Positions 1-64,000 of a DNA stretch of 64,000 nt are shown here, piece by piece (positions within the stretch are counted from its first letter, which is position 1; every line of letters begins with the position of its first letter). This stretch comes from Sideroxydans lithotrophicus ES-1 (lineage in GTDB: Bacteria; Pseudomonadota; Gammaproteobacteria; Burkholderiales; Gallionellaceae), in NCBI RefSeq assembly GCF_000025705.1, contig NC_013959.1, forward strand, positions 2,426,001 through 2,490,000, given 5' to 3'. The position numbers and the translations under genes are program-made. Under the pieces are notes generated by a model. That model was not told the DNA's origin. It searched no databases and saw only the letters and a list, made by a program, of their open reading frames with translations.

Positions 1-953
<953 letters not shown>

Positions 954-1445
954 TCAAAGTTTCAGAATGCGGTCGCCGCGACCGATGCCGGATGCACCGG
1001 TACGCACCGTTTCCAGGATCAAGCCCTGATCGATCGCCTGCAGGAATCGATCCAGCTTGTGCCCAGTACCGGTCAGCTCGATGGTATAGGTCTTGTCGGT
1101 GACGTCTATGACGCGGCCACGGAAGATGTCGGTCATGCGTTTCAGTTCTTCGCGATCGTCGCCTGCCGCACGCACCTTGACCAGCATCAGCTCGCGCTCG
1201 ATATGGTCGCCGTCGGTCAGATCCATCACCGTCACCACATCCACCAGCTTGTTGAGCTGTTTGGTGATCTGCTCGATCACTTCGTCGGAACCGCTGGTGA
1301 CGATGGTCATGCGCGACATGGTCGGATCCTCGGTCGGTGCCACGGTGAGCGATTCGATGTTATATCCACGCGCCGAGAACAATCCCGACACACGTGACAG
1401 TGCGCCCGCTTCGTTCTCCATCAGCAATGAGATGATATGCCGCAT
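954..1445 (-). CDS. ilvH: Acetolactate synthase small (regulatory) subunit
   Basis: A 163-residue regulatory subunit of acetohydroxyacid synthase that binds valine for feedback inhibition and activates the large subunit. It opens MRHIISLLMENEAGALSRV, the ACT-domain start typical of IlvH, followed by FSARGYNIESLTVAPTED. The C-terminal half matches the second ACT-like domain. Full family length. Its ATG lies one base after the ilvB stop, so the two are translationally coupled, and ilvC follows in the same direction. Confidence 0.97.
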   Translation of the reverse strand: MRHIISLLMENEAGALSRVSGLFSARGYNIESLTVAPTEDPTMSRMTIVTSGSDEVIEQITKQLNKLVDVVTVMDLTDGDHIERELMLVKVRAAGDDREELKRMTDIFRGRVIDVTDKTYTIELTGTGHKLDRFLQAIDQGLILETVRTGASGIGRGDRILKL

Positions 1446-1446
1446 C

Positions 1447-3153
1447 TTACAAATCCTCCGCCAGGATCACTTCGGACAAGCCCTTGCCGCCGGGGACCAT
1501 CGGATAAACGTTCTCGGTTGAATCAGTGCGAAAATCCAAGAAGACCAGTCTGTCCTTGAGTGCGAAGGCTTCCTTCAGCGCGCCCTCGACATCGGACGGC
1601 TTCTCGACCAGGATACCGACATGCCCGTAGGCCTCTGCGACCTTCACGAAGTCCGGCAACGCATCCATATAGGAATGCGAGTAGCGGTTGCCATGGAAGA
1701 ATTCCTGCCACTGGCGCACCATGCCCAGGTAACGATTGTTGAGTGCGATCACCTTGACCGGCAGGTTATATTGCTTGCAGGTGGACAGTTCCTGGATGTT
1801 CATCTGGATGCTGCCTTCGCCCGTCACGCAGGCCACGGTCGCGCCCGGGTGCGCCAGTTGCACGCCCATCGCCGCAGGCAGGCCGAAACCCATCGTGCCC
1901 AGGCCGCCGGAATTGATCCAGCGGCGCGGCTGATCGAACTTGTAATATTGCGCCGCCCACATCTGGTGCTGGCCCACATCGGAAGTCACAAAGGCATCGC
2001 CGTGCGTGATCCGGTGCAACGTCTCGATCACGAATTGGGGTTTGATGATTTCGGTCGAATTCTTGTATGACAGCGAATTCGCGCCGCGCCATTCGTCGAT
2101 CTGTTTCCACCAGTCCTTCAATGCCGCCGTGTCGGGCTTCTGCTTGCTGCTGTTCAGCACCGCCAACAGGTCGGACAGCACGTCCGCCACATTGCCCACG
2201 ATGGGTACGTCGACCTTGACACGCTTGGAGATGGAGGCCGGGTCGATATCGATATGGATGATCTTGCGCGGCACCGAATTGAAGTGCGCCACGTTGCCGA
2301 TCACGCGGTCGTCAAAACGCGCCCCCACTGCCAGCAGCACATCGCAATTCTGCATGCCGAGGTTGGCCTCGTAAGTGCCGTGCATGCCCAGCATGCCGAC
2401 GAATTGCTTGTCGCTCGCCGGATAACCGCCCAAGCCCATCAGTGTGTTGGTGCAAGGCACGCCCAGCAGGCGCACCAGTTCGGTCAATTGCCTGGCCGCA
2501 TCCGACAGGATCACGCCGCCACCCGCATACACCATGGGGCGCTTGGCTTCCAGCAATAATTGTGCTGCACGCTTGATCTGCCCGATGTCGCCATGGGTCT
2601 GCGGATTATAGGAACGGATGCTGACTGTCGCAGGATACGAATATTCCGCCTTCTGCTGCGACACGTCCTTGGGAATGTCCACCAGCACAGGCCCCGGTCG
2701 CCCGCTTTTCGCCAGATAGAACGCTTTCTTCAGCGTACTGGCGATATCCTTGGCATCCTTGACCAGGAAATTATGCTTGACACAGGGACGGGTGATGCCG
2801 ACCGCATCGACTTCCTGGAATGCGTCTTCGCCGATATAACTGGTCGGCACCTGGCCACTGATCACCACCAGCGGAATGGAATCCATGTAGGCGGTGGCGA
2901 TCCCGGTGACCGCATTGGTCACGCCCGGACCGGAGGTCACCAAGGCTACGCCGACCTTTTCCGTAGAACGTGCATAGCCGTCCGCCGCGTGTACGGCCGC
3001 CTGTTCGTGGCGTACCAGCACGTGCTTGACCTGTTCCTGCTTGAACAGCTCATCGTAGATGAAAAGCACTGCGCCGCCCGGGTAGCCGAATACATATTCG
3101 ACACCCTCTTCCTGCAAACAGCGGATGGTTATTTCTGCGCCTGTCAGTTCCAT
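1447..3153 (-). CDS. ilvB: Acetolactate synthase large (catalytic) subunit
   Basis: A 568-residue TPP-dependent enzyme that condenses two pyruvates, or pyruvate with 2-oxobutyrate. The N-terminal TPP domain shows EYVFGYPGGAVLFIYDEL and the catalytic-glutamate region RHEQAAVHAADGYAR. The C-terminal TPP/Mg site reads GEGSIQMNIQEL, with E where many homologues have D. I start at the ATG at 3153 (MELTGAEITIRCLQ), where family similarity begins. The frame stays open 25 codons further upstream, but that stretch is not family-like. First gene of the ilv operon, divergent from the sigma-factor gene. Could equally be named ilvI. Confidence 0.95.
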   Translation of the reverse strand: MELTGAEITIRCLQEEGVEYVFGYPGGAVLFIYDELFKQEQVKHVLVRHEQAAVHAADGYARSTEKVGVALVTSGPGVTNAVTGIATAYMDSIPLVVISGQVPTSYIGEDAFQEVDAVGITRPCVKHNFLVKDAKDIASTLKKAFYLAKSGRPGPVLVDIPKDVSQQKAEYSYPATVSIRSYNPQTHGDIGQIKRAAQLLLEAKRPMVYAGGGVILSDAARQLTELVRLLGVPCTNTLMGLGGYPASDKQFVGMLGMHGTYEANLGMQNCDVLLAVGARFDDRVIGNVAHFNSVPRKIIHIDIDPASISKRVKVDVPIVGNVADVLSDLLAVLNSSKQKPDTAALKDWWKQIDEWRGANSLSYKNSTEIIKPQFVIETLHRITHGDAFVTSDVGQHQMWAAQYYKFDQPRRWINSGGLGTMGFGLPAAMGVQLAHPGATVACVTGEGSIQMNIQELSTCKQYNLPVKVIALNNRYLGMVRQWQEFFHGNRYSHSYMDALPDFVKVAEAYGHVGILVEKPSDVEGALKEAFALKDRLVFLDFRTDSTENVYPMVPGGKGLSEVILAEDL

Positions 3154-3275
3154 GAACCCACTACCCTGATAAAACAACGAAAGACCGGGCAAGATAAAGG
3201 CTGGCGGTGTTTTGGTCAACCCCTGCAACGCGTCAGGAACGGCAAAATCCCTAAGTAATGCAGGAATTTGCTAGT

Positions 3276-3875
3276 ATGCGCGCCGAATATTCCGGAGCCA
3301 CCGATCTGTCTACGCCACAGCAACTTTCCGAATTCCTTGCACAGGCAGAACGGCGCGCCTATAAACAGGCGCAGTTCGCTGTACGCGACGAACATGCGGC
3401 TCTCGATATCGTGCAGGATGCCATGATGAAGCTCGCCGAACGCTATGGTGACCATCCCGCCGAAGAGTTTCCCATGCTGTTCCAGCGCATCCTGCAGAAC
3501 ACCATCAGGGATTATTACCGCCGGCAGAAAGTACGCTCGTTCTGGACCACGCTGATGTCGGCACTGACGCCCCAGCACGATGTGGAAGATTTCGACCCGC
3601 TCGACACCCTGCAGGATGAGGACAATGAGAGTCAGCCGGCGCATCCCGACGAAGCGCTGGCACAATCCCAGTTGATTGAGATAATTGAAGAAGTTTTGGA
3701 TAAACTCCCTGCTCGTCAACGCGAAGCCTTCCTGCTGCGTTATTGGGAGGAACTGGATACATCGGAAACAGCTGCAGCCATGGGCTGCTCGGAGGGCAGT
3801 GTCAAGACCCATTGCTCGCGAGCCACTCACGCGCTTGCCGCCTTGCTTAGAGAAAGGGGGGTAGACCTATCATGA
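3276..3875 (+). CDS. RNA polymerase sigma factor, ECF-like (RpoE family)
   Basis: Sigma-70 family factor of about 199 residues. Region 2 is seen in HAALDIVQDAMMKLAERY and region 4 in LPARQREAFLLRYWEELD followed by a helix-turn-helix (ETAAAMGCSEGSVKTHCSRA). The start is uncertain: ATG at 3258 has no good ribosome site, while ATG at 3276 follows AGGAA at a rather long spacing, so I use 3276. It is coupled by 4 bases to a DUF3619 gene and then a DUF3106 gene, a grouping known in betaproteobacteria. Those partners may act as membrane or periplasmic regulators of the factor, but that is inference. Confidence 0.9.
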   Translation: MRAEYSGATDLSTPQQLSEFLAQAERRAYKQAQFAVRDEHAALDIVQDAMMKLAERYGDHPAEEFPMLFQRILQNTIRDYYRRQKVRSFWTTLMSALTPQHDVEDFDPLDTLQDEDNESQPAHPDEALAQSQLIEIIEEVLDKLPARQREAFLLRYWEELDTSETAAAMGCSEGSVKTHCSRATHALAALLRERGVDLS

Positions 3876-4222
3876 AAAACAGATTGACTAACAAAGATAT
3901 CGGGCATCTGCTGAATCTATCCGCCAATCAACTCGATCGGGATATTGCGAATAGCCTCTACGCTGCGCGACAGCAGGCCTTGCAACGCCAACGGGCTTCC
4001 ACGCCAATCTGGACGAACCAGAACGGTTTGCTGCATGGACATCTGCGACTTTCCCCGCGTGCGCTCAACTGGGTCATTGCGGCTGTTGTGGTCAGCCTGT
4101 TGGCAATCAACCTGTCCTACTGGAATCGCATGGTCGAGCGCGACCACAGCGATATCGATATCGCCATCCTGACAGACGATTTGCCGGTCGACATGTATGT
4201 CGATACAACGAACACGGACTGA
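3872..4222 (+). CDS. DUF3619 family membrane protein
   Basis: A 116-residue protein with a soluble N-terminal part, one membrane segment (about residues 69-87, LNWVIAAVVVSLLAINLSYW) and a short acidic tail (DIDIAILTDDLPVDMYVD). It begins in a 4-base overlap with the sigma-factor stop and ends just before the DUF3106 gene. The single-pass layout beside a sigma factor resembles an anti-sigma factor, but no zinc or known anti-sigma motif is visible, so that role is a guess. Family assignment rests on sequence style and position. Confidence 0.8.
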   Translation: MKNRLTNKDIGHLLNLSANQLDRDIANSLYAARQQALQRQRASTPIWTNQNGLLHGHLRLSPRALNWVIAAVVVSLLAINLSYWNRMVERDHSDIDIAILTDDLPVDMYVDTTNTD

Positions 4223-4225
4223 TTG

Positions 4226-4627
4226 ATGCCTTTTTTGCTCAGGAATATCTTTGCCCTGCTGTTTGTTGCAGTATCCTGCCTGCCGGTCGCAGCCCTCGCC
4301 CAATCGTGGGCGAGTCTCACCCCGCATCAAAAAGACGCGCTCGCCCCACTGGCAGACACTTGGGACACCCTGTCGGAAAAACAGCATGTGAACTTCCTGT
4401 CGATCGCCAGGCGCTATCCACGGCTCAGCCCGGAGAAGCAAAAACGCCTGCACGCGCAAATGACCAAATGGAGCAAACTGACGCCTGAGCAGCGCGACCA
4501 TGCCAGGGCAAAATACCGGGCTTTCAACAAGGTACCGGCAGAACAGCGCGAAGCTGTGAAAAGGATGGTGCGCGAGCAACAAGCGCAAGCCGCAAGCGGC
4601 GTTCCGCCAGCACCTGCCTCTCCCTGA
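4226..4627 (+). CDS. DUF3106 domain secreted protein
   Basis: About 133 residues with a clear signal peptide (FALLFVAVSCLPVAALAQ, cut near AQS). The mature part carries repeated helices with the pattern W..L....K..L.PL...W..L, typical of DUF3106, ending in a Pro/Ala-rich tail. I start at ATG 4226; a TTG immediately before is also in frame. Third gene of the sigma-factor operon and convergent with lptG. Probably periplasmic; function unknown. Confidence 0.85.
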   Translation: MPFLLRNIFALLFVAVSCLPVAALAQSWASLTPHQKDALAPLADTWDTLSEKQHVNFLSIARRYPRLSPEKQKRLHAQMTKWSKLTPEQRDHARAKYRAFNKVPAEQREAVKRMVREQQAQAASGVPPAPASP

Positions 4628-4695
4628 CCAGCCCCAGCCCGCAGTCAGGCATCCCGGCAACTGTTCCAGCAAGCGGCTGCTGCGCAGCGCAGCCA

Positions 4696-5772
4696 CTACC
4701 TGCGCTCGGTACGCCAGAGCATCCCCATGGCCAGCGCAAGGAACAGCCAGCTCATCGCAGTCGCGCTCAATAGCGGTGACCAGTCATTCAAGGCTCCGAC
4801 ATTGGCAAACAGCCGGCCAACGAAGTGGAAGCTCAGGCCCAGCACTATCCCCATGAATATCTTGCCGCTGATGCCACCCTCCCGGCGCTGGTAGGCAGAG
4901 AAAGGCAATGCCAGCAACATCATCACCAGCACGGCTAACGGATAGACCAGCTTGTTCCACATCGCGATCTCATAACGCGAGGTCTTCTGATGATTCTCGC
5001 GCAAATGCATGGTGTACTGATACAGGTTCCAGGCCGACATCTGTTCAGGCACCACCAGCAGCACGCTGAGGATATCGGGATTCAGCGAAGTGTGCCATTC
5101 CGCACGAGGACGGTTGTCGGTGGTGGCGCCCTGCTTGCTGAAAAGCGTCTGCCGCACGCCGTCCAGTTGCCAGCGATCCTCATCCAGATAAGACGCATGC
5201 TCAGCCGAGGTGATGCTGCGCAAATGATAAGTTGCATCGAACTCGTAGATGCTGACATCCAGCAATGAAGTATCGGGCAGCATGCTTCTCACGTTGATGA
5301 AGCTGCGCTCGTCCTTCGCCCACACACCCGACCTGAACTCCTTGACCGAGACCTTCAAGTTCTGCGCTTTCATTCGCAGCTCCTGGGCCATGCGCTCGCT
5401 CGGCGGCGCGATGACCTCACCGAACAGGAAACACAGCACCACCAGCGGCAGGCCGATCTTGACCAGCATAACTATCATCTGTTTGAGCGAAACACCCGAA
5501 CTGCGATACACGGTCAATTCCGAGCTCGCCGCCATCTGCACCAGCGCGAAGATGGTACCGATCAATACCGCGACAGGGAAGAGTTCATAGATATGTCCGG
5601 GAATGGTCAGCGTCACGAACAGCAGCACATAACCCAGACGGTAATCGCCGCGCCCCATCGAATTCAGCTCGTTGACCAGATCGAGCAGGGCGAACAGCAT
5701 GATGAGCGCGGCGAACACCAGCGCGACGCTGGCATATATCTCCCGCCGCAGATAACGGGTCAGCAACCTCAT
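4696..5772 (-). CDS. lptG: LPS export ABC transporter permease LptG
   Basis: A 358-residue inner-membrane permease that, with LptF and LptB, pulls lipopolysaccharide from the inner membrane towards LptC/LptA. Membrane segments sit near residues 11-35, 55-80 and 97-120 and three more at the C-terminus, with a large periplasmic beta-jellyroll region between, the YjgP/YjgQ layout. It starts MRLLTRYLRREIYASV at ATG 5772. That ATG overlaps the lptF stop by 4 bases (ATGA), showing translational coupling. Normal family length. Confidence 0.95.
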   Translation of the reverse strand: MRLLTRYLRREIYASVALVFAALIMLFALLDLVNELNSMGRGDYRLGYVLLFVTLTIPGHIYELFPVAVLIGTIFALVQMAASSELTVYRSSGVSLKQMIVMLVKIGLPLVVLCFLFGEVIAPPSERMAQELRMKAQNLKVSVKEFRSGVWAKDERSFINVRSMLPDTSLLDVSIYEFDATYHLRSITSAEHASYLDEDRWQLDGVRQTLFSKQGATTDNRPRAEWHTSLNPDILSVLLVVPEQMSAWNLYQYTMHLRENHQKTSRYEIAMWNKLVYPLAVLVMMLLALPFSAYQRREGGISGKIFMGIVLGLSFHFVGRLFANVGALNDWSPLLSATAMSWLFLALAMGMLWRTERR

Positions 5773-6902
5773 CGTTTCAACCTGCGCCACGAAGAAGCAG
5801 ACGAGCGATGGTAGAACAACACCAGCATCACGCCGAACATCAGCAAATGGATACCCAGCAGGCCTGCTGACGGGCTGATCTTGCCGCGCGCGACCCAGGA
5901 ATTGGTCACGCTGATCATGTTGTTATAGAACATATAGATCACCATCGCGGCGATCAGATTGAGCGAGCGCCCGGCGCGCGGATTCACATAACTCAAAGGG
6001 ATAGCCAGCAGGGACAGGATCAGCGCACTGAGCGGCAACCCGATGCGCCATTCCAGTTCCGACAAATTCCATGCGGTCGGATTCTGCAGCAGATAAAGAG
6101 TGGAAAAGGCCTGAAGGTGAGGCAAATCTTCCCGCAATTCGGCAGGTTCGATGCGCATCGCGTAACGCTCGAACTCGACGATCCTGAAATCAGCCCGGCC
6201 GGGAATGCCCTCATAACGCGTGCCATTCAGCATCACCAGGAAGCGGTCGCCGTTCGGTGCGGTCTCCTGGTACCCTTCCTTGGCGACCATCGTACCTTCC
6301 TTGCCGTTCTGGGTGGATTGCACGAAGATGTTGCCGACGCGTTTTTTCTGCGAGTCGACATCTTCCAGGAAGAACACGCGGTCCGCCTGCTTGGATTCGC
6401 GGAACACCCCCGGTGTCGCGGCGGACACATCGTCGCGGCTGTCCAGCCTGCGCTTGAATTCGTCCGCCTTGGACAAGGCCCACGGCGACAATACCAGGCT
6501 GAGCAGCGCGATCAGCAGCGTCACCGGGATGGCGTAGCCCAGCACCGGTCGTATCCAGCGCGTCAGCCCGATACCGGAAGTGAACCACACCACCATCTCG
6601 CTGTCGCGGTAACTGCGCGACAGCGTCAGCAGCACTGAAAGGAACAGGCTGATGGACAGCAGCACCGGCAGGTAATTGAGCGACGTGAAGCCCAGCATCG
6701 CGAGCACACCGTCCACCGCCAGCATGCCGCTGACCGACTCACCCAGCAGACGGATCAGCTGGGTGAACACGACGATGCCCAGCAGGATAGAGGACACCAG
6801 CAATCCCGTGCTGGCGAACTCGCGCACCAGCGCCCAGTAAAAGATGCCGTGCGGACGAGGCTTCTTTGACTTTTGTGGCAGGGATTGCGGATAATCCGTC
6901 AT
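5769..6902 (-). CDS. lptF: LPS export ABC transporter permease LptF
   Basis: A 377-residue partner of LptG with the same six-helix plus periplasmic-domain layout. IFYWALVREFASTGLLVSS near the N-terminus and the central periplasmic segment fit the family. The frame is open well upstream of 6902, but that part reads antisense to pepA and is not family-like; ATG 6902 (MTDYPQSLPQKSKK) is the best start. It is divergent from pepA, with only 34 bases between the two start codons, so the promoters overlap. Confidence 0.95.
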   Translation of the reverse strand: MTDYPQSLPQKSKKPRPHGIFYWALVREFASTGLLVSSILLGIVVFTQLIRLLGESVSGMLAVDGVLAMLGFTSLNYLPVLLSISLFLSVLLTLSRSYRDSEMVVWFTSGIGLTRWIRPVLGYAIPVTLLIALLSLVLSPWALSKADEFKRRLDSRDDVSAATPGVFRESKQADRVFFLEDVDSQKKRVGNIFVQSTQNGKEGTMVAKEGYQETAPNGDRFLVMLNGTRYEGIPGRADFRIVEFERYAMRIEPAELREDLPHLQAFSTLYLLQNPTAWNLSELEWRIGLPLSALILSLLAIPLSYVNPRAGRSLNLIAAMVIYMFYNNMISVTNSWVARGKISPSAGLLGIHLLMFGVMLVLFYHRSSASSWRRLKR

Positions 6903-6936
6903 CGGAGACAATTCTGAGATTAATGAGGAGAGGCGC

Positions 6937-8424
6937 GTGGAATTTAGCATAAAACAAGGCAGTCCGGAAAAACTGAAGAGCGGCTGCGTCGTGGTCGGCG
7001 TATCCGATGGCGGCAAATTGTCGAAGGCCGCACAAGTGCTCGACAAGGCTGCCAAGCACGCGCTCAGCGACCTCATCGCCCGCGGCGACATGAGCGGCAA
7101 AGCCGCATCCACCCTGCTGCTGCACAAGCTGCCGGGCGTCGCAGCCGAGCGCGTGCTGCTGGTCGGCCTGGGCAAATCCAGCGAACTGAACAACAAGACC
7201 AGCACCGAGATCCTGGAATCGGCTTTCAGCGCATTGAACAAGACGCCAGCCAAGGATGCGACGCTTTACATCGTCGACGAGGGCGTGGGCAAGGATGCCG
7301 CCTGGGTCGTCCGGCAAGCCGTGTTCGCCGCCGCCGAACAGGCGTTCCGCGCCGACGGCATGAAGAGCAAGCCGGCCAAGGCCGCCACGCTCAAGCACAT
7401 CACCTTCGCCACACTCGACAAACCGGCTGCAAACCTGAAGACCGCACTCGACCAGGCAGCCGCCACCGCACGCGGCACGGAACTCACCAAGACGCTGGGC
7501 AACCTGCCCGGCAACATCTGCACCCCGACCTACCTCGCCGCCAAGGCACTCGCCCTGGGCAAGTCGCACAAGAGCGTCAAGACCACGGTGCTGGATGAGA
7601 AAGCCATGCAGAAACTGGGCATGGGCTCCCTCCTTTCCGTCACGCGCGGCAGCACCCAACCGGCCAAGCTGATCACCATGGAATACTACGGTGCAGCGAA
7701 GACGCAGAAGCCCATCGTGCTGGTCGGCAAGGGCATCACCTTCGATACCGGCGGCATCTCGCTCAAACCGGGCGCCGAGATGGACGAGATGAAATACGAC
7801 ATGTGCGGTGCCGCCAGCGTGTTCGGCACCCTGCAGGCCATTGCCGAAATGGGGCTCAAACTCAATGTGGTCGGCGTGATCCCGACTTGCGAGAACATGC
7901 CTTCCGGCGAAGCTACCAAGCCGGGCGACATCGTCACCAGCATGTCCGGCCAGACCATCGAGATATTGAACACCGATGCCGAAGGCCGCCTGATCCTGTG
8001 CGACGCACTGACCTACTCGAAGAAGTTCAATCCCGACACCGTCATCGACATCGCCACGCTCACCGGAGCCTGCGTGATCGCATTGGGCCATGTCGCCAGC
8101 GGCATGTTCAGCAACGAAGACAAACTGGCCAAGGAACTGATCGCGGCGGGGGAACAGTCGCACGACCGCATCTGGCAACTGCCGCTGTGGGAAGACTACC
8201 AGCCGCTGCTGGACAGCAACTTCGCCGACATGGCGAACATCGGTGGCCGCGCGGGTGGCACCATCACCGCCGCCTGTTTCCTGGCGCGCTTCACCAAGGA
8301 CTACCGCTGGGCGCACCTCGACATCGCGGGCACGGCCTGGCTATCCGGCAAACAAAAGGGCGCAACCGGCCGGCCGGTGCCCCTGCTGACGCAGTATTTG
8401 ATCAACCGCACAAACGGCAAATGA
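6937..8424 (+). CDS. pepA: Leucyl aminopeptidase (M17)
   Basis: A 495-residue cytosolic two-metal aminopeptidase that removes N-terminal Leu and other residues; in some bacteria it also binds DNA at recombination sites and carbamoyl-phosphate synthase promoters. The catalytic domain shows VGKGITFDTGGISLKPG and the signature NTDAEGRLILCDALTY, with metal ligands K, D and E as in the family. The start GTGGAATTT at 6937 is supported by the upstream GAGGAGAGG. It precedes holC and valS, an order common in betaproteobacteria. Confidence 0.96.
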   Translation: MEFSIKQGSPEKLKSGCVVVGVSDGGKLSKAAQVLDKAAKHALSDLIARGDMSGKAASTLLLHKLPGVAAERVLLVGLGKSSELNNKTSTEILESAFSALNKTPAKDATLYIVDEGVGKDAAWVVRQAVFAAAEQAFRADGMKSKPAKAATLKHITFATLDKPAANLKTALDQAAATARGTELTKTLGNLPGNICTPTYLAAKALALGKSHKSVKTTVLDEKAMQKLGMGSLLSVTRGSTQPAKLITMEYYGAAKTQKPIVLVGKGITFDTGGISLKPGAEMDEMKYDMCGAASVFGTLQAIAEMGLKLNVVGVIPTCENMPSGEATKPGDIVTSMSGQTIEILNTDAEGRLILCDALTYSKKFNPDTVIDIATLTGACVIALGHVASGMFSNEDKLAKELIAAGEQSHDRIWQLPLWEDYQPLLDSNFADMANIGGRAGGTITAACFLARFTKDYRWAHLDIAGTAWLSGKQKGATGRPVPLLTQYLINRTNGK

Positions 8425-8427
8425 TTT

Positions 8428-8502
8428 AGCCACAGAGCACACAGAGATCACAGAGAAGGATGCGGAGGGGGTTCTCTGTGTGCTCTGTGGTCTCTGTGGC
8501 TA
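8428..8502. repeat. Imperfect inverted repeat of the CACAGAG type
   Basis: Two arms of about 31 bases read TAGCCACAGAGCACACAGAG and onwards (8428-8458) and its imperfect complement (8472-8502), separated by a G-rich loop. Simple CACAGA units recur within the arms. It fills the pepA-holC gap and could act as a transcription terminator or RNA-stabilising hairpin. Similar CACAGAG foldbacks are dispersed in many proteobacterial genomes. Confidence 0.7.
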
Positions 8503-8515
8503 ACTGGTTTTGAAT

Positions 8516-8935
8516 ATGACCAAAGTAGATTTCTATACCGGCAGCGAAGACAAGCTGCGCACCGCCTGTCAGCTGAGCCACAAGGCGATGCAGAACGGCC
8601 TGCGCGTGCTGCTGCACGCACCCGACGAGGCCACTGCCGACAAGCTGGACCAGCTGCTGTGGCATTACCCGCCCACCGCATTCATGCCGCACTGCCATAG
8701 CCATGAAGCGGATGCCGCCACGCTGCCGGTGGTCATCGGCCGCGACGAGGCATTTCCTCATTCCGAGCTGCTGATCAGCCTGCACAACGCCTGCCTGCCG
8801 TTCTTCAGCCGCTTCGAGCGCGTCATCGAGATCGTCAGCCAGGATGACGCCGATGCCAAACTGGGACGCGAGCGCTATGTCTTCTACAAAGACCGCGGCT
8901 ACGAGCTGCGCCACTTCGACCTGCGCAAGACATGA
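8516..8935 (+). CDS. holC: DNA polymerase III chi subunit
   Basis: A 139-residue subunit of the clamp-loader complex that binds single-strand-binding protein and psi. It begins MTKVDFYTGSEDKLRTACQL, the typical HolC start, and carries YVFYKDRGYELRHFDL at the end. ATG 8516 is preferred over an in-frame TTG two codons earlier. It lies between pepA and valS as usual and overlaps the next small gene by 4 bases. Confidence 0.93.
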   Translation: MTKVDFYTGSEDKLRTACQLSHKAMQNGLRVLLHAPDEATADKLDQLLWHYPPTAFMPHCHSHEADAATLPVVIGRDEAFPHSELLISLHNACLPFFSRFERVIEIVSQDDADAKLGRERYVFYKDRGYELRHFDLRKT

Positions 8936-9234
8936 AGTCGCGCACCATCAACCCCGACCTGTTACCCATCCTGACCGAAACGGCGGACGGCACCGTGATC
9001 GACCTGCCGACATTGACGGAAGCTCTCGGCGCGCAACTCGCCACAGCGCAGCGAGCCTTCCCGTTGACCGACGAACAATGCATGCAATTGGCTGAGCGGC
9101 TCTTCCCCCAACTCGAAGCGACGCTGCGCGAAACCATCGGCTCACGCTCAGAAGCGCGCTGGGAAAAATCCATGCAGCAAGTGCGCGTCATCCTGCCCAG
9201 CCTCATTCGCGACGCCGTGCAAATGCCCGGTTAG
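8932..9234 (+). CDS. Conserved hypothetical protein between holC and valS
   Basis: A 100-residue soluble protein, MKSRTINPDLLPILTETADG at its start, largely helical. No motif I recognise is present. It starts in a 4-base overlap with the holC stop and so is co-translated with it. Small unannotated genes at this place are usual in betaproteobacteria. Codon use and GC match the neighbours, so I regard it as real. Confidence 0.8.
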   Translation: MKSRTINPDLLPILTETADGTVIDLPTLTEALGAQLATAQRAFPLTDEQCMQLAERLFPQLEATLRETIGSRSEARWEKSMQQVRVILPSLIRDAVQMPG

Positions 9235-9318
9235 ACGCCAGCGCTGCGCTCCTGCTCGCCGCGCCGAGCCTGTATAATCCCGCCCTCTTTGAACCACGCA
9301 TTCTCCGAAAAGACCGCA

Positions 9319-12165
9319 ATGGAACTCGCAAAAAGTTTTGACCCGAAAGACATCGAAGCCCGCTGGTATCCCACCTGGGAAAATGCCGGCTACTTCAAGG
9401 CCGGACTCGACGGCTCGAAGAAAGAGAATTTCTGCATCCAGCTACCGCCGCCCAACGTCACCGGCACGCTGCACATGGGCCACGGCTTCAACCAGACGCT
9501 GATGGATGCGCTCACGCGCTACCACCGCATGCGCGGGGACAACACGCTGTGGCAACCGGGCACCGACCACGCCGGCATCGCCACGCAGATCGTGGTCGAA
9601 CGCCAGCTCGACGCACAAGGCAAATCGCGCCACGAACTCGGCCGCGAGAAGTTCATCGAAAAAGTGTGGGAGTGGAAGGAATACTCCGGCAACACCATCA
9701 CCAAGCAGATGCGCCGCCTCGGCACCTCGCCCGACTGGTCGCGCGAACGCTTCACCATGGACGAAGGCCTGTCGCGTTCCGTCACCGAGACCTTCGTGCG
9801 ACTGTTCAACGAAGGCCTGATCTACCGCGGCAAGCGCCTGGTGAACTGGGACCCGAAACTGCACACCGCAGTGAGCGACCTCGAAGTGGTGCAGGAAGAA
9901 GAAGACGGCTTCATGTACCACATCCAGTATCCGCTGGCGGACGGCTCCGGCCATCTGGTGGTCGCCACCACCCGCCCCGAGACCATGTTGGGCGACGTGG
10001 CGGTGATGGTGCATCCCGAGGACGAGCGCTATCGGCACCTCATCGGCAAACAGGTGAAACTGCCGCTGTGCGACCGCACCATTCCCGTCATCGCCGACGA
10101 ATACGTGGACAAGGAGTTCGGCACCGGCGTGGTCAAGGTCACGCCCGCACATGACTTCAACGACTATGCCGTGGGTCAGCGCCACAAGCTGGAAATGATC
10201 TCCATCCTCACGTTGGACGCGAAGATCAACGAGCACGCGCCCAAGCAATATCAAGGCATGGACCGCTTCGCCGCGCGCAAGCAGATCTGCGCCGACCTCG
10301 AAGCCGCCGGCCTGTTCATCAAGGCCGACAAGCACAAACTGAAAGTGCCGCGCGGCGACCGCACCGGCGTGGTGATCGAGCCGATGCTGACCGACCAGTG
10401 GTTCGTCGCCATGAGCAAGGCGGGCCCTGAAGGCAAGAGCATCACCGAGCAGGCGCTGGAATGCGTGAGCTCCGGCGAGATCAGGTTCCACCCCGAGAAC
10501 TGGGTCAACACCTACAACCAGTGGCTCAACAACATCCAGGACTGGTGCATCTCGCGCCAACTGTGGTGGGGCCACCAGATCCCCGCGTGGTACGGCGTGA
10601 ACGGCGAAGTGTTCGTCGCGCGCGACGAAGCCGAAGCGCGCAAGCTCGCAGACAAGGCCGGTTACGCCGGGCAGCTTGATCGCGACAACGACGTGCTCGA
10701 CACCTGGTTCTCTTCCGCGCTGTGGCCGTTCTCCACGCTCGACTGGGAGATGGGTAAACCGTTCGATGCGCAGAACCAGTTCGTGAAGCAATACCTGCCC
10801 TCCTCCGTGCTGGTCACCGGCTTCGACATCATCTTCTTCTGGGTGGCGCGCATGGTGATGATGACCAAACACATCACCGGCAAGATCCCGTTCAGGGATG
10901 TGTATGTGCACGGTCTGATCCGCGATGCGGAAGGCCAGAAGATGTCCAAGTCCAAGGGAAATGTCTTGGATCCCATCGACCTCATCGACGGCATCGACCT
11001 CGACTCGCTGGTAAAGAAGCGCACCACCGGCCTGATGAACCCGAAAGATGCGGAGAAGATCGAGAAGCGTACGCGCAAGGAATTCCCCGAAGGCATCACC
11101 GCCTTCGGCACCGACGCACTACGCTTCACCTTTGCCTCGCTGGCCTCGCCCGGTCGCGACATCAAGTTCGACATGCAGCGCTGCGAGGGTTACCGCAACT
11201 TCTGCAACAAGCTGTGGAACGCCACGCGCTTCGTGCTGATGAACTGCGAAGGCAAGGATGTCGGCCAGAACGAGTCGCTGCCGCTGGAATTCTCCGCCGC
11301 CGACAAGTGGATGATCGGCGAATTGCAGAAGGCCGAGGCCGAGATGGCGGCGCACTTCGCCGACTACCGCTTCGACATGGCTGCGCGTGCGGTGTACGAA
11401 CTGGTGTGGAACACCTACTGCGACTGGTATGTGGAACTCGCGAAAGTTCAACTGGCGTTCCCTCACCCCAACCCTCTCCCGGAGGGAGAGGGGGCAATTG
11501 AGGAAAGCAATCCTTCAATTCTTGCGCAGCAGCGCGGCACCCGCCGCACCCTGGTACGCGTGCTGGAGACCATCCTGCGCCTGGCCCACCCGATCATCCC
11601 GTTCATCACCGAAGAATTGTGGCAATCGGTCGCACCGATGGCGAATGCCAAGGGCGACAGCATCATGCTGCAAGCCTATCCCAAGGCCGACAGCAGCAAG
11701 ATCGACACTGCCGCCATCGCGCAGATCGCGCTGTTGCAGGAACTCGTCACCGCCTGCCGCAGCCTGCGCAGCGAGATGAACCTGTCGCCCGCCGCGCGCG
11801 TGCCGCTGATCGCCGCCGGCGATGCGACGGTGCTGAATGCGCTCGCGCCTTACATCAGCAGCCTCGGCAAGTTGAGCGAAGTGCAGGTGGTCGCCGAATT
11901 GCCGGAAGGCGATGCGCCGGTGTCCATCGTCGGCAACTTCAAGCTGATGCTGAAGGTGGAGATCGACGTGGCGGCGGAACGCGAACGCCTGGACAAGGAG
12001 ATCGCACGCTTGAGCAACGAGATCACCAAGGCACAAGCCAAGCTCGGCAACGAGAGCTTCGTCGCACGCGCCCCGGCGGCAGTGGTGGAACAGGAAAAGA
12101 AACGTCTGGAAGAGTTCGCCGCGACGCTGGTGCAGTTGCAGGCGCAGCGGAAGAAGATCGGCTAA
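9319..12165 (+). CDS. valS: Valyl-tRNA synthetase with a repeat-derived insertion
   Basis: A class I synthetase of 948 residues charging tRNA-Val. [15 protein letters not shown] (HIGH motif at about residues 52-55) and KMSKSKGN (about 541) mark the active site. The CP1 editing domain, anticodon-binding domain and C-terminal coiled coil ([18 protein letters not shown]) are all present. I start at ATG 9319 ([16 protein letters not shown]); a TTG 30 bases upstream is in frame but unsupported. At residues about 713-734 an extra loop reads [11 protein letters not shown], translated from a dispersed palindromic repeat (see 11459-11494). The frame is kept, so the protein is probably functional. Confidence 0.97.
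11459..11494. repeat. Palindromic repeat in frame inside valS
   Basis: The stretch CCCTCACCCCAACCCTCTCC runs into a hairpin CCCTCTCCC-GGA-GGGAGAGGG (11472-11492). It matches the dispersed repeat found four times around the DUF559 remnant at 17.7-18.4 kb. Its reading in the valS frame gives [11 protein letters not shown], a peptide commonly produced when this repeat is translated. It lies in a loop region of the anticodon-binding domain. Confidence 0.85.
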
Positions 12166-12305
12166 ACCACCTTGCCCGCAGGCCAATAGAAACGGCAACC
12201 TTCAGGCATGTAGCCCGAAGACTGCCGATTCCAGGTGACTTTCACGATAAATGCCTGAAGAACGCCTGTTTACAAGGCCTGCAGGGCATCCAGTGTCTTA
12301 CCGCC

Positions 12306-12542
12306 TCAGCGGCGGCGGATCAGGAAGACGAATTCGCCGCCGGCTTCCGTCGACGACAGCAATTCGTTGCCCGTCTTGCTGCAGAAATCCACGAAGTCCT
12401 TGGGCGAGCCCTTGTCCGTCGCCACAACCTTCAGCACCTGTCCCGCACTCATCGCCGACAGCGATTTCTTGGCGCGCAGGATGGGCAGCGGACAGGCCAG
12501 CTGCCTGACATCCAGTTCGGCATCGAAGGCACTTCCGTTCAT
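12306..12542 (-). CDS. TusA-family sulfur carrier protein
   Basis: A 78-residue SirA/TusA-fold protein. LDVRQLACPLPILRAKKSL carries the family CPxP motif with the sulfur-accepting cysteine near residue 16. These proteins take persulfide sulfur from rhodaneses or desulfurases for tRNA thiolation or sulfur oxidation. Start ATG 12542 overlaps the rhodanese stop by 4 bases, so the two proteins are made together, which suggests sulfur passes from the rhodanese to this carrier. Whether it serves tRNA or energy metabolism cannot be told. Confidence 0.9.
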   Translation of the reverse strand: MNGSAFDAELDVRQLACPLPILRAKKSLSAMSAGQVLKVVATDKGSPKDFVDFCSKTGNELLSSTEAGGEFVFLIRRR

Positions 12543-12871
12543 ACGACGATATTCCCGCCGGCATGCGCCCATGCCGTGATGCCGCCCTGCAGGTTGTAGA
12601 CATCGCCCAGCCCTTGTGCCGCAGCGAATGCAGCGGCCTGCGCCGAGCGTCCGCCCATCTGGCAATAGAACACGGTGCTCTTCTTTGCATCCAGATCCTG
12701 CAAGCGCATCGGCAACAGGTGCAACGGCAGACAGATGGCGCCTGCGATGCGGCCGCGCGCGATCTCCGCATCGGTACGCACATCCACCAGCTGCGCGTTG
12801 CCGCTGGCGATCAGGTTCGGCAACTCTGCCACGGTGATGATCTTGAAATCCGCCACTTCTGTCTTCTCCAC
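12539..12871 (-). CDS. Rhodanese-like sulfurtransferase
   Basis: A 110-residue single-domain rhodanese. The substrate-strand motif QLVDVRTDAEIARGRI and the active loop YCQMGGRSAQAA, with the catalytic cysteine near residue 70, are both intact, so it should carry persulfide. There is no signal peptide, so it is cytosolic. It lies 12 bases after the kinase gene and is coupled to tusA by 4 bases, forming a kinase-rhodanese-TusA unit on the minus strand. Confidence 0.9.
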   Translation of the reverse strand: MEKTEVADFKIITVAELPNLIASGNAQLVDVRTDAEIARGRIAGAICLPLHLLPMRLQDLDAKKSTVFYCQMGGRSAQAAAFAAAQGLGDVYNLQGGITAWAHAGGNIVV

Positions 12872-12883
12872 TTTTAATGATTG

Positions 12884-14176
12884 CTATTGTTCATCTGCAT
12901 GATCGCTCAGCAAGCGCGATATGCGCGTGTTCGCCATGGACAACCGCCGGACCAGCGTCCCCAGGAACGCCTCGCTGAACTGGTAGCGGCAGTTCGCCGA
13001 AGCGCGTGACAACACATCCGGATCGACCTCGATCAGCGACACTTCGGTCTTGGATATCACATCGGTCGAGCGCCGCCCTTCCTTGCCGGCAAGGTGCGCC
13101 ATCTCGCCGAAGCAGTCTCCGCGGTGCAGCATGCTCAGCAACCTGCCCTGCTTGACCACGCGCACCGAGCCGGTGACGATGATGTAGAAGTTCACCCCCT
13201 CCTCGCCCTCGTGGACGATGGACTCGTTCTTGGGGATCTTGTGCCATTCGCTGATGCGCAACACCTCCCACAACTCGACGTCGCTGAAGTTCTTGAAGAA
13301 GCTCAGGTCGCGCAAGGTATCGAACTTCTCGGTATCGTATATCTCTTCATGCTGCGGCACGTTGTGGGTGATGAAAGCCACCAGGTCGCGCGCAAATTCC
13401 TCCCAGGTCTGGTAGCGGTGCTGCAGATCCTTGCACATGGCACGCTGCACGATGGCATCCAGTTCCGGCGGTATCTCCGGGCGATAGGTGCTGGGCGGCG
13501 GCGGATCGATGTTCATGATCTGGTAGATCATGCTGTAGCTGTTGGCTGCCTCGAACGGCAGCTTGCCGGTGAGCAGGCGATACATGGTCACGCCCAGCGA
13601 ATAGATGTCGGTCTGGTGCGTGAGCGGTTGCTCCTTGATCTGCTCAGGCGACATATAGGCCGGGGAACCGACCCCGCTCACCTGGGTGCTCTGCTGGTTG
13701 TCGATCACCGCAGCGCCGAAGTCGGAGATCTTGATGTCGCTCTCACCACTGATAAGGATGTTCGCGGGCTTGATGTCGCGGTGGGTCACGCCCTGGGTTT
13801 GCGCATATTCCAGCGCCTTGCAGCATTTGTAGATGATCTCGGCGATACGCCCCAGATCCATCAGGTGATCGACCTCGCCGTATTTCTCCAGCGTTTCGCC
13901 CTCGACGTACTCCATCACCATGTAGTTCACATCGCTGTCCATCACGGCGTCGTAGATCTTCACGATGTGCGGATGCGACAGCTTCCCGGCGAGCGACGCC
14001 TCGGTCAGCAGCAACTTGCGGTGGGCTTTCGAACGCGATGTGTCGTGCAGGATATCCAGATTGAATACTTTGAGCGCAACCTGCTGCTGGCTGAACGGGT
14101 CGAGCGCAAGGTACACGGTGCTGGTCGCGCCGTGCCCCAACTGCCTGACGATCTCGTATTTCCCTACCTTGTCCAT
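12884..14176 (-). CDS. Ser/Thr protein kinase fused to cyclic-nucleotide-binding domain
   Basis: A 430-residue cytosolic protein. Residues 7-270 are a complete Hanks-type kinase: glycine loop LGHGATSTVYLAL, lysine in VALKVF (36), catalytic HRDIKPANI (132-140), DFG at 152-154 and the SPAYMSPEQ activation segment. Residues about 290-400 form a cNMP-binding domain (GEEGVNFYIIVTGSVRVV, GDCFGEMAHLAG). The fusion suggests kinase activity gated by a cyclic nucleotide or similar ligand. No membrane segment is present. Start ATG 14176 (MDKVGKYEIVRQL). It heads the unit with the rhodanese and TusA genes; its target is unknown. Confidence 0.93.
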   Translation of the reverse strand: MDKVGKYEIVRQLGHGATSTVYLALDPFSQQQVALKVFNLDILHDTSRSKAHRKLLLTEASLAGKLSHPHIVKIYDAVMDSDVNYMVMEYVEGETLEKYGEVDHLMDLGRIAEIIYKCCKALEYAQTQGVTHRDIKPANILISGESDIKISDFGAAVIDNQQSTQVSGVGSPAYMSPEQIKEQPLTHQTDIYSLGVTMYRLLTGKLPFEAANSYSMIYQIMNIDPPPPSTYRPEIPPELDAIVQRAMCKDLQHRYQTWEEFARDLVAFITHNVPQHEEIYDTEKFDTLRDLSFFKNFSDVELWEVLRISEWHKIPKNESIVHEGEEGVNFYIIVTGSVRVVKQGRLLSMLHRGDCFGEMAHLAGKEGRRSTDVISKTEVSLIEVDPDVLSRASANCRYQFSEAFLGTLVRRLSMANTRISRLLSDHADEQ

Positions 14177-14301
14177 AAGCCTAAACAAACCTGGAGGCGC
14201 GCATTCTGAGTGTTAGCCGCAGCGATGTCCAGAGCCCGCGCGGCCACAGATGATAACAGCACGCCCGGGAACTTGGCGGAGGCGGTGCTATCATACTGCC
14301 C

Positions 14302-15729
14302 ATGAATAAATCACTACTTTGCGCACTTTTAGCCCTGCCGCTCCTGGCTCGGGCTGACGGCCTTCCGGATCTTGGCGACGCCTCCCAGCAACTCATCTCG
14401 CCGCAGATGGAACATCAGATCGGCGAACAAAGCATGCTGCAGATCCGCTCCAGCAACAGCTATATGGACGATCCCGAGCTCAGCGATTACCTCAACCAGC
14501 TCGGCGGGCGCCTGGTCGCAAACAGTCCGGAACCGGGTGACTCGTTCGTGTTCTTCGCCATCAACGACAATGCCATCAACGCCTTCGCCCTGCCCGGCGG
14601 TTTCGTCGGCGTCAACGCCGGCCTGATCGAGCTGGCACAGACCGAATCGGAACTGGCCTCGGTATTGAGCCATGAGATCGCGCACGTCACGCAGCACCAC
14701 TATGCGCGCATGGTCGCAGGCACGCAGTACGACTCGCTCGCTGCGCTGGCAACGCTTGCCGTGGCCATCCTGGCCGCGCGCAACAGCCCGCAAAGCGCAA
14801 GCGCCGCCATCGTCGGCGCCCAGGCAGGCGCGGTGCAGCACCAGCTGAATTTCACGCGGCAGAACGAGCAGGAAGCAGACCGCATCGGCCTGGGCATCCT
14901 GGAAAAATCCGGCTTCGACACCCGCGCCATGCCGGAATTCTTCGAGCGCATGCAAAAGGCCACACAACTGATGGAAGGCAACACGCCTTCCTATCTGCGC
15001 ACCCACCCGGTCACCGCCGAACGTATCGCCGAAGTCGAGAATCGCGTGGAACATATCCCTTACCATCTCGTACCGGACAGCCTGGAATTCCAGCTGATGC
15101 GCGCGCGGCTGACCGCCTATCAGATGATCCCACAGGAAGCCATCACCTTCTTTGATGCCGCTTTGGGCGCAAAGAAATTCGGCAACCCGGTCGCACACCG
15201 TTACGGGCTGGTACTGGCGTTGTTGCGCAACAACCAGCCGCAACGCGCCAAACAGGAGTTCGCCCTGTTGCACAAGCAGGCACCGCTCAACGCGACGATA
15301 GAGACACTCGGCGGCAAGATCATGCAGCTGGATAAACCCGACAAGGAAGTCATCGCCTACTATCGCACTGCGCTGCAGAACTTCCCCGATCACCACGCAT
15401 TGATCTACGACTATGCCGAGGTGCTGCTGCAGGATCGGCATTACAAGGAAGCGCTCAAGCTGCTCGACGACCAGGTCAACCGCGACGGCAACGATCCGAA
15501 ACTTTACGACCTGGAAGCACGTGCCTATGCTGCGTTGGGCAGGCATCAGGAAGAGCATCACATGCTGGCTTACAACTACATCCTGCATGGCGACCTGCGC
15601 GGCGCGATCGAACAACTGGAACTGGCCAAGCAGGCGGGCAACGACTACTACCAGCTTTCCACCATCGAGACCGAACTGAAGCAGTACCGCGAGATCGCTG
15701 CCGCCTACTACAGCAAGAAAAGGCAATGA
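14302..15729 (+). CDS. bepA: M48 metalloprotease with TPR repeats (BepA/YfgC-like)
   Basis: A 475-residue periplasmic zinc protease. A signal peptide (MNKSLLCALLALPLLARA) precedes the M48 domain, which has HEIAH at 124-128 and the third ligand in NEQEADRIGL. The C-terminal half is TPR-like (ALKLLDDQVNRDGNDPKLYD). In E. coli BepA degrades stalled LptD and BamA substrates, so it belongs to outer-membrane quality control. It stands alone between the divergent kinase gene and the convergent nickel permease. Confidence 0.92.
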   Translation: MNKSLLCALLALPLLARADGLPDLGDASQQLISPQMEHQIGEQSMLQIRSSNSYMDDPELSDYLNQLGGRLVANSPEPGDSFVFFAINDNAINAFALPGGFVGVNAGLIELAQTESELASVLSHEIAHVTQHHYARMVAGTQYDSLAALATLAVAILAARNSPQSASAAIVGAQAGAVQHQLNFTRQNEQEADRIGLGILEKSGFDTRAMPEFFERMQKATQLMEGNTPSYLRTHPVTAERIAEVENRVEHIPYHLVPDSLEFQLMRARLTAYQMIPQEAITFFDAALGAKKFGNPVAHRYGLVLALLRNNQPQRAKQEFALLHKQAPLNATIETLGGKIMQLDKPDKEVIAYYRTALQNFPDHHALIYDYAEVLLQDRHYKEALKLLDDQVNRDGNDPKLYDLEARAYAALGRHQEEHHMLAYNYILHGDLRGAIEQLELAKQAGNDYYQLSTIETELKQYREIAAAYYSKKRQ

Positions 15730-15829
15730 ACCCCGCCCGAGCCTGATGCGGCCAGCAAGCCGATCAGGTTCGCTTTGCCATCAGATTCCCTCGCAACAAT
15801 CTTAATTGGCTGGTTACACGAATCGTTTA

Positions 15830-16645
15830 TCAGGCAGCTGCAGACACTCGTTGTTGCGTGAAACGCGCGAACAGGAAACAGGCTGCGATCACGACGATGA
15901 TGGCAATGCCGATGGACAATCCCCTGCCTTCCTGCCAGGCCGAGACCTCGGGGAAGAATTTGCGCGACAGGCCCAGTGCCGCCACGGTCAGGCTCAGCAG
16001 CGCCACGGCGACACCCATGATGCGCGAAGCGGCACGTGCCGTGGCATCGGCACGGCGCAGCAGGTGGGAAATCCAGAGTCCATTGGCGGCATCGGTCACC
16101 ATCATGCCGGTCATGAAGCAGCCAGCCAGCAACAAAGCATTGGTCGCACCGCCATACTGCGCGGTCATGGTGGAAAACAGGGCGGCCTGCGAGATCGTGT
16201 CGAAAGACAAGGCGAACAAGGCTCCCACCAGCGCGATCAACAACGGATTGCCCGCGCACTTGAGATCGCCCAGCCAGCGCCCCTTGATGCCGACCATGCG
16301 GACGGTCTCATGCGCCGGCGTGGAGAACACGGCATACAGATTGAGGACGCCCAGCAGGAGCAGGAAGAACGCCGACACCCACGCGCCCACATCGTCCAGC
16401 CATGCGGGCACCGAACCCTGCTGAAACAGCACACTGGTTGCCACGGCAACGACGCACACCACGCAGCCATGTCCGAGCGAGAACAGGAAACCGCACAGGC
16501 GCGCCAGCCTGCTGCGGCCTGCGGCTGCGTTGTAGCGCGTCAGACCGTCGATGGTGGCGAGATGGTCGGCATCCATGCCGTGCTTCATGCCCAGCATAAA
16601 AGCCAGTGCGACCAGGGGATAGATACTGCCGTGTATCGTTTCCAT
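15830..16645 (-). CDS. Nickel/cobalt permease, NiCoT (HoxN/NixA) family
   Basis: A 271-residue integral membrane protein with about seven or eight helices. The family signature HX4DH is seen in MKHGMDADHLATIDGL (H22, D27, H28), and a second conserved histidine patch reads FLFSLGHGCVV. I start at ATG 16645 because GGGAG precedes it; two further in-frame ATGs at 16669 and 16681 lack one. It follows hypE by about 29 bases, so it is the last gene of the hyp operon and most likely supplies Ni2+ for hydrogenase maturation. Confidence 0.92.
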   Translation of the reverse strand: METIHGSIYPLVALAFMLGMKHGMDADHLATIDGLTRYNAAAGRSRLARLCGFLFSLGHGCVVCVVAVATSVLFQQGSVPAWLDDVGAWVSAFFLLLLGVLNLYAVFSTPAHETVRMVGIKGRWLGDLKCAGNPLLIALVGALFALSFDTISQAALFSTMTAQYGGATNALLLAGCFMTGMMVTDAANGLWISHLLRRADATARAASRIMGVAVALLSLTVAALGLSRKFFPEVSAWQEGRGLSIGIAIIVVIAACFLFARFTQQRVSAAA

Positions 16646-16674
16646 AACACTCCCAGCATTTTGTGGCATCGTTA

Positions 16675-17724
16675 TCAGCATATCCTGGGTAACTGTTCGC
16701 CCGCCAGCCAGTCCACCACGCGGCGCCCGCCCAGTCTGGTGGTCATCTGCACGAAGCCGTGTGCATCGTCCAGCACTTCGCCGATGATGGATGCCTGTGC
16801 TGCCAGCGGATGTGCGCGCATCGCTTCCAGCAGGCGTTGTGCATCTTCCGGTGCACAGATGGCGATGAGTTTTCCTTCATTGGCCACATACAGCGGATCG
16901 AGGCCGAGGAATTCGCATGCCGCCTCGACCGGCTGGTTCACCACGATGGCGGATTCATGCAGCATCATGCCGACGCCGGACTGTTTGGCGATCTCGTTCA
17001 GCGTGGTCGCCAGACCGCCGCGCGTCGGGTCGCGCAGCACGCGCAGCTTCACGCCGCTGTCCAGCATCGTTTCGATCAGGCCATGCAAAGCGGTCGTATC
17101 CGACACGATGGGCGCGGAGAAGGTCAGCCCTTCGCGCTGCGACAGGATGGCCATGCCATGGTCGCCGATGGTGCCGGACAAAAGAATCTTGTCGCCCGGC
17201 CGCGCCAGGTCGCCGGAGAGATGCACGCCGTCGCGCACCACGCCAACACCGGTGGTGGTGATGAACACGCCATCGCCCTTGCCCTGCTCCACCACCTTGG
17301 TGTCGCCGGTGACGATATGCACTCCCGCTTCGCGCGCGGCCTGCGCCATCGACTCGACGATGCGCTTCAGGTCGGCCAGCGGATAGCCTTCCTCGAGGAT
17401 GAACGATGCCGACAGGTACAGTGGCGTGGCACCCATCACCGCCACGTCGTTGATGGTGCCATGCACCGACAGGCAGCCGATGTCGCCACCGGCAAAGAAC
17501 AGCGGCGACACCACATGGCTGTCCGTCGCCATCACCAGCCGACCGTTCGCCGCCGGCAGCAATGCGCCGTCGTTACCTTGTGCCAGAAATTTGTTATCGA
17601 ATTCTGCCGCGAAGAGTTCGCTGATGAGTTGCGCCATGGCGCGACCGCCCGAGCCATGCGACATGTCGACACGGCCATTTTTGATGTCGAGCGGGCGAGC
17701 GTAGTTGGGTTTGACTGAGTTCAT
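16675..17724 (-). CDS. hypE: Hydrogenase maturation protein HypE
   Basis: A 349-residue PurM-like ATP-dependent dehydratase that turns the carbamoyl group on its C-terminal cysteine into the cyano ligand for the Fe of [NiFe] hydrogenase. It starts with the RVDMSHGSGGRAMAQLI motif and ends exactly in PRIC, the modified cysteine. VVDWLAGEQLPRIC is the usual tail, so the protein is complete. It is separated from hypD by 680 bases that hold a DUF559 remnant and repeats, whereas these two genes are often adjacent. Confidence 0.97.
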   Translation of the reverse strand: MNSVKPNYARPLDIKNGRVDMSHGSGGRAMAQLISELFAAEFDNKFLAQGNDGALLPAANGRLVMATDSHVVSPLFFAGGDIGCLSVHGTINDVAVMGATPLYLSASFILEEGYPLADLKRIVESMAQAAREAGVHIVTGDTKVVEQGKGDGVFITTTGVGVVRDGVHLSGDLARPGDKILLSGTIGDHGMAILSQREGLTFSAPIVSDTTALHGLIETMLDSGVKLRVLRDPTRGGLATTLNEIAKQSGVGMMLHESAIVVNQPVEAACEFLGLDPLYVANEGKLIAICAPEDAQRLLEAMRAHPLAAQASIIGEVLDDAHGFVQMTTRLGGRRVVDWLAGEQLPRIC

Positions 17725-17754
17725 TTCATCTTCTCTTATAGTCGCTTTTTACGT

Positions 17755-17868
17755 CCTTTCCCCGCAAGCGGGGAAAGGGCTGGGGATGATGGGCGGTGCA
17801 CACCTCGACATGTGCCACCACTCAACAACCCTCACCCCTTCCCCTCTCTCGCTTGCGGGAGAGGGGTA
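17755..17868. repeat. Composite palindromic repeat, left copy
   Basis: This holds two hairpins of one family in opposite orientation. The first is CCTTTCCCCGC-AA-GCGGGGAAAGG (17755-17778) with the tail GCTGGGGATGATGGG. The second (17829-17868) is a CCCTCACCCC tail followed by CCCCTCTCTCGC and its complement. The spacer between them (GTGCACACCTCG to ACTCAACAA) resembles the spacer of the right copy at 18271-18384. Both copies measure 114 bases and have the same orientation, so the DUF559 gene lies between direct repeats. Confidence 0.85.
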
Positions 17869-18244
17869 CTGGCGTTTTTTCTTCCGATTCAACCAGGACT
17901 CGATAGATCGCTTCCATCACGGCTTCCGTTTCCGCCAGCATCTGATTATTCCAGAATCTCAACACACTAATTCCTTGTAGCTGTAACCATGCATCACGTT
18001 TTTCATCATATCCAGCCGCCTCTCCATGCTGGCCACCATCAAGCTCGATTCCCAGCTTTTTCTTGTCGCAATAGAAGTCGAGAATGTATCTACCGACCGG
18101 ATGTTGCCGTCAGAATTTCGCTCCCGCGTTACGGCGGTTGCGCAGCAATCTCCACAGCAGCGCTTCCGCGTCCGTCAGTTTGCTCCGCATTTCTCGCGCA
18201 TACGCACGGAGGTCATCGGGCAATCTGGCGGGATGGTGCGGCAT
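17822..18244 (-). pseudogene. DUF559 endonuclease-like gene, broken by a stop codon
   Basis: Reading the minus strand from ATG 18244 gives MPHHPARLPDDLRAYAREMR, then TDAEALLWRLLRNRRNAGAK-F. An in-frame TGA follows at 18110-18112, then RQHPVGRYILDFYCDKKKLG and IELDGGQH onwards. This is a DUF559 (Vsr-like fold) nuclease whose usual KFRRQHPIG reads KF-stop-RQHP, consistent with CGA to TGA. Apart from the stop, the frame stays open to 17822, and its last 20 codons run into the neighbouring repeat. It lies inside the hyp operon in the same direction. It could yield two short fragments but hardly an active enzyme. Confidence 0.88.
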
Positions 18245-18270
18245 TCACTCATCCATGCCTGAAGTAAATT

Positions 18271-18384
18271 CCCCTCGCCCGCAAGCGGGAGAGGGGCTAG
18301 GGGTGAGGGACTGTGCATACCTCGCAAAGTATCTATACTCAACACCCCTCATCCCCAACCCTTCTCCCGCCTGCGGGAGAAGGG
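18271..18384. repeat. Composite palindromic repeat, right copy
   Basis: A hairpin CCCCTCGCCCGC-AA-GCGGGAGAGGGG with tail CTAGGGGTGAGGG (18271-18309) is followed by the spacer GTGCATACCTCG to ACTCAACAC. A reversed hairpin with leading CCCCTCATCCCCAACCC (18345-18384) closes it. It is a direct copy of 17755-17868. It starts 26 bases upstream of the DUF559 start codon and ends 20 bases from the hypD stop. Confidence 0.85.
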
Positions 18385-18404
18385 AGCAAATACACCAACC
18401 ACCC

Positions 18405-19517
18405 TCAAGCAACTTCGCGAAATCTTCCATAGCTATAGTGCGCCGCGCACGCGCCTTCGGACGACACCATGCAGGACCCGACCGGGTTCTCTGGCGTGCA
18501 CACCGTGCCGAAGATCTTGCATTCCTGCGGGCGCTTCTGCCCGCGCAGGATGGCGGCGCATTCGCAGGCCTTGTTGTCCGGCACTTCCACATAATCGACC
18601 CTGAACTTCAGCTCTGCATCGAACGCAGCGTACTTGGGACGCAGTTTTAGCGCGCTGTCAGGCACGCTGCCCAGACCGCGCCACTCGAACATGTCGCGCA
18701 ATTCGAACACCTCCGCCACCAGTTGCTGCGCTTTCAGGTTGCCTTCGCGCGTCACTGCACGGGTGAATTCGTTCTCCACCTCGGCACGCCCGTCGTTCAC
18801 CTGGCGCACCAGCATCAATATCGCCTGCATCACATCCAGCGGCTCGAAACCGGCGATGACCACCGGCTTGCCGTAATCGTCGGCGAAGGGTTCATACGGC
18901 TTGCTGCCGATGACGGTGGAAACATGCGCGGGACCGACGAAACCATCCAGCGCAACACCGCCCTCGACGGCGAGGATGGCATGCATCGCCGCCGGGGTCA
19001 GCACGTGATCGCACAGGATGCTGAAATTTTTCAGGCCTTCTGCTGCTGCCTGCTGGATGGCCACCGCAGTCGGCGGCGTGGTGGTCTCGAAGCCGATGGC
19101 GAGGAACACGACTTCGCGTTGCGGATTGTCGCGCGCCACCTTCAGCGCATCCTGCGTCGAGTAGATCATGCGCACATCGGCGCCTTTCGCCTTGGCGCGC
19201 ATCAGCGACAGATTGTCGGAGGCCGGCACGCGTACCGTGTCCGCATAGGTGCACAGGATCACGCCATGCTCGCGCGCGAGGCGAATGGCCTGGTCGACAC
19301 GTCCGATGGGCAGCACGCACACCGGGCAACCGGGGCCGTGGATCATGCGCACGTTGGCGGGCAGCAGGTCGGCGATGCCGTAGCGCGAAATGGCGTGCGT
19401 GTGACCGCCGCAGAATTCCATCAAACGGTAAGTGCGTTTCGGGTCGGCCTCGCGCGCGATGTTGGCGGCGATGTTCTTCGCCAGTTCGCCATCGCGGAAT
19501 TCGTCGACATACTTCAT
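18405..19517 (-). CDS. hypD: Hydrogenase maturation protein HypD
   Basis: A 370-residue Fe-S scaffold on which, with HypC, the Fe(CN)2CO group is assembled. Conserved motifs are [11 protein letters not shown] (C36), [11 protein letters not shown] (C64, C67) and the C-terminal cluster cysteines in ECKIFGTVC and [15 protein letters not shown]. Normal length. Its ATG overlaps the hypC stop by 4 bases. Confidence 0.97.
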
Positions 19518-19759
19518 GTGTTCAGCTCCTCACGCAACTCATCCAGCTGCCCCATCTCGGCGAACATCTCAAGCGTGCGCTCGGCTTCTTCGCGGTCAAG
19601 TTTCTGCAGGGCATATCCGACATGCACGATGACATACTCGCCGACTGCGGCATCGTCCACCAACGCCAGCGAGATCTCCTTGCGCACGCCGCCCAGATTG
19701 ACGATGGCATTGCCCGGAGTCGTCAACTCTTCGATGCGGGCAGGTATGGCAAGACACAT
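19514..19759 (-). CDS. hypC: Hydrogenase maturation chaperone HypC
   Basis: An 81-residue chaperone that binds HypD and delivers the iron group to the hydrogenase large-subunit precursor. It starts [12 protein letters not shown], whose Cys2 is essential after methionine removal. This fixes the start at ATG 19759 despite 13 more open codons upstream. It begins two bases after the hypF stop and overlaps hypD by 4 bases. Confidence 0.97.
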
Positions 19760-19761
19760 GG

Positions 19762-22065
19762 TCAGGCTCCTTGATTGATGTGTTGCAGGGCGATACAAGC
19801 TTGCCCGAACGAGATCGCGCCGTCGTTGGGCGGCAACTGCTGCGCGGCCAGCACATGCGAGCCGTGCGCCAGCAGGTCATCGGTCAGCGCCTGCGACAGG
19901 ATGTTGTTGAGGAAACAACCGCCTCCCAGCGCAATATGGGTGAGGTGGGATTTCGCGGCTGCGCGCCGCACCCAGGCGCTCAATCCTTGGGCAAGGGTGG
20001 CATGGAACAGGGCTGCGCCGTAACCCGCGTCCTTGCAATCGGCCAGCTCCGCGAACAGCATATAGAAATCCAGCACGCCATCGGTGGTGATCATGTAGCC
20101 GTCGGCCAGGGGTTCCACCTTGCCGTGCCTGTCGGCCAGGCCTTCCAGCAGCATCGCCGCCTGGCCTTCATACCCTTGCACCTCGCAGACACCCAGCAGA
20201 CCCGCAGCGGTATCGAAATAGCGGCCCATGCTGCTCGTCGCGACGCAGTTCAGCTTGCGTTGCAGCATGCCAAGCACGATGGCGGCGCCGCCCTGCGCGG
20301 GAAAGCGGCCCACGATCTCGGCACTGCGCTTCAGGTCGAACAGTGCTGCCGCCGCCATGCGCCATGGCTCGCGCGCGGCGCGGTCGCCGCCGGGCAGGGT
20401 CAGCGGTGCGAGATGTCCCAGCCGCTCGAAGCGCGCATCTTCCACGCGCAACAATTCGCCGCCCCATGCGCCGCCGTCCGTGCCCATGCCGATCCCGTCC
20501 AGCGCCAGCCCGATCACCGGATGGTCGATACGATGCTCGGCACAGACGGCGGCGATGTGCGCGTGGTGATGCTGCACCGCGAAGACCGGCAGGCTGCGTT
20601 GCGCGGCATAAGCCTGCGCGAACTGCGTGCTGTAGAAATCCGGATGCAGGTCGTGCGCCACGGCCTGCGGCTGCACGTCGAGGATGTCGCACAGGTAATC
20701 GACGGTCTCTTCCAGCATCTGGCGCATGCCGGCATGGTCGAGATCGCCGATATGCTGCGAGACGAAAGCTTCGTTGCCACGGGTGAGGCACACGGTGTTC
20801 TTCAGCCACGGTCCGCAAGCCAACACCGACGGGCCCGAAAATGGCAGCACGATGCGGCGCGGCGTATAGCCACGGGCGCGGCGCAGGAAGATGGGAGCCG
20901 AGCCCTGCCATTTCATCACGCTGTCGTCGCAGCGGTGCAGGATGTCGCGGTCATGCGTGAGGAAGGCGTCGGCCAGACCGGTCAGCGACTCGCGCGCTTC
21001 GGCGTCGTCCTTCACCAGCGGCTCGCCGCCGGGATTGGCGCTGGTCATCACCAGCACCCAGGGGGACGCCTGTTGCAGCCAGTCCGCGCCTTCGGGCTTG
21101 CCGAGCAGCTCGTGGAACAGCAGATAATGCAGCGGAGCATAAGGCAGCATCAGGCCGATGCTGGACAAGCCGGGCGCGATGCCGGGCAATGCCGCCTCGC
21201 AGGCAAGCGACTGACGCAGCAATACGATGGGACGCTCCCTCGTCTCCAGCAGCGCGGCATCCTTTTCCCGGAATTGCGCGCATTGCCGCGCCGACAGCGT
21301 GTTCAGCACCATCACCGCGAACGGCTTTTCCTCGCGCTGCTTGCCGTTGCGCAATCTGGCCACCGCCGCGGCATTGCGCGCATCGCACACCAGATGGAAA
21401 CCGCCGATGCCTTTGACCGCGACGATCTTCCCGGCCTGGATGAGTTCCGCAGTCGCCGCGATGGGATCGTCCGCCGCGACCGGCTGCCACTGCGCATCGA
21501 ACAGGCTCAGGTGCGGTCCGCACTGCGGACAGGCATTCGGCTGCGCATGGAAGCGGCGCGTCGTGGGTGTGTCGTATTCCTGCTGGCACGCCGGACACTG
21601 CGTGAACTTCGCCATGCTGGTGTTGGCGCGGTCGTAGGGCAAGCGCGCAGTCAGGGTGTAGCGCGGGCCGCAGTGGATGCAGTTGATGAAAGGATGGCGA
21701 TAGCGCCGGTTGGCGGGATCGAACAATTCCGCCAGGCAATCCGGACAGGTCGCAATGTCGGGGGCGATGCCGGTGCGCACCTTGCCGCTCTTGCTCTCGA
21801 CGATGGAGAAACCCTGCAGACCCGCGCTCGCCTGCGCCAGTTCGTGCGTGACTTTCTCCACGCGCGCCAGGATGGGCGGCTCGCTTTGCAGGCGCTCGAT
21901 CAGCCGCATCACTTGCGGACGTTCGCCCTCGACGGCGATCTCCACACCCTCGCTGTCGTTGCGTACCCAGCCCGCCAGGCCGAGTTCGTTGGCAAGCTGG
22001 TAGACGAAAGGCCGGAAACCTACGCCTTGCACCTGGCCTGTCACTCTGATTTGCGCGTGGATCAT
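19762..22065 (-). CDS. hypF: Carbamoyltransferase HypF
   Basis: A 767-residue enzyme that makes the thiocarbamate on HypE from carbamoyl phosphate. In order it has an acylphosphatase domain (1-90, [16 protein letters not shown]), four zinc CxxC pairs (C107/110, C129/132, C157/160, C179/182), a YrdC-like domain, and a Kae1-like domain ([15 protein letters not shown] and [10 protein letters not shown]). The start is ATG 22065 ([10 protein letters not shown]); the open frame upstream of it belongs to the end of hypB in another phase. Complete and of normal length. Confidence 0.97.
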
Positions 22066-22082
22066 GGCGTTCCTGTTATCTG

Positions 22083-22970
22083 TCAAACCACCTGCCTGGC
22101 GGCAACCGCTTTGCGGCAACCTGCCTTGATCCATCTCAGCCACTCGTCCATGCCCTCGCCGCTGGTGGCCGAAGTGCGGATCACCTGGATGTTAGGGTTC
22201 ACGCGGCGGGCATTGGCCTCCGCCAGGTCGGCATCGAACGTCAGGTAAGGCAGCAGGTCGCACTTGTTCAGCAGCATCAGGTCGGCGGCACGGAACATGT
22301 CGGGATACTTGAGCGGCTTGTCTTCGCCTTCCGTCACCGAGAGGATCGCCACCTTGTGCGCCTCGCCCAGATCGAAACTGGCGGGGCATACCAGGTTGCC
22401 GACATTCTCGATCAGCAGCAGGCTGTCGTCGTCCAGCTTGAGCTGTTGCATGGCACGCCCGACCATGTAGGCATCCAGGTGGCAGCCCTTGCCGGTGTTG
22501 ATCTGCAGCGCGGGGGCGCCGGTGGCGCGGATACGGGCCGCGTCGTTGTCGGTCTGCTGGTCGCCTTCGATCACGGCCAGCCTCAATTCGCCATGCAGCG
22601 CCTCGATGGTCTTGACCAGCAGCGTGGTCTTGCCGGAACCCGGACTGGATACCAGGTTGAGCGCAAAGATCCCGTGCGCGTCCAGATAACCACGATTCTC
22701 CTCGGCATAACTGTCGTTCTTGGAAAGGATGTCGCGCTCGATCTTCACCATGCGCGCCTGGCTCATGCCCGGCGCATGCGCACCCGCTGGCCCTGCGCCG
22801 AAGTCGATGGCATCGTGGGTATGAACATGATCGTGGTCGTGGTCATGTGTGTGGATGGCAGTCTTGTCATGCACGCGATACTGCACCTGCCCGGCGGGTT
22901 TGCGCGCCTGTTTGAGTGCATGCCCGCCGATCAGGGTCTCTCCCGCACCGCAACCGCATACGTTACACAT
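22083..22970 (-). CDS. hypB: Nickel-inserting GTPase HypB
   Basis: A 295-residue SIMIBI GTPase that, with HypA, inserts Ni into the hydrogenase large subunit. It begins [12 protein letters not shown], the high-affinity CxxCGC nickel site. A His/Asp-rich tract lies at residues 40-52 ([13 protein letters not shown]), which can store nickel. Walker A is SSPGSGKTT (108-116), followed by [10 protein letters not shown] and NKCDLL. It lies 10 bases after hypA. Confidence 0.97.
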
Positions 22971-22980
22971 GCTTTTCTCC

Positions 22981-23322
22981 TTATTCCACGTCGAGCTCTT
23001 TGACCCGCATCTCGTTGCCGCCGGTCACCTGCACCTGGTAGCTGCCGCACTTCGGACAGGCATCGAACAGCGCCTGCACGTGCACGACTTCTGCGCAATG
23101 CAGGCACCATGCCTGCCCCGGCGTCTCGATGATCTCCAGTTTCGCGTCTTGCGCGATGCTGTCGCGCACCACCGCATCGAAACAGAACCTCATCGCCTCG
23201 ACTTCCACTCCTGCCAGTTGGCCGATCTCCAGCCAGACCGTTTTCACGCGGCTGAAACTCTGCTCCTTCGCCGAATCCTCGATGATCTGCAGTACGCCTT
23301 CGGCCAGCGACATCTCATGCAT
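22981..23322 (-). CDS. hypA: Hydrogenase nickel chaperone HypA
   Basis: A 113-residue metallochaperone. MHEMSLAEG carries the nickel ligand His2, which fixes the start at ATG 23322. The zinc site is two CxxC pairs, CLHC (73/76) and CPKC (89/92). The start overlaps the upstream hydrogenase-like gene by 8 bases, so the two are translationally linked. Confidence 0.96.
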
Positions 23323-24397
23323 GGCGGACCTCGATATCGTATGCCACACAAGGATCGAGCGACAATGCCGCGATCTGTGCCGATCGCTGCAAGCGCCCCC
23401 TGTCTTGCTCCATCATGCCGCGCATGTCCTGTGCAAAGGCCCCGGCCGGGTGGAAGTTCCATTCCGTCGGCGCAACGATCTCATACTCCGTCACCCGCTC
23501 GGCTGCCACATGCACATGATGCATCAACAAGCCACGCGCCGTACGCACCACTGCGATACCCTGCCCCGTTGCCGGACTGGCGGCATCCAGCCGCGGCAGC
23601 GCATTCCCGCTCGCCATCTCGACCACATCCAGCATCCTGGCCAATAGCCGCGTCAGCGGCTTCGACCCGCTCTGCTGCCACACATCACGCAGCATCGGGT
23701 TGTCCGCATGATAAGCCCATGCGCCCGTTTCTGCCGCCTTACCCATCCAGTCCGGACGCGCCGAAAAATCGGCATCCCATCTTCCGGCACAGACCTGGCT
23801 CGCTTCTGCTGCGGTCCATGCAGGCAGCAGCCTGCTCTCGCTTGCGGCATGCGCCCCCCGGCCCAGCCCGGCCAGCTGCCCCAGCAATTGGGCCACCGGA
23901 CGATCTGCCTTGCGCCACCATGCCTGCAGTTCGGAATAGCTAGCCATTCCGCGCCACGCTGCCACCGGCATGCCGAGGTAATCGCGCTCGAACTCCTGCC
24001 GGAACGCAGCCATGTCGAGTTCGCCTGCGGCGATCCTGCGCAACATCGCATACCAGGCTGCAAAGCGTTCTTCCTGCCGCGGCAGGCCCAGCAGCTTCGG
24101 CCAATCGAGCAGCACACGCCACAGATGTTCCTGTATGGACTCGCAAACGATAGCCCGCTGCACTGTTGCCGACACTGCCGATACACCTTGCTGCGCGGCC
24201 TGCAGCGCGGCGCCGGCGGCGGCGCCCTGCGCCCGTCCGCATACGCTGAACAGCAAAGGGACGATATGCAACACCTGCCCGGGCTCCTTGCCTTTCAGCA
24301 TCAGTGCCGCCATCGGGCGCGTGGAACGGATGTCCGTCGTACTGACCGCATCCCCATCCCAGACCACACCCAGCGTCAATTTGCCTGCATCCGTCAA
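23315..24397 (-). CDS. hoxV: HupK/HoxV-like hydrogenase assembly protein
   Basis: A 360-residue paralogue of the [NiFe]-hydrogenase large subunit that lacks the full metal site. The N-terminal cysteine motif is reduced to LLFSVCGRAQGAAA (one Cys, C53). The C-terminal DPCxxC reads [13 protein letters not shown], with Tyr in place of the second Cys. It is therefore not catalytic. In Ralstonia and Rhizobium, HoxV/HupK act as scaffolds for the Fe(CN)2CO unit during uptake-hydrogenase maturation. It is the first gene of the operon. The symbol could equally be hupK. Confidence 0.88.
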   Translation of the reverse strand: MTDAGKLTLGVVWDGDAVSTTDIRSTRPMAALMLKGKEPGQVLHIVPLLFSVCGRAQGAAAGAALQAAQQGVSAVSATVQRAIVCESIQEHLWRVLLDWPKLLGLPRQEERFAAWYAMLRRIAAGELDMAAFRQEFERDYLGMPVAAWRGMASYSELQAWWRKADRPVAQLLGQLAGLGRGAHAASESRLLPAWTAAEASQVCAGRWDADFSARPDWMGKAAETGAWAYHADNPMLRDVWQQSGSKPLTRLLARMLDVVEMASGNALPRLDAASPATGQGIAVVRTARGLLMHHVHVAAERVTEYEIVAPTEWNFHPAGAFAQDMRGMMEQDRGRLQRSAQIAALSLDPCVAYDIEVRHA

Positions 24398-24985
24398 GCT
24401 ACGCCCCTAGAAAATGACCAAGCAAGCTGCCTTGAGCACAGAAATGTCGCGGATCGATTCTCTAATTGAACTGCAGGTCATGCATCTATAAACACCCCTG
24501 CATGTATCAAAGGAAATTTCTGCACCACCCATTCATTTCACGATATTGGTTACACTAGCCAGAGATGCAGTATGCACCCGAATCGTTACTCAATTCGAAC
24601 CACCCATTTGATCGTAAAGTGATTCTGAGTGGTTGGTTATTGTCTATACAACCAGGAATATTATGGAATTGAACTAGCTCTGACCGTTAAATTCAAGTTA
24701 ATTTGAGCGCTGATTACCTTGAAAACATGAAATAACACTGTATTTCTGTTCCTTTTTTCTAAATAAAAAGTATAACTAGCCGTTAGAGTAACAACCGGAC
24801 CATCAGCAACAGTGTCACCGGGGTAAAACGAGTGGAGCAAAGCTTGTCGCTGCTGATGCGAGAAGAACCGAAAAACGATCGATCGCAAACGCCGGCTTTC
24901 AATCAGGTGCAGCAGAAGGAAAACGATGACCCGAAAACGTTTCTTTCGAAAGATCGATCACGAATAATCCAGGGAGAAGTCGAAC
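24398..24985. other. Long AT-rich intergenic region with divergent promoters
   Basis: These 588 bases separate the hyp operon and the heme chemoreceptor gene, so both promoters must lie here. The central part (24640-24790) is AT-rich, unlike the rest of the window. The chemoreceptor leader contains an 8-bp stem CATCAGCA (24801-24808) / TGCTGATG (24851-24858) around GGAGCAAAGC. I see no convincing sigma-54 -24/-12 element and no complete gene. Confidence 0.6.
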
Positions 24986-26599
24986 ATGCCGAATTTCATC
25001 ACATCGAGTATCGCTGTCAAAGTCCAGCTATCCGTCCAGCTGCTGTTGCTGGTGGTGAGCATCGTTGCCGCCATGATGTTCTATAACGTCGAGCGCAAAG
25101 CGATGGAGCGCGGTGCCGAAAGCAAGATCCGGGCGCTGGCGGACGGCGTGATCAACGGTGCGAACATGCTGATGCTGAACGGCATCATCAGCGACGTCGA
25201 ACAGCGCAAGCTGTTCATCACCAAGATGGGTTCCGGCGAAGACATCAAATCCCTGCGCATCATCCGCAACAAGCTGGTGCAGGAACAGTTCGGCATGGGC
25301 CTGCCGGAAGAACAACCCAAAGGCAAGGAGGAATTGCAGGCACTGGAAGACGGCAAGGTGTTCTTCGAACAGCGCGGCGACATCCTGCACGGCATCGTGC
25401 CCTATACCGAAAGCAAGAACTTCAGGGGCACCAACTGCCTGATGTGCCACACCGTGCCCGAGGGCTACCACAACGGCGCTTCCGTCGTGGACCTGGACAT
25501 CTCCGCCAACAACAGGGAACTGAGAACGGTCGCGTGGGTATCGGTCGGCGTCATCCTCGGCGTGCAGGTGTTGCTGTGGCTGCTGTTCCGATTCATCCTG
25601 CACAAATTCGTCTCCGACCCCGCGGGCCGCATGCGCACCGCGATCATGGAGATCAGCCGTACCGGCGATTTCACCCGCCGCGTCAAGGTGGACAGCGACG
25701 ACGAGATCGGCCAGACGGTGCGCTCGTTCAACGAGCTGATGGAGAACCTGCAGACCGCATTCCGCCAGGTGGGCAGCGACATCGGCAAGGTGACCGACTC
25801 GTCGCACTCGCTGTCGACCTCTTCGCAACAAGTGGCGAAGAGTTCCAGCAGCCAGAGCGAAGCTGCATCGGCGATGGCAGCCACCATAGAAGAGATCACC
25901 GTCAGCATCGCCCACGTCGCCGAAGGCGCGCGTGAAGCCTTGAAGATATCCAGGAGCTCGGGCGAACTGTCCGAACGCGGCGGCGAGATCATCCACCGCG
26001 CCGCCGAGGAGATGAAGAAGATCGCCGACACCGTGCGCCAGACTTCCGTTTCCATCGGCAACCTCGGCGAGCAGTCGACTAGGATCTCGTCCATCGTCAT
26101 GGTCATCAAGGAGATCGCCGACCAGACCAACCTGCTGGCATTGAATGCCGCCATCGAGGCCGCCCGCGCAGGCGAACAGGGACGCGGCTTTGCGGTGGTG
26201 GCGGACGAAGTGCGCAAACTGGCGGAGCGCACCACCAAGTCCACCCAGGAAGTCACGCAGATGATCGACACCATCCAGAGCGCATCCAATGCTGCAGTGG
26301 CCGGCATGGAATCGACGGTGGTCCAGGTCGACGGCGGCGTGTCGCTGGCGCAGCAGGCCGGCGAAGCCATCAACCAGATCAAGACCGAATCCAGCCAGGT
26401 GCTGCGGACCGTCACCGACATCTCCAGCGCGATCGAGGAACAAAGCAAGGCCAGCAACGAGATCGCGGCCAACATCGAGAAAGTGGCGCAGATGACCGAG
26501 CACAACAGCACCGCGGCAGAGCAGACCGCCGACGCTGCCAGCCATCTGGCCGAACTGGCGGACAACATGCAGAACACGGTGAACCGCTTCAAGGTCTGA
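24986..26599 (+). CDS. Methyl-accepting chemotaxis protein with periplasmic c-type heme motif
   Basis: A 537-residue chemoreceptor. TM1 lies at about 11-33 and TM2 at 181-205. The periplasmic domain (34-180) holds CLMCH at 151-155, a CxxCH heme c attachment site, as in DUF3365-type sensors. HAMP lies at about 206-260. The signalling tip reads [20 protein letters not shown], with methylation helices on both sides. AGGGAGA precedes the ATG. With heme attached it could sense redox state or small gases; that is inference from the motif. It is monocistronic with its own terminator and lies beside the hydrogenase maturation genes. Confidence 0.94.
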
Positions 26600-26622
26600 T
26601 CCGCAGCAGCAGCAAAATTAAA

Positions 26623-26652
26623 GCCTCGCAGCGCTGCGAGGCTTTTTCTTTT
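26623..26652 (+). terminator. Rho-independent terminator of the chemoreceptor gene
   Basis: A perfect GC-rich palindrome GCCTCGCAGCGCTGCGAGGC (26623-26642) is followed by TTTTTCTTTT. It starts 23 bases after the chemoreceptor stop codon. Confidence 0.9.
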
Positions 26653-26714
26653 GCAGGATCGACGCCAGCTATTGAGGTTTCCATAATTGGCGACAACACA
26701 CGGGGCCAGTATCT

Positions 26715-26828
26715 CGTCATTCCGGCGAAGGCCGGAATCCAGCGGTTTTATTCAACATACGTTTAGCTTGTATCCCGCGTTGCGGGGGTTTGTTTTCTGA
26801 CTGGATTCCGGCCTTCGCCGGAATGACG
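26715..26828. repeat. Perfect 28-bp inverted repeat, MITE-like
   Basis: The left arm 26715-26742 begins CGTCATTCCGGCGAAGGCC. The right arm 26801-26828 is its exact complement, with 58 bases between. Each arm also folds on itself (CCGGCGAAGGCCGG). Arms of this sequence are widely dispersed in proteobacterial genomes; only one pair occurs in this window. There is no coding capacity. Confidence 0.85.
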
Positions 26829-26865
26829 GCAGTGCGCAAATTTGGTGTAATGAATTATGGAAAGA

Positions 26866-28095
26866 TCAATAACGGATATGCTTCAAGCGGAACAAGCCCT
26901 CGGCATCGCTGTCGCTGCTGAAATACAGCGCGCCGTCCGGCCCGAACGCCACGCCGGCAGGACGCGCCCAGCGCTTGCCGTCGGGCAGCTGGAAACCGCT
27001 GACCAGATCGTCCACGCGCTTTGCCTGCCCGTCCTGGAAGCGCACCGCCACCAACTTGGGCACGCGCCGCGTGGCGGGGCTGCCCATGAATCCGCCATCT
27101 GGCCGGGTGCCCCAGGAGCCGTGCAGCGCCACCACCGCGTCGAATTCCAGTTGCGCATCCATCGCCCCCTTGGGCACGAACGCCATGCCTAGCGGCGCAT
27201 TGCGCGCGGGGAACGTCGCCACCGGGAGCGTCACCTCGATATAGGGGATCGGCGGCCGGCTCTTGACGCAATCGTCGCGGCGCAGTTGCTTGCCGTCGAA
27301 CTGGAACCACGGCATGCCATGGAAGGAACCCGGCGTGAGCCTGCTGAAATATTCCGGCGGCTGGTCGTAGCCCCAATGGTCCGGCCCGTTGTTGTCGGCA
27401 TACATCACGTGGGTCTGCGGCTGCCAGTCGAAACCCACCGGGTTGCGCAGCCCGGAAGCAAACGGTTCCCAGCTTGCCTTGCCGCCGCTCTCGTTCAGCT
27501 CCAGTACGCCGCCGCGCCGGTCATCGAAGGGATAGCTCGCGCTCAGGAACTGGTCGCTGCAATTGTGCTGGATGCCCAGGCTCACATACACCCGCCCATC
27601 CGGCCCCACCCCCACCGTGCGGCTGTTGTGTCCACCGCCGCCGGGCAGTGCCGCCAGCAAGGTCACCGCATCGCGTGCGATGCGCTCCTGCCCCGGACGA
27701 TACGGCGCGCGATACAGCCCGTTCGTCTTCGCGATCAGGATCTCGCCGGGGCGGAACGCCACGCTGTGCGGATAGTCGCCCAACTCCACCAGCACCTCTG
27801 CCCTGGTATAAGGCGGCGGCAGGCGATACACCTTGCCCGAGTGCGAACCGGCGAAAAGATCGCCGTTCGCCGCAAAGGTCAGCATGCGCGGCTCGTCCAT
27901 CGCAGCGAGCCATTCCAGACGGTAACCTTTGGGAACGCTGACTGTCCTGCTTGCCCCGGCTACCGTCAGCACCTGCTGTTCATAGGCCAGGGACGCGGTA
28001 CCTGCGTATGCGGACACAAAAGCAAGCGACAACAAACTGGCGCCGCCATATCGAAACAGGCGGGCAAGCAGCCACTGCAAGGGATCGTGATCCAT
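26866..28095 (-). CDS. PQQ-dependent sugar (sorbosone-type) dehydrogenase family protein
   Basis: A 409-residue exported beta-propeller of the glucose/sorbosone dehydrogenase family. It begins MDHDPLQWLLARLFRYGGAS with a hydrophobic signal ending near SAYA. Later motifs are GGGGHNSRTVGVGPDGRVYV, GLRNPVGFDWQPQTHVMYAD and the final GPDGALYFSSDSDAEGLFRL. GGAGGG lies 8 bases upstream of ATG 28095. The frame remains open for 700 bases upstream, but that part is antisense to the TerB gene. The substrate is unknown; PQQ use is inferred from the family. Confidence 0.87.
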   Translation of the reverse strand: MDHDPLQWLLARLFRYGGASLLSLAFVSAYAGTASLAYEQQVLTVAGASRTVSVPKGYRLEWLAAMDEPRMLTFAANGDLFAGSHSGKVYRLPPPYTRAEVLVELGDYPHSVAFRPGEILIAKTNGLYRAPYRPGQERIARDAVTLLAALPGGGGHNSRTVGVGPDGRVYVSLGIQHNCSDQFLSASYPFDDRRGGVLELNESGGKASWEPFASGLRNPVGFDWQPQTHVMYADNNGPDHWGYDQPPEYFSRLTPGSFHGMPWFQFDGKQLRRDDCVKSRPPIPYIEVTLPVATFPARNAPLGMAFVPKGAMDAQLEFDAVVALHGSWGTRPDGGFMGSPATRRVPKLVAVRFQDGQAKRVDDLVSGFQLPDGKRWARPAGVAFGPDGALYFSSDSDAEGLFRLKHIRY

Positions 28096-28260
28096 CTCGA
28101 TAGCCCTCCGGAACAAATGCTCGGATTTGCAACCAAAGACCGAGCCAAGCTTGGCACTTATCCAGGTTGCAGGCAAGCGCGGAGCTTGCCCGACAACAGC
28201 TGGCTGTAAAATACTGCGATCCAGAAACGTGAAGAACACACAAAGGTTGCACGAATCACC

Positions 28261-28719
28261 ATGCTGAACGAACTGAACAACTTTCTTTCCTCCATCATCG
28301 CGCCCGCCGAGACAGAGAGCCGCAAGGAACACACCCTGCAAGTGGCAACCGCCGTGCTGCTGATCGAAGTCATGCGCTCGGATGCCGATGAAGCAGTCCA
28401 GGAACAGGCCGCGATCATGGAGATCCTCAAGCAACGGTTTTGCCTGACCGATGCGGAAGTGGTGCAACTGACCGAACGGGGCCGCCGCACGGCCAGTGCC
28501 GCCAACGACTTTCACCAGTTCACCTCGCTCATCAACCGCGAACTGAAAGTCTCCGAAAAGGTGCGCATCATCGAATACATGTGGCAGGTTGCCTATGCCG
28601 ACGGCAAGATCAGCGCGCACGAGAACCACCTGATGCGCAAGATCGCCGACCTGCTCTATATCTCCCACGGGGACTACATCGCCGCCAAGATGCGCGCCAA
28701 ACCAGCAGAGCTGAAGTGA
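28261..28719 (+). CDS. TerB-family protein
   Basis: A 152-residue all-helical cytosolic protein of the TerB/DjlA-like family. The two acidic segments IEVMRSDADEAVQEQAAIME and AYADGKISAHENHLMRKIAD, which bind metal in TerB proteins, are present. No other ter genes are near, so a role in tellurite resistance is unlikely. It is divergent from the PQQ dehydrogenase and followed by slyX. Confidence 0.88.
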   Translation: MLNELNNFLSSIIAPAETESRKEHTLQVATAVLLIEVMRSDADEAVQEQAAIMEILKQRFCLTDAEVVQLTERGRRTASAANDFHQFTSLINRELKVSEKVRIIEYMWQVAYADGKISAHENHLMRKIADLLYISHGDYIAAKMRAKPAELK

Positions 28720-28806
28720 CGATAGCCATTTCGGAATCAATCGAGATTCCCCTGCGCTAGAATGGCCACCCTCACCGGCTAGCCGCCAAACCCACAGGAT
28801 CACCCC

Positions 28807-29013
28807 ATGACTGAAGAACGCCTGATAAACATCGAATCAAAACTCACCTTCCAGGAAGACCTGATCGAAGAGCTGAACAAAACGGTCTACCAGCAGCAAC
28901 AAAAGCTGGATCAACTGGAAGAGATCTGCAGGGCGCTGGCCAGGCAAGTGCAGGGGCTGGCTGAAGCGGGGAATGAGAACAAGCCCGGGTACGAAAGGCC
29001 GCCGCATTATTGA
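28807..29013 (+). CDS. slyX: SlyX family protein
   Basis: A 68-residue coiled-coil protein. ERLINIESKLTFQEDLIEEL with a long heptad region and the C-terminal PPHY are diagnostic of SlyX. The family's function is unknown. Its last 15 bases (28999-29013) are repeated at 30296-30310, beyond the RhuM-Fic gene, which marks this gene end as a probable insertion point. Confidence 0.92.
   Translation: MTEERLINIESKLTFQEDLIEELNKTVYQQQQKLDQLEEICRALARQVQGLAEAGNENKPGYERPPHY
28999..29013. repeat. Direct repeat, left copy (slyX 3' end)
   Basis: CCGCCGCATTATTGA contains the slyX stop codon. An identical 15-mer lies at 30296-30310. A match this long at random within 1.3 kb is very improbable, so it looks like an att-type duplication framing the RhuM-Fic unit. 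Confidence 0.75.
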
Positions 29014-29036
29014 CGTGCAGCCCACCAATTCATATT

Positions 29037-29066
29037 CCCGTTCGCCCTGAGCCTGTCGAAGGGTAC
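29037..29066. repeat. Short dispersed-type repeat half
   Basis: TTCGCCCTGAGCCTGTCGAA with flanking CCCG and GGGTAC resembles a repeat common in intergenic regions of many proteobacteria. A single copy occurs here, between slyX and the RhuM-Fic gene. Confidence 0.4.
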
Positions 29067-29106
29067 GACCAAATTTCCGTTCCCCAGCAACACCATCAGA
29101 ACCCGT

Positions 29107-30099
29107 TCAAACATTCTTGCCATTGATCAGGTTGATGATCACCTTGACCATCATCTCCCTCTCGTCCGGCTTGCTCTCAGCGATCAGCAACGTGAAGGCG
29201 ACCAGTGCATTATCGGCGATGCGTTTTTCACCCTCGGGGTTATACAAAAAATCGTGGCGCTGCAGGAACCAGACGAAGATCGCCGCGGCGATCCGCTTGT
29301 TGCCGTCGGTGAACGAATGGTTCTTGACGATGAAATATAGCAGGTTCGCTGCCTTCTCTTCGATGCTGGGATATAGCTCCTTGCCGTCGAAGGTCTGGTA
29401 GATCGTCTCCAGCGAGCTCTTGAATGACTCGTCTTTTTCATTGCCGAACAACCCGCCAAGTTTCTCCTGCTGGCGCCACAGCAATATCTGCTGCATCGCC
29501 TCGTCGTAAGCGATCTTGGGCAGCGCCCGTGTGCGCGTCCCTACCACCTGCAAGCGCTGATGATCGTAATCGTCCAGCACCGTCAGCGCGTGGCTGTATT
29601 TTTCCAGGATCGCCAGGATGCCTTGCGACTCCGTGCTGGATAACTCCTTGTTGTGGATCAACCGGGCAGACAACGCGATAGCTTGTTTGAGCTCGGCCAT
29701 CTTTTCCTGCTGCGCCTCAAGCCGCTGCTGGTTCAACGCATAGCCCTGCACCAGGTAATCCTTCAGCACCCGGTTGGCCCAGATACGGAAGCGAGTGCCC
29801 TCTGGCGATTTGACGCGATAGCCGACGGAGATGATGACGTCCAAGCTATACAAGGTGATCGGTCTGTCTGAATTTGCAATATGCATTTTTTGCATATTGC
29901 TTTCCGGCTGCAGCTCTCCTTCTGCAAAAACACTGCGGATGTGACGTGAAATAACTGATTGATCTCGCCTGAATAATTCGATCAATTGGGCTTGCGACAA
30001 CCAGACAGTCTCCCCTTCTAGCCGAACCTCGGTTGCAATCGAACCATCGGCGGATTGGTAGATGACAATGGGAGTTTGAGGATTTGTTTGGGGTTGCAT
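29107..30099 (-). CDS. RhuM-like protein with C-terminal Fic/Doc domain
   Basis: A 330-residue protein. Residues 1-130 match the virulence protein RhuM N-terminal domain (YQSADGSIATEVRLEGETVW, SVGYRVKSPEGTRFRIWAN). Residues about 190-330 are a Doc-type Fic domain with HSFTDGNKR at 261-269, the form seen in Doc kinases rather than the HPFxxGNGR of AMP transferases. No separate antitoxin gene is adjacent. It occupies a 1.3-kb unit between 15-bp direct repeats. It probably modifies a target such as EF-Tu, but this is inference. Start ATG 30099. Confidence 0.9.
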   Translation of the reverse strand: MQPQTNPQTPIVIYQSADGSIATEVRLEGETVWLSQAQLIELFRRDQSVISRHIRSVFAEGELQPESNMQKMHIANSDRPITLYSLDVIISVGYRVKSPEGTRFRIWANRVLKDYLVQGYALNQQRLEAQQEKMAELKQAIALSARLIHNKELSSTESQGILAILEKYSHALTVLDDYDHQRLQVVGTRTRALPKIAYDEAMQQILLWRQQEKLGGLFGNEKDESFKSSLETIYQTFDGKELYPSIEEKAANLLYFIVKNHSFTDGNKRIAAAIFVWFLQRHDFLYNPEGEKRIADNALVAFTLLIAESKPDEREMMVKVIINLINGKNV

Positions 30100-30143
30100 G
30101 GTCGAGACTCCTTGATCCAAGGATGACAGGCCACCGAACAATA

Positions 30144-30161
30144 CAGAACGAACGTTCTGTT
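30144..30161. promoter_or_regulatory. Palindromic operator candidate upstream of RhuM-Fic
   Basis: ACAGAAC-GAAC-GTTCTGT, 7-bp perfect arms, lies 45 bases upstream of the RhuM-Fic start. It may be bound by the protein itself or by a resident repressor. It does not fit the LexA consensus. Confidence 0.5.
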
Positions 30162-30203
30162 GTCAATCAAGTATCGCTAAATTGGGAAATCAAGAATGAA
30201 GTC

Positions 30204-30230
30204 CAACTGGTAACAAAATGTTACCAGTTG
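30204..30230. promoter_or_regulatory. 12-bp perfect inverted repeat
   Basis: CAACTGGTAACA-AAA-TGTTACCAGTTG lies in the 227-base gap between RhuM-Fic and the flavin reductase gene. A 3-base spacer makes it a better protein-binding site than an RNA hairpin. It lies about 105 bases upstream of the RhuM-Fic start. Confidence 0.5.
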
Positions 30231-30295
30231 AAACAAACCTTTTCAGTCGGTGGAAAATTGACACCAACTCAAACTCGTCTCGTAGAAATCTCAGA

Positions 30296-30310
30296 CCGCC
30301 GCATTATTGA
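30296..30310. repeat. Direct repeat, right copy
   Basis: CCGCCGCATTATTGA is identical to 28999-29013 at the slyX end. It lies 17 bases from the flavin reductase stop codon. Together the two copies bracket the RhuM-Fic gene. Confidence 0.75.
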
Positions 30311-30326
30311 TGCGGCCATGCCGGAA

Positions 30327-30947
30327 TTACTTTTTATCTTTCAGCCATTGCGCGTAGGAGATACGCGCAACATCAAAGCGGTCGGTAGTCCGGCAATAAA
30401 CCGAAGGTGAGCCAAGCCGCCCGATAGGCGCAAAGTCGGCTACATCCATACGCGGCCCGACCAGATGGTCGGCCACATGAAACATCACCACCTCGCCGAT
30501 CACCAATGTATTGGTACCCAGCTTTTGCGAACTGTGCAGCTTGCATTCCAGACTGGCCAGCGCCTCAGCCACTCGCGGCGGTTTCACCTTGATGGATGGT
30601 GCAGCATGCAGACCGGCCGCAGCCAGCTCACTCTCTTCACCCGGAAAATCCGCCGCCGAAATATTCATCGCATCGAACAATTCCTCCGTCACCAGGTTCA
30701 CCACGAATTCGCCACCGGCCAGAATATTCTTCGCCGTGTCCTTGAGTTCACCAGCATCACTCAGACCGATGCTGACAATGACGTAGAGCGGGTTGCCGCT
30801 GATTGCGTTGAAAAAGCTGAACGGTGCGAGATTGATCAAGCCAGCAGCATTCACACTGGTGACCCATGCGATGGGGCGCGGCACCACCAGATTGGTCAGC
30901 AACTTGTAGTTTTCTGGGGCGGAGCGGTGGGATGGGTCGATTTGCAT
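30327..30947 (-). CDS. Flavin reductase family protein (FMN-binding split barrel)
   Basis: A 206-residue cytosolic protein. It shows the FMN-binding pattern PRPIAWVTSVNAAGLINLAP followed by FSFFNAISGNPLYVIVSIG, and the GEFVVNLVT segment. Members reduce flavins or act as flavoenzymes; the substrate cannot be told. Start ATG 30947 (MQIDPSHRSAPENYKLLTN). A core-like gene lying between accessory modules. Confidence 0.88.
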   Translation of the reverse strand: MQIDPSHRSAPENYKLLTNLVVPRPIAWVTSVNAAGLINLAPFSFFNAISGNPLYVIVSIGLSDAGELKDTAKNILAGGEFVVNLVTEELFDAMNISAADFPGEESELAAAGLHAAPSIKVKPPRVAEALASLECKLHSSQKLGTNTLVIGEVVMFHVADHLVGPRMDVADFAPIGRLGSPSVYCRTTDRFDVARISYAQWLKDKK

Positions 30948-30992
30948 ATAACGTGTTCTCAAAGAGGGCAGCAATTCTAAGCAAACTTACAT

Positions 30993-31841
30993 TCAGTCAA
31001 TCGCCACTATTCCACGACATTGAGGATAATTTGAGCATCCCCAGAATGCCTTGCCAGTATTGGCACCTTGCTTGGCAATGCGTCGAACCATAGGGCTACC
31101 GCAATTCGGGCAGGATTGCACTGCACTGGCCGCTGTAGTGACATGAGGTGTGACTTCAGGCGGAAAAGTGGAAGGACGAACTTCTCTGATGATTTCCTTC
31201 AACTCGGCACCATCGATCAAATCGATATTACGCCCTTCAGCGAAAGCCTTGGCTTCCTGCGTAAACACTCCCGATGTCACCACGAACCCGCCAGTTGCCC
31301 CCCCTGCAGCCATGACACCATATAACTCACGAATGGTTGTTACGCCCACTTTGAATGCTTTCCACTGTTTGCACTGAACGAGAAACTTTTCGCTGTCTTT
31401 ATGCAGCACCAGATCAACGCCACCATCAGCTCCGCCTCCGCCAGTCTCGGTAACCGTGTAACCGCCACGTCTAAACGCCTCACCCACCAGCATCTCGAAT
31501 TCCTGCCACGACATATCGTCCAGAATAGAAACGGATGATCCTTTCTGAACGACTGCAAGTAACGCGTTACGTTTATGTCGCCCAAAGGCAGAAACGCCAG
31601 CTCCTATGATGGAAGCGAGAGGAATCAGATATTGCCCAAACGTGGCAAGCATCTTGCCAAGTTGGCTGGACACATTAGCACCCAGTTGCGCAACTGACGT
31701 GGGTTGCACAATTTCAGCAGTCGCATAGTGGTGCAGTACAAAATATGAAATGAGCGCAATAAACACCCCCGCCCACCACGGGAGCATGGCTGCAATATCA
31801 ATCAAGTCTTCAAACGTGCCTTGTTGCCTCTTTCTAGCCAT
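30993..31841 (-). CDS. Membrane-anchored Mrr-type restriction endonuclease
   Basis: A 282-residue protein. Two membrane segments (about 20-38 and 66-86) precede an Mrr catalytic domain (105-220) with GADGGVDLVLHKDSEKF (D143) and QCK (Q156, K158), the D-QxK nuclease triad. A topoisomerase-type zinc ribbon follows (C244, C247, C269, C275; CPNCGSPM and GCSNYPQC). Mrr domains cut modified or foreign DNA. Placed downstream of hsdMSR and a PLD-like gene, it is a likely member of one defence operon. Confidence 0.9.
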   Translation of the reverse strand: MARKRQQGTFEDLIDIAAMLPWWAGVFIALISYFVLHHYATAEIVQPTSVAQLGANVSSQLGKMLATFGQYLIPLASIIGAGVSAFGRHKRNALLAVVQKGSSVSILDDMSWQEFEMLVGEAFRRGGYTVTETGGGGADGGVDLVLHKDSEKFLVQCKQWKAFKVGVTTIRELYGVMAAGGATGGFVVTSGVFTQEAKAFAEGRNIDLIDGAELKEIIREVRPSTFPPEVTPHVTTAASAVQSCPNCGSPMVRRIAKQGANTGKAFWGCSNYPQCRGIVAID

Positions 31842-31920
31842 GACGCTTACTCCAGTACCTATTCATCATGGAACCGTGGGCTGCCCCTGAATATTTGTCC
31901 CCGAATATCCCACTAGTTTT

Positions 31921-33267
31921 TCAATACACCTTCACATCAAAACCCAAGGCTCTAAGCGCTTTACTGGTACGTCCATTCCTAGGTGGCGTAACTTCGGGGA
32001 GAGCCCAGCCAACCAGTTCAGCCATGGAATTAAGTCCATAATGCGGAAGAGAATAATTCTTATCATGCGAAGCGATGTAAAGACGCTCCCACAAATCCTC
32101 ATTCCTCCCTCCGTATAGCACATAATTTAGCAATTGCAGCACACTCCAACCCATTGCATTACGCTGCTGTAACAACCAACCCGCATAAAGTGGAAGGCGC
32201 TCTTCCCGCGAAAGAGTTTTCAGATCAGGCCTTCCCAATGCGGCGAGCTTCATCTTAATAACGTGATCCCGCGTCGCGTGAGTCCTTTCACAAACGCCCG
32301 CAAATTCGGCTTGAGTTAAATTCAATACATTATCTCGGGAAAGATGCTCTCGAATGTAGGGAGCGCCATCGTAGAAGGTGTAGTCTTCATTCGATGGTGG
32401 AGTATCTGTGCCTGCCCACCAAGTCAGCATGGCTGAAACTGCCGCATTAGGATTACGCCTATTCTTGGCAAAATAATCCTCAAATGGCTTCCTATTTGCT
32501 TCACCCACATGATTGTAATAGTAGGCATGCAAATACTGATCCACTTGCCATGTCAATGGAACATCTTCTTCCACCCAGCGTGGTCGATGAGTTCGTAGCT
32601 GTTCACCAATGCTCTGCAGATGAGCCAAAGCATCGTGCCACTCTCTTCTGAATTTCTCTTTCCTTCGATCCCAAGCTTTTTTCTTTTCAGAAAACGCGGG
32701 CCCTTCCCAACTTGGCTTCTTCCTCAGTTCTTTGCCTATATTTTGAAGTCCTTTTCTCGCAGCTTCAATTTTCGCCAACTCCTTTATGACATCTTCATCC
32801 AAAGGAAAGACCTGCTCGAAGCTTCGCAGACTTTCAAAAAAATTCTCCAACTCAATATGCATTCCGTTGTCCTGCAGATCCGCTTCTGTCAAAAAGACAC
32901 CAGCCTCAATGTTGCTTACCCATGCTCTATCACTAAGATTGGCAGAACCAATATATGCGCCATATCCTCGCCACCAAATAACTTTGCTATGCAAGACATC
33001 TGGCACAAGATTGCAAAAAATATTGTCTTTGTGGTGTCGTAACAAGCGCCACAGCAGGGGCAGTGCTACAGGAACAGTATGGTCATACCGCATCCAGATA
33101 TCGAGCCGATAACGATTTGCAATGCAATGTCCAATGAAGTCGCCCTTTTCATCATTAAAGTTTGACCCATATGCGATGGCAGCTAACACGCCATCAACTT
33201 CATCACTTGGGGCTGGGAGAACATTGCTAAGAAAGTTTCCATTTAACGCATTTGCTATGAATTCCAT
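31921..33267 (-). CDS. Phospholipase D-like domain protein downstream of hsdR
   Basis: A 448-residue protein. The N-terminal region has one HKD-like motif: HSK at 93-95, then GSANLSDRAW at 107-116 and E121. This is the PLD pattern used by nucleases of defence systems. The remaining 300 residues are charged and helical, with no known domain I can name. Its base composition is more AT-rich than the core. It follows hsdR by 38 bases and precedes the Mrr gene by 79, all on one strand. It is likely a nuclease accessory to the type I system; lipid cleavage is less likely. Confidence 0.85.
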   Translation of the reverse strand: MEFIANALNGNFLSNVLPAPSDEVDGVLAAIAYGSNFNDEKGDFIGHCIANRYRLDIWMRYDHTVPVALPLLWRLLRHHKDNIFCNLVPDVLHSKVIWWRGYGAYIGSANLSDRAWVSNIEAGVFLTEADLQDNGMHIELENFFESLRSFEQVFPLDEDVIKELAKIEAARKGLQNIGKELRKKPSWEGPAFSEKKKAWDRRKEKFRREWHDALAHLQSIGEQLRTHRPRWVEEDVPLTWQVDQYLHAYYYNHVGEANRKPFEDYFAKNRRNPNAAVSAMLTWWAGTDTPPSNEDYTFYDGAPYIREHLSRDNVLNLTQAEFAGVCERTHATRDHVIKMKLAALGRPDLKTLSREERLPLYAGWLLQQRNAMGWSVLQLLNYVLYGGRNEDLWERLYIASHDKNYSLPHYGLNSMAELVGWALPEVTPPRNGRTSKALRALGFDVKVY

Positions 33268-33305
33268 TAGATCCTCAAAATTACGAACACCTTAGACAAG
33301 CTAAC

Positions 33306-36300
33306 TCAAGCCGCCCACTTCCTATGATGACTCGCATAATCAAGCATCAAGTGAAACACGTTGTCGCACTTCTCCCTGAACAGCACACGGTCGTAGCTAT
33401 CCGGAAGTTCGCTATCCAGCACTTTCTCCACTGTAGAGCGCACTTGCTTCTGGGTCTGCGAATCCTTGTACCAATCCTGCACCAGCACCTTGGGTTGCTC
33501 CTCCAGCAGGCGATGCAGCAGTGACTTGGCCGCAAGCTTCACTTTTTGCGTTTCCTCCTGCGTCATCTTGTCCTTCTTCAACAGGTCGAAAAGTTCCAGT
33601 TCGTCGTCCGTCAGCCCCTCGCGGATGTGCCGCTCTTCTTCGGCACGCAAATCTTCGGCGTACTTCATCAGCTCTTCATATGAATTTTCCGTAGATGATC
33701 CGCCCGAATTGTATTTGTCGATAATCTCCTGCAAGCGCTGCGCAAAGTCGGTGCGCGTCGCATTTTGTTGCAGCATCAGTTCCAGCTTGTGTTGCAGGAA
33801 GGCGCGCAGGTCGGCAATTTCAATGTTCTTGTGGACTGCCTGCTTAAACTCCTCTCGCAGTTTGTCGAAGTTGATCTTGCTGAGATCCCAGGTCCTGCCC
33901 TTCTGAATGATCTGGTATTCCGCGTTGTATTGCCGCGCTTTGAATGCCTCTGCGTCGTTCACCACAACGCTTTCATCCAGCAGATTGGCTATCTTCAGGC
34001 TGATCGCGTCGATGTCCTTTTGTTCGATAAGGCTGTCGATCACCCCGCGCAGGTATTGGAACGCCGCCACCTCGCGCCCCTTGCCGTGCCCGAGAACTTC
34101 CGGCTTGCACGCCTCATACAACGAGGTGATGGTGTTCTCATACACGTTAAAACCCTTGCGCCATTCGTCGTTCGCCAACAAGGAATCGGCAAATACATTA
34201 AAGCGGCCAAGTTTCTCGAACACATCCGCACTGCCCAGCACTTCACGCAAGGGAACGCCCTTCTCATGGCAGAACGCCAAGCCCTGCTCAATCGCATCAT
34301 CCAGCAAGCGGAACAGCATTGCCTTTTCCTGCACCGGTGAATCAACCTCAACGCCCCCTTGCGCGTAATCCTTCAGCGCCTGCTTCATGTTGCGGAACAC
34401 GTTATAGTAATCCACGATCTCGCCGTTGCGCTTCTCCACCCCGTTGATCTTCCAGGAGGTAACGCGGTTGGCGCGGGCAATGGTTTGCATCAGGGTATGT
34501 CCCTGCATCGGCTTGTCGAGGTATAGCGTTGAAAGTGTGGGTGCATCAAAGCCCGTCAGCCACATCGCACAAACGAACACCAATTGCAGCGAATCCTCCG
34601 GGTCTTTGAAGTTGTATTCGATATCATGGCTGTGTTTATCCAGCTTGTTCATGCGCTCGCGATGCGGCTTGATATTCAGCTCCTGCTCGGCAAACTTTTT
34701 CTCCTCGTCTGCGTCCTCGCTGATCACCACCGCCATTTCCACCGAGCGCATGTACTCGACAATCTGCTTCAACCGGACCTTCTCAATATCGTTAGCCGAT
34801 TTGCTGATGCGCCCGAGCAAGTTCTTGATTTCTTCTTTCCACAGCCGCTGCACCTTGTCGTACATTTTCACGGCGGTGTACTTATCCACCGACACCACCA
34901 GCCCTTTGCCCAAATAACCGCGCCGTGGAAAGTGATACACAATATCCTGCGCAATGGTCTCCAGGCGGCCATCACGTTTGATGACCTCAACCTCTTTTGA
35001 GAACCGCCTTTCCAGCTTGGCTTGTTGCGCCTCGTCCAGATTCTCATCTTCCAGAATCTCGTAAAACTCCTCACTCAGATCGTCGTTCTGAATCAGTACT
35101 TCCGGCACGCGCTTTTCGTAAAACAGCGGCACCGTCGCGCCGTCATCCATGGACTGCTGGAAGTTGTATTCCGAAACATAACCGCCGAACCACGCATTGG
35201 TCTTCTGTACACCGCCCACGCGCTTCAGCAGCGGCGTGCCGGTAAAAGCAATGTATTGCGCCTTGGGCAACCCCTTGCGCATGTTCTCTGCAAAGGTCTT
35301 GTATTGCGTGCGGTGCGCCTCGTCCACGATCACGATGATGTCGTTGCGCCCGGATAGCTCGGGATACTCGCGGCCTTTGTCCCAGCGGAATTTCTGGATC
35401 AGGGTGAACACCAGCCGCTTGTTCTGCCCAAGAAACTTGCGCATCTCCTCGCTGTTCTTGGGCTGCGCGGCTTCGGCCTCGCTGACCGTGCGCGTGTTCA
35501 GGAAGTTGCGATAAATCTGCCCATCCAGATCATCGCGGTCGGTCACCACCACAAAGGTGAAATTGCCGGTCTGTTTTCGGAAAATCTTGCGCGCATAAAA
35601 AATCATCGAGAAGCTCTTGCCCGAGCCCTGCGTGTGCCAGAACACACCCAGCTTGCCCGCCAGCTCCTCTCGTTTAAGGAAGGCTTCATAAGCCCGGTTC
35701 ACGCCGATGAACTGGTGGTTCTGCGCGATGATCTTCGAACTATCCTTGTAGTAGAGAATGAAATTCTCCACGTAGTCCAGCAGCCTGCGCTTGGGCAGCA
35801 AACCTTCGATCACACCTTCCAGGCTTATGCCCTGCTCGCGGATCGCGGCGCGGTCGATCTTCTGCTTCTCGTCATCCGCGCGCAGCCAGTTGAAGAAATG
35901 CTCCCACTCCGCCGTGATGCTGCCCACCTTGGTCTCGATGGCATTGGACAGCACGCAAAAAGCGTTGGTCAGGAAAAGCTGCGGAATCTCCGCCTTGTAA
36001 GTCGTCAGGTTATCGTCGTAGGCGTTGCGCAACTTCACGTTCGAGTTTTTCAGCTCGATGAACACCAGCGGAATGCCGTTGACGTAGAGCAACACATCCG
36101 GGCGGCGGAAACCGCGCTCGCCCTTGATCCAGAGCTGGGTGACGGCTAGGTAGCGGTTGTTGTCTTGAGTCGCCGGATTGAAATCCAGCAGACGCACTTG
36201 CTCCTGCTGCCGCACCCCCTGCGCGTTGTCGAATTCCACCGGAATGCCATCGCGCAACAGACCATAGATTTCCCGGTTCGCGGCGATCAACGTCATCGCC

Positions 36301-36548
36301 TGCCGACGGTCGAGCAGCTTATCTAGCGCATCCTCAATCGCGGTAGCGGGAATGTCCGGGTTCAGACGAATCGCAGCCTCGCGCACCCTTTCCACTAGAA
36401 TCACATCGCGCTTGTTGGCTCGGCCCGAGCCATCGTTCAAGTCTTCCGCATTTTCCGTAAAGCAGTCGAGCGCATCGAAGCCGTGCTGATGCTGGAGCTT
36501 TTGCACCAGCGCCTGCTCGATCTGATCTTCGGAAATGAAGTTAGGCAT
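33306..36548 (-). CDS. hsdR: Type I restriction enzyme subunit R (HsdR)
   Basis: A 1080-residue motor and nuclease subunit. The PD-(D/E)xK site is RRPDVLLYVNGIPLVFIELK (D151, E165, K167). The helicase has Walker A TQGSGKS (306-312), DEAH (409-412) and later SF2 motifs, with a C-terminal coupling region. All key residues are intact. The start codon overlaps the hsdS stop by 8 bases. With HsdM and HsdS it should translocate DNA and cut at a distance from unmethylated sites. Confidence 0.97.
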   Translation of the reverse strand: MPNFISEDQIEQALVQKLQHQHGFDALDCFTENAEDLNDGSGRANKRDVILVERVREAAIRLNPDIPATAIEDALDKLLDRRQAMTLIAANREIYGLLRDGIPVEFDNAQGVRQQEQVRLLDFNPATQDNNRYLAVTQLWIKGERGFRRPDVLLYVNGIPLVFIELKNSNVKLRNAYDDNLTTYKAEIPQLFLTNAFCVLSNAIETKVGSITAEWEHFFNWLRADDEKQKIDRAAIREQGISLEGVIEGLLPKRRLLDYVENFILYYKDSSKIIAQNHQFIGVNRAYEAFLKREELAGKLGVFWHTQGSGKSFSMIFYARKIFRKQTGNFTFVVVTDRDDLDGQIYRNFLNTRTVSEAEAAQPKNSEEMRKFLGQNKRLVFTLIQKFRWDKGREYPELSGRNDIIVIVDEAHRTQYKTFAENMRKGLPKAQYIAFTGTPLLKRVGGVQKTNAWFGGYVSEYNFQQSMDDGATVPLFYEKRVPEVLIQNDDLSEEFYEILEDENLDEAQQAKLERRFSKEVEVIKRDGRLETIAQDIVYHFPRRGYLGKGLVVSVDKYTAVKMYDKVQRLWKEEIKNLLGRISKSANDIEKVRLKQIVEYMRSVEMAVVISEDADEEKKFAEQELNIKPHRERMNKLDKHSHDIEYNFKDPEDSLQLVFVCAMWLTGFDAPTLSTLYLDKPMQGHTLMQTIARANRVTSWKINGVEKRNGEIVDYYNVFRNMKQALKDYAQGGVEVDSPVQEKAMLFRLLDDAIEQGLAFCHEKGVPLREVLGSADVFEKLGRFNVFADSLLANDEWRKGFNVYENTITSLYEACKPEVLGHGKGREVAAFQYLRGVIDSLIEQKDIDAISLKIANLLDESVVVNDAEAFKARQYNAEYQIIQKGRTWDLSKINFDKLREEFKQAVHKNIEIADLRAFLQHKLELMLQQNATRTDFAQRLQEIIDKYNSGGSSTENSYEELMKYAEDLRAEEERHIREGLTDDELELFDLLKKDKMTQEETQKVKLAAKSLLHRLLEEQPKVLVQDWYKDSQTQKQVRSTVEKVLDSELPDSYDRVLFREKCDNVFHLMLDYASHHRKWAA

Positions 36549-37821
36549 GGGCTTCTTCCCTCATGCTGGGTGGGAACTGGATATCGAGATTTTCGACGGA
36601 GAGTTTGCCGGAGATGAGTCTAGGTAGCAGTCTATCTCGCACTTGTGTATAGCCCTGCGTCGAAAACATTAATGTCCTAATTTGATCAAAGATTGGACGC
36701 ACAATTTGGTTGTACTGTCCTATGAGATCAGGAGGTGGAAGCAATATCTTCTCTTTTTCGACAATATCTTTATTGATGTGCTGCTGGCCGCCGCCGCTCT
36801 GTTTCGCAATCAAGTTCTCTATATTCGTTTTGACATACTGAAAAATATATTCACTGTAAACGCCGACACTGTCATACACACCAACGACGGACTGATTAGC
36901 GCATACCGCAATCTCGGTTAAGCTAACTTGCCCTAGAGTTGCGCCAGTAATAGCAATAACGGTTGTCCTTCTTGGCATTATCTTTGTTGCAGAGTAGCGA
37001 AGTCCATCTTCGGTCAAGTATTCAGATGCCTCAACGATGCGTAGTTTATTCACCTCGCCTGAGTTGATCCATGGAATCTCGCCTCCCCAATATGAAAGCT
37101 CAGCTCGTGATGGCGTGCCGCCAAGGCAAGTCGCGAACTTTCGGCCAATTTCACAAATTTCCCAATCCGATGGCAGCCCCTTATTGAATGTCGTTTTCTC
37201 GTAGCCATGAAAGCGCATACGCACGAACCATTCACGGTATATCTCCTCGGCCATTCTTTCTAGTAGCGCGATGCGATGCTGGTTGTTATCGATGAGTTCG
37301 TCATACGCCGAGAGAATTGCTGCGATTTTCCTTTGAACGTTTATTTCATGTGTAACCAAGGGCAAGTTCTTTACCATTTCAAGACTGAGAAAACCTTGCG
37401 CCACACCACTCTTAATTGCATGAACTGCTGACTGAAAAGCCGACGAGGTCATAAAATGATACAAATAATCTGGGCACAACCCTGAACTTGGCCGCAATAT
37501 AGCCACACTACTAGACAAGCCGAATCTGTCTCTATGCTTAACGGTGTATGGGGTGCCTAGTGAACCAATAATCCCAAACAGCACATCCCCTTTTACGGGA
37601 GTCGTCACAGCTTTTTTTGTTTTCCCAAAGTGCTTTTCGTAATCCCCCTCGCTGATATAGTCAACGTTACTTAGGTCCAGCCCAGACGACTTAAAGTTTT
37701 TTGCAGACAAGTACATTACGCCGTGCTCTTGTCGTGCAATACTCGCATGTGCCCCATCCCCTACTTGGCAAAAATCTTTTAGCCGACCGACGTGGTTGTG
37801 TCGCTGAAGTGCTTGTGTCAT
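36541..37821 (-). CDS. hsdS: Type I restriction enzyme specificity subunit (HsdS)
   Basis: A 426-residue protein with two target-recognition domains (about 10-160 and 220-370) separated by conserved helical spacers (QRKIAAILSAYDELIDNNQH and the C-terminal GQYNQIVRPIFDQIRTL). It is AT-rich relative to its neighbours, as usual for rapidly exchanged TRDs. It overlaps hsdM by 4 bases and hsdR by 8. The recognised DNA site cannot be read from the sequence. Confidence 0.96.
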   Translation of the reverse strand: MTQALQRHNHVGRLKDFCQVGDGAHASIARQEHGVMYLSAKNFKSSGLDLSNVDYISEGDYEKHFGKTKKAVTTPVKGDVLFGIIGSLGTPYTVKHRDRFGLSSSVAILRPSSGLCPDYLYHFMTSSAFQSAVHAIKSGVAQGFLSLEMVKNLPLVTHEINVQRKIAAILSAYDELIDNNQHRIALLERMAEEIYREWFVRMRFHGYEKTTFNKGLPSDWEICEIGRKFATCLGGTPSRAELSYWGGEIPWINSGEVNKLRIVEASEYLTEDGLRYSATKIMPRRTTVIAITGATLGQVSLTEIAVCANQSVVGVYDSVGVYSEYIFQYVKTNIENLIAKQSGGGQQHINKDIVEKEKILLPPPDLIGQYNQIVRPIFDQIRTLMFSTQGYTQVRDRLLPRLISGKLSVENLDIQFPPSMREEAHA

Positions 37822-39887
37822 GCATCACCCGTAAGCCGTTTCACGTTGTGATCAACCACTTCCACCAGCCCTTGCGCCACTATATTCAAACTAGATAGTT
37901 CTTCATTCATCGCCAATAGCTCGTCAATGAACTCCTCCTCCGTCTTGCCATCCTCTTCGATCACCACACCGACGTAGCGACCAGGATTCAGTGAATAGTC
38001 TTGCTCCTGCAAATCAGCCGGGCTGGCGAGTTTGCACAGGCCGGTGACATCTTCGTATTCCGCTTTGGGGAAGCGCTCCTGCAACCAGTGGATGTATTGA
38101 TAGAAGATTTCAGCGTTCTTCACTTCCTTGTGCAATTCTTCCAGCGCCCCCTTGAGCGCATTGGTCTTGCGATCAGTGGTGGCGCGCTTGCCTTCGGCCT
38201 GCGCTTGTGCGGCCTGCTGCTTTTCGTGCTGGCGCACGACCTTGTCCAAGTGCTTCAAGCCTTCATGCAGCGCAGCAAAAAATGGATCGAACGCCTCCCG
38301 CAATTGCTGCTGCGCCTTGTTCTTCTTGTCCACTGCCGATTCATCCGCATGCTTTTCCTGATATTGCTCATAGCGGGTTTTGAGTTTGGCCAACCCCGCC
38401 CATTGCTGCACCAGTTCGCCCACGGCCTGTTTGCCGCCAGCGTCGTCCAGCACTTCGAGCAGTTGCGCGGAGACGGGTTCGACGTTGGTTTTGTTCTCGA
38501 CCAGGCGCTGCATGCCTGCCGCGAAATAGCGGTCTATGAGCTGCACGAATTTCTCGCGTCGCCCCTTGTGCAACTGACTGATGATGGCGATGTTCTGGAT
38601 GTGTTCTTCGCTGAATTCGCGGTGGGCACGGTCTATCTGGGTGAAGATGTTGCGCGCGTCGATGAACAGGATTTTGTCGTCGGTCTTGGCCTTGTCGAAG
38701 AACCACAGCGTGGCCGGGAGCGTGACGGTGTAGAACATGTTCGAGGGCAGCGTGAGCATGGCGTAGATGAGGTTTTGCTCGATCAGCGTCTTGCGGATGT
38801 CGGCTTCGGAGTGGCGCGCATCGGATGCGGAATTGGCCATGACCAGCGCGGCGCGGCCTTGCGCTTTGAGCGAGGTGGCGAACAGGTTGATCCACAGGTA
38901 GTTGCCGTTGGGCACGGTTTCCTTGCCTGCGTCGGCCTTCTTCACTTTCGATTTGTTGCGCGGGATGCCGTAGGTGTTGAAGCGCTTGTCCTTCTCCACG
39001 CTGGAGAGGCTCACGTCGTCCACGTTGAACGGGGGATTGGCGAGGACGTAATCGAATGCGCCAAAACTCTGGTACGGGTCTTCGTAGTAGGTGTTGGCCT
39101 GCTTGATTTCGCCGCGCAGGCCGTTGACCGCGAGGTTCATCTTGGCGAGGTTGACGGTGTCGCGCGTTTTTTCCTGGCCGCAGACATACACGCCGCTTTC
39201 CGAGCCTTTCAGTTCCTTGCGGTGTTCCGCGATGAACTGGGCAGACTGCACAAACATGCCGCCGGAGCCACAGGCGGGGTCGAACACCTTGCCGCCGTGC
39301 GGCTCGATGATCTCGACCATCAGACGCACCACGGAACGTGGCGTGAAAAACTCGCCGCCTTTTTGGCCTTCGCTGCGCGCAAATTCGGACAGGAAGTATT
39401 CGTAAATCTGCCCGAACAAATCGCCGGTGGCATCGGCGGGAATGTCGGCAAAGGTGCGCAGCAACTGCTGAGGGATGGTCTTGTCCGTGCGCGTCAACGC
39501 GGCATATTCGTCCTTGGGCAATACGCCTTCGAGTTCGGGCTTGTATTCCTCAATGGCCTTCATCGCCTCTTTGAGCGCCTTGGCGATGTTCTTCTCTTCC
39601 GGCAGATTCAGCAGATGCTCGTAGCGTGCATGGTCGGGCAGGTAAAACCCGCATTTCTCGATGGCGATGTCGGAAATTTTCTTCTCGCGGCGCGAGCCTT
39701 TGAGCTTGGTGTACTCGGCGTGAATTTCGGTCTCAAAGCGGCGGTAGTTGTTGTCGGCAAACTTGAGGAAGATCAGCCCCAGCACGGGGGTGGCGTATTC
39801 GCTGGACTTCAGGTCGGAATTGGCCCGCAGCTTATCGGCGGCACTCCATAAGTCGGCTTCCAGCTTTTTGAGTTGTTCTTTGTTCAT
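37818..39887 (-). CDS. hsdM: Type I DNA methyltransferase subunit (HsdM)
   Basis: A 689-residue N6-adenine methyltransferase. An N-terminal HsdM helical domain precedes the SAM motif FDPACGSGG (202-210) and the catalytic NPPF (284-287). A long C-terminal extension (470-689) contains a coiled region with many K, Q and A residues. First gene of hsdM-hsdS-hsdR. A palindrome related to the xre-immA operator lies 84 bases upstream of its start. Confidence 0.97.
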   Translation of the reverse strand: MNKEQLKKLEADLWSAADKLRANSDLKSSEYATPVLGLIFLKFADNNYRRFETEIHAEYTKLKGSRREKKISDIAIEKCGFYLPDHARYEHLLNLPEEKNIAKALKEAMKAIEEYKPELEGVLPKDEYAALTRTDKTIPQQLLRTFADIPADATGDLFGQIYEYFLSEFARSEGQKGGEFFTPRSVVRLMVEIIEPHGGKVFDPACGSGGMFVQSAQFIAEHRKELKGSESGVYVCGQEKTRDTVNLAKMNLAVNGLRGEIKQANTYYEDPYQSFGAFDYVLANPPFNVDDVSLSSVEKDKRFNTYGIPRNKSKVKKADAGKETVPNGNYLWINLFATSLKAQGRAALVMANSASDARHSEADIRKTLIEQNLIYAMLTLPSNMFYTVTLPATLWFFDKAKTDDKILFIDARNIFTQIDRAHREFSEEHIQNIAIISQLHKGRREKFVQLIDRYFAAGMQRLVENKTNVEPVSAQLLEVLDDAGGKQAVGELVQQWAGLAKLKTRYEQYQEKHADESAVDKKNKAQQQLREAFDPFFAALHEGLKHLDKVVRQHEKQQAAQAQAEGKRATTDRKTNALKGALEELHKEVKNAEIFYQYIHWLQERFPKAEYEDVTGLCKLASPADLQEQDYSLNPGRYVGVVIEEDGKTEEEFIDELLAMNEELSSLNIVAQGLVEVVDHNVKRLTGDA

Positions 39888-39970
39888 GTATCCCGTTTTT
39901 CTTATTTAACCGGCAGAGTTGCGCCCCGAATAGTACCGTCAAACCCGTGCAGTAGACCATGCCATCTTCA

Positions 39971-39990
39971 GGTCAAATTTGTGACATCAA
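39971..39990. promoter_or_regulatory. Operator-like palindrome upstream of hsdM
   Basis: GGTCAAATTTGTGACATCAA is an imperfect version of the TCACAAtTTgTGA sites at 41836-41856 and 44706-44730. It lies 84 bases upstream of the hsdM start, suggesting shared control. Confidence 0.55.
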
Positions 39991-40003
39991 ATACCAAAAC
40001 AAA

Positions 40004-40027
40004 ATGCCTCGCATCGCGGCGAGGCAT
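40004..40027 (-). terminator. Terminator of the xre-immA/PIN operon
   Basis: ATGCCTCGC-ATCGCG-GCGAGGCAT forms a 9-bp stem. On the minus strand it is followed by TTTTGTTTT. It lies 29 bases downstream of the PIN gene stop. The sequence around it resembles the terminator downstream of tRNA-Ile at 44742-44771. Confidence 0.8.
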
Positions 40028-40055
40028 CACACAGGTGTCGTTTGCCTTGTCTACG

Positions 40056-40646
40056 CTAAGGCTTCGGCCCAAACAGTTTTATGAATACGGAATGTTTGGC
40101 CTCCTGCCAAGTACGCGGCAGGTCGTCGTTGTTTTCGAGTGCTGCGTAGATATCTTGCACAAGGTCTTTGGTGATGGCTTTGGCAGTCAGCATCTTCTTC
40201 AGCAGCTCGTGCCCATGCCAGATGTCGAGGCCGAATTCATTGGCAAGTTTATGCATGCCAAGGTCGTCGGTGACGACGATGGCAGACCGAACCTGACCAA
40301 AGGCCAGCATGAAGCAATCTGTTGGCGACGGGGGTGAACGACCTTGGGTTGTATAGCCATGCGGATCGTCCAGTACATAGGCATGTAATACGCTGGCTGC
40401 GGCTTCGATTTTTGTCCGCTCATCCGCGCTAAGGCGAACTTGCCTGGACATCCGCTCGGTGTTCAGCTCTGTATCTGCGAACCAGGGATAGAGGAATTGA
40501 AGCCGGGGGCTTTTGAAGACTTCTTCTTCGACTTGTTTCAATACGGTAAGGCTGTATTTCTTGTTTCCAAACTCGACACCCAGCAGGGGGCGGATGCGCT
40601 TGGCCAAACGCAAGTATGCGTTGGTATCAAGCAGCACGAGGATCAA
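40056..40646 (-). CDS. PIN-domain protein (putative toxin nuclease)
   Basis: A 196-residue protein. The PIN core shows LLDTNAYLRLAKRI (D7), an acidic helix near residue 41, PTDCFMLAFG (D110) and VVTDDLGMH (D127/D128), the four acidic positions for Mg2+. It is translated in a 4-base overlap with the Xre-ImmA gene. PIN toxins usually cleave tRNA or mRNA. I infer that the upstream protein is its regulator or antitoxin. Confidence 0.85.
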   Translation of the reverse strand: MILVLLDTNAYLRLAKRIRPLLGVEFGNKKYSLTVLKQVEEEVFKSPRLQFLYPWFADTELNTERMSRQVRLSADERTKIEAAASVLHAYVLDDPHGYTTQGRSPPSPTDCFMLAFGQVRSAIVVTDDLGMHKLANEFGLDIWHGHELLKKMLTAKAITKDLVQDIYAALENNDDLPRTWQEAKHSVFIKLFGPKP

Positions 40647-41767
40647 CGGATAAGTTCCTCGTAAAGTGCGGAGGCGTCTTGTAATGATGTATCCAGGACT
40701 TGCCGGACATACGACGCACCGGTGCCACTAACGTGAATCATGCGTTTCAGCGCCTGGAAGAAGCCGGTCTGGAAGGTTTTTTCACAGGCGGCAATGTAGC
40801 GCTGGGGCGATGGCGGCATGGGGTCGAACATGGTTTCGCTGACCAGCGGGCCGCGCAGGCTGTTGCGCACAGTGTGTATGTACTTTTCTTCGATAGGCAG
40901 CAGCATTAAATTGTTTGCCTTGGCATACCGTTGAACCTGTTGGAATACGGTATTCAGTGAAATCATGTGGGCAGTTGCCTGTTGCCACAGCACCTCGATC
41001 GCACGGTCGAGACTTGTCTGCTGGGTGGCAGCGCGATAGGTTTGCTCTGCGCAGGCCTTGGGATACAGCAGCGCACCGGCGAAAGCATCGGCAAAGTCTT
41101 CGCCCTCGTTTTTTCCTGAAAGCTCAGGGGTGAGCACATGCGCCAGTTCATGCGCCATCCAGAATTTGAAATCTTCCAGCCGGGTATCGAGATTGAGGAA
41201 GATGAAGGTTACGTCTTCCTGCGGCAGACGAATATGCAGGGCATTCTCATGATTGCCTTTGGCGCCCCAAAGTACGGGCACCAGGATGGCACCACAGTCC
41301 TTGAATTCACCAATCAGGTTTTCGTAGGCGAGCACAGCCTGTTCGCCTAGACCTAAACGGCTGCGCGTTTGCGACACAATAATTTGCAGTTTGTCGTACT
41401 CGGTCGACGGCGATGTAATCAGCGTGCGCAATGCCTGCAACTCGGGCAGGTGTGTAACGAGGGGTTTAAGCAACATGCCGATGCCTTCGGCCTTGGCGAT
41501 GTGTGCATCGGTCGTTTTGGCGTTGGCCTTCTTGCGGTAAGCGATAACAGGACGCCCCACATCGTTTGTCAGTACGAGCTGGTCGAATGTCAGTCCGAGG
41601 GTAGTAGCGAGCTTGAGAAGTGATGCCGGACGGGGAAAGTCTTTCCCCTTTAACCAGTTGGTGACAGCCTGGGACGACGTCCCAACCTCACTTGCCAACT
41701 GTTTTTGTGTAATCCCGCGTTCTGCGAGAGCACTCTGAATCGCAGCTGAATTCAGTAGTTTTTCCAT
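40643..41767 (-). CDS. Xre regulator fused to ImmA/IrrE metallopeptidase
   Basis: A 374-residue protein. Residues 10-60 form an Xre helix-turn-helix (ITQKQLASEVGTSSQAVTNW). Residues about 125-235 form an ImmA/IrrE domain with HELAH at 206-210 and the downstream acidic ligand in GEDFADAFAG. Such proteins control mobile elements and stress genes by cleaving repressors. It sits first in an operon with the PIN gene, and a palindrome lies 69 bases upstream of its start. Confidence 0.92.
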   Translation of the reverse strand: MEKLLNSAAIQSALAERGITQKQLASEVGTSSQAVTNWLKGKDFPRPASLLKLATTLGLTFDQLVLTNDVGRPVIAYRKKANAKTTDAHIAKAEGIGMLLKPLVTHLPELQALRTLITSPSTEYDKLQIIVSQTRSRLGLGEQAVLAYENLIGEFKDCGAILVPVLWGAKGNHENALHIRLPQEDVTFIFLNLDTRLEDFKFWMAHELAHVLTPELSGKNEGEDFADAFAGALLYPKACAEQTYRAATQQTSLDRAIEVLWQQATAHMISLNTVFQQVQRYAKANNLMLLPIEEKYIHTVRNSLRGPLVSETMFDPMPPSPQRYIAACEKTFQTGFFQALKRMIHVSGTGASYVRQVLDTSLQDASALYEELIR

Positions 41768-41835
41768 AGGGCGGGGATTATAGACACTACCCGCAGGAAA
41801 TCAAGTTTAATCAACTTTTGATCATCAAGAGGATG

Positions 41836-41856
41836 GTGGTCACAATTTGTGACCAC
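41836..41856. promoter_or_regulatory. Operator candidate of xre-immA
   Basis: GTGGTCACAA-T-TTGTGACCAC, 10-bp perfect arms, lies 69 bases upstream of the xre-immA start. It is the strongest of three related palindromes in the island and fits autoregulation by the Xre domain. Confidence 0.65.
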
Positions 41857-42187
41857 ATAGTGTGGACAGATTCTTTGAGGACGCATTTTGCGGCATCAAG
41901 TTGCACTTGATATCTCGCATTACCGCGGTGGGTATATTTGCGGCACGATGAGTCCGCACATTCGACAATCGCAACAGCCTGATTACGCGCCACCATCTGC
42001 AAAAGATATAGGCCTCCCCTTAAAAAGGTATAGACCTTCTGCATCGCAGACTAGGCTGATGCATAGGCCGTCAGGCATATGGACACACCTCTCGCCCGGG
42101 CATATTTTGCGCACCGTGCTGTGCAAACAGTATCAGTCTCTGTTGAATCCCCCTCAATCTTCGAACGTTGCCGAACTGGAGGACAAG
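41857..42187. other. Intergenic region with no gene seen
   Basis: About 330 bases lie between the operator of xre-immA and a small membrane-protein gene. The region is of mixed composition and has several short open frames but none with both a ribosome site and plausible codon use. Promoters for the divergent genes must lie here. Confidence 0.5.
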
Positions 42188-42373
42188 ATGAATCACACTG
42201 TTCTGTTGTTGTTGACTGTCGCAACCGGTGCCGTGGTGCTGATGGCCGGCATCGTGGTTTTCCGGGAATCGGGCAAAAGCCTGCCGAGCGCGCTGCGCGA
42301 ATGCTTTGCCTGGGGAGCCGGTTTCTTTGTGGCGATGAGTGTGCAGGTGGTCTTGCTCGCCAATCTCACTTAA
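42188..42373 (+). CDS. Small two-helix membrane protein
   Basis: A 61-residue protein, MNHTVLLLLTVATGAVVLMA at its start, with two membrane helices (5-24 and 43-60) joined by a basic-acidic loop. GGAGG stands 5 bases before the ATG and a strong terminator follows 21 bases after the stop, so it looks like a genuine single-gene unit. No family recognised. Confidence 0.75.
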   Translation: MNHTVLLLLTVATGAVVLMAGIVVFRESGKSLPSALRECFAWGAGFFVAMSVQVVLLANLT

Positions 42374-42394
42374 ACCCCTGGGCACAACCCATAG

Positions 42395-42426
42395 AAAAAC
42401 CGCCGTGGATTCCATGGCGGTTTTTT
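42395..42426. terminator. Bidirectional terminator
   Basis: AAAAACCGCC and its exact complement GGCGGTTTTT enclose a further short stem. The A and T runs on both sides allow termination on both strands, for the small membrane protein (plus) and the 92-residue protein gene (minus). Confidence 0.85.
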
Positions 42427-42430
42427 GTTG

Positions 42431-42447
42431 CCCTCGCGGACTTGAAC
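42431..42447 (-). repeat. Partial tRNA-Ile 3' end, distal copy
   Basis: CCCTCGCGGACTTGAAC is identical to part of the T-arm and acceptor 3' half of the tRNA gene at 44778-44854, and is preceded by TTGTTG as in the other copies. It is not a functional tRNA. It ends 14 bases before the stop codon of the minus-strand gene that follows, the same layout as the copy at 43416-43445. Confidence 0.8.
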
Positions 42448-42461
42448 GTGGGCCTACGATT

Positions 42462-42740
42462 TCAATGGTGCAGCGCTTTATCCAGTGAGTGGTGCAATTT
42501 TTCGGCGTCGTGCTGTGCAAGTTGATACTTTACTGTCTCGCCCACCATCAGCTTGGGACAGGAATTCACCAGATCCAGCTCGATGGGATATTTGCCGCTG
42601 GCTATGGCTTCTTTCAGGTATTTGAGCTTGTTGCCGGCGTCTTCCATGGAAAGGCAGAAGTGGTGCTCTTCATCAGTCACGCTGATGCTTTTGTTGCCTG
42701 CATGGGTGACCGCCTGGCAGTGAAACCGTTTCTTGGACAT
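42462..42740 (-). CDS. Hypothetical 92-residue soluble protein
   Basis: A small basic protein, MSKKRFHCQAVTHAGNKSIS at its start, His-rich (about ten His) with three Cys and no membrane segment. AAAGGAGAAGTGA precedes the ATG, so translation is well supported. I recognise no domain. It lies in a cassette bounded by two partial tRNA-Ile copies, together with a divergent dodecin gene, with overlapping promoter regions between them. Confidence 0.75.
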   Translation of the reverse strand: MSKKRFHCQAVTHAGNKSISVTDEEHHFCLSMEDAGNKLKYLKEAIASGKYPIELDLVNSCPKLMVGETVKYQLAQHDAEKLHHSLDKALHH

Positions 42741-42933
42741 TCACTTCTCCTTTGTTGCTGCATTTTGCGCTGGCAAAGCAGTCTGCGCCCCGCCCTTGCC
42801 AGTGTCAAACCTCCCCCGGGTTGTTGCCGCCAGCGCCGGAGAAAGCTATGGCAGAGATCGGCGGATAGGCGTAATTTATAAAGCCGCATCACTGGTCAAC
42901 CACTGCCGTTCAACAAAGAATAAGGAGAAGGTC

Positions 42934-43152
42934 ATGGCTAAAGACAGCGTTTACCGTATTACAGAGATAGTCGGAACCAGCAAGAAATCCTGGGAGGATG
43001 CCGCCTCGAACGCAGTCAAAGCCGCCTCCCAGACCTTGCGGGACTTGAGGGTCGCCGAGGTCATCAAGCTGGACATGGTGGTTGAAGGCGGCAAGGTGGC
43101 CGCTTACCGGGCGAAAGTGGCGCTGTCGTTCAAGTACGACCCGAAGAAATAG
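42934..43152 (+). CDS. Dodecin family flavin-binding protein
   Basis: A 72-residue protein that forms a hollow dodecamer storing riboflavin or FMN. VYRITEIVGTSKKSWEDAAS and the AVKAASQTLRDLRVAEV helix match the family. AAGGAGAAGG precedes the ATG. It lies in the same att-bounded cassette as the 92-residue protein. Confidence 0.92.
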   Translation: MAKDSVYRITEIVGTSKKSWEDAASNAVKAASQTLRDLRVAEVIKLDMVVEGGKVAAYRAKVALSFKYDPKK

Positions 43153-43381
43153 TTATTCACCGTTTTTGTGGATAACTGGCTAGATAAGTCCGCCCCGGCG
43201 ACCCTAACCCTAAACGGTATATACGATTTTTGTCGTCGTTCATTTCGCGGGCGATTTCTTAACTTTGCTTTTGCAATGTTGTGACAACTGCAACCCGGGA
43301 TGGACTAAAGGGATGCTCTGGGTCCTGGAGCGACAGGCTCTTGATTTCGCATACATGGCGGAAGCATCGGTTCGCGGCAAA

Positions 43382-43409
43382 TAAAAAAACACTTACATTT
43401 CTGTAAGTG
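43382..43409 (-). terminator. Terminator downstream of fic on the minus strand
   Basis: CACTTACA-TTTC-TGTAAGTG (43390-43409) is followed on the minus strand by seven T. It lies just beyond the partial tRNA copy at 43416, so fic transcription passes through the remnant and stops here. Confidence 0.85.
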
Positions 43410-43415
43410 CTTGTT

Positions 43416-43445
43416 TGTTGGTGGGCCCTCGCGGACTTGAACCGC
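43416..43445 (-). repeat. Partial tRNA-Ile 3' end, proximal copy
   Basis: These 30 bases are identical to 44775-44804, which span the encoded CCA, the acceptor 3' strand and most of the T-arm of tRNA-Ile. The identity then stops abruptly. This is the signature of an attachment site left by an element that integrated into the tRNA gene. The fic gene lies between the two copies and stops 11 bases after this one. Confidence 0.9.
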
Positions 43446-43456
43446 CACCTTTGCCG

Positions 43457-44581
43457 TTATCGGAACAGTTTCAAGTAGGCTTCAAACGTATACATTTTAC
43501 CTCTCTTGCCTCCGGTGATTTCTTTCAATATCCCGAAGCGTTCCAGGTCGGCGATCAGTTTGTATGCCGATGCTGGCGATACTCCCGCCACTTCACCCAC
43601 CTTGGCAGCATCAATCATCGGGCGTTGATACAGGTAATACATCACTTTCTGCGCATTTGCCGCCCGGCTGCCTAGCGTCTGCAACTGAACCTCCACTTGT
43701 TTCTGCAGCTTGAGGATGTTATCGAATGTCATAGTGCTGCTTCGCGCCGTTTCAATAACCCCTACCAAAAAGAATTTGAACCATTGCAGTAAGTCGTTCT
43801 TCTCGCGCACACGCATCAGGTTGTCGTAATAATGCTGACGATTGCGCTCAAAAAAATCCGACAGATAAAGCACCGGCTGTTTCAATATTCCGCGGCTTAC
43901 CAGATACAAGGTGATCAATAATCGTCCCACACGTCCATTGCCGTCCAAAAATGGGTGGATAGTCTCAAACTGATAATGCACTAGCGCAGCTTTCAATAAT
44001 TCAGGAAAATACTGCTGGTCGTTATGTACGAACTTTTCGATGTCACCGATCAGTTCGCCAATAGAAGAATGTGCCGGTGGCACAAATATCGCATCATTGA
44101 TGCTCGCCCCGCCAATCCAGTTCTGGCTATGTCTGAACTCCCCAGGCTGTTTGTGTTTACCGCGCACGCCCTGCATGAGCGTCTTGTGCGTCTCGCGAAT
44201 CAAGCGAGCTGAAAAGGGCAACGTTTGCAATTTCGTGACTGCCTCGTTCATCGCCGCCACATAGTTCTGCACCTCTTCCCAATCGTCTCGCTTATCCAAC
44301 GCCACATCCTCTTTTTCCAGTAGCGCCTCCTCCATATTCGTCTGCGTTCCCTCGATCTTGCTCGACTGGGTCGCCTCTTTCAGCACGTGCATGCGGATAA
44401 AGAGGTCAATATTCGGGATGTACTCGGAATACATATCCAGCCGGCCCAACTCGCGATCTGCCTGTCCAAGCAACTGGAGTAAGTTCATATCGTCCATTAC
44501 CCATACACGGTCGATGAGACTGGGCTGAAAGCTTTTGTATTGTGTCTGCTGAATGAGGTGGCCAGACTGGAAATTCTTCAT
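43457..44581 (-). CDS. Fic family protein (AMP-transferase type) with winged-helix tail
   Basis: A 374-residue protein. An N-terminal helix carries SSKIEGTQ, the (S/T)xxxE(G/N) autoinhibitory motif. The core motif is HPFLDGNGRVGRLL, complete for AMP transfer. The C-terminal 80 residues form a winged helix (AAKVGEVAGVSPASAYKLIA), suggesting DNA binding. It lies between a full and a partial copy of tRNA-Ile, so it came in as an integrated element. A palindrome of the xre-immA type lies 125 bases upstream. Confidence 0.92.
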   Translation of the reverse strand: MKNFQSGHLIQQTQYKSFQPSLIDRVWVMDDMNLLQLLGQADRELGRLDMYSEYIPNIDLFIRMHVLKEATQSSKIEGTQTNMEEALLEKEDVALDKRDDWEEVQNYVAAMNEAVTKLQTLPFSARLIRETHKTLMQGVRGKHKQPGEFRHSQNWIGGASINDAIFVPPAHSSIGELIGDIEKFVHNDQQYFPELLKAALVHYQFETIHPFLDGNGRVGRLLITLYLVSRGILKQPVLYLSDFFERNRQHYYDNLMRVREKNDLLQWFKFFLVGVIETARSSTMTFDNILKLQKQVEVQLQTLGSRAANAQKVMYYLYQRPMIDAAKVGEVAGVSPASAYKLIADLERFGILKEITGGKRGKMYTFEAYLKLFR

Positions 44582-44705
44582 TGGAGTGCTCCCCTTAAAA
44601 TAACGTCAGACACTGTTTTAGATTTTACTAAAAATATAAAACAGTGCAACGCGTTAATTCAGTAGAACTTGTCATTCCGAACTGTCTATGAGCCTGAACA
44701 TGGAT

Positions 44706-44730
44706 TTGATGTCACAATTTATGACATCAA
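44706..44730. promoter_or_regulatory. Operator-like palindrome upstream of fic
   Basis: TTGATGTCA-CAATTTA-TGACATCAA, 9-bp perfect arms, has the same core as the site at 41836-41856. It lies 125 bases upstream of the fic start and just downstream of the tRNA terminator. Confidence 0.6.
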
Positions 44731-44741
44731 GTTCGATAAAC

Positions 44742-44771
44742 AAAAAGCCTCGCAGAAATGCGAGGCTTTTT
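44742..44771. terminator. Terminator downstream of rpoD and tRNA-Ile
   Basis: AAAAAGCCTCGCA-GAAA-TGCGAGGCTTTTT has 13-bp perfect arms. On the minus strand it ends the rpoD-tRNA transcript 6 bases after the tRNA CCA. Confidence 0.92.
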
Positions 44772-44777
44772 GTGTGT

Positions 44778-44854
44778 TGGTGGGCCCTCGCGGACTTGAA
44801 CCGCGGACCAAAGGATTATGAGTCCTCTGCTCTAACCAACTGAGCTAAGGGCCC
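44778..44854 (-). tRNA. tRNA-Ile(CAU), lysidine type
   Basis: Minus-strand reading gives acceptor GGGCCCT, D-arm GCTC-AGTTGGTTA-GAGC, anticodon loop CTCATAA (anticodon CAU), T-arm CGCGG-TTCAAGT-CCGCG and encoded CCA. C4 and C5 of the acceptor stem and the similarity to E. coli ileX mark it as the minor Ile tRNA whose C34 becomes lysidine, rather than elongator Met (GGCUACG acceptor). It starts 6 bases after the rpoD stop and is co-transcribed. It serves as integration site for the cassettes to its left. Confidence 0.9.
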
Positions 44855-44860
44855 GTAGAC

Positions 44861-46825
<1,965 letters not shown>

Positions 46826-46994
46826 TGTGTGGGTTCCCAAAGTTGATTCGTGTTCGAAATACACGGCACGCGAAAAAGGTGGTGCCGCCGAAAAGGTCGC
46901 GGATTATACCCGATTTCTTAAAACATTTCCGCAGCTTAGCTTCATTTGATCTCAGGTCCCAGGCCAGCAAATAGCGTGCCTGATGCCTGTTTTT

Positions 46995-48731
46995 TCAGCT
47001 GGCCGGCACCTTCAGCTGCTTGCGCTGCTCGCTAAGCTGCTTGTAGCGCTCCTGCTCTACCGGGCTCTTCAGCCCATTGGCCTCCAGCATGGCGATCTCG
47101 GCATTCACTGCATCTAGCTGCATTTTGCGCAGCAATCCCGAGAATTCGGCCCCGATATCGAAATCGTCGCCCAGATGCATGATGTCGCCCTGTGCGGTGG
47201 CGAACACTGGCCCGTGCATCGTGCCCTGAAATTGCTGGGTCAGCGCGGCGGTGCTGACTTCGTCCGCGCCTTCGTGCAGCCAGTCGGCCAAAGCCGCGAT
47301 CGCCGCCGCTTCGTTGCCCTCGGCATGTCCATGCAGCCAGTCACCGGGCAGTTGGCGCGCCAGTTCCGGCTTCATCACCAGGCAGCGCAACAAGCTGCGC
47401 AAACCGGACGGCGTGGTTCGCCTGGCCTTGGGCGGTGCGGCGCGCTGCGGTGCGGCAACAGGTTTGATGGACCACAAGGCTTCCAGTTCCGCCTGGGTGA
47501 CGCCGGCCAGTGCGGCCACCTCCTTGCGCAACAACAATGCGGTGGTCGGCGCGGTGATGGCGGTGAGCAGCGGCTGGGCGTTCTTGAGCAGGGTGCTCTT
47601 GCCTTCCTGGGTGCGCAGGTCAACTTGCGCAGTCAACTCGCGCAGCAGGTAGCCGGAGAGCGGCAGCGAATTTTCCAGTTCGAGCTCGAAGGCTTCGTGG
47701 CCGAATTCGCGGATGTAGGTGTCGGGATCGTGCTCTTCCGGCAGGAACAGGAAGCCGAGACGCTTGCCGTCCTGCAGTTGCGGCAGTGCGTTCTCCAGCG
47801 CGCGCCAGGCGGCCTTCTGGCCGGCGCGATCGCCGTCGAAGCAGAACACCACCTGGTCGCACAGGCGCAGCAGCTTTTGCACGTGGTACGGCGTGGTGGC
47901 CGTGCCCAAGGTGGCCACGGCATATTCGACGCCATGCTGTGCCAGCGCCACCGCATCCATGTAGCCCTCGACCACGATCACGCGCTGATGGGCACGGATG
48001 GCTTTCTGCGCCTGGAACAGGCCGTAGAGCTCGTGGCCTTTCTCGAACAGCGTGGTCTCGGGCGAATTGAGGTATTTGGGCTCGCCCTTGTCCAGCACGC
48101 GCCCGCCGAAGCCAATGACCTGGCCGCGCACGTTGACGATGGGGAACATGATGCGGTCGCGGAAACGGTCGTAGCGCTTGCCGCCTTCACCTTCGATCAC
48201 CAGTCCGGTCTCGACCAGGCTGGCATCCTGATAGTTGGGCACGACGGCTTTCAGGTTCTGCCAGTCGTCGGGAGCATAGCCGATGCCGAAGCGCGCGGCG
48301 ACTTCGCCGGAAAGCCCGCGGCGTTTGAGGTAGTCGATGGCACGCGGGGTCTGCTTCAGTTGCTCGCGGTAGTAACGCGTGGCGGATTGCATCAGGTCGT
48401 ACAGATCAGGAGCGACCTTGTGTTGCGGCACATTGGAGGCTTCCTGCGGCACGCTGACGCCGATGCTCTTGGCCAGATCTTCCACCGCCTCGACGAAGCC
48501 CATGCCGGTATGCTCCATGACGAAGCCGATGGCGGTGCCGTGTGCGCCGCAACCGAAGCAGTGATAGAACTGTTTGCTCTGGCTGACCGTGAACGAGGGA
48601 GATTTTTCAGTATGGAAAGGACAGCAGGCGACGTAGTTGGCACCGGCCTTCTTGAGCGGCAGGTAGCGCTCGATCACGTCCACGATGTCGAGGCGGTTGA
48701 GCAGATCCTGAATGAAACTTTTTGGAATCAC
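46995..48731 (-). CDS. dnaG: DNA primase
   Basis: A 578-residue primase. The N-terminal CHC2 zinc finger reads CPFHTEKSPSFTVS and YHCFGCGAHGTA. The TOPRIM domain shows VEGYMDAVALAQHG and FCFDGDRAGQKAAW. The C-terminal helicase-binding domain has normal length. Start ATG 48731 (MIPKSFIQDLLNRLDIVDVI). It precedes rpoD as in the classical macromolecular-synthesis operon. Confidence 0.97.
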   Translation of the reverse strand: MIPKSFIQDLLNRLDIVDVIERYLPLKKAGANYVACCPFHTEKSPSFTVSQSKQFYHCFGCGAHGTAIGFVMEHTGMGFVEAVEDLAKSIGVSVPQEASNVPQHKVAPDLYDLMQSATRYYREQLKQTPRAIDYLKRRGLSGEVAARFGIGYAPDDWQNLKAVVPNYQDASLVETGLVIEGEGGKRYDRFRDRIMFPIVNVRGQVIGFGGRVLDKGEPKYLNSPETTLFEKGHELYGLFQAQKAIRAHQRVIVVEGYMDAVALAQHGVEYAVATLGTATTPYHVQKLLRLCDQVVFCFDGDRAGQKAAWRALENALPQLQDGKRLGFLFLPEEHDPDTYIREFGHEAFELELENSLPLSGYLLRELTAQVDLRTQEGKSTLLKNAQPLLTAITAPTTALLLRKEVAALAGVTQAELEALWSIKPVAAPQRAAPPKARRTTPSGLRSLLRCLVMKPELARQLPGDWLHGHAEGNEAAAIAALADWLHEGADEVSTAALTQQFQGTMHGPVFATAQGDIMHLGDDFDIGAEFSGLLRKMQLDAVNAEIAMLEANGLKSPVEQERYKQLSEQRKQLKVPAS

Positions 48732-48776
48732 TCCGCCCTCGCCTAAGACTAATTAAGAAACCAGAATTCTATCGTG

Positions 48777-48905
48777 AAGCTTGAAAACCGTAGCGAGCGG
48801 CCAGAGTGCAAGGCGCACGGAGCGCAGAAACCGGAATGTACTCAAAGTACATGAGGATTTCGAGCACCGCGCAACGCAGCAATCTGGTCGCGCAGTAGGT
48901 TTTCG
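48777..48905. repeat. Foldback element between yqeY and dnaG
   Basis: A stretch of about 125 bases folds on itself. GAAAACCGTAGCGAGCGGCC near its left end pairs imperfectly with the complement of CTGGTCGCGCAGTAGG near the right, and the centre TGTACT-CAA-AGTACA is perfect. It abuts the yqeY stop codon exactly. There is no coding capacity. It resembles MITE-like or REP-type dispersed elements. Confidence 0.7.
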
Positions 48906-49352
48906 TTACTTGGTGAGCTGGGCCTTGATCAGGCCGGAGACCTTGCCCATGTCGGCGCGTCCGGCCAGCTTGGGCTTGACCACGCCCATGACCTTGCCCA
49001 TGTCTTGCGGGCCGACCGCACCCGTCGCGGCAATAGCCTCGGCGATGGCGGCGACGATCTCGGCTTCGCTCAGCTGTTGCGGCATGTAGGTCTGCAGGAC
49101 GGAAACCTCGAATTCCTCGACATCCACCAGGTCCTGGCGGTTCGCCGCCTTGTACTGACTGATGGAATCGCGGCGCTGCTTCAGCATTTTCTCAATAATG
49201 GAAACGACATCGGCGTCGGTCAGTTCGATGCGCTCGTCCACCTCGCGCTGCTTCATCGCCGCAAGCAAAAGACGAATCGCCCCGAGACGCGCAGTTTCCT
49301 TGGCGCGCATCGCGGTCTTCATGTCTTCGTTGATCTGCTGTTTCAGGCTCAT
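48906..49352 (-). CDS. yqeY: GatB/YqeY domain protein
   Basis: A 148-residue helical protein, MSLKQQINEDMKTAMRAKET at its start, matching the YqeY family related to the tail of GatB. Its function is unclear; it is possibly tRNA-related. It lies between rpsU and dnaG, its usual position. Confidence 0.93.
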   Translation of the reverse strand: MSLKQQINEDMKTAMRAKETARLGAIRLLLAAMKQREVDERIELTDADVVSIIEKMLKQRRDSISQYKAANRQDLVDVEEFEVSVLQTYMPQQLSEAEIVAAIAEAIAATGAVGPQDMGKVMGVVKPKLAGRADMGKVSGLIKAQLTK

Positions 49353-49406
49353 CGCAAAAACAAACGCCGCAACCTCGATGGATTGCGGCGTCGCTTGAGA
49401 AAAGGA

Positions 49407-49619
49407 TTAGTACAGCTTCGGCGGCAGCGTCTGGCTGCGCAGGCGCTTGTAGTGGCGTTTCACGGCAGCGGCCAGCTTGCGCTTGCGCTCTGCGGTTGGC
49501 TTTTCGTAAAACTCGCGGGCGCGCAACTCGGTCAACAGACCGGTCTTTTCCACAGAACGCTTGAAGCGGCGCATCGCCACTTCGAACGGCTCATTCTCTT
49601 TTACACGTACAGTCGTCAT
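49407..49619 (-). CDS. rpsU: 30S ribosomal protein S21
   Basis: A 70-residue basic protein that helps initiation on the 30S subunit. [20 protein letters not shown] and [20 protein letters not shown] are typical. ATG 49619 gives the family length. First gene of the rpsU-yqeY-dnaG-rpoD operon. Confidence 0.97.
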
Positions 49620-49736
49620 GGACAAACTACCTTCTACCAAAAAATCGAGGGCGCGATTCTACAAAACAACGGCTTATTCCACAACCGATATTTTCCGGCC
49701 CTTCCTGACCGGCCGGAGCGCATCCGGGAGCGGCCG

Positions 49737-50213
49737 CTATCGCCTTTGACGGCGTTTGTTCAGCACATACAGGAAGTTGAAGCTGCCCAGCACGATGATG
49801 GTGTAGAACAATGCGCCATGGACCATGTGGGCGAAGTTGTCGTTGTAGACATGATTCAGCCAGAACGAGCCGTCTTTGCCCAGTTCCAGACCGCTATCCG
49901 GCACCAGGAACACCAGCACACCGGTGACTGGCAGGAGCCGCAAGACGTTGAAGAACACCCGGTGTATGGCCCTGGTGACATCGTGCGGATCGGCGGCACG
50001 CAGGCGCATTTCGGACTCCTTGTTACCCGGGTGCAGGTAGAACATGCCCACTGCGAAGAACGCCGCTGCAGCCAGGATATGTCCCGCATAGAACAGTACC
50101 AGCAGCGGGGAGGCCAGGTGGTCATGGATGACATAGCCTCCGAGCCAGGCCAACTCCAGCAAGCTGAACTGCAACCAGTGCGAAACGAATACGTACCTGA
50201 CCCAACCGAGCAT
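49737..50213 (-). CDS. Hypothetical membrane protein, four helices
   Basis: A 158-residue integral membrane protein with helices at about 12-30, 36-58, 88-105 and 130-150 and several histidines in or near them (VIHDHLASPLLVLFYAGHIL, YNDNFAHMVHGALF). Paired membrane histidines recall heme b proteins, but no family signature is clear. It stands alone between rpsU and tyrS on the minus strand. I do not name a function. Confidence 0.75.
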   Translation of the reverse strand: MLGWVRYVFVSHWLQFSLLELAWLGGYVIHDHLASPLLVLFYAGHILAAAAFFAVGMFYLHPGNKESEMRLRAADPHDVTRAIHRVFFNVLRLLPVTGVLVFLVPDSGLELGKDGSFWLNHVYNDNFAHMVHGALFYTIIVLGSFNFLYVLNKRRQRR

Positions 50214-50321
50214 GTATCACCTTTCGCCTAATTTGCCGGACAACAACGCTCTCTGCCCGAGGGCCGGGGAGAACGCGCTGCCTCGAATCCGATTATTTGT
50301 TATCGAGCCTTGCGGGCGGAT

Positions 50322-51518
50322 TCAGCCGACATTGATACGGCCGAACTTGCGCTTGCCGACTTGCGCCACGACGACTGCGCCGGCCTTGAGTTGCAGCGAC
50401 TTGTCGCTGACCTTTTCGCCGTCGAGCTTGACGCCGCCCTGGTCGATCATGCGCAGCGCCTCCGAGGTGCTGGCGACGAGGTTGGCCTGCTTGAGCAGGT
50501 TCGCGATGGCGATGCTGCCGTCAACGGATTGCACGGTGAGCTCGGGCATGTCATCCGGCAACACGCCTTTCTGGAAACGCGCCTCGAATTCGGCCAGCGC
50601 ATCCTCGGCCGCCTTTTGCGAGTGGAAGCGGGCGACGATCTCCTGTGCCAGCAGCACCTTGATGTCGCGCGGGTTGCGGCCGCCGTTCACTTCGTCGCGC
50701 CAATGGGCGATCTGGGCGAGGCTGCGGAACGACAGCAATTCGAGATAGCGCCACATCAGGTCGTCGGAGATGGACATGAGCTTGCCGAACATGTCTTGCG
50801 GGGTGTCGGTGATGCCGACATAGTTGCCCAGCGACTTGGACATCTTGTTGACGCCATCCAGGCCTTCCAGCAACGGCATGGTGAGCACGCACTGCGCGGG
50901 CTGGCCGAAATGCCGCTGCAATTCGCGCCCCATCAGCAGGTTGAATTTCTGGTCGGTGCCGCCAAGCTCGAGGTCGGCCTTGAGCGCGACGGAGTCGTAG
51001 CCCTGCACCAGCGGATAGATGAATTCGTGGATGGCGATGGGCTGGCTGGCCTTGTAGCGTTTGCCGAAGTCGTCGCGCTCCAGCATCTGCGCCACGGTAT
51101 GGGTGGCCGCCAGCTTGATCAGGTCGACCGCGCTGAATTTGTCCATCCAGGCGGAGTTGAACACGACTTCGGTCTTGTTCGGGTCGAGCACCTTGAACAC
51201 CTGGTCCTTGTAACTTTGCGCATTGGCAAGCACCTGCTCACGCGACAACGGCGGACGGGTGGCGTTCTTGCCAGTGGGGTCGCCGATCATGCCGGTGAAA
51301 TCGCCGATCAGGAACAGGGCATGGTGGCCCAGGTCCTGCAGTTGGCGCATCTTGTTGAGCAGCACGGTGTGGCCCAGGTGCAGGTCGGGCGCGGTGGGAT
51401 CGAACCCCGCTTTGATGCGCAGCGGGCGCCCCTCTGCCAGTTTCTTGTCAAGTTCGGATTCGAGCAGCAGCTCATCACTACCGCGCTTGATTTGATTGAG
51501 TATTTCTTGTTGACTCAT
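50322..51518 (-). CDS. tyrS: Tyrosyl-tRNA synthetase
   Basis: A 398-residue class I synthetase of the TyrZ-like type. [11 protein letters not shown] is the HIGH motif and [10 protein letters not shown] the KMSKS loop. A C-terminal S4 RNA-binding domain follows ([19 protein letters not shown]). ATG 51518 ([19 protein letters not shown]) is chosen; a GTG eight codons earlier is an alternative and neither has a strong ribosome site. Divergent from the M23 peptidase gene. Confidence 0.96.
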
Positions 51519-51677
51519 GTCGAAAGACCGCTTGTCTGTCACTCGGTTGCCACTTGAACGGATTTTGATGGGGTACCGCTTTCTGTTAAAGTGGCGCCCC
51601 TGAATTCAATAAGTCCTTGTGTTTGCCGATAAAGATTCACGGACATTCACAATGCTCTACCGCCTTGGGAGGCGCGA

Positions 51678-52976
51678 ATGTTACCGCAAAATACATTGTC
51701 ACACGCACACAAAATGAAGCTGCGATGGTTCGTCACCTTGTCCAGCCTGCCCTTGCTGGGGGTAGTGACGGCTTTTGGCATCATGCCGCAGACGGATGTC
51801 ATTTCGCAGTCGCAAAAGACCCTGATCGAAGATATCGCCCTCCCCACCGCCCAACCCGTCCCGAGTAACGCAACCTCTTTCTGGCGCAACGACCGCGTCC
51901 AGCGCGGCGACACCGTGGCCGAGCTGCTGCGCCGCCTGAATGTGGAAGACCCGACTGCCAGCGACTATCTGCGCAACAACAAAGACGCCGCGGGATTGCG
52001 CCGCCTGCCCGTGGGCAAGGAAGTCCAGGCAGAGACCGATGCCAATGGCGCCCTGCTGGCGCTGCGCTATCTGGACGGCAACGCCAATCAGGTGGTGATC
52101 GAGAAGAGCGGCAACGGTTTCAAGACGCACACGCTGCCCGCCCAGACCGAGAAACGCACCCAGATCCGCACCGGCGAGATCGAAACCAATCTGTTCGCCG
52201 CGACCGATGAGGCCGGCCTGCCCGACCCGGCTGCCAACCAGCTGTCGGACATCTTCGGCGGGGACATCGATTTCCATCGCGATCTGCGCAAGGGCGACAA
52301 ATTCACGGTGATCTACGAGATGAACTACATCAACGGCGAACCCGTGCGCACCGGTCGCATCATCTCTGCCGAATTCATCAACCGCGGTCATATTTACCGC
52401 GCCGCATATTTCCAGACCAGCGAAAACTCCGGCGATTACTATTCGCCGGACGGCAAGAGCATGCACAAGGCCTTCCTGCGCTCGCCGCTGGAGTTCTCCC
52501 GCATCAGTTCCGTGTTCAGCAAATCGCGTTTCCATCCGATCCTGAACAAATGGCGCGCGCATAAAGGTGTGGACTACGCCGCTCCCATCGGCACCAAGGT
52601 CAAGGTCACCAGCGACGGGGTCGTCGCCTTCGTGGGCAAGCAACACGGTTACGGCAACGTGGTGATGGTCGATCATCAGGGACACTTCACCACGGTGTAC
52701 GGCCATCTGTCCCGTTTCGCCGGCGGACTCCACAAAGGGGAGCGCGTAAGCCAGGGGCAGGTCATCGCCTATGTCGGCATGACCGGCCTGGCCACCGGCC
52801 CGCACTTGCACTATGAATTCCGCATGAACGGAGTCCAGCGCGACCCCTTGAAAGTGGCACTACCGGATGGCAAGCCGATCAGCGAAACGCAACAGGCCGC
52901 CTTCACCGCAGCGACAAGCCCATTGTTCGCGGAACTGGACACTTTCCACAATACTCGTATCGCCAAGCTCGATTAA
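51678..52976 (+). CDS. M23-family murein endopeptidase (MepM-like)
   Basis: A 432-residue cell-wall enzyme anchored by one N-terminal membrane segment (about 16-36). A LysM/OapA-like region follows (RNDRVQRGDTVAELLRRLN), then a second N-domain. The C-terminal peptidase carries HKGVDYAAPIGT and GPHLHYEFRMNG, the HxxxD and HxH zinc motifs. It probably cleaves cross-links to allow wall growth. It precedes anmK, a wall-recycling gene, in the same direction. Confidence 0.93.
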   Translation: MLPQNTLSHAHKMKLRWFVTLSSLPLLGVVTAFGIMPQTDVISQSQKTLIEDIALPTAQPVPSNATSFWRNDRVQRGDTVAELLRRLNVEDPTASDYLRNNKDAAGLRRLPVGKEVQAETDANGALLALRYLDGNANQVVIEKSGNGFKTHTLPAQTEKRTQIRTGEIETNLFAATDEAGLPDPAANQLSDIFGGDIDFHRDLRKGDKFTVIYEMNYINGEPVRTGRIISAEFINRGHIYRAAYFQTSENSGDYYSPDGKSMHKAFLRSPLEFSRISSVFSKSRFHPILNKWRAHKGVDYAAPIGTKVKVTSDGVVAFVGKQHGYGNVVMVDHQGHFTTVYGHLSRFAGGLHKGERVSQGQVIAYVGMTGLATGPHLHYEFRMNGVQRDPLKVALPDGKPISETQQAAFTAATSPLFAELDTFHNTRIAKLD

Positions 52977-53103
52977 CGTGAATTCGCAAAGCGATTCGTT
53001 TGCCACCTCGCCCGCTTGCGGGATAACCAGCGACTTGCTGGCGGGATCTGCCAGCTTGGTCGAATGGCTAGTAGTTGCATCAGAGAATTGAGGTTGGGGT
53101 AAG

Positions 53104-54204
53104 GTGAACCAGTCCTCCGACCTTTATATCGGCATCATGTCCGGCACCAGTCTGGACGGGATCGATACGGCCCTGGTCGATCTGTCGGAAACTTCGCCCC
53201 GCCTCGTCGCCAGTCATTACCAGCCGTATGCAGAGCCGCTCAAGGAAGCGTTGCTGGCGTTGCACCAGGTATCGCATAACGAGCTGCATCAGGCACAACT
53301 CATCTCCAACCGGCTGGCGCGCGAATACGCCGATGCCACGCTGGTTCTGCTCAGCAAAGCCGGCGTAACGGCTTCCCAGGTGCAAGCCATCGGCTGCCAC
53401 GGACAGACCGTGCGGCACCGCCCCGAGCACGGCTACACCATACAGCTCAACAACGCCGCCTTGCTGGCGGAGCTGACCGGCATCCATGTGGTGAGCGACT
53501 TTCGCAGCCGTGACATCGCGGCACGCGGACAAGGTGCGCCGCTGGTGCCCGCTTTTCACGACAAGGTATTGCGCCATCCCGGCATCCATCGCGTCATCGT
53601 CAATATCGGCGGCATCGCCAACCTGACCGACCTTCCGCCCGGCAGTGCGACGACGGGATTCGACTCCGGCCCCGGCAACCTGTTGATGGATGCATGGATC
53701 ACCCGCCATCAGGGCAAGGCCTACGACAAGAACGGCACATGGGCCACCAGCGGCAAGGTCATCCCCGACCTGCTGCACAGGCTGCTGGCGGAACCCTACT
53801 TCGCCTTGCCGCCCCCCAAGAGCACCGGGCGCGACTTGTTCAGTCTTGCCTGGCTGCAGATATACCTGAATGGAACCGAGGCGCATGAAGATGTGCAGGC
53901 GACTTTGCTCGCACTCACCGGCGAGAGCATCGCTGCCGCAGTGCGGCGTTATTGCGGGGAAACCGATGAGATCTATCTGTGCGGCGGCGGCGCGCATAAC
54001 GAGGCGCTGGTCGCTTACTTGCAGCGCGCGATGCCCCGATACCGAATCCAGAAGACCGAGGCATTAGGCATCGCCGCCGACTGGATGGAAGCCATCGCGT
54101 TTGCCTGGCTGGCACAGCAAACGATGCACTTGAAGCCGGGCAATCTGCCTTCCGTCACCGGTGCCCGGCACCCTTGCGTGCTGGGCGCGATCTACCCCGC
54201 TTAA
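53104..54204 (+). CDS. anmK: Anhydro-N-acetylmuramic acid kinase
   Basis: A 366-residue sugar kinase that phosphorylates and opens 1,6-anhydro-MurNAc from murein turnover. YIGIMSGTSLDGIDTALVDL is the phosphate-binding motif, with FDSGPGNLLMDAW and LCGGGAHNEALV further on. The start is GTG at 53104 with GGGGTAAG just upstream. It follows the M23 peptidase gene by 127 bases. Confidence 0.96.
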   Translation: MNQSSDLYIGIMSGTSLDGIDTALVDLSETSPRLVASHYQPYAEPLKEALLALHQVSHNELHQAQLISNRLAREYADATLVLLSKAGVTASQVQAIGCHGQTVRHRPEHGYTIQLNNAALLAELTGIHVVSDFRSRDIAARGQGAPLVPAFHDKVLRHPGIHRVIVNIGGIANLTDLPPGSATTGFDSGPGNLLMDAWITRHQGKAYDKNGTWATSGKVIPDLLHRLLAEPYFALPPPKSTGRDLFSLAWLQIYLNGTEAHEDVQATLLALTGESIAAAVRRYCGETDEIYLCGGGAHNEALVAYLQRAMPRYRIQKTEALGIAADWMEAIAFAWLAQQTMHLKPGNLPSVTGARHPCVLGAIYPA

Positions 54205-54249
54205 GGGAGCTTCTACAAACCCAAATTTCTTGAAGCCCCATAAAACAAA

Positions 54250-54270
54250 ACGGGGCGCAGAGCGCCCCGT
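54250..54270. terminator. Bidirectional terminator between anmK and erpA
   Basis: ACGGGGCGC-AGA-GCGCCCCGT, 9-bp perfect arms with A-rich left flank, lies between two convergent genes. Confidence 0.85.
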
Positions 54271-54293
54271 TCCTGCATCAACATCTGTCCCGC

Positions 54294-54644
54294 TTATACC
54301 GAGAACGACGATCCGCAACCGCAAGTGGTAGTGGCATTCGGGTTCTTGATGACGAACTGCGAACCTTCCAGACCTTCGGTGTAATCGATCTCCGCGCCAA
54401 CCAGATACTGGAAGCTCATCGGGTCGATCAACAACTGCACGCCGTTCTTGTTCATCACGGTGTCATCTTCGTTGGCCACTTCGTCGAAAGTGAAGCCGTA
54501 CTGGAAGCCGGAACAGCCGCCGCCGCTGACGAACACGCGCAGCTTCAGTTCGGCGTTACCCTCTTCTTCGATCAGCTGCTTCACTTTGTTTGCTGCATTG
54601 TCCGTAAACAGCAGCGGGTCTTGCAAATCGGTTACTGTATTCAT
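54294..54644 (-). CDS. erpA: Iron-sulfur cluster insertion protein ErpA
   Basis: A 116-residue A-type carrier delivering Fe-S clusters to apoproteins. The three ligand cysteines are in [11 protein letters not shown] and [11 protein letters not shown]. Full length with the ErpA-type N-terminus. It follows the bactofilin gene. Confidence 0.95.
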
Positions 54645-54672
54645 GTTACCTCCTAACTTGTTTGTTTGATTA

Positions 54673-55077
54673 TCACTCGGATGCGCCGAGCTTGAAAGCC
54701 ACTACCTTGTCTTCCGCTTCCGCCAGATGGATCAGCCTGCCTTCGACGATCGCGCCCAACTGTATTTCCAATGTTTTGTAGTGTACATCACCTGTGACCT
54801 TGGCCTTGCTTTGCAGTTCCAGGTAATCCGAGGCATTCACCGGACCGACTATGGTGCCATTCACCACCAGATGAGTGACCTTGATCTCGCCATCCACGCG
54901 CGCATGCTCGCTCAGCACCAGGGTGCTCGGCTTGCTGAGATCGGCGATCACGTTGCCCCTGATCTCGCCATCCACCCGAAGTCCGCCGGTGAAGCTGACG
55001 TTGCCTTCGATCCTGGTTCCGGCGCCGACCAGGGAGTCGATACGATTCTGCGGTTTACTATGCCGACTGCTGAACAT
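54673..55077 (-). CDS. Bactofilin (polymer-forming cytoskeletal protein)
   Basis: A 134-residue beta-helical protein. [20 protein letters not shown] and further short repeats with G, V and D spacing are typical of the DUF583 domain. Bactofilins polymerise without nucleotide and often position wall enzymes. Start ATG 55077 ([20 protein letters not shown]). It lies next to DUF6776 and erpA. Confidence 0.93.
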
Positions 55078-55090
55078 GTTCACTTCTCCT

Positions 55091-55852
55091 TTAAGACAAA
55101 GGGGACAGGCCGACAGTCTGTTGGACCTTGGGTTCCTGCACCCCTTTCTCATACACCCGCACCTGGACGCTTTCGACTTTCATCTCGGGTGGCAGTTTGA
55201 ATCCTTTATCGACGCGTTGGTAATACTTGAAGCTCAACTGGTATGAGGCCACATCCGAAGGCGAATCTTCCTGCGGGAATTGTAGCACTACTTTCTTGCC
55301 GTCCTGCTCGCCGTTCACGACCAGTTGCATGCTTCCCTGAAAGGCCTTACCGCGCTGCTGGACACTCTGCACCAGCAACATGCGGCAAAGATATTCGCCC
55401 GGCAGGCTATCGGGCTCGATCTTCAGGCGATGGATGGACAGCTCCGCCTCGCGCGAACCGGTCAGCGGCAGGTTCTGGAAGAACAGCAGATCTTCCTGCA
55501 GACGCGCATTTTCGTCATGCAGGTTCTTCAGCTGGGCTTCAATCCCCTGATTGGATGCCTGATCGATCTGGCCCTGACGCTCATATGCCGCAACCTGATT
55601 GGACAATCTGGAGTTCTCGCTTTCCAGATGCTTCACGCGCTCGTGCAGATCGCCCAACTCCTGCTCTGCCTGGCCGCGATGGAAGCCGGCAAACTCCAGC
55701 CCGGAATTGTATGCCCACCAGACCAGCAGCCCGAACAGCACCAGGAAAGGCAACAGGATGGCCCAGCGCACATACCATGGCACATGAGGGCGCACCGACA
55801 ATCGTGGCGCAGAGATGCTGAATTTGCGTCGGAAGCTTCGAATCATTTTCAT
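55091..55852 (-). CDS. DUF6776 family membrane protein
   Basis: A 253-residue single-pass inner-membrane protein. A membrane helix lies at about 28-50 (WAILLPFLVLFGLLVWWAYN). A coiled coil follows (LGDLHERVKHLESENSRLS to residue about 125), then a beta-rich periplasmic domain. It starts two bases after the argC stop. The bactofilin gene follows directly, so a role in cell-shape or envelope assembly is possible; that is inference. Confidence 0.85.
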   Translation of the reverse strand: MKMIRSFRRKFSISAPRLSVRPHVPWYVRWAILLPFLVLFGLLVWWAYNSGLEFAGFHRGQAEQELGDLHERVKHLESENSRLSNQVAAYERQGQIDQASNQGIEAQLKNLHDENARLQEDLLFFQNLPLTGSREAELSIHRLKIEPDSLPGEYLCRMLLVQSVQQRGKAFQGSMQLVVNGEQDGKKVVLQFPQEDSPSDVASYQLSFKYYQRVDKGFKLPPEMKVESVQVRVYEKGVQEPKVQQTVGLSPLS

Positions 55853-55854
55853 AA

Positions 55855-56889
55855 TCAGGGAAGCAAAGGAATCACATTCAAGCCTGTAGTCTCCGGAAGT
55901 CCGAACATGATGTTCATATTCTGTACCGCCTGCCCTGCTGCACCCTTGACCAAGTTGTCGATCACCGACAGCACCACCACCGTATCTCCGCCTTGCGGCC
56001 GGTGTACCGCGATACGGCACAGGTTGGAACCGCGTACTGAGCGCGTTTCCGGCATGCTGCCGGCAGGCAGCACGTCGACGAACGTTTCGTTGGCGTAGCG
56101 CTGTTCGAACAGTGCCTGCAGGTCTGCGTCCTTCCTTACCCGTCCATACAGCGTGGCATGGATGCCCCGTATCATCGGCGTCAGGTGCGGCACAAAGGTC
56201 AGCCCGACCGGTTTGCCAAACACGTTCGCCAAGCCTTGCCTGATCTCCGGCAGGTGCCGGTGACCAGCCACGCCATACGCCTTGAAACTGTCCGCAGCTT
56301 CGGAGAACAGGGTGGGAATCTCGGCCTTGCGTCCAGCACCGGAGACGCCGGATTTGGCATCAGCGATCAGCGAACCTGCTTCTACCAGCCCTGCTTCCAG
56401 CAATGGGATGAAGCCCAGTTGCACCGCCGTGGGATAACAGCCGGGATTCGCCACCAGCCGTGCCTGCCTGATCTTCTCCCGGTTCACTTCCGGCAATCCA
56501 TACACCGCTTCCGCCACCAGGTCGGGACAGGCATGAGTCATGCCGTACCATTTTTCCCACTCGGCGATGTCCTTGATGCGGAAATCCGCCGCCAGGTCGA
56601 TCACCCGCACGCCTGCATCAAGCAGGGCACGTGTCTGCTGCATCGCGATACCGTTGGGAGTGGCGAAGAACACCACATCGCATTGATCGAGATGCGCTTC
56701 ATCCGGATGGACGAATTTCAGATCGACATAGCCGCGCAAGCTGGGGAACATCTGGCTGACCGGCGTGCCCGCATCGGCACGCGAAGTGATCGCCCGCAAC
56801 TCTGCCTGCGGATGTCCCGCCAGCAGCCGCAGCAACTCGACTCCGGTATAGCCCGTCCCGCCTACGATGCCGATCTTCAACACGTTCAC
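55855..56889 (-). CDS. argC: N-acetyl-gamma-glutamyl-phosphate reductase
   Basis: A 344-residue NADPH enzyme, third step of arginine synthesis. [20 protein letters not shown] is the nucleotide-binding motif and [14 protein letters not shown] holds the catalytic Cys. Full length. It lies between the rpsI terminator and DUF6776. Confidence 0.96.
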
Positions 56890-56920
56890 ACCTCAAAAAA
56901 TCAGCTGCAAATGATAAAGG

Positions 56921-56945
56921 AAAAAGCCGCCCAAGGGCGGCTTTT
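56921..56945. terminator. Terminator downstream of rplM-rpsI
   Basis: AAAAGCCGCCCAAGGGCGGC followed by TTTT forms a GC-rich stem with A and T runs on both sides. It lies 30 bases after the rpsI stop on the minus strand. Confidence 0.85.
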
Positions 56946-56974
56946 CTGTCCTTGCGACAAACCCGCTGACGGGA

Positions 56975-57367
56975 TTAACGCTTGGAGAATTGCTTCCTGC
57001 GACGCGCCTTGCGCAGACCGACCTTCTTGCGCTCGACTTCACGTGCATCGCGGGTGACCAGACCAGCCTGGCTCAGAGTCGGCTTCAGCGAAGCATCGTA
57101 GTCGATCAGCGCGCGGGTGATACCGTGGCGTACCGCACCGGCCTGGCCGGATTCGCCGCCGCCGGATACGTTCACCATGATGTCGAATTTGCCAACCATG
57201 TCGGTCAGTTCCAGCGGTTGACGCACGACCATGCGGCCCGTCTCGCGCGAGAAGAACACGTCGATCGGCTTGTCGTTGACGACGATGTCGCCCTTGCCGG
57301 GTTTGATGAACACGCGTGCCACCGCACTCTTGCGACGGCCGGTTCCGTAGTTATAAGTCACGCTCAT
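56975..57367 (-). CDS. rpsI: 30S ribosomal protein S9
   Basis: A 130-residue protein, [20 protein letters not shown] at its start and ending [11 protein letters not shown], the tail that reaches the P-site tRNA. Preceded by rplM with a two-base gap. Confidence 0.98.
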
Positions 57368-57369
57368 GA

Positions 57370-57807
57370 TTAAGCCTTCAACAGATCAATGGGTTTCGGT
57401 TGCTGCGCGCTGTGCGGGTGAGTCGCACCGCCGTAGACCTTGAGCTTGCTCAACATCGCGTAGCCCAGCGGGCCTTTCGGCAGCATGCCGCGCACGGCCT
57501 TTTGCAGCACGCGCTGTGGATGGCGCTGTTGCAGCTTGAGGAAATTGGTCTCGTAGATACCGCCCGGATAGCCGGTGTGGCGGTAGTACATCTTGTCCTG
57601 GGCCTTGTTGCCGGTCACGCGCAGCTTGTCGGCATTGACGACCACGACGAAATCGCCGGTATCGACGTGCGGTGTGTAGATGGCCTTATGCTTGCCGCGC
57701 AAGCGGATAGCGATCTGGCTGGCCAAACGGCCCAAAATCTTGTCGGCGGCATCAACCAGCAACCAGTCGTGCTGGACTTCGTGCGGCTTTGCGGAAAATG
57801 TTTTCAT
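57370..57807 (-). CDS. rplM: 50S ribosomal protein L13
   Basis: A 145-residue protein. [20 protein letters not shown] and [14 protein letters not shown] are diagnostic. First of the rplM-rpsI pair, in its usual order. Confidence 0.98.
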
Positions 57808-57902
57808 GGCATTTCCTAAAACTAAAAATGGATAACAGACTGCGAAGGGCGCGCATTCTAAGCGAGACCACCCACCCTGTCAAACCATTATCGAAGACTC
57901 TT

Positions 57903-59303
57903 TCAACCCCGTCCGGAAGGGCTTGCGGCCACCAACCCGTCCAGCCAGACCTTCCAGCGGGCAAATTTTTCCGCGAGCCGGCCCATCGCCGGGGGAATAT
58001 CAATCCTTGCGGCCTCCTTGTGGCCCGCAAAAGGAGCGCCCGCCGCCAGGCGTGCTGCCCCGCTCAGGCTGGCATCGGCTTGCGCCAACCGGTAGACGGT
58101 GCACGGCGCGCACAGCGCGATTCCCTGTTGCAGGCAATGCAGGCCGGACAGGCCGCCGGAAAGATAGGCGCTTTCGATACCGAATTCGCGGTGGAAGTCT
58201 TCCAGTATCCGCGCCACGCGAAAGATGATGCCTTCAAGCAACAGCAGCGCGATGTGCCGGGACGGCAGGTGAGCGACCGCTTCTGAAAATGTGACGCCCA
58301 CATCGCCACGGAAGTACGGCGCCCCCAGCCCGCTCGGCTCAGCCAGGCAAAAGATATCGTCGCCAGCCAGCTCTTCGACGCGGCATGCGTCTGCGGGATA
58401 GGGTGCCAGCGCGGCTGCGATGGAATTGAGTGTTCCCTCGCTGGCCAGCAGCACCCGCTGCCGCTCGTCCTGCCAGACCAGGGTTTGCAGATACCCATCC
58501 GGCGCGTTCCGCTTCTCCGGCAGGTAGCAGACGACGAACCCTCCTGTCCCCAGATTGACCAGCGCTTCCGGCCGGGTGGGGGAGATGCTGGCCGCCAATG
58601 CCGCCGACTGGTCTGCCAGGCTGGCATTCAGCAGCAAGCCGTTGTTCAGACGCAGCGCCAATCCGGAAGACGGCCCGATCTGCGGCAGTATCTGCCGCGG
58701 AATATCGAACAGTTTGCACAATGCTGGCGACCACTGTTGCCGACGGATATCCATCAGCAAGGTACGTGCCGCCATCGAGGCATCGGTCAGATGGTGCTTG
58801 CCATCCGTCCAGCGCCAGATGAGATAGGTATCCAGCTTGCCCAGCAACCATGCGCCGCTCAGCAGGCGTTCGCGCCAGGAGGGATGCCCGCGCAGCAGCA
58901 CGCGCAGTTTGGGGGCAAGATAGTAAGGCGCGAGCGGCAAGCCGGTGAGATCGCGGATGAATCCTTCCTGCGCCTGTAACGCCGCACAGCTCTCCGCGCC
59001 CCTGTCGTCCTGCCACGAGATCAGCGGTATCACCGGCGTGCCGCTGCTGCGCTCCCAGATCAGGAAGGAAGAACGCTGGCTGCACAGACCCAGCGGCGGC
59101 CGCAAAGCAGTTTGTACCAGGCATGCCGCCAATACCTCATCCGCAGTTTGTGCATATGCAGCGCCATCGCTCTCGTAACACCCCGCTTCCGCGGCGATCG
59201 CGGGTGCGGGTCGCGCGACGATACCGCCGAGCGTGCCATCCTGCGACAACAATCCTGCCTTGATCGTCGTCGTACCCAGATCGAGTGCGACGGCAATGCT
59301 CAT
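57903..59303 (-). CDS. FGGY-family carbohydrate kinase (glycerol kinase-like)
   Basis: A 466-residue two-domain kinase. VALDLGTTTIKAGLLSQDG is the phosphate-1 motif, ISWQDDRGAESC the substrate-domain segment, and LGTGGFVV with YLSGGLSGLHCLQQ the C-terminal ATP motifs. The tail is shorter than in standard GlpK. It starts in a 4-base overlap with the glpD stop, so glycerol is the likely substrate, though identity to true GlpK is only moderate. Confidence 0.85.
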   Translation of the reverse strand: MSIAVALDLGTTTIKAGLLSQDGTLGGIVARPAPAIAAEAGCYESDGAAYAQTADEVLAACLVQTALRPPLGLCSQRSSFLIWERSSGTPVIPLISWQDDRGAESCAALQAQEGFIRDLTGLPLAPYYLAPKLRVLLRGHPSWRERLLSGAWLLGKLDTYLIWRWTDGKHHLTDASMAARTLLMDIRRQQWSPALCKLFDIPRQILPQIGPSSGLALRLNNGLLLNASLADQSAALAASISPTRPEALVNLGTGGFVVCYLPEKRNAPDGYLQTLVWQDERQRVLLASEGTLNSIAAALAPYPADACRVEELAGDDIFCLAEPSGLGAPYFRGDVGVTFSEAVAHLPSRHIALLLLEGIIFRVARILEDFHREFGIESAYLSGGLSGLHCLQQGIALCAPCTVYRLAQADASLSGAARLAAGAPFAGHKEAARIDIPPAMGRLAEKFARWKVWLDGLVAASPSGRG

Positions 59304-60859
59304 GGCCTGCACGCCCCGATCTCCAACTCGATCCTGCCTGCATCCCAGCCCATCGTGGATGAGACCAGATCGGCCAGATGGCGTATCTCAGCCTCGCTCA
59401 GCCTGGCCAGGATCAGCAGCGGCACGCGGCGGCGCAACAGGTCGGACAGGTGCAGCGCCATCTCGTCGCGGGCGCAAAGCAACAGGTCGGCATAGATGAA
59501 CGGCAGATCGATCACGATACGCGCCGCCAGATGCCGCGACTCCTCGACGATCCCGAACACCTGCTCGATGCGGGTGCCGTGGCGTCGCATCAGCCACTGG
59601 GTGCTCTCGGTATCGATACTCAAACTTCGTGCCCTTGCCATGGCCTCTTCCGACCATGCGGCGTAATCCTGCCCCGGCTTCCAGGGGAAGTCCCGGTCTT
59701 TGGTGGCACACGTGGCGGCCACTCCCAGGTGCGTACACACCGTGTCGACAATGACAGCGGCATCTTCGCGTGCCGAGGTGAGCTTGCCGCCGATGGCGTG
59801 ATACAGCCGATTGTCCGCCGTTTTCAGCTCCCAATCGCGGCTGACTGCAGAAGGCGAGGCATCATCGCTCTGCTTCATCACGCGCACACCGGCATAGCTG
59901 CCGATGACATCCTGTTTCGTCCAGGCCGATTTGAGATAGCGGCCGGCAGCGGCAAGCAGATAGTCCACATCGTTTTCTTCGACGGTCACGTGCTCGATGT
60001 CGCCGCGGTAGTCGGTATCGGTAGTGCCGAGCAAAGTGCGGCCGTACCACGGGATGATGAAGAACACGCGCCCATCCTGTTGCGCCGTCAGCAGGATGGC
60101 CTCGCTGGTCGGCAAGGCGGGCATCACCAGGTGGATGCCCTTGCTCAAACGGCACCATGCGGGCCCCTGCTCCGCCGTCGCCGTCCACTGGCCTGCAGTG
60201 CTCACGTATTGCCGGGCATGCACCTGCATCACTTCATCGGTCACCAGGTCCCGCACCGATGCGCCGCATACCTTGCCGCGATCTTCGTTCCACGCAACCA
60301 GCCTGGCATAGTTGACACACACCGCACCGTGCTCCATCGCTCCCGCCACCAACTCCAGCACCAGACGCGCATCGTCGGTCTGCGCATCGCCGTAGGTGAA
60401 GCCGCCTTTCAAGTGCGCCTCGTCCAGAAAAGGGAAATGCTCGGCAAAAACTGCGGCGTCGAAATGTCGATGCCGCATCTGTTCCCCGGGGAATCCGGCC
60501 AGCGCGTCATACAGCGTCAACCCAGCCTTCAGTTTCAAGGTGCCGTTGCGGCTGTCCGCGTAGACCGGCACGCCGAAGCGCAACGGCCACACCCGGTGCG
60601 GCGCGGCTTGCAGCAGCATGCGCCGCTCCTTCAATGCCTTGCGCACCAGCTTGAAATCGTAAGTCTCCAGATAGCGCAGGCCGCCGTGGATCAGTTTGCT
60701 CGAAGCGGACGAGGTCGCGCTCGCCCAATCGCCCTGTTCGACCAGCACGACCCTCAGTCCGCGCAGTGCTGCGTCGTAGGCGGTCCACGCGCCGTAAATG
60801 CCGCCGCCGCAGACCAGCAGATCGAACTCGCCCTGCAGGGCTGAAAAGTCGCGCTTCAT
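59300..60859 (-). CDS. glpD: Glycerol-3-phosphate dehydrogenase/oxidase (FAD)
   Basis: A 519-residue FAD protein at the inner membrane that oxidises glycerol-3-phosphate to dihydroxyacetone phosphate and passes electrons to quinone. FDLLVCGGGIYGAWTAYDAA is the FAD motif. SSKLIHGGLRYLETYDFKLV and IGGKLTSAREDA are GlpD signatures. It overlaps both neighbours by 4 bases. Confidence 0.94.
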   Translation of the reverse strand: MKRDFSALQGEFDLLVCGGGIYGAWTAYDAALRGLRVVLVEQGDWASATSSASSKLIHGGLRYLETYDFKLVRKALKERRMLLQAAPHRVWPLRFGVPVYADSRNGTLKLKAGLTLYDALAGFPGEQMRHRHFDAAVFAEHFPFLDEAHLKGGFTYGDAQTDDARLVLELVAGAMEHGAVCVNYARLVAWNEDRGKVCGASVRDLVTDEVMQVHARQYVSTAGQWTATAEQGPAWCRLSKGIHLVMPALPTSEAILLTAQQDGRVFFIIPWYGRTLLGTTDTDYRGDIEHVTVEENDVDYLLAAAGRYLKSAWTKQDVIGSYAGVRVMKQSDDASPSAVSRDWELKTADNRLYHAIGGKLTSAREDAAVIVDTVCTHLGVAATCATKDRDFPWKPGQDYAAWSEEAMARARSLSIDTESTQWLMRRHGTRIEQVFGIVEESRHLAARIVIDLPFIYADLLLCARDEMALHLSDLLRRRVPLLILARLSEAEIRHLADLVSSTMGWDAGRIELEIGACRP

Positions 60860-61596
60860 CTATCCCTCATCTGCAATGCTTTTTGCGGCACGTCGCTGAT
60901 CAGCACGTCCACTCCCAATGTCAGCGCACGGCCAATCTCGGCATCGGTGTTGCAGGTGTAGACCGCGATGCGTTTGCCGCGCTCGCGCACCAGCTTCATC
61001 ATGTCCGCATCCAGCGTGGAGATGTGCACGCACAGCCCATACAAGAAAGGCTGGTCGTCCAGCGCACGCCGCGCATCATTCAGCGTGTGCTCCGGCTCCA
61101 GGTTCAGCACCAGCGGAAACCGGGGCGTCAGGCGGCTGGCATAGACCAGGCTGCCCAGATCGAAGGATGACACCATGATGCGGCCGTCCGTCACCGGGCC
61201 GGCCAGTTCCAGCGTCTTGCGGACCTTGAGTTCCTGGCGCGAGAGCATCTCCCAGTCGCGGTTCTTGATCTCAAGCAGCAACCGGCAGCGCGGACGGTAG
61301 GCAGCGATGAATTCCTGCAAACTCATCACACCTTCCTTTGCCGCCCCGGGAAAGTGCGCGGCAAAATCCATAGTCTGCAATTGCGCGTAATCGAAATCGT
61401 CGATGTGGTTGCCGGGCAACTTCAGCTTCTTCAGGTAGCGGTCGTGCCACAGCACCGGGACCTCGTCGCGGCTGAGTTGCACATCGGTCTCGATGCCGTC
61501 TATCGGGTAAGCAAGCGCCTTGTCGAAAGCACTGCGCGTGTTCTCCGCCGCTTCCTGGTTCGCACCGCGATGGGCGAAGATCATGGTCCTGTTCAT
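60856..61596 (-). CDS. Glycerophosphodiester phosphodiesterase
   Basis: A 246-residue TIM-barrel enzyme hydrolysing glycerophosphodiesters to glycerol-3-phosphate and an alcohol. FAHRGANQEAAENTRSAFDK, then GIETDVQLSRDEVPVLWHD, carry the catalytic His residues and metal-binding Glu/Asp. There is no signal peptide, so it is cytosolic. Its product feeds the adjacent GlpD. Start ATG 61596, in 4-base overlap with the hydrolase stop. Confidence 0.93.
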   Translation of the reverse strand: MNRTMIFAHRGANQEAAENTRSAFDKALAYPIDGIETDVQLSRDEVPVLWHDRYLKKLKLPGNHIDDFDYAQLQTMDFAAHFPGAAKEGVMSLQEFIAAYRPRCRLLLEIKNRDWEMLSRQELKVRKTLELAGPVTDGRIMVSSFDLGSLVYASRLTPRFPLVLNLEPEHTLNDARRALDDQPFLYGLCVHISTLDADMMKLVRERGKRIAVYTCNTDAEIGRALTLGVDVLISDVPQKALQMRDR

Positions 61597-62732
61597 GGCA
61601 ACCTTTCGATGAATCGCTGCATGGATGTTTCCATCGCCGCATAGTGCGGGTTGTACATCAACCGCCGCAACAGCCCCCGTTGCAGGTTCCGTTCGCTGTC
61701 TTCCCCGTACCACACCTCCGCATCCCTTCTGCGGCAAGCGACGTAACTCTTCTCGTCATGTGGCAAATAGTGCAGGCAGTTCGCATACTCGCCGTTCACA
61801 CCATAGTGCCCATCCTCCGGCGGCATGACGATGGCGGTATGCGCGCTGCTCAGGATATGCTGTTCCGGCACCGCACTGTTCACCCATTCCACGTTCTGCC
61901 GATCCATCCTTTCCGTCGCATACCACACCAGCTTGCTGCATGGATGTTGAGCCCGCTGCATGAAGCTCAGCGTCGCATCCGGATTCACCGTGGCATCGTC
62001 GGCGCTGGCGACCGCGAATACCGGTATAGGCACTTCCGATTTCGGCAAAGCCTGCGTCACCGCATACATCTGTGCTGCGGCATTCTTGCAGAACGACTCG
62101 TATTTATAGGTATCGCGGTCCTGCAGCACACTCACCCACGCCGCCGCAGGCCTCAGCCAGCTGTACAGCCGGTGCAGGTTCGCCCACTTCGCGCGCGAAG
62201 TGATCTCGAATGCCGGCGAGAACAGGAACAGTCCGCGCACCCGCTCGTCACGCGAGGCTTGCAGCACGCTCAATGCCGCACCCGCCGAGAACCCGGCCAG
62301 ATACAGCTCGTCCACTTCGGCCGCCAGACAGTCCGCACCGTAGGCCACTGCCTTCGCCCATTCCTGCCAGCGCATGTCGAGCAGATCTCCGGGCTGCGTA
62401 CCGTGGCCGGGCAACAGGATGGCCATCACCCGGAAGCCGTTGCGCTGAAAGAATGCCGCCAGATGGCGCAGGTGATAGGGAGAGTCGATCAAGCCATGTG
62501 TCAGCAGCACGCCGCGCCGATAGGGTTTGCCGTGCCCTTTGCGGTAATCCTCTGCCGGATGCAATTCAAAGGGAGTATTGCCGGCGACGATCTTTTCCTG
62601 CTCGTTCCTGCCCTCATGCAGCTGTCGCAGCATGGCCTGTGTGCGCCGCACATATTCATCGAACGGCAGACCCTCACCGGCAAAGTGTGCATTCACGCCG
62701 GACGGCCTGTGCCGCAAACCAAGTATTTCCAT
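61593..62732 (-). CDS. Alpha/beta hydrolase (possible lipase/esterase)
   Basis: About 379 residues. GVLLTHGLIDSPYHLRHLAA holds the oxyanion-loop HG. LAGFSAGAALSVLQ is the nucleophile elbow G-F-S-A-G. A late Asp and His (ASADDATVNPD, ILSSAHTAIVMPPEDGHYG) complete the probable triad. I choose ATG 62732 (MEILGLRHRPSGVNAHFAGE) because GGAG lies 5 bases before it; ATG 62807 and 62816 are alternatives giving an extra 25-28 residues. First gene of the glycerophosphodiesterase-glpD-kinase operon, so it likely deacylates a lipid. Confidence 0.87.
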   Translation of the reverse strand: MEILGLRHRPSGVNAHFAGEGLPFDEYVRRTQAMLRQLHEGRNEQEKIVAGNTPFELHPAEDYRKGHGKPYRRGVLLTHGLIDSPYHLRHLAAFFQRNGFRVMAILLPGHGTQPGDLLDMRWQEWAKAVAYGADCLAAEVDELYLAGFSAGAALSVLQASRDERVRGLFLFSPAFEITSRAKWANLHRLYSWLRPAAAWVSVLQDRDTYKYESFCKNAAAQMYAVTQALPKSEVPIPVFAVASADDATVNPDATLSFMQRAQHPCSKLVWYATERMDRQNVEWVNSAVPEQHILSSAHTAIVMPPEDGHYGVNGEYANCLHYLPHDEKSYVACRRRDAEVWYGEDSERNLQRGLLRRLMYNPHYAAMETSMQRFIERLP

Positions 62733-62898
62733 CATCGCTCCGTCATATTCGCGTAACAAGCCGCGGTTATCGTGCGCTCCCTGATAAGGCAAGCAGGAGG
62801 ACTCCATGCTCAGCATTCTACCTGTCGAGAAGTACCGCACCACTGCCCGCGCATTGTTTTTGGCAACACAAGCATTGACGCGCACCAAGGAGCAACCC

Positions 62899-64000
62899 AT
62901 GACGCCACTCCGCGAGATCCTCGAACAGCGACGATTGAGCGCACTTTTCCAACCCATCCTCGACCTCAAGAGCGGCGAGTTCCTGGGTTTCGAGGGATTG
63001 ATCCGCGGCCCGGCGGACAGCCCGCTGCATTCCCCGGTCAACCTGTTCGGCGCTGCGGAACAACAGGGACTGCAGCTGGAAATGGAGATGCTGTCGCGGC
63101 AGACCGTGCTGGAGACTTTCGCCGAACTCAAGCTGCCCGGCTACCTGTTCCTCAACGTCAGCCCGGAGACCCTGACCCATCCGAGTTTCAAGAACGGCCA
63201 GACGCTGTCGTTCCTGCACGAGCTCGGTCTCGATCCGGAGCGGGTCATCATCGAGATCACCGAGAACCAGCCGACCTTCGATTTCGATGGCATGCGCAGC
63301 GCGCTGCTGCATTACCGCTCCATGGGCTTCAAGATCGCCATCGACGACTTGGGCGAGGGCTTCTCCAGCCTGCGCCTGTGGTCCGAATTGCGCCCCGAGT
63401 TCATCAAGATCGACATGCATTTCGTGCAAGGCGTGGATAGCGACCCGATCAAGCTGCAGTTCCTGAAGTCCATCCAGCACATCGCCGAAAGCTGTGGCAC
63501 GCAGGTCATCGCCGAGGGCGTGGAGACCGAGGCCGAGCTGCGCGTGGTCAAGGACATCGGCATCGCGCTGGGACAGGGCTATTTCATCGCGCGCCCCAAC
63601 CCCACACCGCCGCTGCTGGCTTCCGCCAAGACCAGCAGCATCATCAACTCGTCCAACATCGCGATCTTCCCCAAGGCGGAATTGAACCACCGCTCGCAGA
63701 CGACGGCGCACAAGCTGCTGACCTATGTCGAGCCGGTGCATCCGGAAACGCTGAACGACCACGTGTTCCAGCGTTTCTCCGTCAATCCCGCCCTGCGCAT
63801 CATCCCGGTCGTGAAGAACGGCAGGCCGCACGGGCTCATCAACCGCTACCAGTTCATCGACCGTTTCGCCAAGCCTTACCAGCGCGAACTGCTGGGCAAA
63901 AAACCCTGCGACGAGCTGGTGCAGGGCGAGCCGCTGCTGGTGGAAAAGAACATGCCCATCGAGGAGCTGAGCCACTTCCTGGCCGAGGCGGACAGCCGCC
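62899..64000 (+). CDS. EAL-domain c-di-GMP phosphodiesterase with CBS pair, 3' end cut
   Basis: About 367 residues are visible before the right edge. The EAL domain (1-240) keeps the catalytic set: EGLIRG, NVSPETL, EITEN, IDDLGEGFSSLR, KID, AEGVETEAEL and QGYFIARP. A CBS-like pair follows (about 270-367). Proteins of this layout often end in a GGDEF domain, which would lie outside the window. AAGGAG precedes ATG 62899. Divergent from the hydrolase operon. It should degrade c-di-GMP, perhaps under nucleotide control through CBS. Confidence 0.93.
   Translation, partial: MTPLREILEQRRLSALFQPILDLKSGEFLGFEGLIRGPADSPLHSPVNLFGAAEQQGLQLEMEMLSRQTVLETFAELKLPGYLFLNVSPETLTHPSFKNGQTLSFLHELGLDPERVIIEITENQPTFDFDGMRSALLHYRSMGFKIAIDDLGEGFSSLRLWSELRPEFIKIDMHFVQGVDSDPIKLQFLKSIQHIAESCGTQVIAEGVETEAELRVVKDIGIALGQGYFIARPNPTPPLLASAKTSSIINSSNIAIFPKAELNHRSQTTAHKLLTYVEPVHPETLNDHVFQRFSVNPALRIIPVVKNGRPHGLINRYQFIDRFAKPYQRELLGKKPCDELVQGEPLLVEKNMPIEELSHFLAEADSR

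Follow-up and report, generated by a model that had tools for sequence, protein, structure and literature searches.

Probable stacked insertions at a tRNA-Ile(CAU) gene beside rpoD in Sideroxydans lithotrophicus ES-1, with an integrase-less SoFic-like cassette as the youngest unit

The tRNA-Ile(CAU) gene beside rpoD is probably a hot attachment site for tyrosine recombinases at which insertions have stacked, and the youngest unit in the window (the whole 64-kb stretch of DNA analyzed here) is probably an integrase-less cassette with a SoFic-like fic gene. Incoming DNA would enter the tRNA gene and restore it with the 3' part and the hairpin that it brings along, and the former 3' part would be displaced outward as a remnant. 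Because each event would push the old 3' part away, the insertions would stack with the youngest adjoining the tRNA. The repeats, the empty sites and the relatives together show this stacking order, as read from the sequences.

Results

The attachment tRNA and the copies of its 3' end

A single tRNA gene was found in the 64-kb window by ARAGORN. Its anticodon is CAT and the program labels it Met; the sequence and the position beside rpoD point to tRNA-Ile(CAU). The 3' end of the gene recurs twice (Table 1). A preliminary description of this DNA had reported 30 bases at 43416–43445, and an exact 30-nt repeat lies there, 34 of 35 positions being identical when it is extended (repeat family D3). 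The second copy, given as 17 bases from 42431, is present, and its correct extent is 18 nt, 42430–42447. A 24-mer with up to three mismatches matches the window twice, against none in 100 shuffles, and an 18-mer matches three times, against a shuffle mean of 0.09. Allowing up to two mismatches, the 18-mer has only three sites in the entire genome, the tRNA and both remnants, with none for the reversed control. Chance recurrence of the repeats is ruled out by the shuffles and the genome-wide count. Both remnants begin in the T-arm, so that a crossover in the anticodon loop lacks support in this genome.

The same description placed a terminator after each remnant. Hairpins do follow both, and another adjoins the tRNA, yet the terminator scan listed only the one at 43387–43412; those at 42395–42425 and 44740–44773 are absent from its list and were found as inverted repeats. 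With two hairpins unlisted, and 7 terminator-like sites in the window versus 3.3 ± 2.0 in shuffles, the scan by itself is weak support. Comparable hairpins occur 3' of the tRNA in several genus units (flank comparison). The reported distance of 11–14 bases between gene ends and remnants was reproduced, the fic stop (43457) lying 11 nt from remnant 1 and the p92 stop (42462) 14 nt from remnant 2.

Table 1. Features of the tRNA-Ile(CAU) region, in window coordinates.
Feature	Position	Strand	Remarks
rpoD (sigma-70)	44861..46864	-	667-aa ORF, named by sequence; chromosomal anchor upstream of tRNA
tRNA-Ile(CAU), intact attachment gene	44778..44854	-	ARAGORN; Rfam tRNA 72.2 bits
Hairpin, terminator-like, directly after tRNA	44740..44773	.	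inverted repeat I9, 15/15
Inserted unit, 1,359 bp	43446..44804	-	length taken between matching positions in tRNA and remnant 1
Conserved 82-nt upstream region	44582..44663	-	inverted repeat I2 44598-44626/44631-44659
Fic protein, 374 aa, motif HPFLDGNGR	43457..44581	-	Pfam Fic_N + Fic; PADLOC SoFic 1.1e-119
Remnant 1, 30 nt of tRNA 3' end	43416..43445	-	exact repeat
Hairpin after remnant 1	43387..43412	-	terminator scan
Dodecin gene	42934..43152	+	Pfam Dodecin; neighbour of tRNA in several relatives
p92, 92-aa gene	42462..42740	-	found after tRNA in several relatives
Remnant 2, 18 nt of tRNA 3' end	42430..42447	-	exact repeat; acceptor end damaged, 5 nt missing vs tRNA
Hairpin after remnant 2	42395..42425	.	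inverted repeat I11

The fic unit

The unit between the tRNA and remnant 1 consists of the tRNA 3' part, the hairpin, an upstream region and a single gene, the SoFic-like fic, which is its only substantial ORF; the 3' part of the intact tRNA is the copy that adjoins this youngest unit. The fic transcript would end at the hairpin of the displaced remnant. The protein is best matched by the PADLOC SoFic model (Table 1), a model that also has weaker matches in many genomes (at E 0.001, 300 of 398). Against the NCBIfam SoFic equivalog NF046030 it reaches 166.9 bits, below the cut-off of 550, and it is therefore termed SoFic-like. The sequence contains HPFLDGNGR, the intact Fic motif, and SSKIEG, both of which we take to be functional motifs of Fic. 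Among the fic homologue alignments, 38 of 80 begin 74–83 nt ahead of the start codon, within the region whose inverted repeat may be an operator. In the relative G008 the tRNA lies close before dodecin and fic is absent; this correspondence is not base-exact, as about 200 nt differ.

Dodecin, p92 and the older remnant

The preliminary description proposed two cassettes. That of fic is clean, whereas support for the dodecin/92-residue cassette is weaker, as the remnant after p92 is patchy among relatives. In 8 of 25 genus genomes a dodecin gene follows the tRNA at a distance of no more than 20 kb, and p92 follows the tRNA in 9 of 25; the later addition of G012 brings the p92 genomes to 10. p92 itself has no match in Pfam, PADLOC or NCBIfam. 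A decayed remnant follows p92 in G000, G012 and G011, its score being equalled or exceeded by 0, 1 and 9 of 150 background stretches, respectively; those of G011 and G012 contain true remnants. In these two relatives it occupies the same place as remnant 2. It is weak in G024 and G032 (5 of 150 background stretches each) and was not seen in 5 of the 10 genomes that carry p92. This patchiness suggests that the insertion behind remnant 2 is old; the remnant would be the scar of an older insertion, and the arrival of dodecin and p92 together is putative.

Inserts and empty sites in relatives

The genus set comprised 25 of 34 genomes, the other 9 not matching the tRNA body pattern. Between about 250 nt (G004) and 45 kb of sequence following the tRNA was read in each. 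Within these stretches, tRNA remnants were found in 8 genomes and none in the other 17. The family extension added 59 genomes, 7 of which were chosen for two nearby hits on the same contig and strand. The remaining 52 gave no such second hit among the matches listed, and at the threshold used no partial copy of tRNA-Ile appeared; eight of their stretches are shorter than 6 kb, and no tRNA was called in G115. Their hits in G049, G051, G096 and G122 are complete tRNA genes.

Across the family, 15 inserts adjoin the tRNA, 9 of them under 2 kb; only inserts next to the tRNA are counted, that of G012 being taken between two distal copies and its 29.6-kb element left out. No integrase was seen in any of the nine small inserts, and seven carry fic, mazEF or hicAB. 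The inner intervals, from first to second remnant, are outside the 15 (window, 995 bp; G011, about 1.25 kb; G055, about 1.7 kb; G012, about 2.6 kb) and hold no recognized toxin-like family, so that the toxin-like count among inserts under 2 kb becomes 7 of 12 rather than 7 of 9.

Empty and occupied sites can be paired. In G009, base 33 of the tRNA copy, 1,693 bp downstream, is where the backbone that this genome has in common with G002, G015 and G016 takes up again; G032 forms a second pair with G033 and G024 (1,195 bp). These pairs show precise insertion at the tRNA, which leaves its 3' part duplicated. Ten of the 15 inserts have a repeat that begins at the anticodon loop; in the window, G011, G012, G026 and G032 it begins elsewhere. 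Copies of 39–62 nt of the tRNA are found in relatives.

Three fic genes occupy the same spot (G000, G009, G011), all best matched by PADLOC SoFic; where compared, identity to the window's gene is 25–29% (tblastn) or 21–28% (global alignments). The compact build recurs with unrelated operons, namely mazEF in G026 and hicAB in G068 and G113 (HicB of G113 by similarity), and in five of the nine small inserts the gene ends 0–12 nt from the remnant. Between G068 and G113, identity is 72.2% for the hicAB genes and 93.7% for 1,500 bases of backbone. The fic insert of G011 and G012 is a single one, inherited from a common ancestor (unit 90.4%, p92 92.6% identical). Against the insertion model, G005, G025 and G030 carry one-operon units directly after the tRNA with no visible tRNA remnant.

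Integrases, larger elements and phages

A profile search of the genome returned three PF00589 matches, two probable Xer recombinases and an integron integrase, and the window, as first described, contains none. The fic unit is thus not a tRNA-integrated element with its own tyrosine integrase. Integrase genes do occur at this tRNA in relatives: those of G102, G131 and G031 (directly after the tRNA) were confirmed with Pfam, those of G137 and G022 were recognized by similarity, and that of G055 is short, below the PF00589 cut-off and probably incomplete. Larger inserts occur here with and without an integrase. Phage contigs carry the same tRNA 3' half; since the viral search pattern starts in the anticodon loop, copies as short as those in the window would escape it.

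The flanks of the units share no integrase or island sequence of at least 40 nt with 8 larger elements at this tRNA, and matches beyond the hairpins are scattered and short. A triple TTGAC repeat near units in G005, G011, G012 and G026 was considered as a shared arm-type motif and rejected, as it also lies beside other genes elsewhere in G009, G016 and G025 and is not unit-specific.

fic genes beyond this tRNA

fic is widespread in the genus, occurring in 26 of 34 genomes. Two Bacteroidota also carry SoFic-like fic in tRNA-flanked inserts, whose targets are tRNA-Pro and tRNA-Leu; with the window this makes three different tRNAs in two phyla; the matches L110 and L120, weak or due to a neighbouring tRNA, were not counted. 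A general SoFic–tRNA link is ruled out: 19 of 110 fic loci (the best 80 of 425 plus 30 genus loci) hold any tRNA, and 3 of the best 30 SoFic-like loci of the phylum sample have one within 1.5 kb, with a remnant at the window's locus alone.

Discussion

Repeated site-specific insertion, as originally proposed, is strongly supported by the differing inserts, the empty sites and the integrase-bearing elements at the same tRNA. Gene order downstream of the tRNA varies among relatives and alternative cassettes are present; the invariant order named in advance as contrary evidence was not found. That the repeats are instead pieces of tRNA copied by chance duplication or gene conversion is very improbable. 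At 30 and 18 nt the window remnants are short, and the second of them has suffered damage, which would fit such copying, but relatives carry longer copies, and the remnants adjoin inserts whose sites are empty in other relatives, pairs that contradict this explanation.

Two accounts of the origin of the small units are compatible with the insertion history. They may be leftovers of single internal deletions in larger, integrase-bearing islands, dead and never mobile as such; the toxin-like operon beside attR would have survived because its loss was harmful. We give this account roughly even chances. It is consistent with the lack of integrases in the small inserts, with the larger inserts that have or lack one and with the apparently incomplete integrase of G055; a single deletion per unit suffices, and PMC5704250 describes this route to CIMEs (cis-mobilizable elements). 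Against it stand the unit flanks, free of island traces at the length compared, the close abutment of gene ends and remnants, and the identical build around unrelated operons. Alternatively, compact units may move whole, recombined in trans by phage or satellite integrases that share the tRNA att site, a possibility that we hold only tentatively. The repeats of G009, G068, G113 and G150 start where those of integrase-bearing elements and phage contigs at the same tRNA do, the hicAB units combine diverged genes with a closely similar backbone at one site, and the occurrence of SoFic-like fic at three tRNAs points the same way. On the other hand, no unit was seen to recur identically in two different backgrounds, the arm-type motif considered above proved unspecific, the sharing between G011 and G012 is what common descent predicts, and a carrier would still be required for transfer between cells.

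The stacked-insertion reading that we favour would treat the compact units of relatives as non-autonomous, resembling cis-mobilizable elements. Integrases of phages, satellites or mobilizable elements sharing the site may have placed them, and an addiction or defence value may have retained them; as helpers of the small units, these integrases are candidates.

One-operon tRNA units look like a new form of a known tandem accretion. CIMEs and tandem accretion of the ICESt1 type are the closest parallel; CIMEs, as presented in PMC5704250, keep att repeats, lack integration and transfer genes and stack at one site. The fic unit is likewise flanked by att-like repeats of its target gene (30 nt) and, judged by its ORFs and the PF00589 search, has no integration or transfer genes. 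It differs in scale, the tRNA-Ile units measuring 0.7–1.7 kb with one or two genes and no trace of conjugation or integration genes in the sequence comparison. The Dehalococcoides ssrA islands, according to PMC3146451, are also tandem and bounded by repeats of an RNA-gene 3' end, and 15 lack an integration module; that account gives them a tmRNA target, a serine-recombinase integrase and reductive dehalogenase cargo, in contrast to tRNA-Ile and single toxin-like or defence operons here. In the additive flexible genomic islands of Alteromonas and Methylophilaceae, a conserved tRNA gathers cassettes between tRNA 3'-end repeats (PMC4119200, PMC10872708). The Alteromonas cassettes treated there are metal-resistance and hydrogenase clusters, and the passages concerned describe no one-operon toxin-like or defence units. 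A narrow term search of the literature returned accretion and additive islands, with no one-operon tRNA units in the text retrieved. Tycheposons, defined in PMC10872708 by a tRNA border, a tyrosine recombinase and 4–200 kb of cargo, are unlike the fic unit in size and recombinase.

Integrase-less integron cassettes (CALINs; PMC11389934) would work alike as outlined there, with a gene followed by a close recombination site and the integrase acting in trans; here the 3' end of a tRNA, together with a hairpin, forms the site. The fic unit does not belong to an array beside intI, which lies at about 388 kb (window, 2.426–2.490 Mb), 2.1 Mb away along the contig or about 0.9 Mb if it is circular; integrase-less arrays would not need intI nearby. 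In the SoFic abortive-infection system, PMC12249575 places the antitoxin AS1 downstream, whereas only 11 nt separate the window fic from its remnant. A defence function, with phage protection by AMPylation, is putative for this protein.

Defence and toxin–antitoxin genes have a rapid turnover, yet there is for the most part no explanation of how small operons come to enter chromosomes one at a time. That step becomes testable at a tRNA where one-operon units accumulate together with repeats and where relatives have empty sites, since the unit ends, their sequence of arrival and the integrases that may serve as helpers can all be specified. Were the units to move in trans, the recombinase that brings in defences against phages would come from phages and satellites themselves. 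We consider it unlikely, though worth stating, that the units form a class of minimal mobile cassettes, each no more than a tRNA 3' half, its terminator and a single operon, toxin-like or defensive, that is read toward the next copy, which parasitize the tRNA-specific integrases of phages or satellites in trans. Such a class would be the tRNA att-site counterpart of integrase-less integron cassettes, and phage-defence stacks would be built operon by operon.

Partial copies of tRNA-Ile(CAU)

The tRNA-Ile(CAU) gene of Sideroxydans lithotrophicus ES-1 and its relatives is a site of insertion at which the 3' part of the tRNA is duplicated and inserts are stacked, with small units that have no visible integrase; some relatives carry integrase genes at this tRNA. 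The genome holding the window (G000; 3,003,656 bases, one contig; window at G000:C1:2426001-2490000) contains two partial copies of the tRNA, termed remnants 1 and 2. Remnant 1 matches at 34 of 35 nt when extended, and remnant 2 lacks five acceptor-end bases. Chance expectation from shuffled sequences was 0.00 and 0.09 matches for two tRNA 3'-end test words. An 18-mer allowed up to two mismatches is found in the whole genome only at the tRNA and the two remnants; the reversed 18-mer, used as a control over the whole genome, gave no match. The fic stop codon lies 11 nt ahead of remnant 1 and that of the 92-aa gene p92 lies 14 nt ahead of remnant 2, and each remnant is followed by a hairpin. The repeat positions and gene-end distances of the preliminary description are correct within one base.

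Features at and to the left of tRNA-Ile(CAU), in window coordinates
Feature	Position	Strand	Description
tRNA-Ile(CAU)	44778-44854	-	beside rpoD
Palindrome GTCACAATTTRTGAC	44711-44725		near-identical to that at 41839-41853
fic gene	43457-44581	-	
Remnant 1	43416-43445	-	30 nt, exact repeat of tRNA 3' end
Dodecin gene	42934-43152	+	
p92	42462-42740	-	92 aa, no family match
Remnant 2	42430-42447	-	18 nt, exact repeat of tRNA 3' end
Palindrome GTCACAATTTRTGAC	41839-41853		near-identical to that at 44711-44725
Defence-type gene cluster	29107-41767		RhuM/Fic-domain protein, Mrr-type nuclease, type I restriction genes, HTH/IrrE-like protein

The two palindromes flank the region on both sides and are possibly regulator sites. 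The defence-type cluster lies to the left of the tRNA stack.

Occupied and empty sites in relatives

The DNA after tRNA-Ile(CAU) was oriented and compared in 25 of the 34 genus genomes, and occupied and empty sites were found by pairwise DNA comparison. Partial tRNA 3'-end copies are present in eight of the 25 (G000, G009, G011, G012, G024, G026, G032 and G033). In G009, the backbone that adjoins the tRNA in G002, G015 and G016 resumes 1,693 bp further on, from base 33 of the copied tRNA; in G032, the sequence that G033 and G024 have next to the tRNA reappears 1,195 bp further along. The tRNA of G008 lies close to dodecin with no fic unit, and approximately 200 nt beside remnant 1 are unmatched in this genome. 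Because occupied and empty site pairs exist among relatives, the copies mark insertions at the tRNA, and chance repeats are ruled out as their origin. The site-specific insertion proposed in the preliminary description is strongly supported by these pairs; downstream of the tRNA the 25 genomes hold different inserts as well as empty sites, and integrase-bearing inserts occur at the same tRNA in the family (Pfam-confirmed in G102 and G131).

In G012 (C2, ~740.8-770.5 kb; loci L035, L049 and L050), the tRNA-Ile(CAU) is split in its T-loop by a ~29.6 kb element with short inverted ends TTATGTGGTA, which supplies its own tRNA-Ile(CAU) gene with a group I intron inside (Rfam RF00028, 53.3 bits). 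Its first two large genes weakly resemble gamma-mobile-trio GmtY and GmtZ, below NCBIfam cut-offs.

Cargo of the inserts

The fic unit measures 1,359 bp and holds a single gene, encoding a Fic protein of 374 aa. This protein matches the PADLOC SoFic model (1.1e-119) and reaches 166.9 bits with the NCBIfam SoFic equivalog, below the 550-bit cut-off; because this stricter cut-off is missed, we name it SoFic-like. Other fic genes occupy the same spot in G009 and G011, with SoFic as best PADLOC match (6.7e-105 and 2.1e-57) and 29% and 25% identity to the window's fic by tblastn, and the G012 insert carries a G011-type fic. The G026 insert contains mazE and mazF, those of G068 and G113 (other genera of the family) hicA and hicB, and that of G150 two genes without clear family. 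In G032 the insert encodes two proteins, of 79 and 279 aa, neither of which matched a family (the 79-aa protein was searched against Pfam only); the stop codon of the second gene is the TAG of the tRNA copy itself.

These nine small inserts (G000, G009, G011, G012, G026, G032, G068, G113 and G150) span 728 to 1,731 bp, and no integrase was seen in their ORF lists. Genes follow the direction of the tRNA in eight of them and oppose it in G150. The last stop codon precedes the remnant by 11 nt in G000, 12 in G009, 6 in G011 and G012, 0 in G032, 58 in G026, 124 in G068 and 114 in G113. Six larger inserts of 5.4 to 22.6 kb also adjoin the tRNA (G024, G055, G137, G131, G033 and G102), four with an integrase-like gene: those of G102 and G131 are Pfam-confirmed, the short gene of G055 falls below the PF00589 cut-off, and that of G137 was identified by likeness to G131's. 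Inspection by eye revealed none in the G024 and G033 inserts. In G033 (C5, L048; 16.7 kb after the tRNA), the DNA between tRNA-Ile and a 39-nt remnant contains a putative denitrification cluster by eye (norCB, norQ/D-like, nirS-like), and visual inspection of its ORFs of at least 100 aa showed no integrase.

Several counts temper this picture. The intervals between first and second remnants (995 bp in the window, ~1.25 kb in G011, ~1.7 kb in G055 and ~2.6 kb in G012) contain no recognised toxin-like family, the G055 and G012 genes being judged by eye only. Once the three inner intervals below 2 kb are included, the small inserts number 12, of which 7 have fic, mazEF or hicAB. Units directly after the tRNA with no visible remnant encode a nucleotidyltransferase and a HEPN-like partner, by eye (G005 194-1221, L030), an AIPR protein (G025 263-2090, L042), and a DUF6036 nucleotidyltransferase with a partner (G030 212-1148, L045). 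Fic-domain genes are frequent in the genus (26/34 genomes), and G001 has one 3.8 kb past the tRNA without a remnant. A triple TTGAC repeat with ~11-nt spacing occurs in 7/34 genus genomes, beside units in G005, G011, G012 and G026 and also at G009:C8, G016:C24 and G025:C42 (L325-L331); its neighbours are toxin-like, restriction-type and other genes.

Among the best 80 of 425 matches, fic homologues are at most 89% identical and carry record titles from many phyla, the closest named relative being a Gallionellales MAG; the DNA alignment opens 74-83 nt ahead of the start codon in 38 of these 80 and ends mostly at the stop. In Solitalea agri (L092), fic is bracketed by tRNA-Pro(GGG) and a 44-nt duplicate of that tRNA's 3' part; in Cesiribacter (L100), tRNA-Leu(GAG) and a partial 3' copy of it (47 nt) enclose fic together with a gene judged by eye to be acetyltransferase-like. 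In a phylum sample of 398 genomes, a tRNA lies no more than 1.5 kb away from 3 of the best 30 fic loci, and the window's locus is the only one with a remnant. The window-type fic gene is one cargo among others.

Order of events and independent arrivals

The tRNA copy after p92 was equalled or beaten by background stretches, which contain true remnants in these genomes, in 0/150 cases in G000, 1/150 in G012, 9/150 in G011 and 5/150 each in G032 and G024; nothing was seen after p92 in G005, G008, G017, G026 and G030. Because this copy recurs in part of the relatives, remnant 2 marks an insertion that preceded the fic unit and is common to some of them. After the tRNA, dodecin is present in 8 and p92 in 10 of the 25 genomes. 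Since half of these 10 have no remnant, the dodecin/92-residue cassette of the preliminary description is unsupported.

Between G068 and G113, base identity is 72.2% in the hicAB genes and 93.7% over 1,500 bases of the backbone that follows the remnant. The difference agrees with separate arrivals at a single site or with replacement there; fast divergence may also account for it. The G011 and G012 fic inserts represent one event by descent; the likeness of the two genomes (90.4% of DNA shared in fic, 92.6% in p92) appears as by common descent. The T-stem of tRNA-Ile(CAU) has five forms in 23 genomes, and the D-arm to anticodon stem three (G012 and G020 left out). Such T-stem variety, with tRNA-Ile(CAU) as the one tRNA compared, would be expected if incoming DNA supplied the 3' part.

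Crossover site and integrases

The tRNA copy begins at the anticodon loop in ten genomes (G009, G024, G033, G055, G068, G102, G113, G131, G137 and G150), that is, at positions 30-34 in the script count, in which genus sequences have two extra bases. It starts elsewhere in G000 (52), G011 and G012 (42), G026 (40) and G032 (9). An ATAA upstream of remnant 1 has the spacing found in the anticodon loop, four bases being no proof of crossover there. In phage contigs, the tRNA-Ile 3' half is present in 67 stretches, 36 being complete tRNA genes by rule and 31 not; 3 of the 31 are cut by contig ends, and in the other 28 identity to the tRNA is lost 0-9 nt ahead of the search word, whose own start is in the anticodon loop. 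A gene related to one of four integrases of the present analysis lies within 3 kb of 8 of the 67.

The PF00589 matches in G000 comprise an integron integrase and two strong others only, the latter probably XerC and XerD. The integron integrase gene is located at ~388.3 kb of C1 (L165 3273-4298; TIGR02249, 502.4 bits).

Origin of the small units

That each small unit is the last piece of a larger island has about an even chance of being correct. The unit flanks contain no detectable island sequence, which leans against gradual island decay and is still compatible with one clean deletion per unit. That the units moved as such and were recombined in trans is a somewhat doubtful reading.

Passages of earlier papers describe how elements accrete at a single att site, decay to CIMEs and are mobilised (PMC5704250; PMC3146451), and also report tRNA-anchored additive islands (PMC4119200; PMC10872708). 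Accretion at an att site is known; compact units of one operon carrying toxin-like and defence genes appear new, as the passages returned by a literature search on such elements contained no description of them. A tyrosine recombinase would perform the insertion at tRNA-Ile(CAU), the fic transcript would terminate at the displaced hairpin, and the fic gene may be retained for its defence or addiction value.
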